Below are positions 1 to 64,000 of a DNA stretch of 64,000 nucleotides, piece after piece (the stretch's first letter is position 1; each line of letters starts with the position of its first letter). The stretch covers positions 372,001-436,000 of the forward strand of contig CANTFK010000766.1 of assembly GCA_947646735.1 (NCBI GenBank). Reading direction: 5' to 3'. The stretch comes from Peronospora farinosa. Its lineage: Eukaryota; Oomycota; Peronosporomycetes; Peronosporales; Peronosporaceae. The translations under genes and the position numbers were made by a program. A model generated the notes under the pieces. The model searched no databases. It was not told where the DNA came from and worked only from the letters and a program-made list of their open reading frames with translations.

Positions 1-1677
1 TCGGGTCAAGCTACAGATAGAAACGATTCAGTACAACGTATGACAGGATTTTGTAGAAAGAAGGCATCGTCTAGTGGAGACATTTCGCGTGGAGCTAGAC
101 AACGATCAGCACCTCTTCAGCATGTGGAGCAAGTTTTGCGGCTGAATCGATCAAATGATGTATCTACTTGTCGAAGTAAGCAGTCTCCGAAAATGGAGGT
201 AGATCATTTGACCTCGGACGAACCGATCTCAAGTCCGAAGATTGTAATCAGTACAAAGAGAGAGAATAGCTTGATCGAGATCGAGTGCATGGAAAAAGAG
301 CTGCAAAAGGAAAAGCGGCGAGTGCTGGAGAAGACGACCCGCTTGCTAGACGAACAGGACAAAAATCAGCAGCTCCGTGAAAGAGTTCGGGTCTTGGAGG
401 CGCGGCTTGCTGCGCAAGACAGTGAGATAAACAGGAAAGCTCGGCGAGCAGCACGTGATCACGAGAAGCAAAGACGAAAATCAGAGAATGAGCAAAGTGA
501 TCGAGTTAACGAATTGGAGGAGCAGGTTCGTTCTCAAGAAGATGACATTGCTCGCTTGGAGCACGACAAGATTCAGCTTACGACTGCGTTAGAGCAGCTG
601 AAAAAGACGGAAAGTGAGCTGTCTAGCAGCCAACATTATGACACAGTAGAAGTTGCAGGGCTGAGAGCTAAGCTTGACGATATGAATCGTCGCCTCTACG
701 AATATCTGGCAAATGTGGAGCGCTGGAAGAGTACTAGTATGGAAAAGATGCGTAATCATGACGACAAGAAGACCGCTTTGCCTGATCTTTTGGATATTCT
801 GTGGTTGGATTTCCCACAATTTTCGGGGGTAGTGCCAAGACCATACAGTGAAGGACCAAGTCGTTCCTCTGAGCGTCAGCAGCAGTCCATAATCAATGTT
901 GATGAACAAGCCGACGTTGTTGTCTTCCTAAAAAAGAGATTGCGTGAGCGCGAGGACAAGTTGCGACAGACCCACATTAAGTATATGGAGCTAAAGGAGA
1001 TGTGCGCCCGACAATGCGTTCGTGAGGCTGACCTACAAAACTTTATCAATGAACATCGTCTACGGGGCAACCTCATCATCCGCAAGAATAGCAGTTCCAA
1101 GTCTAAAGGGGCTGATAGTAACCAAGAGCAGATGGACCACCACGATGTAAGTCGACGCAATGCCACACTGACAATGACATCGAGCGGAAACAACAACATC
1201 CCAGCTTCATACAACGAAAGAGGTAGAGTGAAGAAGGATGTTGTGAACGAAGAATGCTCGGACAACCACGAAGCTAACGACGATGGTGAGGATGACGACG
1301 AGCTTGACAACCCGTTGCAAACTCCCAACGTGTTCGTCCAAGTTGGCCGCGACAGAGTGTGCGAGCATGCATCGACCACAAACTCAGCCGTACCTTCGAA
1401 GCGTACGATCGACCAGAGTCGAGAGAAACAAAGGATGCAACCGAAGCAGCTACAACAAGAAGAGCTAGTCGAACGCATTCAATGTAGACCGTCGCTGAGT
1501 CTAGCACAGCAGGACAAGCGAGTAGCTCAGGGAAAGAAATCGACACAGCAGCCAAAGCTTGGAACGTGTCCGTCTCGATGTGGCAGCCGTCCCTCCTTTA
1601 TGCGCAGGAAAGCATCAAGTACTGCAGCACAAGCTAAGAGATCACTGATCACGGGTATCAATCGTCCATGGATATAG
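1..1677 (+). CDS. Coiled-coil protein, 5' partial
   Basis: The reading frame is open from the first base of the window, so the ATG at position 40 may be internal and the 5' end may lie outside. From that ATG the product is 545 residues. Residues about 75-230 are a heptad-like, Glu/Lys/Arg-rich coiled coil, and a second charged helix follows near 300-340. The C-terminal third is low-complexity, basic and Ser/Gln-rich. I recognise no catalytic domain or membrane segment. It could be a cytoskeletal, centrosomal or flagellar-type scaffold, but that is only inferred from the coiled coil. Stop TAG at 1675-1677. Confidence 0.75.
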   Translation, partial: SGQATDRNDSVQRMTGFCRKKASSSGDISRGARQRSAPLQHVEQVLRLNRSNDVSTCRSKQSPKMEVDHLTSDEPISSPKIVISTKRENSLIEIECMEKELQKEKRRVLEKTTRLLDEQDKNQQLRERVRVLEARLAAQDSEINRKARRAARDHEKQRRKSENEQSDRVNELEEQVRSQEDDIARLEHDKIQLTTALEQLKKTESELSSSQHYDTVEVAGLRAKLDDMNRRLYEYLANVERWKSTSMEKMRNHDDKKTALPDLLDILWLDFPQFSGVVPRPYSEGPSRSSERQQQSIINVDEQADVVVFLKKRLREREDKLRQTHIKYMELKEMCARQCVREADLQNFINEHRLRGNLIIRKNSSSKSKGADSNQEQMDHHDVSRRNATLTMTSSGNNNIPASYNERGRVKKDVVNEECSDNHEANDDGEDDDELDNPLQTPNVFVQVGRDRVCEHASTTNSAVPSKRTIDQSREKQRMQPKQLQQEELVERIQCRPSLSLAQQDKRVAQGKKSTQQPKLGTCPSRCGSRPSFMRRKASSTAAQAKRSLITGINRPWI

Positions 1678-1994
1678 AACCAATCCTTCTATTCAGCTTT
1701 GGACCATGATCACTCCAAAACTTCTTGAGCTCTGCACCAATCGTCATTGGAAAATTTCAGGACGTGACGAACACGCATAGACACCCCGTGGAGCTCTGAT
1801 CAGTCTTTGAATACGACGTACCAATCATCTCTTTGTATTCAAGCACCGAGTACGAGATGGGGGGGGGGGTCTCGTGGGTGTGTTTTAAGCTGACCATTTT
1901 GGTTCGTTACGATGACGTTTTACCACTTTTTGAATCTTCTTGTTGGACGCAAGAGCCTTTTCCAGCCCTTTGTAGTCTCTGCTTGTAGATTATT
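1678..1994. other. Intergenic region with poly-G tract
   Basis: About 317 bases between two same-strand genes. A run of nine to ten G residues starts near 1860. It presumably holds the 3' end of the upstream transcript and the promoter of the carrier gene; I see no further gene. Confidence 0.5.
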
Positions 1995-3497
1995 ATGGTA
2001 GACAATCGTATTCCAGTAGAAGTCGAGTCGAAAGCCAACGAGATGGCTACGATCATGCGTCGCAATTCACGTGTGACAGTTGATGAGCTACTGCGTGAAG
2101 CTTTTGCCCGTATTGACGTCGATATGGACGGGAGTGTCAATGTACTTGATATTCAACGTGGTTTACGTGTAGCCGGTGTTAAATTATCAGCCGATGATGC
2201 CGGTCAACTCATGAAACGTCTGGACCCGAGAAACCAAGGCCAACTTCGTTACGAGGACTTTCATGCACTACACGAGGCGTTTATTTTGCAAACGTTTCGC
2301 TCATTTGACAAGGAAAACAAGGGGTACCTGGTGGATCAAGACTTGCAGAATGGACTTGAGGCTTTAGGTGTTACTGTCACGTTGGAGGAGGCTACTAGAA
2401 TGATCCAGCAATTGCATCCACGTGACGCACATTGTGTTCATGAGGCTGATTTCAAACACTTGTATCTGCTCTTGCGTTCCAAAATGGCATCACCTACTGC
2501 CCTCGAGCACTTCCTATGGGACCCCGATGTTCGTCAGCTGTCTAAGAATTGGTGGAAAGCCAGCGTCGAAGTAGGTGAAAGTGGTCTGCGTGCCCCGCTC
2601 CCTCTTGACAAGGATGGGAAGGTGAAGAAAGTATCGCCCGTGATCAAGTTTCTTGGTGGTGCGCTTTCCGGTGTCATTGAGGCTGTGATCCTTACGCCGT
2701 TGGATGTGGCAAAGACCCGCATGCAGCTTGACAAGATGGGGCAATACCGTGGAATGATTGACTGTGGAAAGAAGCTTGTTGCTGCTGAAGGACCTAAAGG
2801 GCTGTATAAGGGCTTTACCCCTTGGACAGTGCACGTCGTGACCAAGAATGGCACGCGGTTCTACTTCAATGCCATTTTCCGACGTATGCTCGCGGACCAG
2901 AACGGCCAGGTGAGCGGCTCCAAAGAGTTCATTGCTGGTGCACTTGCTGGTGCCACGGAAGCTGTGCTGATTGTCACGCCGTTTGAAGTTATCAAGACAC
3001 GTCTGCAAGGCCAGAATATTGTCAAAGGGGAGACCCCCAAGTACCGCGGTCCGGTGCACACTGCTACTACGATTATCAAACAAGAGGGCCCGCTTGCACT
3101 GTGGAAGGGTTTAGCACCGACAATTGGTCGCCAGGGTCTCAATCAGGCTTGCAGTTTCTGGTCCAACAATTTCATCAAGAAGTACATGTGGAAACTCCAG
3201 GAAGGGGACTCACTGCCGGCATGGAAGAGTGGTCTTACGGGAATGATCGGTGCCATTCCTGGTCCGTGCATTAATTGCCCCATGGATGTAGTCAAGACGC
3301 GACTCATGGCACAAGAGGCGGCTGTGGGTGCTGGCAAGTACAAGGGCATGGTGGACGCCATGGTCATGATTGCTAAGGAGGAGGGTGTTGCTGCACTGTA
3401 CAAGGGGCTTGTGCCGCGTCTCACTCGTCTGTGTCCGTCGTACGGTATTCAGTGGCTGGTGATGGACAAGGTCACCGAGCACTTCTCCAAAGTCTAA
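1995..3497 (+). CDS. EF-hand mitochondrial carrier, succinate/fumarate-carrier-like
   Basis: 500 residues, single exon. The N-terminal ~170 residues form a calmodulin-like region. EF-loop 1 (residues 41-52, D-V-D-M-D-G pattern) looks calcium-competent; later loops are degenerate. Residues about 215-495 are three mitochondrial-carrier repeats, each with the Px[DE]xx[KR]x[KR] signature: PLDVAKTR near residue 235, PFEVIKTR, and PMDVVKTR. The carrier half resembles the fungal and plant succinate/fumarate carrier (SFC1/ACR1) more than the ATP-Mg/Pi carriers that normally carry EF-hands. Expected location is the mitochondrial inner membrane with the EF-hands facing the intermembrane space. The substrate is inferred from remembered family resemblance. 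The start ATG has A at -3. Confidence 0.9.
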   Translation: MVDNRIPVEVESKANEMATIMRRNSRVTVDELLREAFARIDVDMDGSVNVLDIQRGLRVAGVKLSADDAGQLMKRLDPRNQGQLRYEDFHALHEAFILQTFRSFDKENKGYLVDQDLQNGLEALGVTVTLEEATRMIQQLHPRDAHCVHEADFKHLYLLLRSKMASPTALEHFLWDPDVRQLSKNWWKASVEVGESGLRAPLPLDKDGKVKKVSPVIKFLGGALSGVIEAVILTPLDVAKTRMQLDKMGQYRGMIDCGKKLVAAEGPKGLYKGFTPWTVHVVTKNGTRFYFNAIFRRMLADQNGQVSGSKEFIAGALAGATEAVLIVTPFEVIKTRLQGQNIVKGETPKYRGPVHTATTIIKQEGPLALWKGLAPTIGRQGLNQACSFWSNNFIKKYMWKLQEGDSLPAWKSGLTGMIGAIPGPCINCPMDVVKTRLMAQEAAVGAGKYKGMVDAMVMIAKEEGVAALYKGLVPRLTRLCPSYGIQWLVMDKVTEHFSKV

Positions 3498-3977
3498 AGA
3501 AGGTGATTCCGAGCAAACATTGTGCAAACCAGGAAGACCGACGTTTCCATGCTAGCTTCGTGCTATGTTATCCATAATATTCGACAGCAGCAATAGATGC
3601 CTTTTGTCGTCGTGTAAAACCTGGAACCGGTAGCTTTCGATGTCCTAGACACACTAATCTAGCTGAGGTGGTACTGGAAACACCTGCTCGTCATCAAGTT
3701 TGTTTTCAGTGACGTCACAGTGAGGGTCACGTGCATATCTGGTAAGGGCTAAAGCACAGGATAATGTTGCAATCATGAGACGGTTTGACTGTTTATTTCC
3801 GTCGACAACACGCTGTTCCTGCTTGTACTACCTCGTATTCAAGCTCTCACTCGCTGTTCCTCACTCCTAGCTACACTGGGCAAGTCCTTTTCTCGCGCGA
3901 GCATTTATAACGTCCGTTCTGTCCCGGAGCTGCTGTCAGCCTGTGATTGAGCCTGGCAGCAAGGCCCATGAGCAGAC
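3498..3977. other. Convergent intergenic region
   Basis: About 480 bases between two convergent genes (carrier + and ATP synthase gamma -). It should hold both 3' UTRs. I see no additional gene or repeat. Confidence 0.5.
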
Positions 3978-4980
3978 TTAACCGTCCAGCGAGGCGGCGC
4001 CCGAAATAATTTCAATCAGCTCCGTAGTAATACGGGCCTGGCGAGCCTTGTTGTACACGAGCGTAAGCGATCCAATGAGGTCCTGAGCGTTTGTGGTAGC
4101 GTTCTCCATGGCAGCCATACGCGACGACTCTTCGCTGGTCGAGTTTTCAATCATACCCTGGAAAATGGCAGTAGCAATCTCAAACTCCTTAAGGTCAGCC
4201 AGCAACTCGTCCTTGTTATCAGGCTCAAGCTCGTATAGGTCAAAGGCATCCGTGTCGGGTTGCACCGCAAGTGAGCGCACAGACGGCATGTACAAGATTG
4301 CCGACTTGAACTTGTTGTACAACACGTGCACCTTTTCCGATTCGGAAGCGGACGAAGCAACCACAGCCTCTGCGATAGCACTAGCTACCGTAAAGTTTGG
4401 CGGTGACTGGAACGTCTCGGTTACATTGCCGCGGATACGGGTACCAAGATCACGACGTAATTGGGCACGAGCTTTGTCACCAATGACAAAGATCTGTGAC
4501 TTGTCCTCCACACCAGCAATTTGCTTGCGAGCAGCCTTGGCAATACCCGAATTGATACCACCACAAAGGCCACGGTCCGAAGAGACAACGATAAAGACAT
4601 TCTCGTTTTCCAATTCTTCCAAAGGGGCGATCCCGTCCGTTTCAATGGTACGATCATGAGCTCCCTTGACATTATCCAGCCACGCAGTAAAAGGGCGACC
4701 GACATTCATGCGGTTCTCAGCACCACGCATTTTAGCAGCCGATACCATTTTCATTGATTTCGTAATCTTGGCAATGTTAGAAGTAGCTGTAATACGCTGG
4801 AGAATCTGCTTTTCCGTGGCCATACCACGGGCCTGTTGACCAACGGTTCTGTCAATAAAAAAAAAACGAAAGAGAAGGCATTGCATTGCATTAGAGATTA
4901 TTAAGTACGAGACAAAAGAATAGAATTCATATGTACTTGAGCATAGGTGTCGATTGCTTGAATAGGATCATCATGACCAT
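3978..4980 (-). CDS. ATP5F1C: ATP synthase F1 gamma subunit, mitochondrial
   Basis: Central rotor shaft of the mitochondrial F1Fo ATP synthase. The N-terminal helix (ITKSMKMVSAAKMRGAENR) and the C-terminal helix with NATTNAQDLI and YNKARQARIT are family signatures, so the protein is complete at both functional ends. The longest single-exon start (4886) lies in a pyrimidine-rich stretch that looks like an intron end (TATTGACAG, ending 4849). I propose exon 1 at 4980-4937 (start in A-rich context, donor GTACAT), an 88-bp intron 4936-4849, and exon 2 at 4848-3978. Phase matches, giving about 304 residues with a short basic N-terminus usable for mitochondrial import. The gene identity is secure; exon 1 is an inference. 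Confidence 0.93.
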
Positions 4981-5469
4981 TTTTAAATGGAAAAATTCCT
5001 GTGGCTGAAGACGTGATTTGGAGTGTTCGTGGTTTAGAGCCGCTCGTTTTTTTTTAAGTCTCCCCTCCCCCCCCTGGAAGCTGATTAAATTGTGGCACTA
5101 GCCAATGCGCATTATAGCCAATAATGGTTGTTGATTGTTTATTTGCTGCTGTTTGATTGAGCGAAAACCGTTTTTCGTAGAGTGTGGACCACAAGGAGTG
5201 TGATAGAATCAGGAGTCAGATGTACGTACGACACTTTAGCCCACTGTGCTGCATCATGACAGCGTCGTCGTAGTGCTTGGTTTTGTACCCTTAGCTGCTT
5301 AGTGAGGTTTAAAGCAAGCATAGATGATCGAGTAGAGTAGACTGCCTATCTGCATCTTGACTTTCCTTACAGTGTGGCCCTGCAAGGCTCAGAATACTAA
5401 AGAACAAGTTGCATGCAATTACGGATGACATGTTTCCAACAATCGAGAAGAACATTGCTATGTTTGACC

Positions 5470-5968
5470 TCAAAATACGAGCAAGGGCGATGCATGGCCC
5501 GAAGAAAAGACACAACTTTGCACGGCAAAGTAAATGACCGCGTAATACAGACTCGCCGCATACCTGACTAAAGGTTCTGAGCTCACGGTCAGCAAGATTA
5601 GTATGCAATGATTAAGCTCAGTAGCCGTCATGGACCAGACTGTCAGAACAAAAACGTTTGAGGAGATGCACGCGTTCTGGTAAAAAAAGTGGTCGGGCGT
5701 TTGTGGCTCATGTTCCCCGAATACCCTTCGATCGGCACCGTTCCACGTGCATCGGGTCACGTGTTGTGGTAGGAGAGTGACATCATTAACATGGCCTTCG
5801 TCCAGGTTACGGTCTGGATTCAAAAGGATGCAAGTACCATCGAAACGTTTGTTTCGAATATTCGGCAGGTTGAAGTGAATGACCGACCACCAGATACGAG
5901 ATTCCTTAGCCTGGCGATCGAGCTCTTTGTTCTTCGTGCCGCGCTTACGTTGTGTGTGTGTGCCCGTA
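5470..5968 (-). CDS. Possible hypothetical exon or gene remnant
   Basis: The minus strand is open for about 166 codons from a TAA just upstream of 5968 to a stop at 5470, without an initial ATG. The first ~90 residues have a protein-like composition (for example IWWSVIHFNLPNIRNKRFDG), then the sequence becomes hydrophobic and random-looking. It could be an internal exon or a decayed gene fragment. I recognise no family, and it may be chance. Confidence 0.2.
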
Positions 5969-6849
5969 TATTATTTTTCATGCGGAAATGGTGAATAAGT
6001 TTGAAGCATTCAGTTGAAACTGCTTATGCTAACACAATAACGAGACGAGCTGTATTAGACTTGATGAGACCACTAAAACGGCCTGTGACGAACTCCAGCG
6101 ACTTAATGAAAGCTACTGGCGCGCTCCAATCGGCCCAAGCTTTGCACTAGGACGGACGCTAAACCGTGAAAGAATCCACACACACTATTCCACATGCTGA
6201 AGAGGAGTGAACAAAAAGAGTAGGCCTGTGTCTCAACAAGACACGTATTGCATTGCATTCATTTGTCCTGACGTACTACAAATTTCTCATCATCCAGACT
6301 CTTCGGATACTGTATCGCTGGAAGGAGTAATGACTCAAAATTGCCACAAAAGGACGGGCGCTGGCGTAGTGCGCTCAGCGGTGTAATACGTTTATCGGTC
6401 GCTAAGTCGTTGTCACATTGCGTCCAAAACCGCATCGATGCGTTGCAGGGTCTGTCTGGCACGAATATCACATGTCAATCGGGAAGAGGCGTGGCTGCTA
6501 CATGCACACTTTTTTGTTTTGTTACAGAAGGGTTTAGAATTGCCATGATTCCTAGCAGTAGCTCTACGTTTTCAGAGGTGTTTTGAAAAAAGACCGAACT
6601 TGATGGGTGCTACTTTCTCAAACATGCTTTTCAGAGCTCATTATAATCGAAAGAAAACAGCTCTGTATTACTAGATGGCAAATTATAGGATACAATCTAA
6701 TAGCTGCGGCAGCTACTAATGTAAAGTCGTCGTCGTCGTCTTGGCATTCATTTAGTGAGAAAGACTCTGCATCAAAAAAGTAGCACGTGAAAACTGAACT
6801 CATCACTGCTTGCTTTGTTTTACGAATGGCAATACTGTATGAATTCATG

Positions 6850-6873
6850 TACTACTACTACTACTACTACTAC
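6850..6873 (+). repeat. (TAC)8 microsatellite
   Basis: Eight perfect TAC units in a gene-poor region; no function inferred. Confidence 0.9.
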
Positions 6874-7670
6874 ACCCGCACCAGCAACAGTGTCATCATT
6901 CCTCTCTTTTTCATGGCACCGAGTCACTCGTTGCAAAAGTTATTTTCACTAAGCTATCAGTTGCTAGACCCCCGTAGAATACAAGCATGGTCACTTTCGT
7001 AGCAGAGCAAGCCGGTGCGCCACGATTGCTAACGCTTTCTGAAACAATTCAGTGTCTGCGAAAAGAGGCTTTGCGTCCGGACACCGCTCATATTCCTCGG
7101 CACGTCCATGTCTATCGACAAGTTGGGAAAGAACATGGCCATTCTTCTTGCCTAAAAGCACTGGGCACTCCCAACTTATGGCCACTTTTTCTGAGCTTGA
7201 AGTAGCTACAATCGGGCAAGCGGAAACAGTCTCCGTTACACCGTGTCTCAAGCAGTTTTCTTATAGAATCTTTGTGTGATGCAGCAACGGCATTGCCAAC
7301 ATGTTGCGATCGCTACACTTGACATTGAGCCGTACGTGAACTGGACTTAAACCGTAGTGATTACCTCGAGAAGATCCAAAACGAGCAAGTACCGTTCTGG
7401 ACGGCAACCAGATTGCCCAAAAATCGCAGAAATAGCTGCTGTCCAGTTCAGTAGAGTACGCTCGTGCTTGAGGTAGGCTAGCTGCCGATGCATCGTTGTT
7501 ACTCTCGGTGCTGTCGCGTTGATCTGAGTGGTTAGATGGCTCACCGAATTGCTTCTACGACAAGTAAAATGTCGGACCTAGAACAATTGGTGGGGTAGCG
7601 ATCATCACTATTCAATTTGCCTCCAAACAGGACATCACCAACCACACTGAAGCAGCCAAGAAGCTTAACC

Positions 7671-8144
7671 ATGTCGACCAACAACAACAACACTGCCGCG
7701 ACTACTGCCTCGGACAGCAATCAGACTGTCGCACTGCTTCCCACGGAGGTGCGGTGCTCATACCCCAGCAAACTTTGCAACAACCACCGTGCCGTTAAGG
7801 ACAATGGTGACCTACACAAGTTGTGCGACTTTCACCGCAAAAAGGCTAACGTGAACCAACAACGAATGCAACAGAAGCGTCGCCTTATTCGGCAGCAAAT
7901 GATGGAGCGCAAGAAACGCTTTATGGACGCAGCACAGGCACCAATGGAATACAATGCTATCACGAACACGATGGAGCCTAAGGAACCGATCTGTAACCTC
8001 TCACACGAAGAGGTGATGATGCTTGAGGCTATGCTATTTGATGACGAGGATGGCGAGGGCTACGTGAGCCCTGGCGAGGACTTGGCATACGCAGCGGGTT
8101 ATGCGATGAACACATCAGGTATGTCCTCAAACATGTCCCTGTAG
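7671..8144 (+). CDS. Small C-x6-C-x15-C-x2-H family protein, copy 1
   Basis: 157 residues from the ATG at 7671; a TTG upstream at 7617 only extends the frame into the leader. Residues 29-55 carry C29-x6-C36-x15-C52-x2-H55, a possible zinc site, followed by a basic Arg/Gln/Lys helix (residues ~56-82). Near the C-terminus is an acidic motif centred on LEAMLFDDED. The Cys/His module, basic helix and LEAMLF motif are shared with the next gene, so the two are tandem paralogues. The basic-plus-acidic layout would suit a transcriptional regulator, but this is inference; I do not recognise the family by name. Confidence 0.85.
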   Translation: MSTNNNNTAATTASDSNQTVALLPTEVRCSYPSKLCNNHRAVKDNGDLHKLCDFHRKKANVNQQRMQQKRRLIRQQMMERKKRFMDAAQAPMEYNAITNTMEPKEPICNLSHEEVMMLEAMLFDDEDGEGYVSPGEDLAYAAGYAMNTSGMSSNMSL

Positions 8145-9516
8145 GGCATTAACCCCAGCTACCACACTTCATCTGTGGGATTCCGTATAGAGTAAATAAA
8201 TACCGCGACAAAGAGAAAACACACCCGAGGCATTCTAGCTCACCGTGACTGCATAATAGATTTTTTACTAGCAATTTTCTGCCTAAACAGTGACAATAAA
8301 GGAAAGCTCATGTAAAGGGTTTTAATAAATTAATATCTTGCGACGTAGTTTTCCAAATACGCAGTCATTTTACGCTTGGCAGGACGAGATCTTGGATGGC
8401 GGGTGGCTACTTTATTGCAATATCGTCGTGTCGCACGCACTGGACGGGAGTTCGGAGCAAAACTGGCCTTATAGTAGAGTGACAAATGCATTGAACTCAA
8501 CGAGCTGAATACTTGGAACATTTTGATTGGACTGTAATAAGCCCCGGAGCGCTCATTGAAATCGGTCGGCAGCTGAAAACATCGAAGCGCTGACTCAATT
8601 TGGGACGTCTAGCTTGATGTTTACACTTACGATCTGCTAGTAAAAAATCGATAGTACAATGCGCGAAACAAATTTGGTCGTAACTATGCTAGCGCGAGAG
8701 CAGCCGTTACAAGCGGAATCTGGTGCTCGCGATTAGCAAAAAAACGCGCTAAAGTTGAAGTATCTTGATGCCATCTATTAATTCCTTGTCTAATGGCACC
8801 GGACTGTAACTACGAATGTGTGCGAGTCTTCCCGGAACTTTCATCGCTTTGGAAATTCCAGCGTTGTGGACCGAATAATTTGTCGATATTGAGACATGAG
8901 CACTCTCACTAAAACTAAAATATTCAGAAAATCGGCCTTGCAACCCGAAACCCTCCGCCTCATCTGACCGATGAGATTAAAAGTGACATTTTGAGCAACA
9001 TTGCAACAAATTGCAAAAATATTCGCCTTCAATTTGTAAATTTTTTTGCTTATGTATCCACCAACATTCCGCTGATTGAACTATACCTGGATTTCCACGC
9101 TATTCGAAACAAAAGCGAGGCTAATTGCGTGTGCAGCTTCAATCGTAAGCGGTGCGACAATGGACGCAAAATGGGAACGACGTTATGCGTCTCATTGTAT
9201 TATAATGTGAGGCACACCAGACTGAAACTTTCCTGCATTTTGATTGGTCGAATTCAGTGACCATCATTCATACCACCGAATAATCAATCTTTTGCCAAAA
9301 TATTTTACTGGATCTCCAACTGCCAGTGACGTTATGCAGTTCCACCACTTTTGAGTGCTGCATCGTCTTCTCGATGAATGCCATTGACAAGTATTCGGTA
9401 TTTACGGATATTCCTCGTCCTATGTTCCGTTTGAGTGTATTTATCTATAGCTCACATCTTAATTTGACAGTAAACAACTTAGTTCATTAAAGCCTCTCAT
9501 CAGTCCTGATAACATC
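8145..9516. other. Intergenic region between tandem paralogues
   Basis: About 1.37 kb, AT-rich, between the two Cys/His paralogues. I see no convincing gene. It should contain the terminator of copy 1 and the promoter of copy 2. Confidence 0.5.
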
Positions 9517-10170
9517 ATGACGGATAAGTTTACCGTCAACCATACAGCGACATCATTCATGGAACAACTAAATAATAGCATCACTGATATACCGACCGAT
9601 GCCGTGTCCGAAGAAATGCGCTGCCAATACTCGAGCAAACGCTGCTTGAAGGAACGCACTCACAAGAAAAGTGGTGGACTGCACAAATTCTGTGCCATGC
9701 ACCGCGAGAAAGCCAATCGCAATCAAATGCGTCTGGATCATCGACGTCGTGTTTTAAAGCAGCAGCAAAGGGAAAAACATCAGCTACAACAGTCACATTG
9801 GATGCAACAGGTTCAGACACAGCAGCAGATGCCGTGGTTTTGCTCCCAGTCATCTACTGCTATGGCAGTAGGACAAGATGTCTGCTATGGTAACAGGATG
9901 CAGCGCAGTCCTGTTCGCGCCAAGCCCATGTCACCACCGAACATGACCATGAGCATGTGCTTACCATTGCAAGTCTATCAGACATTGGAGACGCAGCCAC
10001 AACAGCTCGAGCAGCAGCCAACTTCCAATCTCCCGCTATTCGATCAGCATGATCTCGATATTTTGGAAGCAATGCTATTTACGAGCGACGAAGAGCAAAA
10101 CGATGCCACCCCGATAGGTCATTGCAGCACGCCCCGATTCCATCACTCACCGTCTATACTTAATGTTTGA
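9517..10170 (+). CDS. Small C-x6-C-x15-C-x2-H family protein, copy 2
   Basis: 217 residues. It has the same C36-x6-C43-x15-C59-x2-H62 spacing as copy 1, with shared residues in SGGLHKFCAMHREKANRNQ, then a basic Arg/Gln-rich segment. A Gln-rich middle (residues ~85-175) is longer than in copy 1, and LEAMLFTSDEE lies near the end. Head-to-tail arrangement 1.4 kb downstream of copy 1 indicates local duplication followed by divergence of the linker. Function unknown; a nucleic-acid-binding or transcriptional role is a guess from composition. Confidence 0.85.
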   Translation: MTDKFTVNHTATSFMEQLNNSITDIPTDAVSEEMRCQYSSKRCLKERTHKKSGGLHKFCAMHREKANRNQMRLDHRRRVLKQQQREKHQLQQSHWMQQVQTQQQMPWFCSQSSTAMAVGQDVCYGNRMQRSPVRAKPMSPPNMTMSMCLPLQVYQTLETQPQQLEQQPTSNLPLFDQHDLDILEAMLFTSDEEQNDATPIGHCSTPRFHHSPSILNV

Positions 10171-10525
10171 AGGCACGGCGCCGCCGCGGCTTCTCCTGAT
10201 TCGGATTTGGATTTGGACCCTGACGGCGCTAATGCGAACGCATCGGACACACAGTCTTAGAAATAAAAGAACGGGGTCTTGCTAGATTTATGTGCGCAGA
10301 GATATGTAGTCACGAATATTTGAGTCGTCAATAAGATGCGACTTTAGAAAACCGTATGAACCAGCTTATAAATATAAACCCAATGCTGCTGTCTAGAAGC
10401 TCGCCATTATTATTTGACGGATAACTGTAGACGTTTTATCGGTACACTGTACCACATTTATATTTTATGTGTGGCAGACATATCATTAATCCGAATCTTA
10501 CGTCTGACACGTCACCTCCGTCGCT
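10171..10525. other. Intergenic region
   Basis: About 355 bases between same-strand genes; AT-rich, with no gene seen. Holds the promoter of the glucosidase II beta gene. Confidence 0.45.
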
Positions 10526-12267
10526 ATGACTCCCCCGAGGCTTGCAACGTCACTAACGTTACTCGCTATCAGTGTAACTGCCTCTGACTGGCATGGTGTA
10601 TCGCCTGAATTACAGCAAAAGCTTCGTATCGCATCGAGTGTACGTGATTGTATCAATATTCCTCTACAAAATCCATCACTCCAAATCTGATTCCGCATTT
10701 TTATCTGATCCTACACATGGGTACAGTTTACCTGTGACAATGGACAGCAGCGTCTTGATCTTTTGCAGTTAAATGACAACTATTGTGACTGTGAAGACGG
10801 TAGCGATGAGCCCGGTACGTCGGCATGCTCACATACAGCCGCTGTCTTTCACTGTGTCAATGCTGGATACTTTTCTGCTGATATCCCAACGTCACGCGTC
10901 AATGACGGCGTCTGTGACTGCTGTGACGCCTCGGACGAGTACGCAAGTGGTGCGTCCTGTGCTTCGAATTGTTACAAAGTGATGCAGAGCTTCAAAGCGG
11001 ACAAGAGTGACCTGATTGAGCAGGTGGAACATGGACTGAAAGATCGTGTTGCATTGGTGACGAAGGCCCAGAAACTTTGGGACGAAGAGGAGAAGAAAAA
11101 GCAGCAGCTTGAGACTTCTACTACGTCACTACGTATGATAGTGGAGCAAGTAGAAGTGAGGAAGCAGCAGGAGGAACGTCTGGAACAGGAAGAGAAAGAG
11201 CGTCTTGTTGCAGCGCGTAAACATGAAATTGTGACTCAATTGGGACTACTGGATCTGACGAAAGAGCAGCTGGCATCAATCATTGTGGAGATTGGACGTG
11301 GGGGCATGTCGGCCAAGCAAGAGCTGCTGTCGATTATTCGGAAAGAACGCGAGGTGGCTGTTGATGGGGAAAAAAACTGTCCAAGTCATTGATGGATGAA
11401 CGAGATGAGGCCTTCCGAGAGCGTGACGATGCTCGTCAGAAGGAGACGCAACGTATTGAGAAGGCGATCGAACAGCGTCGGAAAGACAAGGAAGAGAAGG
11501 CTAAAGAAGCAAAGGAAGCACTTGAGAAAGCAGCGGCTGCTGCTGACGATGACGAAACTGTAACGGAGTCTGAAACTGAAGTGGACGTTGGTGTTGAAGC
11601 CGACGTTTCCGAGGAGGAGGAAGACTTGACGCTGCCCGAAGTAGAGAGACATCCTTTTGATCTTCTGTATGACGAGCTGGCTGCCAGCGAGCGCTATGAA
11701 CGAAACCAAGCTGCAGTGGTCCGGAAGCTGCACGAAAGTAAAAAGGAAGAGCTCAAGGAGGAGGAAAACAAGCTCATTGAGGTGCAAAAGTTGCTGGACA
11801 AAGACTATGGTGTAGACAACCTATTCTTTGGATTGCGCGACGAGTGTGTGGAATCCGACGCTGGACAGTACAAATACAAGGTCTGCTTCTTCGGTAAGGC
11901 GACTCAGGACTTTACCAAGCTGGGCGATATGGAGGACATTAAAGGTCTCAAGATGTCAGACGGCAAGGGATCTGGTAAGAGCTCTTCTATCTCACCTGAA
12001 GACTTTGGAACTATTGTGAAAGAAATCAAGTTCTCGAATGGCGAAAATTGCTGGAATGGCCCAAAGCGATCGCTGACAGTGAAACTGGAATGCGGTCCAG
12101 AGCCGATGAAGCTCTATGACATTGAGGAGCCCAGTACCTGCGTATACATTGCAAAATTACGCACACCGGCTGTATGTAGTGAGGACGATCGTGAACGGAT
12201 CCTGACGTCAAGTGACGCACGAAATGCACCTCATCACATTGAGATTGAGGTTCCGCCCACGCTGTAA
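10526..12267 (+). CDS. PRKCSH: Glucosidase II beta subunit, with a one-base frameshift
   Basis: Regulatory/retention subunit of ER glucosidase II, which trims glucose from N-glycans. Exon 1 (10526-10639) encodes a signal peptide and the family-typical HGVSPELQ. The intron is 10640-10726 (GTACGT...ACAG, phase 0). Exon 2 encodes two LDL-receptor-A-like repeats (NYCDCEDGSDEPGT and DGVCDCCDASDE), a long charged coiled coil, and a C-terminal MRH lectin domain (YKYKVCFFGKATQDF to the last Cys pair). The frame breaks at an A7 run (11370-11376): the first part stops at 11392 and the rest continues in another frame from before 11389. All domains are otherwise present, so this is either a recent mutation or a homopolymer miscall. 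No terminal HDEL is seen. Confidence 0.88.
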
Positions 12268-12581
12268 TAAGCTCGCAAGCTATAGATTTGGTCAAAAGTT
12301 TTTCAGCTTGCGGTCTCGATGCCCAGTAGGCGGATTCTGCGCGTATAGCGTACAGCATCGACACCGCTATAATGAATCAATCAAGCAACCTCATCAGTCA
12401 ACATCCCAACAGTTTATCAACTACAGTATCCGTCATTAACACGTGTGATATCGTCCCCTCTTCAACTTGAAATGTTGCATAAAGGTAAGCAATCACGTGT
12501 ACCACACACACTTCCACAATTCTCACACATTTTCAGTAGCTACTCGTGACCACCGACGGAGCAAGAAGCTCAAGACGGATC
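12268..12581. other. Intergenic region / bL17 leader
   Basis: About 314 bases. Near 12472-12538 there is an ATG followed by GTAAGC and later TTTTCAG, suggesting a leader intron or a spliced upstream reading frame ahead of the bL17 start; the frame does not fuse to bL17. Confidence 0.4.
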
Positions 12582-13289
12582 ATGAAGCACCGTGTGGCTT
12601 TCCGTAAACTCAATCGCACGTCATCTCATCGCCAAGCAATGTTACGGTACTATTACTAATTTTATTCTCTGCCGCATTGGTTATTAACTGATAATACTAG
12701 AATTACTTGACTAAGGAGTTCTTGCTATCTGATTCCCATCTGACTGATACAGTACCATGGTGACGCAGCTTATTGAACATGAACGTATTCGTACGACATT
12801 GCCAAAGGCCAAAGAATTACGTCGTGTTGCTGAACAAGTGGTGACAATGGCCAAACAAGGTGATGAACCTGCTCGTAAACGTGCTCAGAGCGTCCTGCGC
12901 ACGCCTGAAGCTCTCACGAAACTTTTTGACGTCGTGGGTCCCCGCTATGCGTGCGTATTATTATTACTTGGAAGGATTATTGAAAGAGGAAGATAGAAGA
13001 TGAAGGAGATTATATGTATCTCTTTTATTGGTGCAGATTGAGGGAGGGAGGCTATACTCGCATTCTTAAGGCAGATTTCCGTAAAGGTGATGGGGCTGAA
13101 ATGGCGATCATTGAATACGTCGACCGGTGAGAAGTCTTGTAAGCAATTAAAAGGCTGAGAACTGTCAACTGACTTGCTGTTATTGGTGTTGTTGTGTGCA
13201 GACCTGGTGAGATGCGGAAGGCCAAGCCTCCGACGGGTGTTGAGGCAGCTCGTGCCGCTTTTGAAGCTCAGGCTGAGGCTACTCAGTGA
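12582..13289 (+). CDS. MRPL17: Mitochondrial ribosomal protein bL17
   Basis: Large-subunit ribosomal protein L17 of bacterial type, acting in the mitochondrial ribosome. I reconstruct four exons: 12582-12646, 12753-12950, 13037-13126 and 13202-13289. Introns are 106, 86 and 75 bp with GT/AG ends, and all phases agree. The product is 146 residues and co-linear with bacterial L17: [27 protein letters not shown], then [10 protein letters not shown] and the closing EYVDRPGE. The N-terminus begins like the bacterial protein with no long presequence. It is convergent with MIS18, only 95 bp away. Confidence 0.92.
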
Positions 13290-13384
13290 GCTTCTTCTGT
13301 CTATGGACCTCAAGACAAGCCAACGAAAGCCAAAAAAGAGATATCGAAACACCTTCATTCTACAGTCGTAGGTGTTTTTTTGTC

Positions 13385-14185
13385 TTATGCCTTGACTTTT
13401 GAACTCTTTGGTTGTGTGGTCTCTTCTTCTGAGTCAGGGTCAGCTCCTTCCAAATGAGCAAGTCGATCGTCCACTGTCACCATGAGCATTTTGACCTTTT
13501 CCATCTCGTCACGTAATTTCGTGACCTCATTTCGATCCGCTGCTAGCTTGAGCATAGTCAGATGACACGTAGCTGCAGCTTGATGCATACTTTGATCTGC
13601 TACTTGTTGCATCGGTTCTCCAAGTGTGTATGACGTGATAGCCTCGGTTGAAAAACTAAACAAGTCTCGAATCCCGTCCAATATGACTGGTGTTGTTAAA
13701 TACTTGCGTCCAAGAACAGCCTGGCAATTATGACACAATAGTTCATAGTATGAACTTCCAGCATCCAGTCCTGCACTGGCTGTTTGTACTTCAGGAGCCA
13801 ACGTCACGTTGGTCACATGACTCAACGTCACAAGCCACAGCTGCTCAGTGGAGCTCACGAAAGCGTACGAATCTCCGAATATTGATCGACAAGTACTGCA
13901 TTGAAACACAACAAGAGGTAAGGAATCTTCTTCCATCTCTTGACTGTGCATTTCTTCCATTTGTTGCTCAATTTCTTCCTCTTCTTGAATCTCTTTGGCC
14001 CCGGATGGGTCGGTCGCCTCATGTCGATACACTTTGTCTCGACTGTGAACTCTGCTACTTGTTGAAACTCTTATTGCTGTCTGAGGAGTCACAAGAGTTC
14101 GGGCTTTCTTATGAGACGAAGTGTGAGTCACATTTACACTTTTATCGCGTCCTGCGTGGTGTCGTTTATGAGGAGCACCATTCAT
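13385..14185 (-). CDS. MIS18: Mis18-family kinetochore protein
   Basis: 266 residues. Residues ~90-190 form a Mis18/Yippee-type zinc fold with two CxxC knuckles (C96/C99 and C151/C154). They include the family-typical stretch around RDLFSFSTEAITSYTLG. A predicted coiled coil follows (residues ~215-250), as in other Mis18 proteins where it drives oligomerisation. The first 90 residues are basic, then Glu-rich and low complexity. In animals and fission yeast Mis18 primes centromeres for CENP-A deposition; the same role here is inferred. The gene converges on bL17 and lies tail to head with the CDK gene. Confidence 0.85.
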   Translation of the reverse strand: MNGAPHKRHHAGRDKSVNVTHTSSHKKARTLVTPQTAIRVSTSSRVHSRDKVYRHEATDPSGAKEIQEEEEIEQQMEEMHSQEMEEDSLPLVVFQCSTCRSIFGDSYAFVSSTEQLWLVTLSHVTNVTLAPEVQTASAGLDAGSSYYELLCHNCQAVLGRKYLTTPVILDGIRDLFSFSTEAITSYTLGEPMQQVADQSMHQAAATCHLTMLKLAADRNEVTKLRDEMEKVKMLMVTVDDRLAHLEGADPDSEEETTQPKSSKVKA

Positions 14186-14711
14186 TTTGGTATACTTACA
14201 GTCAATACAATTATTGTTTTTACATTTGGTAAGAAATGAACGTTAAATTGGGTGAGAATGTCAAACAATTAAGATTTTGGACATGGTATGGCAAAAATAT
14301 TTTGTTTTCGTTAATTAATTCAGTGCAATGTTAATAGATAATGAGGTGTTTGCCTTGTAAAATTGTCAAATTCAAATGCCACTCATAGATGAATAGGCTT
14401 GATATACGCCTTCGAGTTAATCCCACCAGCAAATTAAAGACAAGTGTTTCGTGGCGTCATTCACGTTTTCTTCGCTGCCTTTCAGTTTCTTGGTCCCCAA
14501 AATTCATCACCGTAAGTATCGTCGAGGAAACAGGTTGAACTTTAAGCGTTGTCTTCCATTATTCTGCTGCCGGCTGTACTGTCGTGCTGTCACTGTTGCT
14601 GTTTATGTTGTTGATGCTGCATGTGATGACGTCTTGATCCCATACATTTCCTGCATTTTCTTCCCTGCCTCCGTCTCTTGTCACGTACAAGACGTAATGC
14701 GTTGCCCCCGC
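14186..14711. other. Intergenic region between MIS18 and the CDK gene
   Basis: About 526 bases between two minus-strand genes. Short open frames in the first 500 bases have no protein-like features. It should contain the CDK 3' UTR and the MIS18 promoter. Confidence 0.45.
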
Positions 14712-15719
14712 TTAGAAAAACGTCTGCGTGCCATTACCATTACCATTGTTACGAAATGAGGCGTACTGAGGGTGCAAATCGGCAAACCACGGATGTGACA
14801 TTGCAGCACGGGCCGAAATGCGGCCACTGGGATCATACGTGAGGAGACGCTGCACGTAACAGAGCAAGACATTGGTTAGCAAAGCCACTCACTAAACGAA
14901 AAAATACTATTAAGCGATCGAACGCACCGAGAGCAGATCCAAACCGACACGGTCTAACTGAGGCACAACCTTGGATAATGACTGAGGGCGCCACTGGGGG
15001 AACGACCACTTGTAGTCCGGCAATGTCGATACACCTGGCCACAATGTCTCGTTCGGCGTACCCAGGACACGAAAGATGCGAAACAGTTCGTCAATCTCTG
15101 AATCTCCAGGGAATAGTGGCTGCTTATTGACCATCTCTGCAAAAATGCAACCGATCGACCACGAGTCAACAGGTGTAGAATAATGTTTTGCACCAAGCAG
15201 TACTTCCGGTGCTCGATACCACAATGTCACCACCTCATGTGTATAACGCCTCAATGGGACGCCATATTCTCGTGCAAGTCCAAAGTCTCCCAATTTGAGG
15301 TTTCCATACTGATCAATGAGTAAATTCTGTGGCTTGAGGTCGCGATGTAGTACCCGGTTTGCGTGGCAAAAGGCAATACCAGCCAACAGCTGATACAGAT
15401 AACTCTTGACCTGGAAGACCTCCATCCTAGCAGGAAGTTTCTCAAGACAGCGTTTAAGGTCCTGCTCGACAAATTCAAAGACCAAATAGAGCTTGTTTTT
15501 CTGGTACACTGCATCATAAAGATATACGACATTCGGGTGGGATGATAGTTCTTTCAATAATGAGATCTCACGCATTGCAGTGGATGGAATTCCTTCTTCA
15601 TCTGGTTCCAAGCGAATCTTCTTGAGAGCTACAATGCGACCCGTTGAAAGTTCTCGTGCCTTGTAGACGATACCATAGGTACCTTCACCTACTTTCTCGA
15701 TTTTTTGATAATTCTCCAT
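14712..15719 (-). CDS. CDK1: Cyclin-dependent kinase, CDK1/Cdc2-like, PSTAMRE variant
   Basis: Serine/threonine kinase of the cell-cycle CDK family. Exon 1 is 15719-14928, a 78-bp intron follows (14927-14850, GTGCGT...GCAG, phase 0), and exon 2 is 14849-14712, giving 309 residues. Visible features: the Gly loop [11 protein letters not shown] with inhibitory T14 and Y15, catalytic K33, the cyclin-binding helix PSTAMRE at 45-51 in place of [22 protein letters not shown], and the T-loop [13 protein letters not shown]. The terminal exon supplies the last kinase helices ([17 protein letters not shown]). Single-exon reading would truncate the kinase and end in intron sequence. Divergent from clathrin light chain across 528 bp. 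Confidence 0.93.
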
Positions 15720-16247
15720 TGTTCTTTATGCTTGAGCTTTTATAGAGAAAAAATAGTAGCAAGAAAGTAAAAGAAGAGTGTGAACTATTTGCTTACGAGA
15801 AAATCTTGTAAGAGTGACTGTCGAGCGTGTAGCGACTGAGATGGGGAGAAGTGCAAACTGTAAATTTATAAAATCACAACGAGACTGACGTCGTTGGTAA
15901 CAATTGACATAGTTTCAGTATACTACCTTGGGATATAGTTTATACGGGACAATATGCACTAAAACATTTCTGAATTGGTCACGACGATACTATAATAATA
16001 GTCATTTCTTATGTATAATTCGAGTTTAACAATTATTTAGTAGTTCAAATTAAAAATACAATTGATCGTGTACGCTAAATTTGTCGAGAAAGACCTCGTA
16101 CTTTTGGCTTTCCATGGTGTGGCGCACTCTGGATTGACTCGATTTCGTTACACAGGCGTTGTTCAATGTCAAGAGGGAAAGTCGACATAATTATTTGTAT
16201 GTCAAGAGGGGGAAGTATTCGTATACGACACCTTACACACTGAAATC
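15720..16247. promoter_or_regulatory. Divergent promoter region, CDK / clathrin light chain
   Basis: 528 bp between divergent starts, AT-rich in the centre (about 15890-16080). It must hold both promoters; I cannot pick individual elements with confidence. Confidence 0.5.
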
Positions 16248-17060
16248 ATGGACCCTTTTGGAGATGACACAAGCGTAGAGAATGGCGTGCCCATGGCGGT
16301 TTCCGACTTTGTACCACCCTTAAATACTAGTGGAGAGTGCGTGTATAATCTAACGATCGTGTCAAGTCTTCTTACAGTTGACGTTTTGGTCTTATAAAAA
16401 CGTGTTTGCAACAGTTTTTACGAGGTCGAGCCCACGGAAAATACGAGAACTGAGACGTACGAGGATCACTTTCAACATATGGAAGAGAGCTATGAGCCAA
16501 TGGACTTTGGTGTTCAAATTCCAGTCGTGGAAGAGGAGAATGAGCTCACGTACGCTCGCAAAACAGGATACGACCTGATGATTCGTCTGAAATTAATAAA
16601 TTACTTACTGTTTTTATTACATGATAGGAAATTTATGCAAGAGTACGAGAAACAAATTGCGTTGAAGGCTCAAGAGCAAGAAAAGGTGGCAGATGAGTGC
16701 AAAGTCAAGGCTGAGGACGATATGGCACAGTTCGTAGCTGAACGTCAGCGCATAAAGGAGTCCAAAATGCAGTCCAATCGCGTATTTGAGCAAGCGGCAA
16801 TTGAAAAGATGGTGGCCGATTTGCAGAATGAGAACCCGTGGGAGCGTGTGGTGACACTTGTGGACCTGGAGACGAGCCGCAAGAAGAAGCTCGAGGCACT
16901 TAACAGTAACTCGGAAAAGCAAGACCCTCAACCAGTTGCGGTGCCTGCTACGAAGACTCCAGAGGACGAGGAGGATGTCTCCCGGATGCGACAGCTGTTT
17001 GTGCAGTTGAAGGCCACGCCACTCGAGCAGACGCGTGCTAACGCTGTAGCTGCTAATTAG
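16248..17060 (+). CDS. CLC: Clathrin light chain
   Basis: Regulatory chain of the clathrin triskelion in vesicle coats. Three exons: 16248-16336, 16415-16549 and 16628-17060, with two 78-bp introns (GTGCGT...ACAG and GTACGC...ATAG); phases agree, giving 218 residues. The second intron is a multiple of three and stays open, so simple frame reading inserts 26 residues that the splice signals argue against. Exon 1 encodes an acidic N-terminus starting MDPFGDD. Exon 3 has the heavy-chain-binding coiled coil and the C-terminal family signature NPWERVVTLVDLE then DVSRMRQLFVQLK. The overall acidic, coiled-coil layout and length fit the family. Confidence 0.9.
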
Positions 17061-17626
17061 CATCGTTTGTAGGTAAAACGCTTAAACGATGAAACAAGCT
17101 TTAGCTACCTAGGCACTCTGGCTTGACAACAGCTACTCTGCTGGAACGGATTCCACGACTTCCGGCGTCAAGCGTGGCTCGTGCTCGACGTCAGATGGTC
17201 GTCGTGCTGAGGTCGAGGTGCGGGACCTATATGCCGTTGTTAAGTTTATCAACATTTGCGTGAAAAAAATTAGATCCACTTACTAGTTGGTTGCGAAAGG
17301 GTGTAAAGCCTTGATCGTAGGTTGTGTTTCATGCGTATACATTGGTGTAGAGAACGTAAATAGTCGATTCGAGAGAATGTACACCACATCAATGTACGTG
17401 CAAAACACTTTTGGGTATAGCTCGCAAAAAATGGGGTGTTTCAAGACGTACTTTGGGATATTCGCCGTGACGAAATAGTACCAGTAAGTAATTTATTTTC
17501 CGTGTAATTGGTAAATGTCATATGTTTTACGTGCACCACGTAATTCCTCGACTCAGCTAGCGACAGCCAATCAGCAACCCACACAATAGTCAACTCGAGC
17601 CACAAACCACAAGCTAACAAAGGACC
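17061..17626. other. Intergenic region
   Basis: About 566 bases between two plus-strand genes. No gene seen; contains the promoter and leader of the TPR gene. Confidence 0.45.
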
Positions 17627-18801
17627 ATGGTCAACGCCGCTGCTGAAGCCAAGAAGAAGTACGTCTTGCCATTCACCTCTTATTTCTACGTCCTTGCTTT
17701 TGTATTAATCTTCCTTATCTTTTGTGTACATAGTGAAGGCAATGAGGCTTTCAAAAACAAGGATTATTCGACAGCTGTGGCTAAGTATTCGGAGGCCATT
17801 GAGCTCGACCCGTCCAATCATGTTTATTTTTCGAACCGCAGGTGGGGTATTGCTAGCTATTGAAATAGAATGGGATCTTTCTAGTATCCGTCATTTTGTT
17901 TGTGACATGAAAGGACCTTTTGTTTCCTCCCCCCTTCGCTTTCTCACTGACGTCACTCGTTTTATGTATTGATTTTTGCAGTGCTGCGAACGCTGGTTGG
18001 GGCAAATTTCAAGAGGCAGCAGATGATGCTGCTGAGTGCATCCGTGTAAACTCTCAGTTCGTCAAGGGTACGTGACGTTATCAAACGTTACATGTTTTGG
18101 GTTGTGTTCCCTCTGCCACCCATTTCAGCTGATAACAATGTTTTGTTCAGGTTATCACCGTCACGGTGTGGCACTCAAGGGACTCAAGAAGTACGACGAA
18201 GCTCTGGCTACTCTGCGTGCCGGCCAACGTGTGGACTTTAACAATGCCGATCTGAACCGTCTGGTCACGGAAATTGAGCCACTGCAGGCACGCGCCGAAC
18301 AGGCCAAGCGTTCAGGCATGAGCTCTGGTGAGCTGTTGAAGGAGCGTGGTAACGATGCATTCAAGAGTGCTGCCTTTGAGAAAGCCATTGAGCTGTACAG
18401 CGAGGCCATTGAGGTCTGCAACGACCAGCCTGGCTCAGACCTGTCTTTGTCATGCTACAACAACCGTGCAGCTTGCAACCAACAGCTCAGTAACTTTTCG
18501 GCAGTGATTTCCGACTGCTCTCACGTATTGGAGTACGATGAGAAGAACCAGAAGGCTCTTCTGCGACGTGCACTGGCCTACGAGGGCTTGGAGCGTTACC
18601 GTCTTGCTTTGCAAGATATTCGCGCGCTGCTTGCTATCAATCCTTCCATTGACGTACGATTCTTGGTTGATCTTCTGTTTGGCGGGCTCGATTTGTACTC
18701 ACTTTGATTGTTCGTGTTATGCTGTATTCTGTGAGCAGATTGCCAACAAGGCCCAGCACCGACTTAGCAACTACGTGCGCCAGCTAAAGCAGAGCAAATA
18801 A
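17627..18801 (+). CDS. TPR co-chaperone-like protein (STI1/Hop-like)
   Basis: 263 residues assembled from five exons: 17627-17658, 17734-17841, 17982-18067, 18151-18653 and 18739-18801. Introns are 75, 140, 83 and 85 bp and phases are consistent; the second donor, GTGGGG, is weak. The product contains two blocks of tetratricopeptide repeats: the first begins EGNEAFKNKDYSTAVAKYSE (residues ~12-110), the second begins ERGNDAFKSAAFEKAIELYSE (~135-240). The repeats resemble the TPR domains of STI1/Hop and related Hsp70/Hsp90 adaptors. No DP motif or catalytic domain is present, so it is a short TPR adaptor, probably cytosolic. Specific partner unknown. Confidence 0.85.
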
Positions 18802-19380
18802 TTGCATTGAGCCAGACAAGTCATGAGAGCGAACGTGTGGCTTACAAGTGAATTAGGAATCCTGAATTCTTGATACGCCATGACTGCACGTAGCTACAAC
18901 GAAGGTGGCAACGTCGATGGTCAGTAGAGAAAGGCTTGTATGTCAAGCAGAGGGGAGATGAGGATCGCAATGGGTAACAGGCAAACCATTGAATTCTTTC
19001 ATGTTTATAGATGTTGGTATTCTTTTTTGCCTCGACTGATCATTACTTTCTATGAAGAAGATAGTAGCGCCTTCATGTGGGTAAAGAGAGTTTCGTTGAC
19101 TTGAATCTGGAGAGCTCAAGGCTGACAGATTAGATTACGCATGTAAACCTTGACCGCCGGATTAAATAAATTATGGGAGGTTTTTTTGGCTGTGCAAATC
19201 AGGAGCAAAATACTTAGGCAGTGCCCGTTTCTTAATTATTATTTTTTAATATTTGGATCAGTGAATCTATTTTGTATAATTAATTATAATTCGCTTATAA
19301 TTGTACTATTTAACGACACAATAATTTCCTTCTAGATTTTAAATTATAATTTTCGCTTTGACAGCTGGAAAGCCACCATA
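18802..19380. other. Intergenic region
   Basis: About 579 bases, strongly AT-rich from 19210 to 19350, between two plus-strand genes. No gene seen. Confidence 0.45.
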
Positions 19381-21996
19381 ATGACGAATTCTGGGGACAT
19401 TTGTAGCTTCTTCTTCAAACCCGTACACGATCCAAATGTTTCGCATCTTAATGCTTCATCTCTATCTCTACTTTCTTTACCTTCTAATCAATCATCAGTC
19501 ACGAAAAAAGGTCGCAAAAAGCGGGTGTCACTAGTCAATACCAACCGTCACCGGTGCAAACTGTGTCACAATGTGTACACACAAGCTGTCAGTACGGGGT
19601 ACACAAACTTGCTGACTCATTTGCGCATAAAACATCCAGATTGGGAGGAAATGTATAAGACACAGCTACTTGTTGCAGTTGTCCCGTTGGCAGGGGAAGG
19701 GGTACCGGTTCGTCCCCATCCAGTCCCGTTATCAGACGTGATGACGTCATCGGCAACTTCAAGTGACGACCATCGAACCAAGTCAAAATTAACGGCTGGT
19801 CGTAAACGTGGCCCCGTTTATGAACATTTTGAGGACGTTCCGTCCACTCCTGGCAATAATCAAAAGAAAATGCGTTGTTTGTATTGTCAGGAAGACACTT
19901 TCCAACTAAGTGGACGCTTGAAACTTCATTTGTCCACCAAATGTTCACAAGTACCACCAGATGTCAAGGCAAAGTACGCGAAATCGGTCGGAGTCATGTC
20001 CTGCAAGGTCGAAGATGTCCCCAAAGTAGACCCTCTAGCCAAAGCAACTCTTGTTGCTACGCCGATACAGTCGATGGCCACGTTCAAGTCACCGACGGCA
20101 ACAATCAAGTCATCGACAGTAACGATTGAGCAGTCACCGACTGTGACAAAATCTTCGTCGGCTCCACCCATACAAGTAGCAAAGTGTGATGTTCCCAATT
20201 TGCGACACTTTGAAGAAAAGCTTACGACTGCTATGATCACTACAAACACCCCCTGGAGATTACTGGACAATGCGGACTTTCATGCGGCAATGGAGGTGTT
20301 GCATCCGTCGTCGGATACTTTTCCATTGACATCACATCGTGCACGTACTGAGGTACTGAATCGATTGTCTCTAAAGTACCAGTGCGAGTGCAACGCCGTT
20401 TTGGCTACTTCTAATGCCATCACACTGGTGGTCAATAACACTAGTGTTAGCGCTGGAGGAACAAAAGAAACGACGTACGTGGCATTGGATGAGTGGCGAC
20501 GTGCATTTGTGTTGGCAGAAGGTAGCAACGCGTTCAAAGCACCTTGTGTGACGGAGATGTTATCTGTGTTATCCAAACTGCAATTAGCCAGTCCGAACTC
20601 GACTCTCTTCTTGTGCACCCCAACGTCGGGAGCTTATGCGCATGCACGTCGTGAGTTGCTTCGAAGTGCCAATGCAACTAGCAAACCTGTCGCTCTAATG
20701 GGGGCGTGCATGATCCAGCAGACGGCACTGCTTCTTCATGAACTTGTACTGTGCAGCTTATCGCTAGAAGAAGCTCTTGACAATGCTGTACTGACTGCAG
20801 ATGCTTTACACGTTATGCCTTCGCTGCGTCACCACGTACTTCATGGTGTTTACGCGAATAACAGCGCTGTCGAGACAAATCTTAATGCTTTTGCCCAAGT
20901 ATCTGTGACAAGTTGGCTCTCTATTGCAATGGCAGTTAAGCAGGCCACCCGTCTGGAACCATTTTTGCGGCGGGCAGTCTCTGAAGAAGAGAACACATCG
21001 TCCTCTTCATCGATACTGCGTCAGTTGATTGATATGTGTAGCAGTGACATGGCCTGGAACACGATACGACACACCGCTCAGCTACTAGCGCCGCTACATT
21101 TTGTATCCGCCCTGAGTGAGATGCAAACTACGACATCAGGTCAGCTGCTAGCGCTGTGGATATGGCTGTTTGGCGCGTCGACGCGCTCACCACTTCTCGA
21201 TGGGAATTCTGACGCCTTAATTTCAAGTTTCTTGCAGCGTATGGATTGCTACGTGGAAGAGCACTTTGTGGCTTGTCTAGTTCTGGATCCACGTGTACAT
21301 GGAGCTGGCTTGAGTGTGTCAGGACTGCGCCGCGCTCGTGGTATTACTGTTCGTATTGCCACTACGCTCGTTCATAATTTCAACGAGAATAAGTTTATTC
21401 GTTCGTACAACGACTATATGAAGCAGCAAGGGGACTTTGGTGAGGCTGGTGTGTGGAACGCCGCTAACACGTCCAGTCCGATGGAGTTTTGGGGTGATTA
21501 CGAAGGTGACCCACTGCACAACCAACTCGCGATTGTGGCCAAAACCTTGTGCTCATTCGTACCACACACTTGCTCAATCGAAGAATTGTGGTCAGCTCAC
21601 GCACAACCAAGCACGAAAGGAGTAAATGCTGAAGTCTCGAAACAGCACGAGAAATGCACAAAGATTCGACGTGGCGCCGTTCTCAGCGCTCGGGTCGATG
21701 CAAAGGATGTTGTAAGCAGATTCCAGACGCTTCTTGATGTAGAGAATGAGCCCTCAGCTGAAGAGATGTTGCAGTCAAACGCCACTACCCAGAAAATGGA
21801 CGGGCAGAAAACCAATCACAATCTATCGGTACGTTCTGTGCTGGAAAGTATCCAAGATGGCATCGAGGAGGACGCTACTGGATCTGATGCACCTTTAACA
21901 GCGTTGGATGTTTCCTGGTTCGACATCAGCTCGTCTGGACTGGACAAGATCAGAAGTACAATGAAGAAGTACTTGAGTGCTGCTATCCAGCAATAA
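19381..21996 (+). CDS. BED-finger, hAT-transposase-derived protein
   Basis: 871 residues, single uninterrupted exon. Near residues 55-88 is a BED-like zinc finger (CKLCHNVYTQ then THLRIKH), and near 160-190 a second Cys/His module (RCLYCQEDTF then LHLSTKC). The middle is helical and poorly conserved. Residues ~697-742 (SSPMEFWGDYEGDP...HNQLAIVAKTLCSFVP) resemble the C-terminal dimerisation region of hAT transposases. I saw no terminal inverted repeats flanking it and the frame is intact, which favours a domesticated or ZBED-like host gene over an active transposon. DNA binding is inferred from the fingers. The 3' end converges on the next minus-strand gene 279 bp away. Confidence 0.75.
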   Translation: MTNSGDICSFFFKPVHDPNVSHLNASSLSLLSLPSNQSSVTKKGRKKRVSLVNTNRHRCKLCHNVYTQAVSTGYTNLLTHLRIKHPDWEEMYKTQLLVAVVPLAGEGVPVRPHPVPLSDVMTSSATSSDDHRTKSKLTAGRKRGPVYEHFEDVPSTPGNNQKKMRCLYCQEDTFQLSGRLKLHLSTKCSQVPPDVKAKYAKSVGVMSCKVEDVPKVDPLAKATLVATPIQSMATFKSPTATIKSSTVTIEQSPTVTKSSSAPPIQVAKCDVPNLRHFEEKLTTAMITTNTPWRLLDNADFHAAMEVLHPSSDTFPLTSHRARTEVLNRLSLKYQCECNAVLATSNAITLVVNNTSVSAGGTKETTYVALDEWRRAFVLAEGSNAFKAPCVTEMLSVLSKLQLASPNSTLFLCTPTSGAYAHARRELLRSANATSKPVALMGACMIQQTALLLHELVLCSLSLEEALDNAVLTADALHVMPSLRHHVLHGVYANNSAVETNLNAFAQVSVTSWLSIAMAVKQATRLEPFLRRAVSEEENTSSSSSILRQLIDMCSSDMAWNTIRHTAQLLAPLHFVSALSEMQTTTSGQLLALWIWLFGASTRSPLLDGNSDALISSFLQRMDCYVEEHFVACLVLDPRVHGAGLSVSGLRRARGITVRIATTLVHNFNENKFIRSYNDYMKQQGDFGEAGVWNAANTSSPMEFWGDYEGDPLHNQLAIVAKTLCSFVPHTCSIEELWSAHAQPSTKGVNAEVSKQHEKCTKIRRGAVLSARVDAKDVVSRFQTLLDVENEPSAEEMLQSNATTQKMDGQKTNHNLSVRSVLESIQDGIEEDATGSDAPLTALDVSWFDISSSGLDKIRSTMKKYLSAAIQQ

Positions 21997-22274
21997 TCTG
22001 GACCGGGATTTCGATACAATTCTTGCTAACACGTATTCGTTAATGTAACATACAACTTCATTTTCGTTGTATAAATACATTAGAACAACCACTTCTCATT
22101 GACATTTGCCGTATCCACTATAGTTACCAGGGTCGATCATGAAGCGGCATTCGCGATCAGCTTGTTTGACACTATATAGAAAGATTGGCAAACCAGTATA
22201 AATACGTTTAGGTGCAATCGAGTCGATTGTAATGCGTTTATAGTTTAAATACCGACGCGTCCTGCATTGTTCAA

Positions 22275-24365
22275 TCAGGAAAAATGTTTGATCTTCTTCG
22301 TAGGCGAGTCGACATTTTCCAACAAAATTCTTGGCTTGCGGCTTTTTGGTGGAAGTTTATGTTTCCAAAGAGTGCAATTGGCAAGATACTTGGGACATTT
22401 GTCATGGCGATTAGTGCCTCGGCACTTTTCATTGCCGGTCTTGGCAAAGCCTTCACACCAGGTCCATTGATAGTGGTCACAACTTTTGACTTTGTGTCCT
22501 TCAAAGCTCGTAGGTACCACTCGCACAACAACAGGAGCCACGTCCTCCATCAATTGTCGTTCGAGTGACGTGGGTGTAAATGCCTGGCCTTGACTGGCAC
22601 ATAAAGCTTGGTGAGCTCGACGCTTGGCCTCCGTGCAGCGATTACAAATCTGAAACGAGTGCATGAAACGTTCAAGGTCAAGTAAGCCCACGCCCTTAGT
22701 ATCTAGCACTGTAAACAGCTTTTGAACGTCAGCAGACACATCCGTTGCTGAGTCGAACTCACTTGCAGGATCCTTTGTGATCTGATGATGCAGTAACAAT
22801 TGCTGGAATCGCAGCGGTGTAAGTACCTTTGTCATCGGATCGCAAAACTCGTGAAAAATCTGCACGAGCTTAAAATCTGCAATGTCCGGGGTGACGGCAA
22901 GACGTTTGCCTTTGCCCCTCACAGGTGCAGAAGCAGAGGGAGGCAATCGTAATTTCAAAGTCGCTCCTGCTTTCACTTGCGTTGGAGGGGGCACAGAACC
23001 AGCTCCGTGGTCAGCAGGCACTCTATAGTTTGCGTTCATTTTGAACATCGTGTCCATGACAGATGGGTTCGCCATCGCCATCGCGAATTGAGCGTTGGCA
23101 GTAGTTGTCTGGGTTGGCTGATTTTGGTAAAGACCTGCACCTGGGTTCAAGAAAAATGGTTGCACGTGTTGGCTGTAGCTGTCCAAAAACTCGTTTGCCG
23201 CCGCTGCATAGCCCGAGGGTGAAAAGTGGTCAAGTGGGGTGCCAGCGGCGTCGTTTGGTGCGATCGAGACTGGCAAAACAGGCGTCGTATTGAGCGATTG
23301 GACCGGTTCGGCAGCAAACATGGCCGGACTGGCTGCAGCTATACTGTAAGATGGCACAGCAGTGCTGCTGTTTGCAATGCCCGTGAGATCGATAGTTCGA
23401 TGCTGCGCTTCTGGAAAGTTTTGCGTGTTGTCGTAGCTGGTGCTCAGCATGTTATCGACAAACGAATTAGCGTGTTCGGTTCCACCAGCCTCTGCACTAA
23501 TTGGTAAAGTATTTGCAACATCCAGAAAAGTAGGGTTGCTGCGTGAAGTTTCTTCATTAGCAAGCCCACGCGGCGAAAGTAGGGCCGCACAAGAGATCGA
23601 AGTCGACGACGTGTTCAAAGACGACTCCACCATGGCTGATAGTTCGGCGTCTGTAAAAACTGGTAGACCGTAGTCATCAGCACCCGAAAGAATGAACGGT
23701 TCGTGGTTTTCATCGTCTGCTACTTCGTCTCCATTTCCATCTTCGCCTTCGCTGTCCTCTTGTGGATCAACAATTTGTGTATCGTGCGTTTGGCTAATTC
23801 GGCGCTTCCCTCGTGGCGATGTCGTAAATCCCGGCTCGTAAACGCACGTCGTGGAAAGCAACGCAAAACGTGTCGGCAACGCGGATGTAGGGGACCCATT
23901 CGCCTTAAGGTTGTGAAACTGTGCTAGCCGTCCTTTCGTAGAGCTGTTATCGAGCTTGGTGTTGATCGTTAGTCCGAGATTATGCAAAGGTTCCTGTTGT
24001 ACTTGAACTTGCTCCTGATCTATAGGAGTTTTGTCTTTCATTGGACTGAGAGGTTCGAGATCAGCAACGTCAAGTAGATCGTCATCGTGGCAAATACCTG
24101 AAGTCGCGGTTAATGCCCATAAGTCTAGAAAAATATGAAGATCATGTTAGATTTTGACGTGCCGGTAAATTGGTGAACGTTATCGCTTACTATTCACTTC
24201 TTCGTCATTACTGGAGGCGAAAAGAGTGTCAAAATTGAGCAGATCCGAGTCCAAACTCGAATCCAAATCCTGCATTGCCGCTAATTCAAATAGAAGACGT
24301 TGCGCGTTTGCGGTGTGTGTGAGCTTGCTGATGAAGACGCCAGATAGCTTTTGATCTTCACCCAT
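22275..24365 (-). CDS. Large protein with EF-hand-like segment and C-terminal Cys-rich motif
   Basis: 674 residues from two exons: 24365-24191 and 24124-22275, with a 66-bp intron (GTAAGC...CTAG) and matching phase. Residues ~90-470 are low complexity and probably disordered. Residues ~472-560 are helical with an EF-hand-like segment (VLDTKGVGLLDLERFM). A dense Cys/His/Trp cluster follows at ~607-650, including YQWTWCEGF, KCRGTNRHDKCPKYL and CTLWKHKLPPKSR. That cluster looks like a zinc-binding nucleic-acid or protein module, but I cannot name the family. The sequence ends in a lysine-rich tail (TKKIKHFS) that may be a nuclear signal. No transmembrane segment. Function unknown. Confidence 0.8.
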
Positions 24366-25228
24366 GTTGTCGTCTACAGTAGTGGCAACGAGAGGCCTAA
24401 AAATAGCTCTGGTTACGAAAAAGAGTTATTCTTAGACATCTCGCTACCTTCTACCAAATTTAACCATGTCTTATCTGTCGTAGTGTAACTGTTTTAGTGC
24501 TTGCAATGCTATCGTGACACCACTATTTCGAGATCATTCACTTGCTGGCTGAAACGTATCGGCTAACATTACCGTTGATCGGGTCGAAGAACCGTTGGAC
24601 AGTGTCATTCATGATCGTCAAAGTCATCTAAAGAGGAGTAGCCGATATAGATTGTGGCACCACTGTCAGTGTCGCTACCTAGCATGGGATCCCTTGGCGG
24701 AAGTGCGTTGAAAGTTTGCTAACACTCAAAATGGATTCGCTAGTGACGTCAATCCTGTTTTTTTCAAACGTTGCAATGTTAATGCGCCATAACCAGACAA
24801 TTAAGAGCGCCGTCACCGCAGGCGACATGCTTTATGCAAAAATACCGGATTCGAACGAGGAATTGGCGTTGCTTACTAGGCTTTAGAACTACCAGACATC
24901 CCTAACTATTATTGGCTCAATAATAGACTCATATGTCTCTGTTCTTCTTCGAGTGTTGCAGGATGCGTTAACAACATTCCGCTGGTGAGGAGGATGGCTG
25001 AGCAGTCCCGGTTGGCCGATGTAAAAAAGATTCGCCAGATTATCTATTGACAACACTAGAGCACGTACGTACCGTCATTCAGACGGACATGGTGCACGAG
25101 GCTTACGCTGATAGCATATATACTGGGTATGTACTGTGGAATCATGAATGCAAACGCTTTGCTATATACAAAACTGCCCATCATTTGACGTCGCGGAGTC
25201 TGCATCTTAAGTACCGACACGTTCTGAG
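24366..25228. other. Intergenic region at the edge of the retroelement zone
   Basis: About 860 bases. The left part holds the promoter of the minus-strand gene. From about 24880 the sequence may already be decayed repeat DNA, but I could not match it to the neighbouring elements. Homology to the inverted copy A' starts only near 25229. Confidence 0.4.
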
Positions 25229-26154
25229 GTGTCATCGCTTCCTCCTGAGCAACGTGATGCTCAATTAGATCAATTTGAGACGTTGCTGCACGGATAGCCT
25301 ATAAATGCGTCCGAGGCAAACAGCCAAGGAACGGCTGAGTCCATTGGTAAGACTCAAGATGAGCTTTTGTGTGAACAAGCTCGGAATGAGGCGCTCAAAA
25401 GAACTGTTGAGACGCTCTCTGCCTGGTCTCATCAACCGAGGAACATTCGGATGGACCCTCCGAAGTTTGATGGAGACTGCACCACATACGATTGTCCACT
25501 GGCTTTTAGTAGTGGAGCAATGCGGTATGGCGCAGCTCATCGACGACGAGACCACGATGGTGTCGTATGCCATGTCAAATTTGCGTAGCAAATCCAGATT
25601 ACTCTGCATTATGGCAAACGCTGATGCGTTTCCATCGTAAGAAATTTTAAGACAAAGATTCGTGCCATATACCAGCCGCCTAACAATGAAGTGATACTTC
25701 AGGCGCGCTTCTTTAAAGCACGACAGGCGAAACGATCTCTACAAGAGTATGTGTAGGAGATGCGTTCGCTGTCTGCATCCTTCAATGTGGGTCCGATACC
25801 GGAACACAATCAGGTGCCTACGTTCATGAATGGACTACGGCATGGCCCATCGTGTCAGGCCATTTCAGAAAGATGCCAAAGACAATGAAAGAGGCAATTG
25901 ATATTGCCATGGTTGAGGAGCAATCCTACAACAGTGCCTCGGCGACAGCTTATTATAAGTCATCGGCTGAGAAGTCGGATGCAAATCCAATGGAGTTAGA
26001 CAATGCAGACGTGATCTGCTACAATTGCGGCAAGCGCGGCCATATGATGGCTCGCTGCTATCCCAAACTTGCTGCTGGTGCTAAGGCAGCCAACAAAAAG
26101 GCTTCCTACCCGAAGGAAAGCGCGAAGAACCAGCGTGCACAACGCACGGGGTAG
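25229..26154 (+). pseudogene. Element A gag remnant
   Basis: Broken gag. Pieces in several frames match a capsid-type region, then an open stretch at 25852-26154 carries a retroviral-type zinc knuckle C-x2-C-x4-H-x4-C (CYNCGKRGHMMARC) followed by a Lys/Ala-rich tail. At least two frameshifts and a TAG are present upstream. The long minus-strand open frame at 25265-25609 is only its shadow. Confidence 0.8.
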
Positions 26155-27411
26155 CACCTGCCCAAGATGGGTCGGAAATGTAGGGTGGGATGCCCTACTG
26201 TCGCGGACTCTGATGCTACCCTTATGCTTATAGTTATCGAACAAATGGGTAGCAAAGTACCTGAGGTACCAAAAGGTCGGACCTTAACCCTTTTGGTGTA
26301 TAGAGCTCAAGTACGAGGCTGTGACCAAGTGACGTCCCTTCTTGTTGATTCGGGTGCATCACAATTTTTTTGAAACAGGCGGCTCTGAAAACGAGTCCGG
26401 CGAGTTATGAGTCGCTTTACCAGGATGGCAAGCGAGAAGAGGCGACCGTCCGTTTAGCGCACACACACACACGGCGCGCTCGTAAAATAGGAGATATTTT
26501 AAGGTTTAACTTTATTTCAGCTTCAGTGACTTCTCTTGTAAAAATAAGTCTTCAGTGCTAGGTACGGAGAGTCCGTATGACCTCATCCTAGGCATGCCTT
26601 GGTTGGCTAAACACCAACCATGGATAGACTGGCGTACGCGCACAGTCACTAGCTCTACACAGGACACCTAAAAGAATGTGATCCTTCGAGAAGCTTGTGT
26701 AACGCGTACTGTGTCGAACAAAGTCGAGGGTGCGATGACGGTATGTCAATCGGCACCAGGTACTGCCCAGCTCGTTGAACCTGGTGTAGTTGGAAGTTTC
26801 CTGACAGGAATTCAGATGACACATACTTGTACCCACCTCGAGGAGACTGGTGTAGTGAATGGGACGATGACAGGTAGTCATGCATCCAATGTTCCTTCAC
26901 AGAGAGGAGAGTCTGTGGCAGTTGATGGTGAGCTGACAGGAAGTCAAGCGCCACAAGAAACGGCACAGAGACATGAGCCTGGTGCGGTTGGAAGGGGTGC
27001 GTTGGCTTTAGCAGCAACGACACTTTATTCCAGGTCAAACGTCGTTGTGACTCGAACACGAGCACCAGACGTATTAAGACGATCAAGAAAACGTCGAACC
27101 GAGTGACCCTTGGATCAGTCTCGGTCCAAGAGGACAGACCTACGAACAAATTTTTCGAGGTCGTCGAAGACAAGATGTCGGAGACGTACTCAATTGAGGC
27201 GCTCCAACTTGTCTTGGTATATGCCGAGGAGATTGTAAATCTCTCGGAAATGGCGTGGGATCTGTTCCTGTCCGAACTAAAGGAAGGAATGATCCACGAG
27301 ATAGTCGCACCAGTTCTAGAAGAGAACGTGGTGGACTGTTGCTTGTCGTCCACAATGGACGAGAGCGTCTTGGAGACCGAAAAGACGAAACGGTTCGCTG
27401 CTCAAGGCTGA
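26155..27411 (+). pseudogene. Element A protease and pro-RT linker remnant
   Basis: A retropepsin active-site motif (LVDSGAS) lies at about 26342-26362 and is followed almost at once by a TGA. A linker of about 800 bases without recognisable domain precedes the RT. Frames are broken in several places. Confidence 0.65.
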
Positions 27412-28162
27412 GATGCCTTGAAGGACAGCCCGTTCTATGATGTTCTGTGGAAACACCGTGATGTGTTTCCAGCACAAGTGCCGAGTCGCCTACCGGCCGA
27501 TAGGGGCATCAGGCACGAGATTGACCTGGAGCCTGGCACCAAGTATTGTGTGACCAGGCAATGGCCGTTGCCGGAGGAACAAGTCGATTATGTCGATGAG
27601 TTCTTCGACAAACGAGCCAAGTCGGGACATGTACGCGAAAGCAAGTCGCCTCACTGCAGCCCGACCTTCTGTGTGCGTAAAGCAACAGGTGGATGGCGCG
27701 TGGTTCATGCTTATAATAAGCTGAACAAGGCCAACATTCCGGTATCCCGCGGAAAGATGTCTTGTTGAATTCCATGGGAAAGTCAACTATCTTTTACGCG
27801 TTGGATCTGAAGGATGGCTACTATCAAATTCTCATGAAAGATACTGATGTAGCCAAAACGGCAGGAAGCACCTCAAGCGGTATGCTGTGGGAGTGGCTTG
27901 TGATGCCACAAGGGTTGAAAATTGCTCCAGCAACATTCAACCGAGTGGTGTCTCACGTGATGCGTCAGCACCGTGCCTATGCGCCCCATTAATTTGACGA
28001 TGTATTCGTGCATAGTAAGGCGGAGGACGGTCTGAGCGCAATCGAGTCGCACAAGCGCCATTTAGACGCTGTCTTGCAGTCTCTGGGTGACGCCTAGCTA
28101 TGCGTTAACTTGCAAAAGTGCGTAATACGGGTCCCCGAGATACCTGTGCTGGGCTACATCGT
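27412..28162 (+). pseudogene. Element A reverse transcriptase, N-terminal part
   Basis: Ty3/gypsy RT. The frame at 27418-27768 covers the N-terminal palm (RQWPLPEEQ, WRVVHAYNKLNKANIP). It shifts near 27745 and continues at 27762-27992 (ALDLKDGYYQILM, MPQGLKIAPATFN). The catalytic YxDD box is hit: the codon before FDDVFVHS is TAA at about 27990-27992. The domain is cut at the AGGTA target site of element B. Confidence 0.85.
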
Positions 28163-28167
28163 AGGTA
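28163..28167 (+). repeat. Target-site duplication of element B, left copy (AGGTA)
   Basis: Five bases immediately before the 5' LTR, identical to those at 34582-34586. Confidence 0.95.
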
Positions 28168-28508
28168 TGTAATGGGCTACATTACACACATAGTATTACA
28201 CAAATAAACAATTACATATGTAGGCAGGTGCTGGGCCCGAATAGCGGGCACAGCGTGGTAATTTATTATTGGTTCATTATTGGGCCTAAAGTCCCCAATA
28301 TGGACCAATGATAAATCAACCTGAAATTGTGTGGTTCCCGAAAGGCAGGAACACTGTCGTATTTATTACGACTAAAATCTTCGTAATTAGTACGAATTAA
28401 AACCAAAATAAAAATCAGAGTTAAATTTACTTAATACCTAATACTTGGGCTTGAGTCTTCCTCAAGCGCACGTGTAAGCTAGTGACGGTACGTTCTAGCC
28501 CCGTTACA
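28168..28508 (+). repeat. Element B 5' LTR
   Basis: 341 bp, starts TGTAATGGG and ends CCCCGTTACA with TGTAA/TTACA terminal inverted repeats. About 98% identical to the copy at 34241-34581. Confidence 0.97.
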
Positions 28509-28510
28509 CC

Positions 28511-28528
28511 TGGTAGCACTTTGTAGTC
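28511..28528 (+). promoter_or_regulatory. Element B primer-binding site
   Basis: TGGTAGCACTTTGTAGTC begins two bases after the 5' LTR, where the minus-strand primer site is expected. Nearly the same sequence follows the 5' LTRs of elements C and A'. The cognate tRNA was not identified. Confidence 0.8.
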
Positions 28529-28534
28529 CTTCCT

Positions 28535-29583
28535 ATGCCCGAGTTTGGGATGAGCGAATCGTCGTACTTTGACGCTCCAGATTTATTTCTGGAGCACGCG
28601 ACCTTCCCCCATCTTACTGGTGTTGAGTGGGATGCCCTTAATCGCCTCGCGGCGATATCGGGAGAGGCATTCGTCGCGTCGATGATGAGATCAGCGACCC
28701 CTGACGCGCAACGTCTCGCCATACATGAGTTTATGGCACGCAATCTCGCCGAATCCAACCGGCGAGGCTTAACTCCCTCGCGCCCTTCACGTAATGAGGC
28801 CGTGAAGATGGAAACCTCCTCCTACTCTGAAGAAGGTAAGGATCGGTTATCGCTGAATCGGTGGTTCCGAGAAGTTGATATCGCCATCGCCTCGAGACTT
28901 CTTGAGGCGCCCCAGGCGAAGGTCAACTTTCTTCTTTCCCGCCTCACCGGGAAGGACAAGGAGTGGGCCCTTGGTAAGCTCGTTGTGGACGAGCACGCAT
29001 TCCCCACCTTGGATACCATCCAGGACGATCTTCGTCTTGCTTTCGAGCCACCGCAAGAGGAGAAACTGGTGCGATCAAGATTCCTGTCGATGCGACAGGG
29101 TAAAATGGCGATGCGCGACTACGAACAGATGGCTAGGCATCTGGCGTCGTGTATTATCACGCACCCCATGGACATGTACACGCAGGTAAATGTCTTTGTG
29201 GATGGTATGCGTGAGGGCAGACCCGTTTATCGCTGGAGCGCGCCGAGACTGCCACATTGGAGGAGGCATTTGCCATCGCACTCCGTGAAGACTTTAGGGT
29301 CACAAAGGCATATGCCAAACCCTCGGTCGTCAGCGTTCCCCGGCCTTCTGGCCCAGAATCTATGGAGATCGACGTTATTGAGTCGTCGGGTGACCGGCGA
29401 CGTGTCTTTCATCATAAAGGTGACGCTCGCAACGGGTGTCAAATGGTTTGCTTTTGTTGTCGCAAGCCAGGACATCGCGCGACAGAGTGCCGTGCGCCAG
29501 CGCCAATATCGGTGCAAGTAGTGGACGCCCATCATGAGGGTGCTGTACCGGCCGCACGTCCAAAAAACGGTCGGGACCAGTAG
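28535..29583 (+). pseudogene. Element B gag (frameshifted)
   Basis: Starts at ATG 28535 just after the primer site. The capsid-like region runs to about 29235, where a single-base indel shifts the frame. The second part ([13 protein letters not shown]) continues to TAG at 29581-29583 and carries the zinc knuckle [14 protein letters not shown] (C-x2-C-x4-H-x4-C). Without the indel it would be about 350 codons. Typical Ty3/gypsy gag order. Confidence 0.9.
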
Positions 29584-29627
29584 GTGCAGGGCGCCCTACT
29601 GGTTGGAACGGAGGTCCGGGTCCCCTG

Positions 29628-30029
29628 GTGGCAGCCCAACCTTCCAGTCCTCCTGCGCTACGCGCACGGTTAAATGCCACCACTACGAGTGGTGATTCAC
29701 GTCTGATTATTGTCAGTTTACATGTCGCCGGCGTCCGGCGACCTCTGCGAGCACTCCTGGGCTCAGGAGCAACAAATAATTTCTTTCGTGAATCTTGTTT
29801 GTCGATGCTGCCTCCCAGCATTCATTTCCGTGAGGGACCTGGCCAAGTCGTCGCCAAGTTTGCTGACGGGAAATCACACCGCGTATCGCGGCGCGAAGTG
29901 TCGTTGCCGTACACGTTTGATGGCTTTCGCAGTAATGATGATTTCTTGGTGATCGCGATGAATATTGCATTCGATTGCATACTGGGCATGCCATGGTTGG
30001 CACGTATAAGCCCCAGATCAACTGGATAA
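29628..30029 (+). pseudogene. Element B protease, active-site Asp replaced
   Basis: Retropepsin-like domain. The expected D-S-G-A active site reads LLGSGATNNF, so the catalytic Asp is Gly. The downstream strand ILGMPWLAR is present and the frame then shifts at about 29975-30010. Confidence 0.82.
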
Positions 30030-30730
30030 CCAGATCAGTGAGACGTCGACGCAAGTGCGATGTCAGTGAAGTGTTTACCCATCTCTTGGTATCTCCAAAT
30101 GACTGGCAGAACGTCACAGTCGTGGATCGTGATTCCACGACGCTGGCGGTGCACAGAGCGAGCGATGGCCCTCTCTGCACTACTTGTGCTGTTCTTCGAG
30201 ACACAAGTGACAGTGACTCCTCGCTACAGAGCGACGAGGGCGACGCGGTCGAACAGGGGTTCCCGCGCGTCATTAATGCGGTTGAACAGGGGTTCCCGCA
30301 CGTAAATGCAGTGGTTGAACCGAGGTTCCCATCTGCACCTATTGTGGTCGAGCAGGGGCTCCCACAAGGGCATTGTGACGACGAGCAAGAGCTCGCTAAC
30401 GAGTACAACGTGAACGGACAGGTGTCCTCACGAGAGATAATGATGGTCGAACTGGGGTTCCCATCATCACCCACTGTGGTCGAACCGAAGTTCCCACATG
30501 GGCATACTGTGGTTGAGCAGGGGCTCCCACACGGGTTTACGGCGGCCGAGCAGGAGCTCCCGCATCAAGTATCGACGGTCGAGTTTGGGGTACTCCCGTC
30601 CAGTGTTTCCGGCATCTTGGATGAAGACATCCAGTGCCTAGAGGTGGGTGATGGTTTATCGCCTGAATGCGTTTCGCCAGCTACGGTAGTGACTCGAAAC
30701 ACGATGGAGACAACAGCACCGAAAATTTAG
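30030..30730 (+). pseudogene. Element B pro-RT linker with tandem repeats
   Basis: Open frame between protease and the RT deletion. From about 30243 to 30600 it contains around ten imperfect copies of a roughly 36-39-base unit encoding VEQGFPH/VEQGLPHG-like peptides. No enzymatic motif. It ends at TAG 30728-30730. Confidence 0.7.
30243..30600 (+). repeat. Imperfect tandem repeat coding for VEQG(F/L)P units
   Basis: Repeated cores such as GTTGAACAGGGGTTCCC and GTCGAGCAGGGGCTCCC recur at roughly 36-39-base spacing, with one or two degenerate units in the middle. Confidence 0.8.
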
Positions 30731-30930
30731 CGTTGGAATGTGTCCATGATATCTTGTACGTAAAACGGATTCTACAAAGGCGCCAATATATTAAAGTCGC
30801 GAGTCCACCTCGCGACGCGTCTTTGATTACAAGCCTTCCAATGGTCTCTTGGAAGCATTTCCTACGTGACCTTGAGGGGGTTACTGTAGAACAAGTGTGT
30901 ACGATCACCAACGAGGTGATTACCCCGACG

Positions 30931-31220
30931 AAAGAGGATTGTTAGCAATGCGCACTCATTAAGTTTCGCGAGCATCTCCTTGGTGAACGTACGTTTGCTT
31001 TGTACACCGATCATGCATCGCTGCGCACAGCGATGAAGAGCCCACACCTGTCCCAACGGTTGGCACGATGGCTCTCATTCTTCTCTGAGTACAACTTCGT
31101 CGTGCATTACAAGCCAGGCAAGACCAATATTCTCGCTGACGCCTTGTCACGACGTCCCGACTACGATCCTCGGACTGCTCTGAGTCGCCAGGCTACTGAT
31201 GACGAGGACGATGATGACCG
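30931..31220 (+). pseudogene. Element B RNase H remnant at RT-deletion junction
   Basis: Just after a TAG at 30943-30945 the frame reads as the second half of a Ty3/gypsy RNase H (FALYTDHASLRTA, HYKPGKTNILADALSRRPDY). The whole RT and the first part of RNase H are missing, placing a deletion junction at about 30930-30945. The frame shifts near 31220 into the integrase. Confidence 0.85.
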
Positions 31221-33090
31221 ATGTGCAATGTGTGTATCGCTGAACTTAACTCGGGTTACACCCGAGCCGTTTTATTTGATGAGATCGTCGCAGCGTACAA
31301 GAGTGACTCAGATTATGCAGACATTATCGAGTATCTGCGTGCTCCCAGCGATGCTGCACTGGGAGCATTATACCTTACCAAGCGCGGCCATATTCATCGA
31401 TACAGTTTAGATGGCGATTTGCTTCGGTATAGCATCGACCAATTCGATTTTTCTCGCACGGTGATGAATAATGACATGGATTTGCGTGCAAGAATCATTC
31501 ACGAGTATCACGATGCTCCTGCTGGCGGCCATTTAGGTCGCGAAAAGACTTTCGCGGCTGTGTCTCGAGACTTCTTCTGGCCCCATATGTATAAGTAGGT
31601 ACGCAACTGGATCCGAACGTGTGAAATATGCCAGCGTGTGAAGCCATCTCCATCGACACAGGCTCCCTTGCGATCGTTGCCAATTGAAGAAGAGGCCTGG
31701 AGGTCAGCTTCGATGGACTTTATCTTCAGGCTTGCGCCCGATAGCCAAGCTCGAACGGGCATCTTGGTCTTTGTTGACAGATTCAGCAAGATGACACATC
31801 TCGTGCCTGTTCACGCTAAGGTCACCGCGGCAGAGACCGCGGCGCACTTCATCGACGCGGTGTTCCGTCATCATGGCCTTTCAGAAAACATTGTTTCGGA
31901 CCGTGACCCGCGATTTACGTCCGCATTTTGGACGTCACTTTTCGAGCTCCTCGGGACAAAACTGCCGATGTCGATTGCAGCCCATCCGTTTCCGGATGGG
32001 CAGACCGAGCGCGTGAACCGGGTCCTCGAAGATGTTCTTCAAAGTTATGCTACGTCATTTACAAGTTGGAGTGCATTTTTACCACTCGCTGAGTTCGCAC
32101 TCAACAACGCCGTACACGCGTCAACAGGGTTGACGCCATTTTTTGTGAATTCGGCTCGTCACCCTCGTGTTCCTACTGTCCTGGCCGTGGGGCGACCCAT
32201 GGCTCCACTCTGGGGGGGATAAAGGTGATAAACCAAGATCGAGTGCAGCTCACGGTATTTTGAGCGCGAATGCAGTAACCCGATCCAAGGCAAAGACGGC
32301 CACTTTGACGCCATCAGACGTGGCGTCCCCATTAGCTCGAAGGACTGATCATACGTTGATTGACCCGTCTTCGGGTAAGCGCTCGCCTACTGCCAACTAC
32401 GCGCCGATTGAGTCGGCGCGACCAATTGATGACATGGCTGTGTCGGAATTTATACTCCAACGTCAAGCCATCACCCGGTTTGTACGCGACGCACTACAAT
32501 CTGCGGTAGATCAACAGAAGGAGAACGCTGACAAACATGGCAGAAAGAACATAAGCAAGTTTGAGAAAGGTGACCGTGTATTATTATCTACGGAAGGTTT
32601 AAGGGATTCAGCGGTCACTAATCTGGGCGCGTGTAAACTCGCGCCACGCTTCATCGGTCCATTAAAGGTTCTGAAGGCAATCGGCGACGCTTATACACTC
32701 GACGTATCCTCTTCACTGCGACTCCACCCGACATTCTATGTCAGGCGGCTGAAGAAATATCGTCCGGCTACGCTTCACGGTTTGGCTCCGACGCCGGCTT
32801 CAGGGGTTCGTAAGTCGAACGGCCTTCCCGTCGTGCTCGACGCGCCGATGACATGGGGCGGGGTTTCGATCCCGTCTGAACCTGACCAAGCACCTGGCGC
32901 TCCAGAACCCTTATCCGTTCGAGCAGTTCACGGTTCGACTGCCGGGTCTCACTCGAAGTCTTCTCCGCCCGGGCAGCACGTTCACTGGCAGCCTCAGCCT
33001 CCAGCCGAGCATCGGCAGCTATGTTCACGGCCTGATCAACATCGTCCTGAGCAACCAGGACCATCGCGAGGGCCCTCCTCCGCTTGTTGA
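31221..33090 (+). pseudogene. Element B integrase
   Basis: Zinc-binding N-terminus (HEYHDAPAGGHLG, then CEICQRVK), with an in-frame TAG at 31596-31598 between them. The catalytic core keeps the D-D-E residues: D in MDFIF, D in VSDRDPRF, and E in DGQTERVNRVLED. The frame shifts at about 32200, then the C-terminal beta-barrel region with FEKGDRVLLST and the GPxxV motif follows. Broken by one stop and one or two frameshifts. Confidence 0.92.
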
Positions 33091-33103
33091 CCCGGAGGGA
33101 CAG

Positions 33104-33700
33104 GTGCGTTGGATTGTAGACCGCATTGTGGGTCACGAGGACCCTCCACAACCAGTACTGCAGTCGGCTCATGAGAAGCGCGCGGTTCCGTCCGTGCGCA
33201 GGTACCGAGTATGTTGGATTGGATTCCCTCCCGAGCAGGATACATGGGAACCACGTTCCTCGCTCCTTCGTGACGTTCCAGATGTGGTTCTATCGTATGA
33301 AGCCACGAAGTCGGACTATTCCAAGGCGGGCGAGCACGCGAACGCTCTCGTGAAAAACGAGAGCGGTAAGGAGATCCACGTCGTCGGGAACGGGAACGAT
33401 GACGCGAACGAGAACGATGTCGCGAACGAAAACGATGCCGTGAACGAGAACGATGTCGCAAACGAGAACGATGCCGTGAACAAGAATGTCGCGGTGAATA
33501 CATATCACGATTGCGAGGCGAGAATCGCGCAGCAGGACGGGCAAGCGAACGTGTCGCTACCCTGCGCTGATGATACCGCGGAGATTGACTCCGCTGTCGT
33601 GAGTGGTGCTGCCAGCGAGGCGCACCACGAAAAACTGCGCTTCTCCGTTCGCTCAGACTTCGCTCATACTTTGCAATCAAACTTCGTTCGCGATCACTGA
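33104..33700 (+). pseudogene. Element B chromodomain and acidic tail
   Basis: A chromodomain (RWIVDRIVGHED, then YRVCWIGFPPEQDTWEP) follows the integrase after a one-base frame change near 33080, classifying the element as a chromovirus. The tail contains tandem NENDVA/NENDAV hexapeptides (18-base units, 33400-33485). Stop TGA at 33698-33700. Confidence 0.88.
33400..33485 (+). repeat. 18-base tandem repeat, read as NENDVA (sense) and Arg/Ser/His-rich (antisense)
   Basis: Four to five near-identical 18-base units (AACGAGAACGATGTCGCG type). The plus strand encodes NENDVA units; the minus strand in the antisense frame encodes RSRHRS-type repeats. Confidence 0.85.
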
Positions 33701-34227
33701 GTGGACACTCAGCGATGTGTCGTCGCCATTCGTCATGAGTTGGGCGTGGAGTTGAGTCACAAGATTGGCACATGGACGAAGCAGAGACGGTCCTCCTTCC
33801 AAGCATCCTCACACACTCTTTCGCGTAGCGCGCCGATGGAGTGATCGGCGCGAAGCTCCTCTCGATTGGCGAGCCATAATTAGAAGCTGCTACCATCCTT
33901 GAGCATCCGATTTTAACGTTGGATGAAGGCACACCAAGAACGTTGTAGAGCTTCATGCTCGATTCCATCAAGACCTTTCCCGCGCAATTTTCGAAATCGG
34001 CGGAAGTAGTCCCGCATCATGTCCAGCGAATCCGGAGCGTGAGCTCCCGACAAGTCGTATAGTGACCAAAGTATGAGCTGACGCGCCATGATGCTGGTTA
34101 ACGCACTCCCGCTGATGTTTCTTGGGAGTGCTGTTGGATTGGGTATTGGGTCTCCGGACATTGCTTGTTCGTTTGTGGGCGAAGTATTTTCGACAGTTGA
34201 GCACTCACGGTTGGTGAGCGCTGTCAT

Positions 34228-34240
34228 GAGAAGGGGGTGA
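34228..34240 (+). promoter_or_regulatory. Element B polypurine tract
   Basis: GAGAAGGGGGTGA directly before the 3' LTR, the expected plus-strand primer position. Confidence 0.85.
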
Positions 34241-34581
34241 TGTAATGGGCTACATTACACATATAGCATTAACACAAATAAACAATTACATATGTAGGCA
34301 GGTGCTGGGCCCGAATAGCGGGCACAGCGTGGTAATTTATTATTGGTTCATTATTGGGCCTAAAGTCCCCAATATGGACCAATGATAAATCAACCTGAAA
34401 TTGTGTGGTTCCCGAAAGGCAGGAACACTGTCGTATTTATTACGACTAAAATCTTCGTAATTAGTACGAATTAAACCAAAATAAAAATCAGAGTTAAATT
34501 TACTTAATACCTAATACTTGGGCTTGAGTCTTCCTCGAGCGCGTGTGTAAGCTAGTGACGGTACGTTCTATCCCCGTTACA
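34241..34581 (+). repeat. Element B 3' LTR
   Basis: 341 bp, same ends as the 5' copy. Confidence 0.97.
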
Positions 34582-34586
34582 AGGTA
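34582..34586 (+). repeat. Target-site duplication of element B, right copy (AGGTA)
   Basis: Identical to 28163-28167. Confidence 0.95.
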
Positions 34587-34625
34587 CAAATGGTGTACGA
34601 GCATACTTAGAAAAGGTTAAGGCGA
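34587..34625 (+). pseudogene. Element A reverse transcriptase, continuation after element B
   Basis: The first bases after the right target duplication continue the RT of element A in the same frame as before the insertion (NGVRAYLEKVKA, equivalent to the segment after the thumb region in element C). After about 34625 the sequence turns into a repeat array. Confidence 0.85.
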
Positions 34626-34985
34626 GACCCTGCACTTTCTCGGGGTCCTGGACCACGTTAAACCCTGGACCACCCTAACCCTGGACCACCTTAACCCGGG
34701 ACCACCTTTGACCCTATACCACATTGGGCTCCAGGATCCTCAAGACCCTGGACTTCCTCGGGGTTCTGGACCACCTTTACCCGGGACCACCTTTACCCGG
34801 GACCCCCTTGGAATCTGGACCTCCTTGTATCCTGGGCGATCTCTATGTCCTACACCACCTTGGGATCCAGGTCCTACGAGACTTTGGACCACCTCGGGGT
34901 ACTGGTCTTTCGGGGTCTTATACCTTCGAGGCACTAGACCTTCGGGCTCCTGGACTTGTCCCGGCTCTGTACTTTAGGAAACCCA
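34626..34985 (+). repeat. Degenerate minisatellite, unit about 16-18 bp
   Basis: About 20 imperfect units built on CCTGGACCACCTTAAC. Units are clearest at 34650-34720 and 34765-34810 and fade towards 34985. Open frames across it are only products of the repeat. Confidence 0.82.
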
Positions 34986-35128
34986 TATCCTTCCTATAAT
35001 TCATAGGGCCCTAGTCGTAAATACTGTCATTCTTTTAAAGGAAGTGACAGGGCCCTCTCATGCCAGATAATATAGTAGCTGCGGAGGACCTCAATTTCCC
35101 TGTCAGATCTTCACACACATTTGTTCGA
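34986..35128. other. Unassigned stretch between minisatellite and element A'
   Basis: About 140 bases that match neither element A nor the LTRs; includes a short inverted GGGCCCT pair. Confidence 0.3.
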
Positions 35129-35214
35129 TTACTATAAGCATAAGGGTAGCTTTAGAGTCCGCAACAGTAGGGCATCCCCTTACTGCGCTCCCACATCTCC
35201 CAACACATCGTGGG

Positions 35215-35531
35215 TGTAACGGGCTAAGAACCCGTTACCGTCATACACTAGAAGGGCGTTGAGGAAGCGCTCTTCATTAATTCGTAAATATAACTCTGTT
35301 TTATTTTTGTTTTGTTTGGATTCGCAGTAAGTGCGAATATGTTCCCTAGCTCATGGGAACCACTCAATATGGTAGTCAATTTATTATTGGCTAATTATTG
35401 GGTCTGGCACCCCAAAAAAAAACCAAAAATAAAATGACGCGCAGTATCCGCTAATCGGATAATACCCTATGCCTACTTATGTAATTATGTATTAATCCTA
35501 TAACTACTCATGTAATAGGTGCCTCATTACA
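35215..35531 (-). repeat. Solo LTR of the element D family, inside A'
   Basis: 317 bp, reverse complement of the LTR at 62090-62407 with a high level of identity by eye. It ends TGTAACGGGC...CATTACA on the plus strand. Flanks are GTGGG on the left and TTGGG on the right; the uninterrupted element A sequence suggests the target was TTGGG and the left copy has one change. Confidence 0.88.
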
Positions 35532-36463
35532 TTGGGCAGTTGCTACCCCGTGCGACGTGCACGCTGGTTCTTCGCGCTTTCCTTCGGGTAGGAAGCCTTT
35601 TTGTTGGCTGCCTTAGCACCAGCAGCAAGTTTGGGATAGCAGCGAGCCATCATATGGCCGCGCTTACCGCAATTGTAGCAGATCACGTTTGCATTGTCTA
35701 ACTCCGTGGAGTGGCATCCGACTTCTCAGCCGATGACTTATAATAAGCTGTCGCCGAGGCACTGTTGTAGGATTGCTCCTCAACCATGGCAATATCAATT
35801 GCCTCTTTCATTGTCTTTGGCATCTTTCTGAAAATGGCCTGACACGATGGGCCATGCCGTAGTCCATTCATGAACGTAGGCACCTGATTGTGTTCCGGTA
35901 TCGGACCCACATTGAAGGATGCAGACAGCGAACGCATCTCCTACACATACTCTTGTAGAGATCGTTTCGCCTGTCGTGCTTTAAAGAAGCGCGCCTGAAG
36001 TATCACTTCATTGTTAGGCGGCTGGTATATGGCACGAATCTTTGTCTTAAAATTTCTTACGATGGAAACGCATCAGCGTTTGCCATAATGCAGAGTAAGC
36101 TGGATTTGCTACGCAAATTTGACATGGCATACGACACCATCGTGGTCTCATCTTCGATGAGCTGCGCCATACCTCATTGCTCCACTACTAAAAGCCAGTG
36201 GACAATCGTATGTGGTGCAGTCTCCATCAAACTTCGGAGGGTCCATCCGAATGTTCCTCGGTTGATGAGACCGGGCAGAGAGCGTCTCAACAGTTCTTTT
36301 GAGCGCCTCATTCCGAGCTTGTTCACACAAAAGATCATCTTGAGTCTTACCAATGGACTCAGCCGTTCCTTGGCTGTTTGCCTCGGACGCATTTACAGGC
36401 TATCCATGCAGCAACGTCTCAAATTGATCTAATTGAGCATTAAGTTTCTCAGGAGGACAATGC
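35532..36463 (-). pseudogene. Element A' gag remnant
   Basis: Minus-strand gag with the same lesions pattern as element A. The frame at 35937-35698 carries MRSLSASFNVGPIPEH and the pre-zinc-knuckle region. The knuckle itself is around 35640-35690. Confidence 0.8.
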
Positions 36464-36631
36464 AAGAGGTCGAGAAGAGCTTGTTTACCAAGTCTCTGCG
36501 CCAAATGCCTGTCAACTCTATATGATTTTTAAAGAGGTGAGGAAAATCCCCCCAATCCATGCTGAGGGCCATTCGATTCACACGCACGTTCAGAGAGACG
36601 GATAGTGGGAAGGACTACTAGTGCTACTAAG

Positions 36632-36980
36632 TGTAGACTGGCGCTTCGAAGAAGCTGCCACGTACTTCGCGGGCAGACATCTTCGAGCAGCGTGAGGAAG
36701 CGGTTAGACCGTCTTACCTCCGCGTGCGGTGGTGGTGTTGGTCGGCGCCGCTGAAATAACCGTTTTCGGTCGCCTAAGCGAACCGCGCAACGAACTTTAT
36801 AACAAACGCCTTATTGCTTCGCGGAAGCTGTTACCAGTCTTCCCGCGCGCAGTGAGTGTGATGTAGTAAATTCAAGACTGACTTATATTTAATAGAAAAT
36901 CATTAAATATAAATTTTATTTACTGATTGGGTAAATATGCAAAGATCGGATACGCGTCTCTTAAGATGCGTATCCCTACA
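36632..36980 (-). repeat. Candidate 5' LTR of A'
   Basis: 349 bp with TGTAG...CTACA ends. On the minus strand it is followed by a sequence (TTAGTAGCACTAGTAGTCC) matching the primer-binding sites of elements B and C. No second copy is present in the window, so the boundaries rest on these signals only. Confidence 0.65.
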
Positions 36981-38452
36981 TGCGGGCTTAAATATATTTA
37001 TGCTCGATGATGACGTCCGTCTGTGACGTCGTCGATACGCCTAGTCCCAACTGGGCGTCATCCCTGTTGAATGTAAATCCATCAATGGATATCACATTCA
37101 CGAAAGTGGGTCGCATTGATGTGCCTCACCCAAGTGAGAGGTCTAAGATACCAAATACCTCTTTTGTTCTCCCCGTTAAGTATCATATACTTGAAGGACT
37201 CAATAACTATTGGCTCGTTACAGCAGCCGGGTAATGCTGACCATAATACCGAAAGACAAAGGGAGTAGCATAAGAGTCGATGAGGTCTGCCTTGATGGTA
37301 TTAAGGCATTCTTATATATCCAACGGTCTTTCCGTGTACGATAAGATACTTTTTGCTTTGATGGATGTCACCCCTGGTCCAAAATGCCTGCAACTGCAGG
37401 GTTTGGCGCGTGTAATCGAAAACTCGAGCACCTATATTTTCGACGTAAAAACATTGCTGCAAGTCCTATGCTGTCATTTCCTTCCTCTGTATTGTCTGCT
37501 ATGACCGCGTGTCGTTCCCAAGGACTGGATGCGTAGTCCTTGAGAAATCATATGAGTTTATTAAGTGAATATTGCCACGTCATGTTTGGTCAAGCACAAT
37601 TAACTTTTTGTATAATTTTCCATTTGGATGACATGCGGTATGCGGTCTTTTAAATGTAAGAGCCCGACCTCCTCAACCCCTAGCTCAAGAGTTGCCGCCA
37701 TCTGTCCAATTAAACATGGTCGGTGGAGACTGTAGGCATTTTTGACGCTGTGTCTTGAGAGCTGCTAAACTTTTCTGAACCGGGTGACGCGGATGAATCG
37801 GCCGATTCCACTAATACGGCGAAGGTTGAACTTATTGTCACCTGTATCGCCACTAAAAGCGCAAGCATGCAATTTCACCACCTGCTCGACACTGCCATTG
37901 TAAATGGTCTTCGATAGATCTAAAGAGTCCACGGATGTAAGAACCTATTCGACCTGTCTGCCCCTGATCAATCAACTCCACTCTACTTGAGCTTCTAGTC
38001 GAAAGGTGACTAACTCTTCCCTTTCTAGAACCTGAGACCGGCTGTGGGGTAAGAGAGGGGAGTTAAACTGGGTCGCAAGTTGTGCAAGACCGTCGCACCA
38101 GCTGGAAACACTTGAATTTGATCAAAAAACTCGCTCGAGGTGTGAAAGACCAAGCTCCCCATCTGAGTTGCCACGTTCTTGACATCTATGTGCATGGTTC
38201 CAGTATAGACATGGCACGATTACCGACGTGGTGCTGCAGATGAAAGACAAAAGCAGGAATTGCTGATCTGGAATTCAATATCGGATCCCGTTAAAAGATA
38301 CTTCCAGACGCGTACGAAAGATATGCCGAATGCACCTGGAAACCATTAAAATTCAATGACTTGTTCTTTAATGAAACTCATTGATGGCTTCCGTGTCACG
38401 AATTTTCTACCTGTCACGATGTCAATGATGTGCAAAGTTTATGAACTGCATC
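36981..38452. other. Unassigned region left of element C
   Basis: About 1.5 kb with only short open frames (for example 37007-37234 and 37280-37504, plus). I recognise no domain. It may be decayed repeat DNA. It was contiguous with the sequence starting at 46034 before element C inserted. Confidence 0.4.
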
Positions 38453-38457
38453 GTCCG
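38453..38457 (+). repeat. Target-site duplication of element C, left copy (GTCCG)
   Basis: Identical to 46029-46033. Confidence 0.92.
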
Positions 38458-39098
38458 TGTAGCGGAGCTGCACAGCTCTTTAGCCAGAGGAAGACCTTTA
38501 GGCTGAAAGCCTCTTAGTTCTATAGAACTAAATAGAGTTGACGGCTAAATCCACTTAGTTCTAAGGAATTAATTAAACGGCTTAAATGTCACCCTGTTTT
38601 AAGGAACTAGGAAAGAAATTTTTAGTCTGCAAGCAATAAGCTTAAGGTTCAGAGAACCGACGCACAGAGTGCAAGAAAAAGCTAGAAGCTTAAGGTTCAG
38701 AGAACCAACGCACGAAGTGCACAAGAGAACAAGTCAGAGGTACTTACGATCTAAAACTCAAAATGAGAACTGATTGTATTTACGCATTAAGATTTTATGA
38801 ATAGTCCTACTTTAAGTACCCTGCACTAGATTAATTACTATAACAGTAATTATAATATGCAGACTTTGTTATTGGACGATGTATCGTCTAAACATCTGTG
38901 TATGATGTACTTTGTACAGCTTTATCGATTTATCGAATCTTAATCGATAGGATACGGTATTATTGAATACCGTACCTTAACGCTCATACTCAATACCTCT
39001 CTACAGAGAAGTATTAAGAATACATTATATGCAATAAAGGAAAACTTTAACCGTAAAATTTCGGAATGATGTTACAACCATCGTGTCACCCCGTTACA
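38458..39098 (-). repeat. Element C 3' LTR (left)
   Basis: 641 bp; on the plus strand it begins TGTAGCGGAG and ends CCCCGTTACA. Clearly similar to the right LTR, including the perfect palindrome TTAGTTCTATAGAACTAA and several short hairpins. Confidence 0.92.
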
Positions 39099-39208
39099 CT
39101 CTCCCCACCAGACTGACGTTCCCATAGAATGTCATTCGACACCTTTCCTCTTTTGAGGTAGAGCTTTAGCGAACGTTTAAGCCTTACGGTTTGTTCACGG
39201 CACACAAC

Positions 39209-40492
39209 ATGACGCCTCCTGGCAATGAGTCACAGACTCTACGGGACCTCATTGAAGGAGACCTTGACGAAGCGGTTGATTACGAACGTGACACAGTCTT
39301 TGTGGGACCCGATGGGTCCCCTTTAGTCACCCTCACGGGTGAAGATGACATTAGTCATGCACCGAATCCGTTCCCTGAACGTGGTGCTGCAGATGCGCTA
39401 ACAGCGTTACGTTACCCGCCTGACGTATCGTCAACGGCGACGGTTACTAACCCACTAGAAGAACAACAGCAGCCGACCATTGATCAAGAGGAAGGCGCCA
39501 AGCGCTGGACGAAGAATATGGCTAGGCTTCAAAGCCACCGACAGTGTAATCTCAAGCCACCTACTGTGGAAGAACGCCTTAAGGAGGCATCTGGTCATTC
39601 CCTCTCTGGATGGGCCATTGGGACGGAGGCCATTTCACCAGAGGATATCGCTACGCGAACGGCTCTTCGACAACGCTATCTGGAACCCCATATCACTACG
39701 CAAAGCCAATACTTGGCACGCCTTAACAGGCAAGTGCGCGGTGCACCAGTACCTCCTATAAAGGGTGTTTCCATTCTTCTATTCGCGAGAGAAACCGAGG
39801 AGGAAGAGGGTACGACTTTTAGCCACCGGGCTCATCATGCGCGACGTTTAAGCAGCATGTGGGCTCTACGGACAAGAGCCGACGTGGCAGATGTTCGTCT
39901 CAAACGGAAAATGCTTTAAGATTACGCTAAACTGAAGGCCCGAGGAAAATTGAAGTCTCAACAAACGCAATATGCGTCTGCTACCCAGCACTCCAATGTA
40001 TCGTCTACACCTGTAGCCTCCAGTTCACTACAGGCCAAGGCCGCTAACTCGCCTATCCTCACCACTACTGGTGAGAAGCGCCATCGCCAACAGGTTGGCC
40101 CTGCGCACGACGTTCAAAGAAGTTCACGGCGTACGGGCAATCCTTCCGAAGGGGAACATCGGTTTCCCATGAATTCCACGACTCGGGATATCCCCGCCAC
40201 TTCACCAGATACTGGTTTCGACCGTGGCGGCGACGCTTCTGCAGAAGAATATCTACATGGAACTGAAGGTTCCCCTGTCCATCAAGCAATGCCCGAGGGG
40301 CCCGGTGTACCGGCACAATCTCATGCCGAACTCCTTCAAGAGGTGAAGTGGCTTTGTGAGACTGTGCAGAAGATGAATGCCCGCTTCGAGTCGCTGGAGC
40401 AGAGCCGAACCCGTGTGGAGGGACAGCTTGACCTCTTGGTTAAAATGATACGTCGTGAGGCAGTGCCTATGAGCTCGGCGCGAGCGCCTTAG
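39209..40492 (+). pseudogene. Element C antisense gene, one in-frame stop
   Basis: Plus-strand frame opposite to pol, starting 110 bp inside the 3' LTR. It runs 39209-40492 (about 427 codons) with a single TAA at 39917-39919. Element E has a Tyr codon at the matching place, so the stop is probably a recent nonsense mutation. The N-terminal half is acidic, the middle (WTKNMARL, LKEASGHSLSGWAIG) helical, and the C-terminus is a coiled coil (HAELLQEVKWLCETVQKM). It overlaps the chromodomain frame (40065-40316) on the other strand. No sequence similarity to the B/D antisense protein is obvious, but position, direction and C-terminal coiled coil agree. Function unknown. Confidence 0.7.
40065..40316 (-). 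pseudogene. Element C chromodomain
   Basis: Minus-strand frame with a clear chromodomain (NQYLVKWRGYPESWNSWE) and the closing FFERRAQ. Intact over this stretch but not in frame with the integrase. Confidence 0.88.
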
Positions 40493-40499
40493 TATCCTC

Positions 40500-41568
40500 T
40501 TAAGACGGATCCCGATACGGCTTGAGAATGCCAGCGTAGAACACGGGGTGCGTACAAAATTTGCGCGGCAGATTAAGTGTATACGCTAAACTTTGCTTGG
40601 TAACTACCGTAAAGGGTACGACGAAGCGCGGACGCAACTTTGTCTTAAAGACAGCAGACACTACATTTGTAGGAAGGTTTTTAGCATTATGTAAGACTTG
40701 GTCTCCGAACTCATAATAATCAATGCAACTTCTGCCTTTAGCATCCGCATATTTCTTCTGTTTGTCTTGGCTATCAGCCATTGCGTCACGCACATGTCGT
40801 AAGACATTCAGTCGCGTATCGAGAAACGTATTCACCTGTTTCTTTACATTAATTGGGCTGAGATCAGCAAGCCGATCGGCAACCTCTGCCCAACAAGCCC
40901 TGAACCACTCGGTGGTAGCGTTAACGGAACGCATGGGTGTGTGAGGCCATTCACATAGAACGGAGTGTAGCCGGTAGAGGCGTGCACGGAGTTATTGAGT
41001 GCAAACTCAACAACAGAGAGCATAGAGTTCCAACGCTTTGGCGTTTTAGCACAAACGCTGAGGAGGATATCTTCAATAACGCGATTTACGCGTTCAGCTT
41101 GACCATCGGTCTGCGGATGATCCGCTGTGAACATGTTCAATCGGGTGCCTAGCACCTGGAAAACGGACTTTCACAATTTACTCGTGAAAAGAGGATCACG
41201 GTCAGAAACAGTTGCCACTGGCAAGACATGTTGGCGAAACACTCGATTGATAAGCAGCTCCGCTGTGCATTCACCATCGATCGAGTCTGGCACAGCCGCT
41301 AAGTTAGCCATCTTGCTCAAACGGTCAACAAAGACCGCAATACCTGCGTTGTCATGCGAATCTTTCGGTAGGCCAAACACAAAATCTATACTAATGGACC
41401 CCAACATCCAACTGGAACAGGCAAACTAGACAGCGGCGCTGCCGAATGGGGCGAGGATTTCACCTGTTGACAAGTTTCATACGTACGCACATATGTGCTC
41501 ACCCATTTATATAATTTGTGCCACCAGTAACTTTGACATACTGCCCCATAGGTCGTTTCACGATCCAA
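40500..41568 (-). pseudogene. Element C integrase
   Basis: Three overlapping frames: 41568-41386 (zinc-region end CQQVK), 41407-41171 (core D in IDFVFGLP and D in VSDRDP), and 41155-40500 (E in DGQAERVNRVIED, then the C-terminal domain with DYYEFGDQVLHNAKNL). Frameshifts at about 41390 and 41165 and another near 40880 separate them. Confidence 0.9.
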
Positions 41569-41757
41569 ATGACCACCGAAAGCGGTGTCGTGTACCTCAT
41601 ACAGTATACGATACTTCGGATCTCGTCATGAGGAACCACAATACGCGGAGGATCCGCCACATCTGCACAATAGTACAACAGCCCCTTATCAATAAAATAT
41701 CGATGGAGGCTCGCACGTAATCGTGTAGACAGTTTAATGTCTAAGTCTTTAAACTCA

Positions 41758-42295
41758 TCACTGCCAAGAACAAGGCAGCAAAGCTACACAATGAGTGTAG
41801 TTAGCATACGCCGTACGAATGAGATCGATGATAGAAGACGACAACGTCGTAACATGAGCAAGATCATAGTCAGGTCCGCGTGACAACGCATCAGCCAAAG
41901 TATTTTGCTTAATCGGCTTATACTTCACCTCGAAATTATTCAGCAAAGAGTGAAAGACATCTGGCCATTCTATGCGAGAGATGAGGCGACTGAGTCGAAG
42001 TGCGTGAATACGCATGATCGGTATAGATCACAAAAGGCTTCGAGCCCAGCAGATGAAGGCTGAATCTGACTAAGGCATACTTCATCGCAAGTAGCTCTTT
42101 ATCATGGACCGGATAGCTCTTCTCTGCAGCTTTCAGCTGGCGAGATTTAAAAGAGATCACACGCTCACGACCTTCATCATCTTTTTGTAACAGAGCACTG
42201 CCAATGAAAAAATCTGACGCGTCACAGACGATGCTAAACGGTCGGTCAGGATCTGGCAAATTAAAAATGGGAGCATAACGAAGGCTAGCCTTCAC
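41758..42295 (-). pseudogene. Element C RNase H
   Basis: 42295-41936 has the N-terminal part with the catalytic-type FSIVCDASDFFIGSALL and HDKELLAMKYAL; a frameshift near 41990 leads into 42015-41758, which has YKPIKQNTLADALSRGPDY. Confidence 0.88.
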
Positions 42296-42404
42296 CGTTT
42301 GAAAGCATTCTCATGTTCGGCATGCCAACAGCATTCCACATCCTTTTAAGGTGATCATATAATGGCCGAGCCATATCAACGTAATTCTCGCTGTACATAT
42401 GTAA

Positions 42405-43222
42405 CTAATTTGAAAGACCAAGCCATTTACGCAAGTCCTTCTGCGACTGTGGAACAGGACAATCGACTATTGCTTTGACCTTGGCGGGATCCGCTCTGAG
42501 GCCTCGCTTCTCAATGAAGCACCCTAAAAAAGGAATTTTTTCGGCCCCGAAGATGCACTTAGATGCATTAGCATATAGTTTATTAGTGCGCATGCACTCG
42601 AGCATAGCTCGTAAATGAACAATATGGTTCACAATATCTGACCGCCCATTTTCAGCTCGACTATGGACAAAAATGTCATTAAAGTACGTCTGTGCATAAC
42701 TTCAATGGGGTCGAAACAATTTCGTTACCAAACGGTTAAACGTAGCCGGAGCATTAGATAGCCCCTGGGGCATCACCAACCGCTATCAGAGCATACCGCT
42801 CGGAGTACTAACAGCAGTAAGCGGGATATCGCTAGCTCGCATGAGCAATTGGTATTAACTATCGACTAAGTCGAGCGCACTGTACATGGTACAACCGACC
42901 ATATTGTTCTGAAGCACATCCTTTCTAGGTATTGGCGTCTGTGCAGGTATAGTGGCTGCATTGAGCTTATTATAAGCATGAACGATACGCCATTTACCGC
43001 TAAGTTTCTTGAAACAGAAAGCAGGTGTAGAGTGCGGAGATTTGCTCTCGCGCACCATACCCGCCGCGTGCTTTGCACAAAAATTTTGTCAATGACGTCA
43101 CACTGTTCTTTGGGTAATGGCCACTGCCGTGTTACGCAGTATTTGGTTCCAGGAACCAAGTCAATTTCATGACGTACACCCCTATCAGGTGGTAGAACCG
43201 ACGGTGGATCGTGACACACCAC
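42405..43222 (-). pseudogene. Element C reverse transcriptase, catalytic motif altered
   Basis: RT fragments in several frames: 43222-42866 and 43058-42855 (WRIVHAYNKLN, ALDLVDS), then the palm (MPQGLSNAPATFN) and 42632-42405 (thumb). The YxDD box near 42670-42690 reads Y-F-N-D, so a catalytic Asp is Asn. Several stops are present. Confidence 0.88.
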
Positions 43223-43623
43223 GTCCTGGAATTCCCTAACTAAAGGATAGTAGGGATCTGAAGGGTCCCTTTAAATAGATGATCCACTACGCGCACGAAG
43301 TGCCGCCTTTGTATCTTCGAGGACTGTCTTATCGACAAGCGAGGATGAGTTCAGCTCGAGGTTAGGTCGAATGACCACCATATCGGATAGAGCACCAGCC
43401 TTCAAGGCCTGATGAAATTAATCCACAGACATTTCGTCTAGCTATAAGAGATCATTTAATTATGGGAGGGACTCTAGGTCAACCTCACCATCTACGTCAC
43501 CTGTCTCTCCGTTGACCAGGGTATACAACTGGTCACTGACATCACTACGTGATTTAACAGATGCCATGCGTCTCGCAGCCGCCATCTGGCGACGCTTCCG
43601 TCTCATTGGCGAGACCGTGCCTT

Positions 43624-44418
43624 TTAAAGTACTTGGGATACCTTCATCCCAAGGCCAATCGATTCCTTGGCCTTAATCTTCTCTATACGAGAGCTGATGT
43701 CATAATCAACATTCAGTGAGTCCCTATCACAGGTGACATCACTAACAAGGTCATCGACCTTTACTTGCCATATACAAGAGCCGATGTCATTACCGACATC
43801 CAGTGTCTCAATATTAATATGAGTATCACTTAACGGAGTACGTGCCATTCCACTTAGTGTCACTGAGCTCTGCTCGACACTATTATTGTTGACATCGGAG
43901 TTTATCAACTCAGACACTCCAATGTCCAGCACACTAACTGAATCAGTTAATGGCTCGCGCCAATAGCACTTTTGTTTCTTAGCGAAGGTGGGTTCATGAC
44001 TCTCCAAAGCTTCGCTAGGAACATTGCGCGTTGCGCCTAAAGTTTTGGATCTCCAATCGATCCACGGCTCATGGCGTTCCAGCCAGGCCATACCGAAAAT
44101 GAGATCATATCTCGAGTCAAAATCTAGGACAAGACAGCGTTCAACGCTATTGAAGTCTAAGAACTTCACACCTAAATTCAACGAAACTTTAGGAGCGGTG
44201 ACACGTACACCTGTTGTGAGACGAACGGTTATGCTGTCACCCTCTTGCGCTTTTAGCGCCTCAGCATACAGCTGACTCCCTTCAAGGGAACGAAGTCGTA
44301 GATAATTACCCGACGCCCCTGAGTCAGTTAGAATTGACCATGGCTTCTCAAAGCCTTTAACGATTGCCGACACAACCAACAAGCCTGGCTTGTAATCTTG
44401 TTCTATGGGAGCATCCAC
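43624..44418 (-). pseudogene. Element C protease and linker
   Basis: 264 open codons. Retropepsin motif ILTDSGASGNYLR at residues ~29-41 with a downstream LIFGMAWLERH, so the active site appears intact. The remainder is an uncharacterised linker before the RT. Confidence 0.85.
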
Positions 44419-44488
44419 ATAACCACCTGGGGCTAAGCCCTGTTTACCTCTACCTCGTAGAGGTTCAGCATAACTTAGTTCTTTCCCA

Positions 44489-44886
44489 TTAGGGCGTTTC
44501 GCGCCTACTGGGAGCTGACGTTTTCCCCTGCCATGCTCGCCTTTTGGCTAAGAGCAGGGTTAAGGCTCTGCCGATCCCACCAAGCTTACAAAAGGCCAGG
44601 CCAACTCGTTGCTTTTCTGACACAAGCATGGCGGTTTCCATTGCCATTTCAACCTCTCGGATCCAGAGGAGAAGATTTCTTCCCTCCTTCCCCTCCAAGT
44701 CGAGCCTTTGGCTCTGCATCGGGCACAGTACCGACCGGGATATACTGTGTAGGCGCAGCTTACGCTGCCTGGTCGTGGACCTGCCCGGGTATCGTTGTTT
44801 CATAACGCATAAAGGTCTCAAGGCAACATTAAAGACATCCGGGCCCTAGGCCAAAAGTGCCTCGATTTGATCGGGCCCAATGAACG
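44489..44886 (-). pseudogene. Element C gag remnant
   Basis: Only the capsid-like core is visible ([15 protein letters not shown]), resembling the matching part of element B gag. The zinc knuckle is missing, and a short linker leads straight to the protease, so gag carries an internal deletion. Confidence 0.75.
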
Positions 44887-44984
44887 CTGATAATTTATCT
44901 AGTGCAAGTCTTTGCGCCTCAGAGAGGTAATTTTGACTCTCCATCCTCATATAAGGTTAGTCTTAAAGATTCAGTGTAGGATTG

Positions 44985-45002
44985 ACTACAAGTGCTACCA
45001 AG
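44985..45002 (-). promoter_or_regulatory. Element C primer-binding site
   Basis: On the minus strand, TTGGTAGCACTTGTAGTC follows the end of the 5' LTR, nearly identical to the site of element B. Confidence 0.78.
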
Positions 45003-46028
45003 TGTAGCGGAGATACACAGCGCTTTAGTCAGAGGAATACTTTTAGGCTGAAAGCCTCTTAGTTCTATAGAACTAATCAAAGTTGACGGCTAAATCCACT
45101 TAGTTCTCAGGAACTAATTAAACGACTTAAATGTCACCCTGTTTTAAGGAACTAGGAAAGAAATTTTTAGTCTGCAAGCAATAAGCTTAAGGTTCAGAGA
45201 ACCGACGCAAGAAAAAGCTAGAAGCTTAGAGGTTCAGAGAATCAACGCACGAAGTGCACAAGAGAACAAGTCAGAGGTACTTACGATCTAAAACTCAAAA
45301 TGAGAACTGATTTTGTAATGGGGCACCCTACGACTATACTGATAACAGTATAGTCTACCTTCACTGATGACAGTAAAAGCAGTGTGCCACAAAACCTTTC
45401 TTACACATGAGGCAGACGAAGCTTTACTTCTAGACGACACGCTAGAAGTAGAGGAAAAGAGAACTGTATTTAATATAGTTAACTATCTTAATAAAACTAA
45501 TCTGTTATAACCTATGTTAACTATATTAAACTACAACTATGTATGTTGACAACTTGCCCTCCACTCATTGCGCGCGTCCATTGGTCATGCTCAGCGCGTT
45601 GGTTGATATGATGGCCCATATCAACCAATTAGAGGGCATCTCCAACTTCAAAGAGATTTAGGGACTATATTATAGGGAAAGATAATATTGTCAAATATTA
45701 TTAGTTATAATATATTTTTATTGACACTTCATATAAGTGTCAATATTATGTAACGAGCTCACCCCGTTACAATTTTTTACGCATTAAGATTTTATGAATA
45801 GTTTTACTCTAAGTACCTTACATTGAATTAATTACTATAACAGTTATTATAATATGCAGACGTTGTTATTGGACGATGTATCGTCTAAACATCTGTGTAT
45901 GATGTACTTAGTAGTACTAAGTTTTCGGTTACTAACTTAGTACAGCGTTCTCGATTTCGAATCCTAAAGGGATTCTTCAACCGAAAACTTTTGGAATAAT
46001 ATTACAAGCGTCGTGTAACCCCGTTACA
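45003..46028 (-). repeat. Element C 5' LTR (right), interrupted
   Basis: 1026 bp in total, of which 45314-45771 is a nested solo LTR. The two outer parts match the left LTR, including the direct repeats around GCTTAAGGTTCAGAGAACC. Confidence 0.9.
45314..45771. repeat. Nested hairpin-rich solo LTR
   Basis: 458 bp starting TGTAATGGGG and ending CCCCGTTACA, absent from the matching place in the left LTR of element C. Flanked by ATTT on both sides (a possible 4-base duplication; a fifth base differs). It contains at least six perfect inverted repeats (45332/45346, 45426/45442, 45469/45516, 45599/45617, 45683/45694, 45721/45735). No coding capacity. Orientation uncertain. Confidence 0.8.
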
Positions 46029-46033
46029 GTCCG
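46029..46033 (+). repeat. Target-site duplication of element C, right copy (GTCCG)
   Basis: Identical to 38453-38457. Confidence 0.92.
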
Positions 46034-46622
46034 CTTCTGGTCCACGTTGATTCAAGTAGAAAGAAAAGGCTGTAAAGACGCCCTAAATGCAGCGATTACG
46101 ATACAAAACTCTCTAGGTATTTCCAGCATAGGGCAAAGTGGTTGTGAGCAGACCGCTATCTCATGTGTTCCTCATTGAGATCGTTGGCAAGCGTATTTGT
46201 TGCCGCTCTTGATGACTTGAAGCTATTGAAGGTGCACCTATCTCTTAAAAGGATCAGATTCACGTGGAGACTAAGTACAAGAAACTGACTATCAAGGACA
46301 TTGTTTCATGAGTATCTCGTGAGGAAGAAGTAAGCTAGTAGTGAAGTATGGGCTAGAAAGACAAGAAAGACAAGAGAGCCTACGTCCTGCTATAAAGTAG
46401 TATAATCAATTGCTCATTAGGATGAATTTGTACTACCACGTTGTACACTCCCTCTTCAATGAAGGGTCATTTTAAGTCATGAAAGGTCATTGTTTTTTTG
46501 TAATACAAGTCCCTCGTGAACTACAGATATCCCACTACGTTTCAACTAGAATCCCGCCGTTTCGAACTATAACCCGCAATCTTTAATTGCTTGCACTTGC
46601 TGAATAAATCTCTAGAAAGGTT
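46034..46622. other. Intergenic region upstream of the FHA gene
   Basis: About 590 bases. The first ~190 bases have an open plus-strand stretch without recognisable domain that was once joined to the left flank of element C. The rest holds the FHA gene promoter. Confidence 0.4.
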
Positions 46623-48449
46623 ATGCCAATTACTACTTTGTCGTCGAAGATCGTGCTACGAGTGCATCAATTTGCATTCAACAAGAACGAAAACACGAGA
46701 GATCAAATGACATTAGTTGCAACCAACGGAATTGTGGTGGGCAAAGGGTTTCAAGCTATTTTCAAGCTTTATGATGATTCGGAGGTCGATGCTGCTCACG
46801 GGACATTGGAATGCACTCTTGGGCTCGGGGTTTGGGTCTATAGTGATCACAGTCGCTACGGTTCGATACTTAATGGAGATCAAAGTGTTCACAATAATGC
46901 AGTGGTAGTGCATCATGGTGATACGTTAAAGGTCGGTCGGACCGAAGTCTAGTTGAGTCTGATAAGGGGAACGTCGGAAGCAATTCCAGAAGAGAAGGAA
47001 GCGAACAACATAGTGTCATCAGTTGGTGTCAATCAGGAGACCGAGTTAAGTGCACGAAATATTGCACGAATGGCTCGACGTAGAGCGTCAACGTCATGGG
47101 AATCGGCGGATGCAGTGTCCAGATTACAGCAAGCTAAGGAACGACTGCCTCGTATTGAAACATTGGGGCTTGACTTTGTTGCAGTTAAAACATCCATGGC
47201 GACGCCTACGGAGTATACGGTGTCGCCACTTTCTGAGACGCGGTGGCGGATTCCTACTGCTAACACAACCGCAGATGCAGCAAAAAAATTCCCGTCTCCA
47301 CTCTTAAAGCAGTACGGACATCCGCAATCGTTTCATCGACCTCGTGCGCGGTTTGTGGAAGGTTTTGACATGCCGTTCACATCAATACATCAGCAGCCAG
47401 AAGCTGAAAATTCAAGTAAGAAGGACCTCCCACCGCCTTTGGAATATTCGAGCTCTCCAGCGGTGTCTCCGTCGTCTGTAGCGGCACGGCAGCGCTACAA
47501 TCTCCTTCAGCAACCACCAACTAGTGTACCTGTCCCAGTGTCTGCATTGATCGCTAAAGTGTCGCCCCCGCCAACAAGTACAGGTGGCTGGCCAAGCTCG
47601 CGGCGTGACGATCTTCGCATTCAGGTGTCCAAGAAGATGGCTGCGGCAGCGCCAGTGGGTGCTGGCAAGGCTACTGTTCCCCGCGTACTTCCAGGAGCAC
47701 TGGAACCTCAACCACCTGCGTCACCTGTGGCACAAAGAGACCTTTTAAAACAACAACTATCACTGCAGACCATTCTGCAGGCCAAATTTGAAGAGAAAAA
47801 ACTACTCAAACAGCAGCAGAAGGAGTGGATGAGACAAACGATGATGTCTGTCATCTCCAACAACAACGAGATGCTAGCTTCCACGCTGCATCCTCCTGTC
47901 GAGAATGAGAAAACGTCGCTTGACACTGACCCGAATGAGTTGGTACTGTTTCCCGCACCAACTCCAGTACCCTTACTTGGACTTAGGCAGCACCAGATTC
48001 TGAAACCAACTTCACGAGTTTCAGCAGCCACATTAGCGTCCCGAGCACGTCTTAACAGCTTCGAAGAAAGATTCAATGAAACAAGGTGCAATGCTAAGAA
48101 GGGACGTCATAAGACTACAGCGCTGGCAAGCGAATTACACAAATGGGAGGTCAGACACCGCAATCCCGCCAAGGAAATTGAGCTGCGCAGCTCAGATGAA
48201 AGCGTCATTTTCACAGCAACTACGATGATTACTTGTCAATGGCGTGCCATGAGCTCGGTACGTCATTCACAGATTGTCCGTTTATCGACTCGACCTCTTG
48301 TTTTCGTTAACGTTTGTTGCTGTTTACTCCCACAGCTCTCATCAAGTTGTACCAGCTCCGTTGATCTTTGCGATTTCCTCGGTTATGAGGAAGAGGAGGA
48401 TACGGACGACATGATCACGTCGTATACAACTCCAAAATGGATCAATTGA
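46623..48449 (+). CDS. FHA-domain protein with one in-frame TAG
   Basis: Residues ~10-110 resemble a forkhead-associated phosphothreonine-binding domain, with a core around YSDHSRYGSILNG and the last strand DTLKVGRTEV. A TAG at 46950-46952 falls at the end of that strand, yet the same frame then stays open to 48449. A 78-bp intron (48258-48335, GTACGT...CACAG, phase 0) near the 3' end is spliced by inference. The downstream part is Ser/Pro/Ala-rich with a glutamine/lysine-rich helix (residues ~380-410), and the product ends with an acidic patch (GYEEEEDTDD). About 582 residues if the TAG is ignored. Either a pseudogenising nonsense mutation, a read-through codon or a base error. Exact role unknown; FHA proteins commonly act in DNA-damage or kinase signalling. 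Confidence 0.75.
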
Positions 48450-49057
48450 GCTGCTACGCTCTTGATTCTAAGCAAATTTGCTGGATTGTTGTCAGTGACT
48501 TCTGAGTTCTGGTAAGTTATCGTACTGGGTTAGTCCATATGCTTTTGGTGCCTTTAGCTTTAGCATATCTGCATTGTATCATTCCCATTCTTGATATATA
48601 TAAAGTAACTGACGAGAAGTGCTGCTGTGGTTGCAGGTATCAGGAATCAATTCCACTGCACAATGACCAACCCAACATTGCGTGCTGTTTGTACTTACTC
48701 ATTTTCTTGGTGTTGATGCAGAAGATTGTTGTCTTGTAACCGCAAAAAATATCTTCACACCTACATGGTACGCAAACATAACCCCGATAGCGTGAAGGTT
48801 CACCTCTTTCTTCATTTTGCTGATTTAGACGTACGGCCAGAGTCTATCAAAGTAGTTCATGCAAAGCTAAGCAGCACTATAGATCCGACCAAGCTGAACA
48901 AGCTTGAAAGCTGTTCCTACAGCTGCTTCACTTTAAACTTGACAAATCCGGTGGCGTGTTTTCGACTTCAACGAGAAAGGCAGCTTCTTACCGCAGTTTG
49001 TTTGTATGAAAAGGTTTCGCAATGCAGAAGCTTATTTCATCCAGAAGCTGCATCCGA
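48450..49057. other. Region between FHA gene and secreted-protein gene
   Basis: About 600 bases with two overlapping, mildly protein-like plus frames: about 48764-49061, and another near 48955-49150 containing FDFNEKGSFLPQF. They may be remnants of another gene or exons I cannot resolve. Confidence 0.3.
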
Positions 49058-49830
49058 ATGATACGAGTATTCATCACAGTGCTGGTGTTTGTCGTGCCAG
49101 CTGCAAGTCACGAGAGTGCAGCATCGACCAACAGCACACGTCTCAATGTTACTGACTACTGGATTGAAGACCATCCGTACGTGTACCTTCCTTACTGGAA
49201 GCGCCTTCAAAATGGTAAAATTGTACTGAAGAACGACTCGACCTTCAGTAGCGTACGTGATACAGCTAGGACAAATACGTCATGGATTTCAAGGTGGGTC
49301 CTCTCAAGTGAGGGTCAACGCACGCTACGAAAAGATATATCACGGCTGCTGATGTACAATCTAGTGTCTCCCATGGACTACGGGGACTCGCTGCGGTCTA
49401 GTAACGTGCGTCGGCGCCGTAACAAAGCGGTACGCATGTTTCTAACAGACAACTTGGCACTTCCAGCCTTGAAAATTTTCGGTCGTGTAGCTTGGAATCT
49501 CATTCAAAGTCATTACGTTGACTATTTCAAAGACGAGATGTTCACGCAGCGTTTAAAGACTATGAACGCTAGTGAGATGATACGAGAATTTAACCTCACA
49601 CTCCCAATAGAGGCGATCGAAGAGATACAAGATGAAGATAGCCGACTAAACACAACGCAGGCATACGAGTATGATGGAGAAAAAAAGCGAGCTCAATTAT
49701 ACAGACAGTACCCGCAGCTTTTGAACCATACGAGAATTACTCGAACCAGTTTTACACCCGAGCCGATACTTTGCCGCCACCCACATTTCCTGCCGACAGC
49801 TATCCGTGGCTTTGGTCTTCGCGGCTTAAC
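49058..49830 (+). pseudogene. Secreted or membrane glycoprotein gene, 5' part, cut by LINE
   Basis: Start chosen at ATG 49058 because it begins a clear signal peptide (MIRVFITVLVFVVPAASHES), ahead of an N-terminal extension that lacks one. The product has many N-glycosylation sequons (NSTR, NVT, NDST, NTS, NAS, NLT). The frame shifts by one base near 49690-49715; the other frame then reads YENYSNQFYTRAD and DSYPWLWSSRLN up to the LINE insertion point. The gene resumes at 58803 in that same frame. No named domain recognised. Confidence 0.7.
49817..49830 (+). repeat. LINE target-site duplication, left copy
   Basis: CTTCGCGGCTTAAC, 14 bases, identical to 58789-58802. Confidence 0.93.
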
Positions 49831-49923
49831 ATGAGTGAGTGAGAAGGTGAGGTATATTTAAGTACGCGTACGACCCATTATATCCTGTCGACAGGTAACA
49901 GAGTTACCGTGGCGACTTCTACT

Positions 49924-51528
49924 TTAAGTACTAGGTATAACTAGTCCTCGGACAGCCGAGCGTCGTCGCGCAGAGTCTTGTCTCGAGATGATCAGGTTCC
50001 GTGGCGTCATAGCGGGTCCCTGAGGTTCGTAGTTGTCGGCTTGAGAGGCCTCCAGCCAGTGGTTGACATCATGGTCAAGGAATGCCGAAGCCTCCTTGAC
50101 AACACCTTCCTCAGCGGAAGCGTGCACTTGAATTGAGGCTCCAGTGTCCATAGCGATATTTGCCAGTCGTTCCGCCATTTTGTTGTATGAGCGATAGTGA
50201 TGTCCCCAGCTGGAGACATCGATATCGTCAGCAAGTGCTCTTGCCTCTCGGAAAAGAAGGGCCAGGTGTGGCTTGCGTGGAGGATGGTGCGTCCGAAGCT
50301 GCGAAAGGACGAGCGCACTGTTCCCCACGACATGGAGAGGTGAGTAGCCGCTAACCTTCGCTTGTCGAAGCCCGTGCACGAGCCCCCAGTATTCAGCGAC
50401 ATTGTTCGTGGTATTTGCAGAACCGTAAGCCATGCTCGATACCCACACGACGCATGCTGCGTGCGTCTGAATGTGAAGTTGGACAATGACGGAACCTGCT
50501 CCGCCCGGTCCAGGATTTCCTCTTGACCCCCCGTCGAAGAAGAGCAGGTAAAAAAACCCAGATAGAGTGTCAAGCGGCAGCGCTCGCAAGGGTGGAGGAT
50601 TGTCAAAGCCGATGAGGGTATCAGCAAGCGCCGACCGTACTCGTGCGAATAGGTATCCGTCTACCCCCATGTCCGACTGATATGTTGAACTTCGAAACCG
50701 TGTAACCGCTCGTCGAAATTGTGTCCTTGCTCTTGCGTCGTGTACTTCCTGTGGCAAAAGTGAGTCTTCCAAGCGGCGGAGACGCTCAGCCCAGATGGAA
50801 TGTAGTGTCGTAGAAACGAGAAAACGCCAGAGCTCACGCGTTGCTGGAAAAACGGCGTCCTTCGCTCGAGACAAATCTACACTGGGTTCGATAGCGTTTT
50901 TAATGGCATTCCATGCAGAACTCGGAATACTCGGAAGGTCCATCCCAAACACCCAGACGTGAAGGTCCGCCTCCTCCAAATCGCCTAGCTTTCGCCACCG
51001 TTCAAGTAGATAACCCCAATGACGCCGAGCGCTAGGGCAATTCCAGAATACATGACTAGCCATGGCCAGTAAGGATGTCGGACACGCTGGGTCGGGGCAA
51101 GATAGATCTTGGTTAGCCCAATTCCATAGCGGGAAGCTGTTACTCTTCAGACGATAAAGCGTCTGCGCGTTGGTCGGGAAAGAAGCCCGTATTTTACGGA
51201 TGTCTCTCCACTCGATCAGAGATGTACCTGCTGCAATCACTTGGAAGTCCGGCTTCTTCACGCGTTCGTCGCAAATGCGTTTGCCTTCATCACTTCGCCT
51301 GCGGGAAATGATCTTTTTGAATTTTCGTCGTTGCGGCCTCCATCTTCGACGGACAGCCCATAGGTGTACAACACGCGTAAGCGTTGGATGCGCACCAAGT
51401 GGACAGTAATTCCACTGTCCAGACACGCTGCGGTATCGCAAGCAGCCATAGATGAGACTGTAGCCACCCCACCCGCTATACCCGTGTCGAAGTGCGATAC
51501 CGATGTACCGTCTCGGTCGAGGAGCCAA
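49924..51528 (-). pseudogene. LINE ORF2, C-terminal part with RNase H
   Basis: 534 open codons. The first ~70 are out-of-frame shadow. A zinc region (CPDPACPTSL...HVFWNCPSA) follows, then RNase H with FFDGGSRGNPGPGG and NNVAEYWGLVHGL. Two positions usually Asp read otherwise: GNS in VVGNSALVL, and E in YNKMAERLAN. That suggests a weakened RNase H. Confidence 0.85.
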
Positions 51529-52340
51529 GTATGATATTGGTGGACCTTTGTCGAGTACGCCAACAATGCCCCCGATTCAAACGACCTGTATACGAGTGCT
51601 GGAAAATTGTATAGAAGGGCAAGGCAGAAGTTCCCAAAATGCCGACGCTTCGCCATAGAGTGGGTAGCCATGTCACGCTTGGGCGAAAATCGGACGATAC
51701 CACTCTGAGTCGTCTTCCAGGTGAATATGTCGCCAAGGTACTTGTGCCCCCTCGAAAAATCCGCTCCATTCAAAGTATAAGCCTTGCCTCTGCGATCCCT
51801 CAGCCACGACATGTCCGTCAGCGTTGCGTGTACGATCCATCTGGGTTCAAAACGACCTGATGTCGCTACTTCAGCTCTCATCCCGGCCCGCAACCTGTCA
51901 TCAAGTATACGGCGGACATCAATTGTGACACTACCGTCTCCATTATAGTCGATTAAGGCTCTTGATGAAAAAGAGGCGGCCCTTCGGCAGACCTCCTGGA
52001 CCTCTCCTTGACGGGCATGTCGAGCAGCTGAAAGCCCAACAATTTTAGAACCGGTTAACCATAGCGTCACTTGGAGTCGAGGCTCCTGGTCTTGGGTCCA
52101 ACATGGCGTGATGTAAGCCGGACCCGAATCAGTAGAGCCCCATAGAAAGTCTCCGATCAGTAAATCTTTCGAAGAAGCTGTAGCTGCCCACTGTCCAACA
52201 GCGGTTGCCGCCATAGTCATTAATTCCGTACGAATACACGGCACCGATAGCCCACCTTGCTGTATCGGTAGTGAAGCCATCTCTGAAGGGACCCACGGTC
52301 GGGACCTCTTGCCATCATGGACGCCCCATACAAAGTCCAT
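51258..52340 (-). pseudogene. LINE ORF2, connector part
   Basis: 360 open codons after the RT thumb. Contains WVPSEMASLPIQQGGLSVPC, typical of the region after RT in LINE ORF2; the frame shifts at both ends (about 52330 and 51300). Confidence 0.8.
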
Positions 52341-53373
52341 AATTAAGCCCTTTCAATCTATTAATCATGGCGGGAGGTGGCCAGCAGTGCCGTGCTAAGT
52401 AGGTAATTTTAGGCACCGCGATGGCGCTAGCGATGCGAGCTCGTTGTTCCACCGTATGAGTCTTCTCTCGTGCTAGTGCAAGTCGACACCATAGAGATCG
52501 TATGCATTTACACCAGTTGTCAGCTACCGCATCCTGTTGGCCAACAAGTACACCAAGATACCTGCATGATCCGCTTGAAGACTGTACATTGAGGCCACAC
52601 TCGTCCAAGGGCAAAGATGATCCGCGAGGGTCAAGCTCAATGATAATAGACTTCGCTCGATTCGTTAGCAGACCGGAAACAGCTGCAAAGTCTTCGAGGA
52701 TCGTAATAACAGGCAAAACCGCAGACCGATCGCGAAGATAAACCGCCGTGTCGTCAGCGTATCCCGAAATTTTAATGTCAGTGGTTCTCCCCCCAGAAGT
52801 AAGAGGTATCCCGCGGATTTCATCCCTCTCTTGAATCACTCGATAGAAACTATCCAAGGAGAGTATAAAAAGAAGAGGAGCAAGAGAGCACCCTTGCCGT
52901 ATGCCGCAGTGAACGTCACGTCTGCTTGAACGGTACCCATTCACAATAAATCGACATGTCGTGTTTCGGTGTAATGCCGCCACGACTGCTACGAATTTTG
53001 GCGAGAAGCCATGCCAAGTCAACGCCGAAAGTAGAAACAGACGTTGCAACGTGTCGTATGCCGTGGAGAAATCGAGAAGAAGAACAATGGATCCGTGTAG
53101 ATCGCTGTCAGCACTCGCCGCTTTGCGAACCGCCGAAAAAATGTCAAGAGCTGTATGGATCGACCGCTTCGGGACAAAACCAACTTGAGCTGGCAGAACA
53201 ATATGCGACAGCATCGGCCGAACTCGAAACGAAAGGATCTTTGTAAATAACTTGTAGTCACTGTTGAGAAGCGCGATCGGCCGATGATCAAGAGGCAAGG
53301 CGGAAGCCGCGGTTTTCTTCAGACACTGAATGTTCGCTTCACCAAAAGACGTCGGAAACACGCTGCACTCCAT
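52315..53373 (-). pseudogene. LINE ORF2, reverse transcriptase
   Basis: 352 open codons of LINE-type RT: RPIALLNSDYKLFTKIL, AQVGFVPKRSIHTALD, LLLDFSTAYDTLQR, GIRQGCSLAPLLF and the catalytic GYADDTAVY (near 52750). The catalytic box is intact. The frame differs from the upstream endonuclease, with a shift between about 53370 and 53600. Confidence 0.93.
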
Positions 53374-53606
53374 CCATCTAGTGTACAGTGCTGCGAGAAT
53401 TGGCGCGAGCGCGTCAGCATAATCACGGTAAAAGGTGTTGTTGATTTCATCTGGTCCTGCGGCTTTCCCACGTTAAAGTCTCTTCAAAGCCGCACACACA
53501 TCTTCAGGAGATATAGCTGACGTCACATTAGAGTCATCAATCCGGACCGGTGTGGAGGCTCGTTCCAGAAATGCAGCGGTAGCATCTGGACAATCAAAAA
53601 ATTGAG

Positions 53607-55262
53607 TCATAGATGCTCCCAGCCGTCTGCCATTTCATTTGCCAATTCCTGCGACCGATTCGACCCGTATGTAGCTTGTCCACCCAAAGAAACGATAGTG
53701 TTGTCCTGAAATTTTGTCGACACCCGCGCGAAGAAACGACGAGAAGTCTCGCCTGGAGAGTATGTGTGCTGGACAAGAAGTCGCTCTTTCTTGGTTCTCT
53801 GCCATAATCGTCGACACTCCGCAACGTTTCGACGAAGTTCCGCAGGATTATCGACGGGGCTGGGTTGGTCGCATATCGTTTGAGCACACGCTATTGAGGT
53901 AGCTGACGAGCGCGCCTCCAATAGCGCCGCATCCAGACGGACATAGAGGCGCTTCAGCCGCTGTCTGTAGCTGCGCGTCAGACCTTGGCGGGCTGTCTTT
54001 GTAGTCGCCACAAGAACTTTGCGTAACTTGATCTTCCATCCATCCCACCAGTCGGCCAATCGTCTAGCCGTTCGATAGTCCGACGTCGGAACTGAGCTGG
54101 ATTCATCAACTTCAATCTGTGCCAGCTCAATGGCCTAAATAATGGCGCTGGTCGCGGCCGCTTGTGCACAGCCCGGCACTGGATATACGCGCCGTGGCTT
54201 ACGTACGCGCACAACATGACTTGGTGCCCCAATCCGTATACTGATTCCATTGTGGTCAGCGGCTGGGCCAGGTACAGACAGATCGACGTCTCGAACCCAA
54301 TCAGCATGAAGAGCACTCACGTACCACCGATCAAGTCGAGAACTGGCTGATCCACCTTCAGGCAAATTGTAGAAATAGGTGTGTGCCGCCGCATGAAAGG
54401 CTGCTAAGGCCCTCTCTTCTTCCGCTCGCTCCATGTCATCTTCGAGTACATCGCAAAGTTGTGCGCGACCTAGAAGCCGTCTCAGCGCCTGCGAATCATG
54501 TCTGCCGGGCGGCGAGACAAAAGATCGGTCAAGTCGAGGCACCAATGTGCAGTTAAAATCCCCGCCCACGAACAAGGGTCCGTCGTGATCCAGCAGGTGA
54601 TGGCGAAGCATCTCGAAAAACGCTTCCCGTTCAGGCTTACCACTCAGGGCGTATACGTTGACAACAAGAACTGTCTCGCTTCGAATATTAATTTGAACAG
54701 CCATCCAGTGCGGTGTCCAATGTATCTCATGCCACGGTTCCATCTCAGTAATCGACGAGTACGGATTCAGTAAAATCGCAACCCCTCCACGCGCTGCTTC
54801 GGACTCGGTCCATCGAGTGCGTCCGGGCTTGTCCACGAAGCCGTATGTGGTGTTGTACAACTTGTTTAGACTTGCTGCTTCACCAACAGAGACCCGCGTT
54901 TCTTGTAATAGGACCAAGTCGATAGCACCCCGTGATTCGCGCTGCCTAAAATGGCCAAACCATTCTGCACAGCGTTCCGGATGCTTGGGGAATCCCGCGA
55001 AATTTTGTGAATGCAGACCGATGCTGTTTTCGCGTGGCTTTTGAGAAGTCTTCAACATGCCCCGATGACGACGTCGAAGTGTATCTGCCCTTGGAAGGTG
55101 AAAGGAAGAAGACTCAACCCTGTCTAGCGATCTAAGTCCCCCTACAGAATATGGAAAAGAGGGACTGGGATTCGCCCCCACTACCGAATCAGCCCCTTGC
55201 GCAGCCGAGGTGCCCTCAGTACTGAAGGTCCAGCAGCTGACCATCGCGGGCAATAAGGTCAA
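53607..55262 (-). pseudogene. LINE ORF2, APE-type endonuclease
   Basis: 55262-54135 carries the endonuclease motifs: VLLQETR, GGDFNC, SRLDRWYVS and ADHNGI. A TAG at 54135-54137 is followed in the same frame by the linker to RT down to 53607. The start overlaps the end of ORF1 by about 47 bases in another frame, as is common for LINE ORF2. Confidence 0.92.
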
Positions 55263-58200
55263 TCGCCGGCTGCCAGTTGGCAGGTTTGCATAAAATGCTG
55301 GATACAGCCGCGCGCACCTCTTTAGAGAGGTGGTATAATGCCGCTTTGGACTGTGGCATCACCACCTTTGTCTCATCCTCGACAGGTGCAAGATGAGATA
55401 GCAATACACACAGGACATTGAGGACGCCTCATTGATCCAAGTCCGGAAGCGGTTCCACGACAGTCGCGCACAGCAACTCCGGCTGTAATTTGCGGAATTT
55501 TCTCCAGCGCGTTATGTTGTCCGTCGTCTTCCATCGAATTTTCCCAGACTGACCTTCTGCCGTTGCAGCCCAACCCGTACACAGCTCTCGAAGCTTTTCA
55601 TCAGCGTGTGTGGTATGTTGGCGTATCACAGACAATTGAGACTCGCTGTTGATAGAATGTCCAAAGGTTTGGAGGGATTCCCTCGACATCGAGGCGAGGT
55701 AAGCAATTGGGTGCGGCAGGTCACTGACAAGTGCCGCCAATTCCAATGCACACGCTTTAATCCATGCGGATTGACCCTTTGGACCAACTGGCAGTGTAGT
55801 GGGTACCGCAGAAACCACTTTGCGCTAGGAAACCCATCTATGAATCGCAGCAGTGTTCGCCGAAATCTGTTTCGTGCCCTCCGGCACAGCGGCGGCCGCT
55901 ACTGCAGCCGATGCAGTGTCAGGCACCTTGCGCACTCTAGTTGCACGTAACGTCTGATCGTGAGTATCTTGAGTGCGGATGAAATACATCGGGGATCTAA
56001 GTGCCACCTGTTTACTCGATACCTCATTAGAGCCAATGGGTCGTGTCAGCAGACCGTAAGTGCCCATGGCTGGGTCAGCTATATTTCCTGAGTAGGCCTT
56101 GAGCTCGTCTTTAATAGCTTTAGCTAGCTCCGCTGGTATAGGGACACTGGCGGCGCATGGGGGAGGCGTTACGGCCCCTCCATCAATAATATCCATGCGC
56201 ATGGTATTTCCAAACGTAGATTTGATTACCGCCATACTTACATCGAGATCATGGTGTTCCAAGTAGTCCGGGTCCTGGGGGCATGTCGGAGAAATTTCCA
56301 ATGGAGCCGAATCAGGTGATGCAACCCCAGGTGGGACCGCACCCGGTACTGCCTTGGTCGTCACACTTGGCATGCTCCGTTTGCGGCGAACATAAGACGA
56401 CAACATTCGCTGTATCGTCGCGCGACCTCTTTCCCTAATTTTCTCTGCCGTCGCAGCTGGCATCTCGCTCGGCGGTGGGACAACCCCCTTAACCGCATGC
56501 TCGATCTCGGGCGTCTCTTTCGGTGTAATTTTTGTCAAGCGGCGTGTCAATTTTAGTAGTTTGTTCGTGGCCGTTGCTGCTGCTGTCTCCGCTCTGTTTG
56601 CCTCTGCACCAGCGGTGCGATATTTGTACTCCAATGTAGGCAAGTCACCATTCACATCGTCGAGAGCTGTATCAAGGTCGAGACCTGTAGCTTCGCGATC
56701 AATAGCTAATTCCAACGCATGAGCGTGAGCCTCGAAGTAGCAAGCTTTCTTATTTTCGGCATTGAACTTCTTTTTTGCAGCGGTTGAAGTCAGTAGTTCG
56801 ACTGTGCGTTGTGCGTCCGCAACTTGAGATTGAGCCACCGCTAAAGCCGTAACCTTGGATGACTTCTCAGACGTAGAAAGAACTGCAACAGTGTCCGTTG
56901 CCTGATTTGCCGTAGAAGCCGTTTGATCACCTCCGATCAGGTGGTCCAGTTCAGCTACCGCCTGCGCACGCTGCTTAGTAGCCTTGGTAGTGGCGGCTGA
57001 TGTCACGGAATAAGTGGCCGCGGGTGCTCTTCCTTTCGTAGAAACTGCTGGCTTAGTAGGTGAGGAAGGTTTCGTAGCCACTTTAACCGAGTTCGTCGCG
57101 CTCTGCTTGGCGAAAGATGCCGACCCTTGGGTCGACGACTTGCTGGTCCCCTCAGCTGCTTTTGACCTCGGACGTCGTAGCGGTGTAGCATTAGAAGTCG
57201 CCGCTTGAGTAGTTGAAGCCGCGTTGGGACGCGAGTCCCGCTTTTTCTTGTTCGCACCTGGGTCAAACCACCCGTCAGTAGTAGGACCAGCGGCACGTGG
57301 GGCATCGCCACTCGCCGCTGGCTGTCCACGGGGAGAAGAGGGGGGTGTATCCTCCCTTGGACAGTCTCTCGAAAAATTCTGTGAGATCTTGGTTAACAGT
57401 GGTGCCTTGCAAGCTTCATCCTTCAGCTTGGCCGTAGTTGCCTGTAATGTCTCTGCCAGGCCGGCGACATGCTGCAGGCGCTCGTTCACATCGAGGTGCT
57501 GAAAAGTCAAGACGCTGACTGTTTTGGCAACATGGTGAGTACCGATGAATTCGCGGTGATGCTCAAATAAGAAACCGCCCCTGCTGGCGGCGCATTTTGC
57601 ACTTAAATGATACGGCGAATAACAAGAAAAACAGGGGACCCGTTGGAAATGACGATGATGATGAATAAAAAGTGTCGTGTTGGGAGTCTTGATGTGTGTC
57701 ACCAACTTGATCTCTTCGGGACATGAAACGGTATTAAAGGTAGCGACAAAGAAGTTGAAATCGTACGCCTCTGTCCCATTCAGAAACCCCCGAACCACCG
57801 ACGTCACCGAGCATGACACACTCGACGAGAGGATAGCTTGGACAGTGCTCGCGGCCACGCCATGAACCAAAATTCTCACTTGATACTGCAGAATGTTGCG
57901 ACTTGAAGTAGTACTGGACGTCAATGAAGTAGTGATGTCATCCCTCTCCATGGTTGCTGGACACAATAGTTGAAGGCGAGTACCACGAAATGAAATGAAT
58001 TTTGTATGCCAGCTCGCCGCAGCCGCCTGGTCAGGCAGAATAAAGGTGAGGCGTCGAGTGTCCGAATTGTAACACGTGCGCTTTGCCCCCTTGACTAGCT
58101 CCCGACTAAGTGGATCGGAAGTCGTCTCCCCTTCGCGGCGTTCCAGCAGTTGTAGGAGCAACGTTTTCTCAGCAATATGCTGAGGCATACGGACGGAAGG

Positions 58201-58737
58201 AGGCACAAGCGCGATGACCTTGCCTTCAAGGTATTCCTCAAAAAAATCAAGCATCGCAACCCGCGTGGCTCTTGGGTGCGTGCATACCAAAAAACCGGGC
58301 GGTGACGGAAGTACAATGCCTCCCATCAACCAAGCTGCGAGCGCCTCCTCCTCAAGTGGAATCATTGGACGCAGATCATCATCCACCTTATCAATCCAAG
58401 GTCTCGAAGCTGTGCGCACCAGTAAAGCACGTCGGTCTTGCGACCCACCGACCTCCGCCGGAGTCGAGGCGCTGTGGTAGACGGGGCCTTTTCTGTTGCC
58501 AAGGCTGGTAGGTTCGCCAGGGTCGTTTTTTCCGCCGGGTCCGTTAGGTACGCCGGGGTCGATACATTCGTCGGGGTCGATGCGGTTGCCGAGGCCGTTG
58601 ACCGCAGTCGCGAACGAGACCCGACCAGCCGCCGCTGGCCCAGGACCAGGCACTTGTTTCCAATGCACTTGTGCACCTTGGCTCTTAAGTGGTGAAGGAG
58701 CATCGCCCAGCGGCACATCGCCGTCGTCAGAGTTCAT
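55216..58737 (-). pseudogene. LINE ORF1, two internal stops
   Basis: 970 open codons (58737-55825), then TAG at 55825-55827, another open stretch to 55429, a stop, and a last stretch to 55216, all in one frame. The N-terminus is Pro/Gly-rich. A Cys/His box CFSCYSPYHLSAKC (C-x2-C-x4-H-x4-C) lies near residues 365-385. The rest is Ala/Thr/Lys-rich with coiled-coil potential (~residues 600-760). Nucleic-acid-binding ORF1 protein. Confidence 0.85.
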
Positions 58738-58788
58738 GGTAAAAAAAGGTACCCTTCCTCGTGCCCAGTAATTCGTCTGCGTACTTAG

Positions 58789-58802
58789 CTTCGCGGCTTA
58801 AC
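58789..58802 (+). repeat. LINE target-site duplication, right copy
   Basis: CTTCGCGGCTTAAC, identical to 49817-49830. Confidence 0.93.
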
Positions 58803-59679
58803 CTGGCACGAATGATAGTGTCACAGCTATTGCAATCACTTGCTGTGAAGAATGTAATCATAGCTGAACTCGATGCCAGCTCAAGTGGAAGCAGTGACGA
58901 TGCAATCCTTAGCTCTTGTCCATCAAGTTGCGCTGAAAACGACAGAATATCTCGAGAGCTCGCGAATGTAACTGATGAGTCGCCCTTGAGCGCGATAAAC
59001 TTGTCGGTACCAGCGAACGGAAGTGTATCTACTGGAGCAGTAAACCATGGAGGCAATACTACAATGAGTACAAAAGATACCCAAGCATTCAAGCAAATCC
59101 AAGTTCGACTGGAGGAATTTCACTTCGACACTGGCATTCCTCGGCTATCCGTCCACCCCAATGTTACAAATTTGGTCTTTCCATCGTTGGCAGCATTTCT
59201 TCGTGTATCACTTACAACCGATGCAAGTACCAACCATTCCGCGGCATCTGAAGACAGCGTTGCAAACAACAGCTTTGGTGACTCAAATGACGCTGTTATT
59301 CCACGATTGTTGTCTTTGGAAGATTTAATCAGCGACGATGCTGATAACATTGGCAATATAACAGATTTTTCGTCAAGAAGCGGAGTATACGCTGCACTCA
59401 CTCACTATTACGCGTTCCCTTCGGCTGACAAATGGATGATTAAAAAGTTTGAAGATGAGAATATTTCAGATTGTACATTGAAACAAGTGTGTCTAGTACA
59501 CTCTGGAGTGACGGTGTATACGCCGTCGTTAACAGCGCTACAGCTGGTTGAAACATTTAATGATATGAGCGTGGCTCCCACGACAAAACGATTAATGCGG
59601 CTGATGGCGCTACTGGAGATGGTTCAAGTGGCTTTTGAAGCTGAGCGAAGAGCGCTTAAACACGGTCTGCAGGCGACAG
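58803..59679 (+). pseudogene. Secreted or membrane glycoprotein gene, 3' part
   Basis: Continues the gene that starts at 49058, in the frame reached just before the LINE. The segment has further N-glycosylation sequons (NVTD, NGS, NTT, NVT, NHS, NNS, NIT), matching the 5' part. It is helical towards the end (MRLMALLEMVQVAFEAERRALKH) and then passes without a stop into the integrase of element D. Its true 3' end is missing. Confidence 0.7.
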
Positions 59680-61469
59680 GGAAGATCTTCATTGATCTTA
59701 TCTTTAGGCATCACGGCTTGCCAGAATCTATTGTTTCGGACCGTGACCCGCGTTTCACTTCGGCTTTCTGGGCAGAATTATTCCAGCTATTAGGCGCGCG
59801 GTTGCTTATGTCTACGGCGGCCCATCCAGAGACGGATGGGCAAACGGAGCGTGTGAACAGAGTGCTCGAAGATGTCTTGCGCAGTTATGCAACATCGTTC
59901 TCATCATGGAGTTCATTTCTTCCAGTTGCAGAGTTTGCAATCAACAATCCTGTCCATGCGTCAACCGGGTTGACCCTCTTCTTCGTGAACAACGCGAGGC
60001 ATCCTCGCGTTCCGGCGCTTCTTACTCTCTCAGCTGCTGAACACCCTGTCTCCAAGCTTGGTGGGGGAGTATCTACGGATGGAATTGCGCCGAAACTATT
60101 GCTGAGTGATTACGATGCGCATAAGGTTGCTGCCGATGCACCTACTACTGGTAATTTTGTGGCCACCGGCATATCGACTCCTGACGCGATGCTTTCCATC
60201 GCGTCTTCCGTTGCCAATTTTTCTCCACAAGAGAATACGTCGCCTGTAAGTTCGGCTGCAGTAACCGAATTTCTACTATTACGCCAAGCAATCACGCGTT
60301 TTGTGCACGATGAATTACAAGAGGTAGTCGATAATCAAAAGGCGAATGCATACAGAAGAGGTCGAAAGAATATGTTGATATTTCGAGAAGGTGACAGAGT
60401 ATTATTATCAACAAGTGGATTACCGAACACCTCAGTGACAAATTTGGGCGCTAATAAGTCAGCGCCAAGATATATTGGCCCATTTCGGGTTGTTAAGTTG
60501 CATGGTGACGCTTACACGCTAGACATACCTACATCTATGCGTTTGCACCCGACGTTCTATGTCGGGCGCCTCAAGGCTTACCTGCCGGCGGATCTCCCTT
60601 CGAATCTTCCCCGCTCTTCTGTGCCGGCTCGAAATCCGACATCCCTTGACGACGACGTTGACGACGACTGGGACCAAGTCCTGCCCGAACGCGTGCAGAC
60701 TCGACCTGATGGGGTCCTCCGAACGCAGTCGTCTCAAGCTGACGTAGGCGCTCAACCAGTACCAGCCGCTCACGTCTAGTCCGCTCAGCAACCTCAGTCG
60801 CAGCATCCGCACGATCTTGAGCTCTCTCAGCCATCTCGCGAGCATAAAGTAGGGCATTCTTCGACTCCTCGTCTTCAGCGCGGAGTAGGCGCAGCTCATC
60901 ATTCGACTGTACAGGCGCCCGATTACGAGAATCGGCGCTCATCGCCAGAGGCCTTCCGTCGTGATGCTCCTCCTCCATTAGTCGATGCATCGGGTGCGCG
61001 ACGCTGGATTGTCGACCGGATTGTCGATCACGAGGATCACAAGTCCCAGGCGCCGAGTAATAACTCGGCGCCCATGAAGAAGCATGTCGAGAAACATTAC
61101 AGGGCTCGCTGGCTGGGATATTCCCCGGCGGACGATACATGGGAGCCATCGAGTACGCTGTCCCAAGATGTCCCGGACGTGGTCGAGGACTACGAGTCCC
61201 GTAGAAAGACGGTGATCGCGACCGACGCTGACGGTTCCATCCCCGATCTCGCGGGCCGTAATGCTCGCGAGCAACGAAACCGCGACGACCTCCCGAGCGA
61301 CTCCGAGACCAAGACCTATTACGAGGCTCGGGAGCATATGGATGATACGGTTGACGACCTCGGCTACGTGAATGCCGTCGGCGATCGTAAGGACGCGCTC
61401 TCACTCGCCGTAGCTCAGACACCTGGAGCTCCGAAAGTCTTCTCTCATAACGGGCAATCCATGGACTAA
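59680..61469 (+). pseudogene. Element D integrase C-terminal half and chromodomain
   Basis: Integrase core from FIDLIFRHHG: D in VSDRDPRF and E in DGQTERVNRVLED are present, while the first Asp is lost with the truncation. Then come the C-terminal domain (FREGDRVLLST) and, after one in-frame TAG at 60777-60779, a linker and chromodomain (RWIVDRIVDHED, RARWLGYSPADDTWEP). Apart from that TAG the frame is open from the host gene to 61469. Confidence 0.9.
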
Positions 61470-61977
61470 TATGGTCGGGCATGCCTCGCGCACACACTAA
61501 GTCGTCCCATTCCTGCCGGACCGGTCGCGATCTGCCCACGTTACACGTTGAACATCCCTCACGGATGTGGACGTAACAAAGGTGATACTCGTCACAAGTC
61601 ATACGACAGATGCGCCGGCGCAGGTCGCCAATAGCGTGTCTATCACGCGTTCCCTCGCGACCGTCTAACCAGGACGTGAAGGACGTTCCTTCACGTCGGC
61701 TCGCGTTCCAGCGCCTGATGAAGGCACACCAAGACCTCTGCAACGCATCGTCGGTATATGCGTTGTTCGTCGCCTTGCCTCTCACTGTACGGTATCGCGT
61801 GAAAAGGTCCTTCATGACCTCCAGTGGCTCGGGTTCGACAGCACCTTCAAGACCATACAAGCGCCACGGTTTCAAGTCCCCATCCATGACCTGCGGCGCC
61901 TGCTCTCTACTGATTGTCGCTTGGTGTTCCCAGTTCTGGCTGTCAGAGACATTTTTTCGTGGACGCCTAGTGTCCAT
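60571..61977 (-). CDS. Element D antisense gene: 468-aa Arg/Ser-rich coiled-coil protein
   Basis: Uninterrupted minus-strand frame opposite to pol, starting at ATG 61977, about 112 bp inside the 3' LTR. Residues 1-95 include ALQRSWCAFIRRW. About 100-190 include AIGDLRRRICRM, LCYVHI and CSTC, followed by WIARYERRLSEL. Residues ~190-310 are Arg/Ser/Tyr-rich (SRSRSGGRR). Residues ~340-420 are a coiled coil (EMAERAQDRADAATEVAERT). The same order is seen in the decayed copy of element B. It overlaps the sense chromodomain and integrase tail for about 900 bp, and both strands stay open. No known domain. An Arg/Ser-rich plus coiled-coil layout suggests RNA binding or assembly, which is inference. 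Confidence 0.7.
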   Translation of the reverse strand: MDTRRPRKNVSDSQNWEHQATISREQAPQVMDGDLKPWRLYGLEGAVEPEPLEVMKDLFTRYRTVRGKATNNAYTDDALQRSWCAFIRRWNASRREGTSFTSWLDGREGTRDRHAIGDLRRRICRMTCDEYHLCYVHIREGCSTCNVGRSRPVRQEWDDLVCARGMPDHISPWIARYERRLSELQVSELRRVRARPYDRRRHSRSRGRQPYHPYAPEPRNRSWSRSRSGGRRGFVAREHYGPRDRGWNRQRRSRSPSFYGTRSPRPRPGHLGTAYSMAPMYRPPGNIPASEPCNVSRHASSWAPSYYSAPGTCDPRDRQSGRQSSVAHPMHRLMEEEHHDGRPLAMSADSRNRAPVQSNDELRLLRAEDEESKNALLYAREMAERAQDRADAATEVAERTRRERLVLVERLRQLETTAFGGPHQVESARVRAGLGPSRRQRRRQGMSDFEPAQKSGEDSKGDPPAGKP

Positions 61978-62089
61978 GCTGCTCAGTTAAGTCTAACTGA
62001 GCAGGTTCGGAGTTACGCCGTTGGTCGAGAAGAAACCTTCTGCGATTCGCGCTTACGTTGAGGTAAGCGCAACTTAAAGAGGAGGGCGA

Positions 62090-62407
62090 TGTAATGGGTT
62101 TGCGTATTACATTAGTAGTTATAGGATTAATACATAATTACATAAGTAGGCATAGGGCATTATCCGATTAGCGGATACTGCGCGTCATTTTATTATTGGT
62201 TTATTATTGGGGAGCCAGACCCAATAATTAGCCAATAATAAATTGACTTCCATATTGAGTGGTTCCCATGAGCTAGGGAACATATTCGCACTTACTGCGA
62301 ATCCAAACAAAACAAAAATAAAACAGAGTTATATTTACGAATTAATGAAGAGCGCTTCCTCAACGCCCTTCTAGTGTATGACGGTAACGGGTTCTTAGCC
62401 CGTTACA
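62090..62407 (+). repeat. Element D 3' LTR
   Basis: 318 bp, TGTAATGGGT...GCCCGTTACA. Reverse-complement match to the solo LTR at 35215-35531. Confidence 0.93.
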
Positions 62408-63770
62408 CTCACCCCATTCGGCAGCACCGCTGGCTAGTTTGCCTATTCCCACTGGGTGCTGGGAGTCCATTAGTATGTACTTTGTAGTTGGCCTACCGAA
62501 AGATTCGCATGGCAATACAGGTATTGCGGTCTTTGTTGACCGTTTGAGCAAAATGGCTAACTTAGCGGCTGTGCCAGACTCGATCGATGGTGTGGGTACA
62601 TCGGAGCTGTTTATCAATCGAGTGTTTCGCCAACATGGCTTGCCAGTGGCAATTGTTTCTGATCGTGATCCTCGTTTTCACGAGTAAATTTTGAAAGTCC
62701 GTCTTCCAGGTGCTAGGCACCCGTTTGAACATGTCCACAGCGGATCATCCGCAGACCGATGGTTAAACTGAACGCGTAAATCGCGTTGTTGAAGATATCC
62801 TCCGCAGCGTTTGTGCTAAAACGCCAAAGCGTTGGAACTCTATGCTCCCTGTTGTTGAGTTTGCACTCAATAACTCCGTGCACGCCTCTACCGGCTACAC
62901 TCCGTTCTATGTGAATGGTCTCACGCACCCACGCGTTTCGTTAACGCTACCACCGAGTGGTTCAGGGCTTGGTGGGAGAGAGGTTGCCGATCGGCTTGCT
63001 GATGTCAGTCCCTAATACTGTTAAGAAACAGGTAAATGCGTTTCTCGCAACGCGACTAAATGTCTTACGACATGTGCGTGACGCAATGGCTGATAGCCAA
63101 GACAAACAGAAGAAATATGCGGATGCTAAAGGCAGAAGTTGCATTGATTATTATGAGGTCGGAGACCAAGTCTTACATAATGCTAAAAACCTACCTACCA
63201 ATGTAGTACCCGCTGTCTTTAAGACGAAGTTGCGCCCGCGATTTATTGGACTCTTTAAGGTCATTGCCAAGAAAGGCACAGCGTATACGCTTAACTTGCC
63301 GCGCAAATTGCGCACACATCCTGTGTTCTATGTCGGCATGCTCAAAAGGTGTCGGGATCCGTCCCAAGTAAACATTAAGGCGGTCGCGCCGAGCCCATTG
63401 GCATTGTCGCGGGACGAATCATCTGCACCAACAGGTAAAGCTGACCCTGCATTCGGGTCCGACTCTCTCCAGGGACTCAAGCCGGGAGTTCATCGTCTGC
63501 CTCTCCTCACGAAGGGACCGCACCTCTTGAACAAGCTCGGCATGAGCTTTTGCCGATACACCGGCCTCTTCCGGCTTTGCTCGATGCGCAGGGGAACCTA
63601 CAGTTCCATGTGGAGCGTCTACTGTAGAAGCGTCGCCGCCATGGTCAAAACCAGTATCTGGTAAAGTGGCGGGGTTATTCCGAATCGTGGAACTCATGGG
63701 AGTTTGAGACTCCCCTTCGGCAGGACTGCCCATACGCCGTGGACGTTTTTGAGCGTCGTGCGCAGGGGTC
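62408..63770 (+). pseudogene. Element E integrase and chromodomain
   Basis: Core at 62439-62687 reads SMYFVVGLPKDS where element C has the catalytic Asp, so the first Asp is replaced. The second D (VSDRDPRF) and the E (TERVNRVVED) are present; a stop replaces the Gln codon just before TERVN. The frame changes at about 62685 and near 62960. The C-terminal domain is open at 62957-63664, and the chromodomain (NQYLVKWRGYSESWNSWE) continues in another frame with a TAG just before it. Confidence 0.88.
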
Positions 63771-64000
63771 AGCCTGTTGGCGCTGACGCTTCTCACCAGT
63801 AATGGTGGGCGTGGGCGGGTTAGCGGCCTCAGCCTGTCGTGGACCCGCGGCTACAGGTGTAACCGGAACATTGGGATGCTGGGTAGCAGGCGCACAATGC
63901 GCTCGTTGGGATTTCAATTTTCCCCGGGCCTTCAATTTAGCGTAATCGTAACGCATCTTCCGCTCGAGTCGAACATCTGCCACATCGGCACTTGCCCGTA
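63419..64000 (-). pseudogene. Element E antisense gene, 5' cut by window edge
   Basis: Minus-strand frame homologous to the plus-strand antisense frame of element C. The upstream part (64000-63675) is open through the window edge and contains MRYDYAKLKARGKLKSQ. A frameshift near 63700-63790 leads into 63796-63419, which has the C-terminal coiled coil (HAELVQEVRSLREERQTM). It overlaps the chromodomain on the other strand. Its start lies outside the window. Confidence 0.65.

What the first reader, a model, noticed from the sequence alone, without database searches (positions are those of the whole stretch)
60571..61977. Intact antisense gene in a chromodomain retrotransposon, overlapping pol on the opposite strand
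Seen: a 468-codon minus-strand frame with no stop begins at ATG 61977, 112 bp inside the 3' LTR of element D. It overlaps the sense integrase/chromodomain frame (to 61469) for about 900 bp. Its homologue in element B is broken but aligns in order. Its first ~170 codons (61470-61977) and the matching B region (33701-34227) lie beyond the end of sense pol, so the similarity there (LQRSWCAFI, AIGDLRRRIC versus SIGALRERVC, LCYVHI versus LCFVHV) cannot come from sense coding. Differences are conservative. Known: antisense frames have been described in some plant Ty3/gypsy lineages; I know of none described for oomycete chromoviruses. Inference: this is an accessory protein gene, probably driven from an antisense promoter in or near the 3' LTR.
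Basis: partly seen in the sequence, partly recalled or inferred. Interest (0 to 1): 0.87.

Follow-up and report, generated by a model that had tools for sequence, protein, structure and literature searches.

The report
Conserved backwards gene overlapping retrotransposon pol
A mobile element in what is likely a downy-mildew genome carries a second protein gene written backwards across the end of its own integrase-chromodomain gene; the protein has relatives in Phytophthora and Peronospora and its codons show selection, and it would likely act as a nuclear regulator of the element.

Summary
In detail: a 468-codon minus-strand frame (60571-61977) starts 112 bp inboard of the 3' LTR of a chromodomain Ty3/gypsy element and runs back across the end of pol. 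It is a real gene family: 39 other copies at 93-99% DNA identity, a divergent second family of element B's kind, and protein relatives in Peronospora destructor and nine Phytophthora species. Among copies, shared differences favour synonymous antisense changes where no sense coding exists (p=0.004) and inside the overlap (p=0.010); the sense frame shows no such signal in the overlap (p=0.30) but a strong one in integrase. Sense-synonymous recoding almost never leaves the antisense frame open. Correction: pol usually reads on to about 61631, so only codons 1-115 are free of sense coding. The protein is predicted to be a helical Cys-bearing domain, an Arg/Ser-rich stretch and a coiled coil. A second, unrelated antisense gene sits in the same slot of element C. 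Antisense retrotransposon genes are known in plants and Botrytis; five searches listed no paper on one in an oomycete. Expression and function are untested.

The parts
60571..61977 (-). antisense ORF, 468 aa
   Evidence: copies; protein relatives
61632..61977 (-). codons 1-115, free of sense coding in the D family
   Evidence: sense frame open to antisense offset 347 in 23 of 30 D loci; the next codon is TAG in L010
61384..61890 (-). N-terminal predicted helical domain (residues 30-198)
   Evidence: AlphaFold2 mean pLDDT 83.4; conserved W/R/C columns
61543..61608 (-). conserved cysteines C124, C134, C142, C145 (candidate metal site)
   Evidence: columns; motif in 34 of 59 proteins (57 database entries, the window, L058); a number of those without it are shortened or frame-shifted models
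60943..61386 (-). Arg/Ser-rich, predicted disordered region (residues 198-345), opposite the chromodomain
60721..60903 (-). predicted coiled coil (residues 359-419), opposite the integrase-chromodomain linker
   Evidence: one long helix, block pLDDT 78-92 over 361-420
60390..60581 (+). sense integrase C-terminal SH3 (Tf2-1 type)
   Evidence: Pfam PF24626
61005..61202 (+). sense chromodomain
   Evidence: Pfam PF00385
60777..60779 (+). stop in the window copy's sense frame
61467..61469 (+). second stop in the window copy's sense frame; sense open there in 23 of 30 D loci
61981..62002 (.). 22-bp inverted repeat GCTCAGTTA-4-TAACTGAGC just upstream of the antisense ATG
   Evidence: exact in 21 of 30 D loci L009-L038
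62090..62407 (+). 3' LTR of element D
   Evidence: read; boundaries by analogy with element B's LTR pair
32768..34227 (-). homologous antisense gene of element B, broken by frame changes
28168..28508 (+). 5' LTR of element B
34241..34581 (+). 3' LTR of element B
39191..40492 (+). second, unrelated antisense gene, in element C (which runs on the minus strand); broken near 39920-39950 in this copy
40068..40316 (-). sense chromodomain of element C, opposite that antisense gene
   Evidence: Pfam PF00385 E 3.8e-11
63422..63983 (-). copy of the second antisense gene in the element at the right edge, C-terminal part, frame broken

Best explanation
The frame is a protein-coding accessory gene of a chromodomain Ty3/gypsy retrotransposon, read antisense from beside the 3' LTR back across the chromodomain and the integrase-chromodomain linker, and its product is likely a nuclear, nucleic-acid-binding regulator of the element, predicted to be made from an antisense transcript that would start in the 3' LTR. 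Shown here: the open frame, its copies, its conservation as a protein in two genera, and codon-level selection on the antisense frame both outside and inside the overlap. Inferred: the N-terminal helical Cys-bearing domain is the specific part, the Arg/Ser-rich stretch binds RNA or chromatin and carries the protein to the nucleus, and the coiled coil makes it a dimer, so that the protein acts in trans on the element's own RNA or its transcription, much as antisense HBZ does for HTLV-1 or as Grande's nuclear gene23 protein is thought to do. Also inferred: the C-terminal half arose by overprinting of the weakly constrained linker of pol.
For: Copies: 40 places including the window, the other 39 at 93-99% DNA identity (only the best candidates were scored); 29 of 60 examined loci keep an antisense frame of at least 440 codons from stop to stop (11 of 30 D, 18 of 30 B; these loci were picked by protein score), and five keep the whole antisense frame and pol open together across the fetched stretch (L010, L012, L013, L058, L064). 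Conservation: 57 database proteins, four without a named organism, the rest from Peronospora destructor and nine Phytophthora species; full-length members share the order Cys domain, Arg/Ser stretch, coiled coil, basic C-terminal motif. Frame test D versus B: antisense wins in codons 1-115 (203 against 107 for the next frame), 116-180 (148/55) and 361-468 (114 against 61 for the next frame and 42 for the pol frame); the pol frame wins over codons 181-300, opposite the chromodomain (141/77). Codon positions 1,2,3 of D-B identity, codons 31-180: 0.57, 0.63, 0.35. Selection (26 D and 28 B copies): shared against singleton nonsynonymous:synonymous, sense-free part 46:38 against 180:72, p=0.004; overlap, antisense 124:71 against 422:158, p=0.010; overlap, sense 142:53 against 435:145, p=0.30; integrase 98:110 against 535:229, p=1e-9. 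Null by synonymous recoding of pol. Structure; composition. Some relatives' gene models slip into the frame complementary to the chromodomain and match the window's complementary frame there (7 of 57 proteins, E 2e-6 to 3e-3 in a 57-protein database), so the antisense layout probably holds in Phytophthora too.
Against: No transcript, promoter or protein evidence. Many copies are broken: of the 24 places matched over all 468 residues, 17 hold one or more stops. Pairwise dN/dS within families is noisy (anti-only pN/pS 0.29 to 2.1 on very few changes), and between families dS is saturated. Taken alone, the D anti-only test is p=0.09 and the B overlap antisense test p=0.15, where B's sense frame does slightly better (0.051). 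The antisense frame is weak over codons 181-300 (77 against 141), and over codons 301-468 taken whole it beats the pol frame only narrowly (146 against 129). Loci were chosen by antisense protein score; flat singletons (84/82/86 by codon position) argue against a bias but do not exclude it. No function follows from any family or fold match, so the role rests on composition and analogy.
Confidence: 0.6

Rival explanations
1. The protein is real but works in the particle or the pre-integration complex (a second nucleocapsid-like RNA chaperone, or a partner of integrase-chromodomain in nuclear import or targeting), not as a regulator of expression.
For: Strongly basic Arg/Ser-rich middle (richest 100 residues 29-36% Arg in nine of the ten proteins examined, 26% in the tenth) and coiled coil; the gene lies opposite the integrase tail and chromodomain, so it travels with them.
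Against: The sense strand already has a Gag (PF03732 in element B); expression from a separate antisense RNA would give no fixed ratio to Gag-Pol (reasoning, not tested).
Confidence: 0.22
2. Antisense RNA is what matters (double-stranded RNA or small-RNA control of the element) and the open frame is secondary.
For: Antisense RNA control is discussed for other elements (review PMC7264820, parts 1-2 of 3 read); small RNAs that match transposable elements are reported in Phytophthora infestans (PMC3522703, search listing only: title and start of abstract).
Against: An RNA function does not explain codon-position selection in the sense-free part (pos3 41 of 84, p=0.0024) or protein conservation between families at 34-36% identity.
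Confidence: 0.07
3. The frame is a by-product of sense coding and base composition, kept open because pol is conserved.
For: A GC-rich sense frame can give long antisense frames; other open antisense stretches lie in the same DNA (127-aa and 119-aa minus frames).
Against: 346 bp (D) and about 530-610 bp (B) of the gene have no sense coding yet hold much of the best conserved part; synonymous recoding of pol leaves about 6 antisense stops on average; over codons 361-468, opposite the linker, the antisense frame is better conserved than the pol frame (114 against 42).
Confidence: 0.04
4. A host gene captured by the element, on its way to a host role.
For: Named database entries are annotated as hypothetical or unnamed proteins in Phytophthora and Peronospora.
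Against: Many copies in the genome, member counts up to 26 per database cluster, and no Pfam family for the window protein.
Confidence: 0.05

Closest known systems
Antisense additional ORFs of plant LTR-retrotransposons (maize Grande gene23, rice RIRE2, Silene Retand)
   Same: Antisense gene beside the 3' LTR, kept in most copies and in several species; Grande's product is nuclear and has its own promoter (PMC7264820, parts 1-2 of 3 read)
   Different: Those are described as lying between pol and the 3' LTR; here about three quarters of the gene overlaps pol. No TRP28 domain found; host group differs
Boty-like elements of Botrytis cinerea, antisense gene brtn
   Same: Antisense gene in an LTR element of a non-plant (PMC7264820; passages of PMC8365987)
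   Different: Original paper not seen, so overlap with pol and protein similarity were not compared; fungus, not oomycete
HTLV-1 HBZ
   Same: Antisense gene transcribed from the 3' LTR; trans-acting protein that lowers sense expression (passages of PMC10186651); basic leucine zipper (from a reference title there, otherwise recalled), compare the coiled coil here
   Different: No bZIP match in Pfam; here an N-terminal Cys domain and a long Arg/Ser stretch; retrotransposon, not retrovirus; transcript not shown
Oomycete chromodomain elements (Chronos) and chromoviruses
   Same: Pol ends integrase-chromodomain (Chronos from passages of PMC5348765)
   Different: The term 'antisense' does not occur in the main text of the Chronos paper; lineage of our elements not settled, as no RT tree was made

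Membership tests
Antisense additional ORF (aORF-3R) of LTR-retrotransposons | Antisense to gag-pol, starting next to the 3' LTR | tested here: met
Antisense additional ORF (aORF-3R) of LTR-retrotransposons | Lies in the spacer between pol and the 3' LTR | tested here: not met
   only codons 1-115 (D) or about the first 180-202 codons (B, L058, by choice of ATG) lie beyond the pol stop; the rest overlaps pol. So it works like an aORF-3R but is a pol-overlapping variant
Antisense additional ORF (aORF-3R) of LTR-retrotransposons | Present in many copies with conservation like other element proteins | tested here: met
   shared/singleton odds ratio 0.48 (sense-free part) against 0.38 for integrase. 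Intactness in copies chosen without regard to the protein was not measured
Antisense additional ORF (aORF-3R) of LTR-retrotransposons | Own antisense transcript and promoter | not testable with these tools
   no RNA data held
Retand TRP28 antisense proteins | TRP28 domain (PF04195) | tested here: not met
   no Pfam family at E up to 1 for the window protein
HBZ-like antisense retroviral protein | bZIP domain | tested here: not met
   no bZIP hit among Pfam matches; a coiled coil is predicted
HBZ-like antisense retroviral protein | Transcribed from the 3' LTR and represses or alters sense expression | not testable with these tools
   no RNA data held
Chronos | Second, archaeal-type RNase H before integrase | not tested
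   in the two long open sense frames scanned (L058, L010) Pfam saw integrase and chromodomain parts only; in element B it saw only a partial RT_RNaseH

The most novel reading that the evidence does not exclude
Oomycete chromodomain retrotransposons as a class carry a trans-acting antisense regulator overprinted on the integrase-chromodomain junction; the slot has been filled at least twice by proteins with unrelated N-terminal domains (the D/B type with a Cys-bearing helical domain and Arg/Ser stretch; the element C type with a different domain), in the same reading-frame phase and each with a coiled-coil end, a retrotransposon counterpart of the HBZ gene of HTLV-1.
Probability: 0.4. Interest if true: 0.8.

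Novelty: new variant of a known kind. Interest (0 to 1): 0.62.

Why it matters
Antisense genes in LTR elements are known, but those described lie in spacers and have no settled function. Here about 1 kb of retrotransposon DNA codes on both strands, and over the linker's far part the antisense frame is the better conserved one. The family spans two genera and some 200 matched places in this genome alone (106 and 96 matches, fragments included), so it gives enough natural variation to test overprinting statistically, and it offers a non-retroviral case of an antisense-encoded protein like HBZ. Practically, relatives sit in Phytophthora gene sets as hypothetical proteins and should be checked against the repeat annotation.

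Full report
Observation. The window holds a minus-strand open frame of 468 codons, 60571-61977, starting with ATG. The 3' LTR reads 62090-62407, so the start lies 112 bp inboard of it. On the plus strand the same DNA carries the end of pol: the integrase SH3 part (60390-60581) and a chromodomain (61005-61202) by Pfam. The window copy of pol is dead: it has stops at 60777-60779 and 61467-61469, and its integrase core matches only the last part of the profile, so the antisense frame is the better kept of the two here.

Correction of the overlap. In 23 of the 30 D-type loci L009-L038 a sense stretch is open down to antisense offset 347, i.e. about window 61631 (in the other seven the stretch ends elsewhere). 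The family overlap is therefore about 1.06 kb, and only codons 1-115 are free of sense coding. In B-type copies the sense frame ends earlier relative to the antisense gene, so about 600 bp from the upstream ATG is sense-free in L058. Codons 116-180, overlapped in D but hardly in B, are well conserved between the two families in the antisense frame (44% identity; score 148 against 55 for the next frame), so the overlap there was probably made by pol growing into the antisense gene.

Is it chance? Base composition alone gives 5e-8 for 468 open codons. The better null is pol itself: drawing synonymous codons for the overlapped part of pol by the element's own codon usage leaves on average 5.9 (L010, 352 codons) and 6.2 (L058, 278 codons) antisense stops; 0.1% and 0.07% of 3000 draws each have none.

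Copies and relatives. A DNA search of the window's own genome finds 40 places, the window included, the other 39 at 93-99% (only the best 40 candidates were scored). A protein search finds 106 matches, down to about 64% identity over long stretches, and a search with the relative P0010 finds a second large family, element B's kind (96 matches; DNA search). Many copies are broken: of 24 places matched over all 468 residues, 7 have no stop and 17 have one or more. Protein databases hold 57 relatives (P0001-P0057): Peronospora destructor (57% identity over 95%), Phytophthora fragariae, rubi, capsici, nicotianae, megakarya, idaei, cactorum, infestans and fragariaefolia, and four without a named organism. 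No named hit lies outside this downy mildew-Phytophthora group, though two of the three searches were capped. The names seen are hypothetical or unnamed protein. DNA of these relatives was not available; yet some of their gene models slip into the frame that is the direct complement of pol codons over the chromodomain, and that stretch matches the window's complementary frame (7 proteins, E 2e-6 to 3e-3 in a 57-protein database), which suggests that they too lie antisense to a chromodomain.

Selection. Variants found in two or more copies mostly arose in replicating elements; singletons arose mostly after insertion and serve as the neutral yardstick (assumption). In the sense-free part, shared variants are 46 nonsynonymous to 38 synonymous in the antisense frame, singletons 180 to 72 (p=0.004); third positions hold 41 of 84 shared variants (p=0.0024) and 86 of 252 singletons. 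In the overlap the antisense frame again shows constraint (124:71 against 422:158, p=0.010) and the sense frame does not (142:53 against 435:145, p=0.30). In integrase proper the sense frame shows it strongly (98:110 against 535:229, p=1e-9) (all; 26 D and 28 B copies). By chunk, sense third positions hold 41 of 161 shared variants over the pol tail and the linker (p=0.019 for a deficit; each chunk alone above 0.05), 14 of 28 over the chromodomain (p=0.05 for an excess) and 114 of 201 in integrase. Limits: copies are related, so sites are not fully independent; loci were picked by antisense protein score; single families taken alone are at p=0.03 to 0.15, apart from the D overlap (p=0.002), and in B's overlap the sense frame (p=0.051) does a little better than the antisense frame (0.15); within-family dN/dS values are noisy.

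Between families (D against B) the antisense frame scores best over codons 1-115, 116-180 and 361-468; the pol frame scores best over 181-300, opposite the chromodomain; over 301-468 taken whole the two are close (146 against 129).

The protein. Alignments show a conserved N-terminal domain (W, R and aromatic columns; cysteines 124, 134, 142, 145), a long Arg/Ser-rich stretch, a coiled coil and a short basic C-terminal motif. The Cys pattern is found in 34 of 59 proteins. AlphaFold2 gives a helical domain for residues 30-198 (mean pLDDT 83.4), low confidence (probable disorder) for 198-345, and a long helix at 359-419. No Pfam family for the window protein and no convincing structural match (details under tried and rejected).

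How it most likely works. With 13 bp (element B) to 112 bp (D) between LTR and first ATG, an antisense messenger would have to start in the 3' LTR or in the short leader (inference). A basic, Arg/Ser-rich, probably dimeric protein with a Cys-bearing domain would be expected in the nucleus, on RNA or chromatin. The most economical role is regulation of the element's own RNA: splicing, export or transcription. Alternatives are a role in the particle or in integration. None of this was tested.

A second antisense gene. Element C (LTR pieces near 38457-38916 and 45002-45913; pol on the minus strand: protease 43627-44418, chromodomain 40068-40316) carries a plus-strand gene 39191-40492 beside its 3' LTR, and the element at the right edge carries a copy at 63422-63983. 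In the genome, 30 of the 150 places scored for its N-terminal part are listed with a 443-aa frame and no stop in the matched part. It shows no detectable homology to the D/B protein (N-terminal part only). Between the two window copies (79.6% identity) differences by antisense codon position are 3/1/7 in the N-terminal piece, 21/29/18 over 39950-40316 with the chromodomain, 16/7/19 over 40317-40492 opposite the linker, and 4/12/4 beyond the antisense gene. So the antisense frame looks like the conserved one over the linker, and the sense frame over the chromodomain and beyond. The phase of the overlap is the same as in D. Two copies, each with a broken antisense frame, are too few for a firm claim.

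Known kinds. A review of plant elements (PMC7264820, parts 1-2 of 3 read) lists antisense genes between pol and the 3' LTR in Grande, RIRE2, Retand and PvRetro13, and one in Botrytis Boty; Grande's product is nuclear. 97% of recently active Retand clusters have antisense ORFs with the TRP28 domain (PMC11963269, passages). The HTLV-1 antisense gene hbz is transcribed from the 3' LTR and its protein lowers sense expression (PMC10186651, passages). The paper on oomycete chromodomain elements (PMC5348765, passages) does not use the word antisense in its main text. My searches listed no paper whose title or abstract start describes such a gene in an oomycete; the library is open-licence only and most listed papers were not opened. 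Verdict: a real, conserved, pol-overlapping antisense gene; a new variant of a known kind; function open.

Noticed in passing
39191-40492 (+) and 63422-63983 (-): A second, unrelated antisense gene family in another chromodomain element, opposite its chromodomain and linker, with a coiled-coil-like end (by eye) and the same overlap phase; 30 of 150 scored places listed with a 443-aa frame and no stop in the match.
   Followed up: partly
61981-62002: A 22-bp inverted repeat (9-bp arms, 4-bp loop) lies three bases upstream of the antisense ATG; exact in 21 of 30 D loci. Could be a hairpin in an antisense leader or a protein site.
   Followed up: partly
33380-33500: In element B the sense tail after the chromodomain is an acidic Asn/Asp/Glu repeat whose other strand reads as the Arg/Ser repeat of the antisense protein; intact antisense frames of the B family differ in length.
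   Followed up: no
55825-58737 (-) and 49924-55262 (-): Large minus-strand frames that look, by eye and from recall, like a non-LTR element (endonuclease, reverse transcriptase, RNase H); the 970-aa frame would be its first ORF.
   Followed up: no
59687 region: The window copy of element D appears cut at its left side: DNA similarity to element B starts near 59687, and the plus frame before it, back to 58761, appears to be of other origin.
   Followed up: no
G000:C222:138990-141630: Three extra tandem copies, 414 bp apart, of the first 170 bases of the antisense gene lie beside one element copy.
   Followed up: no
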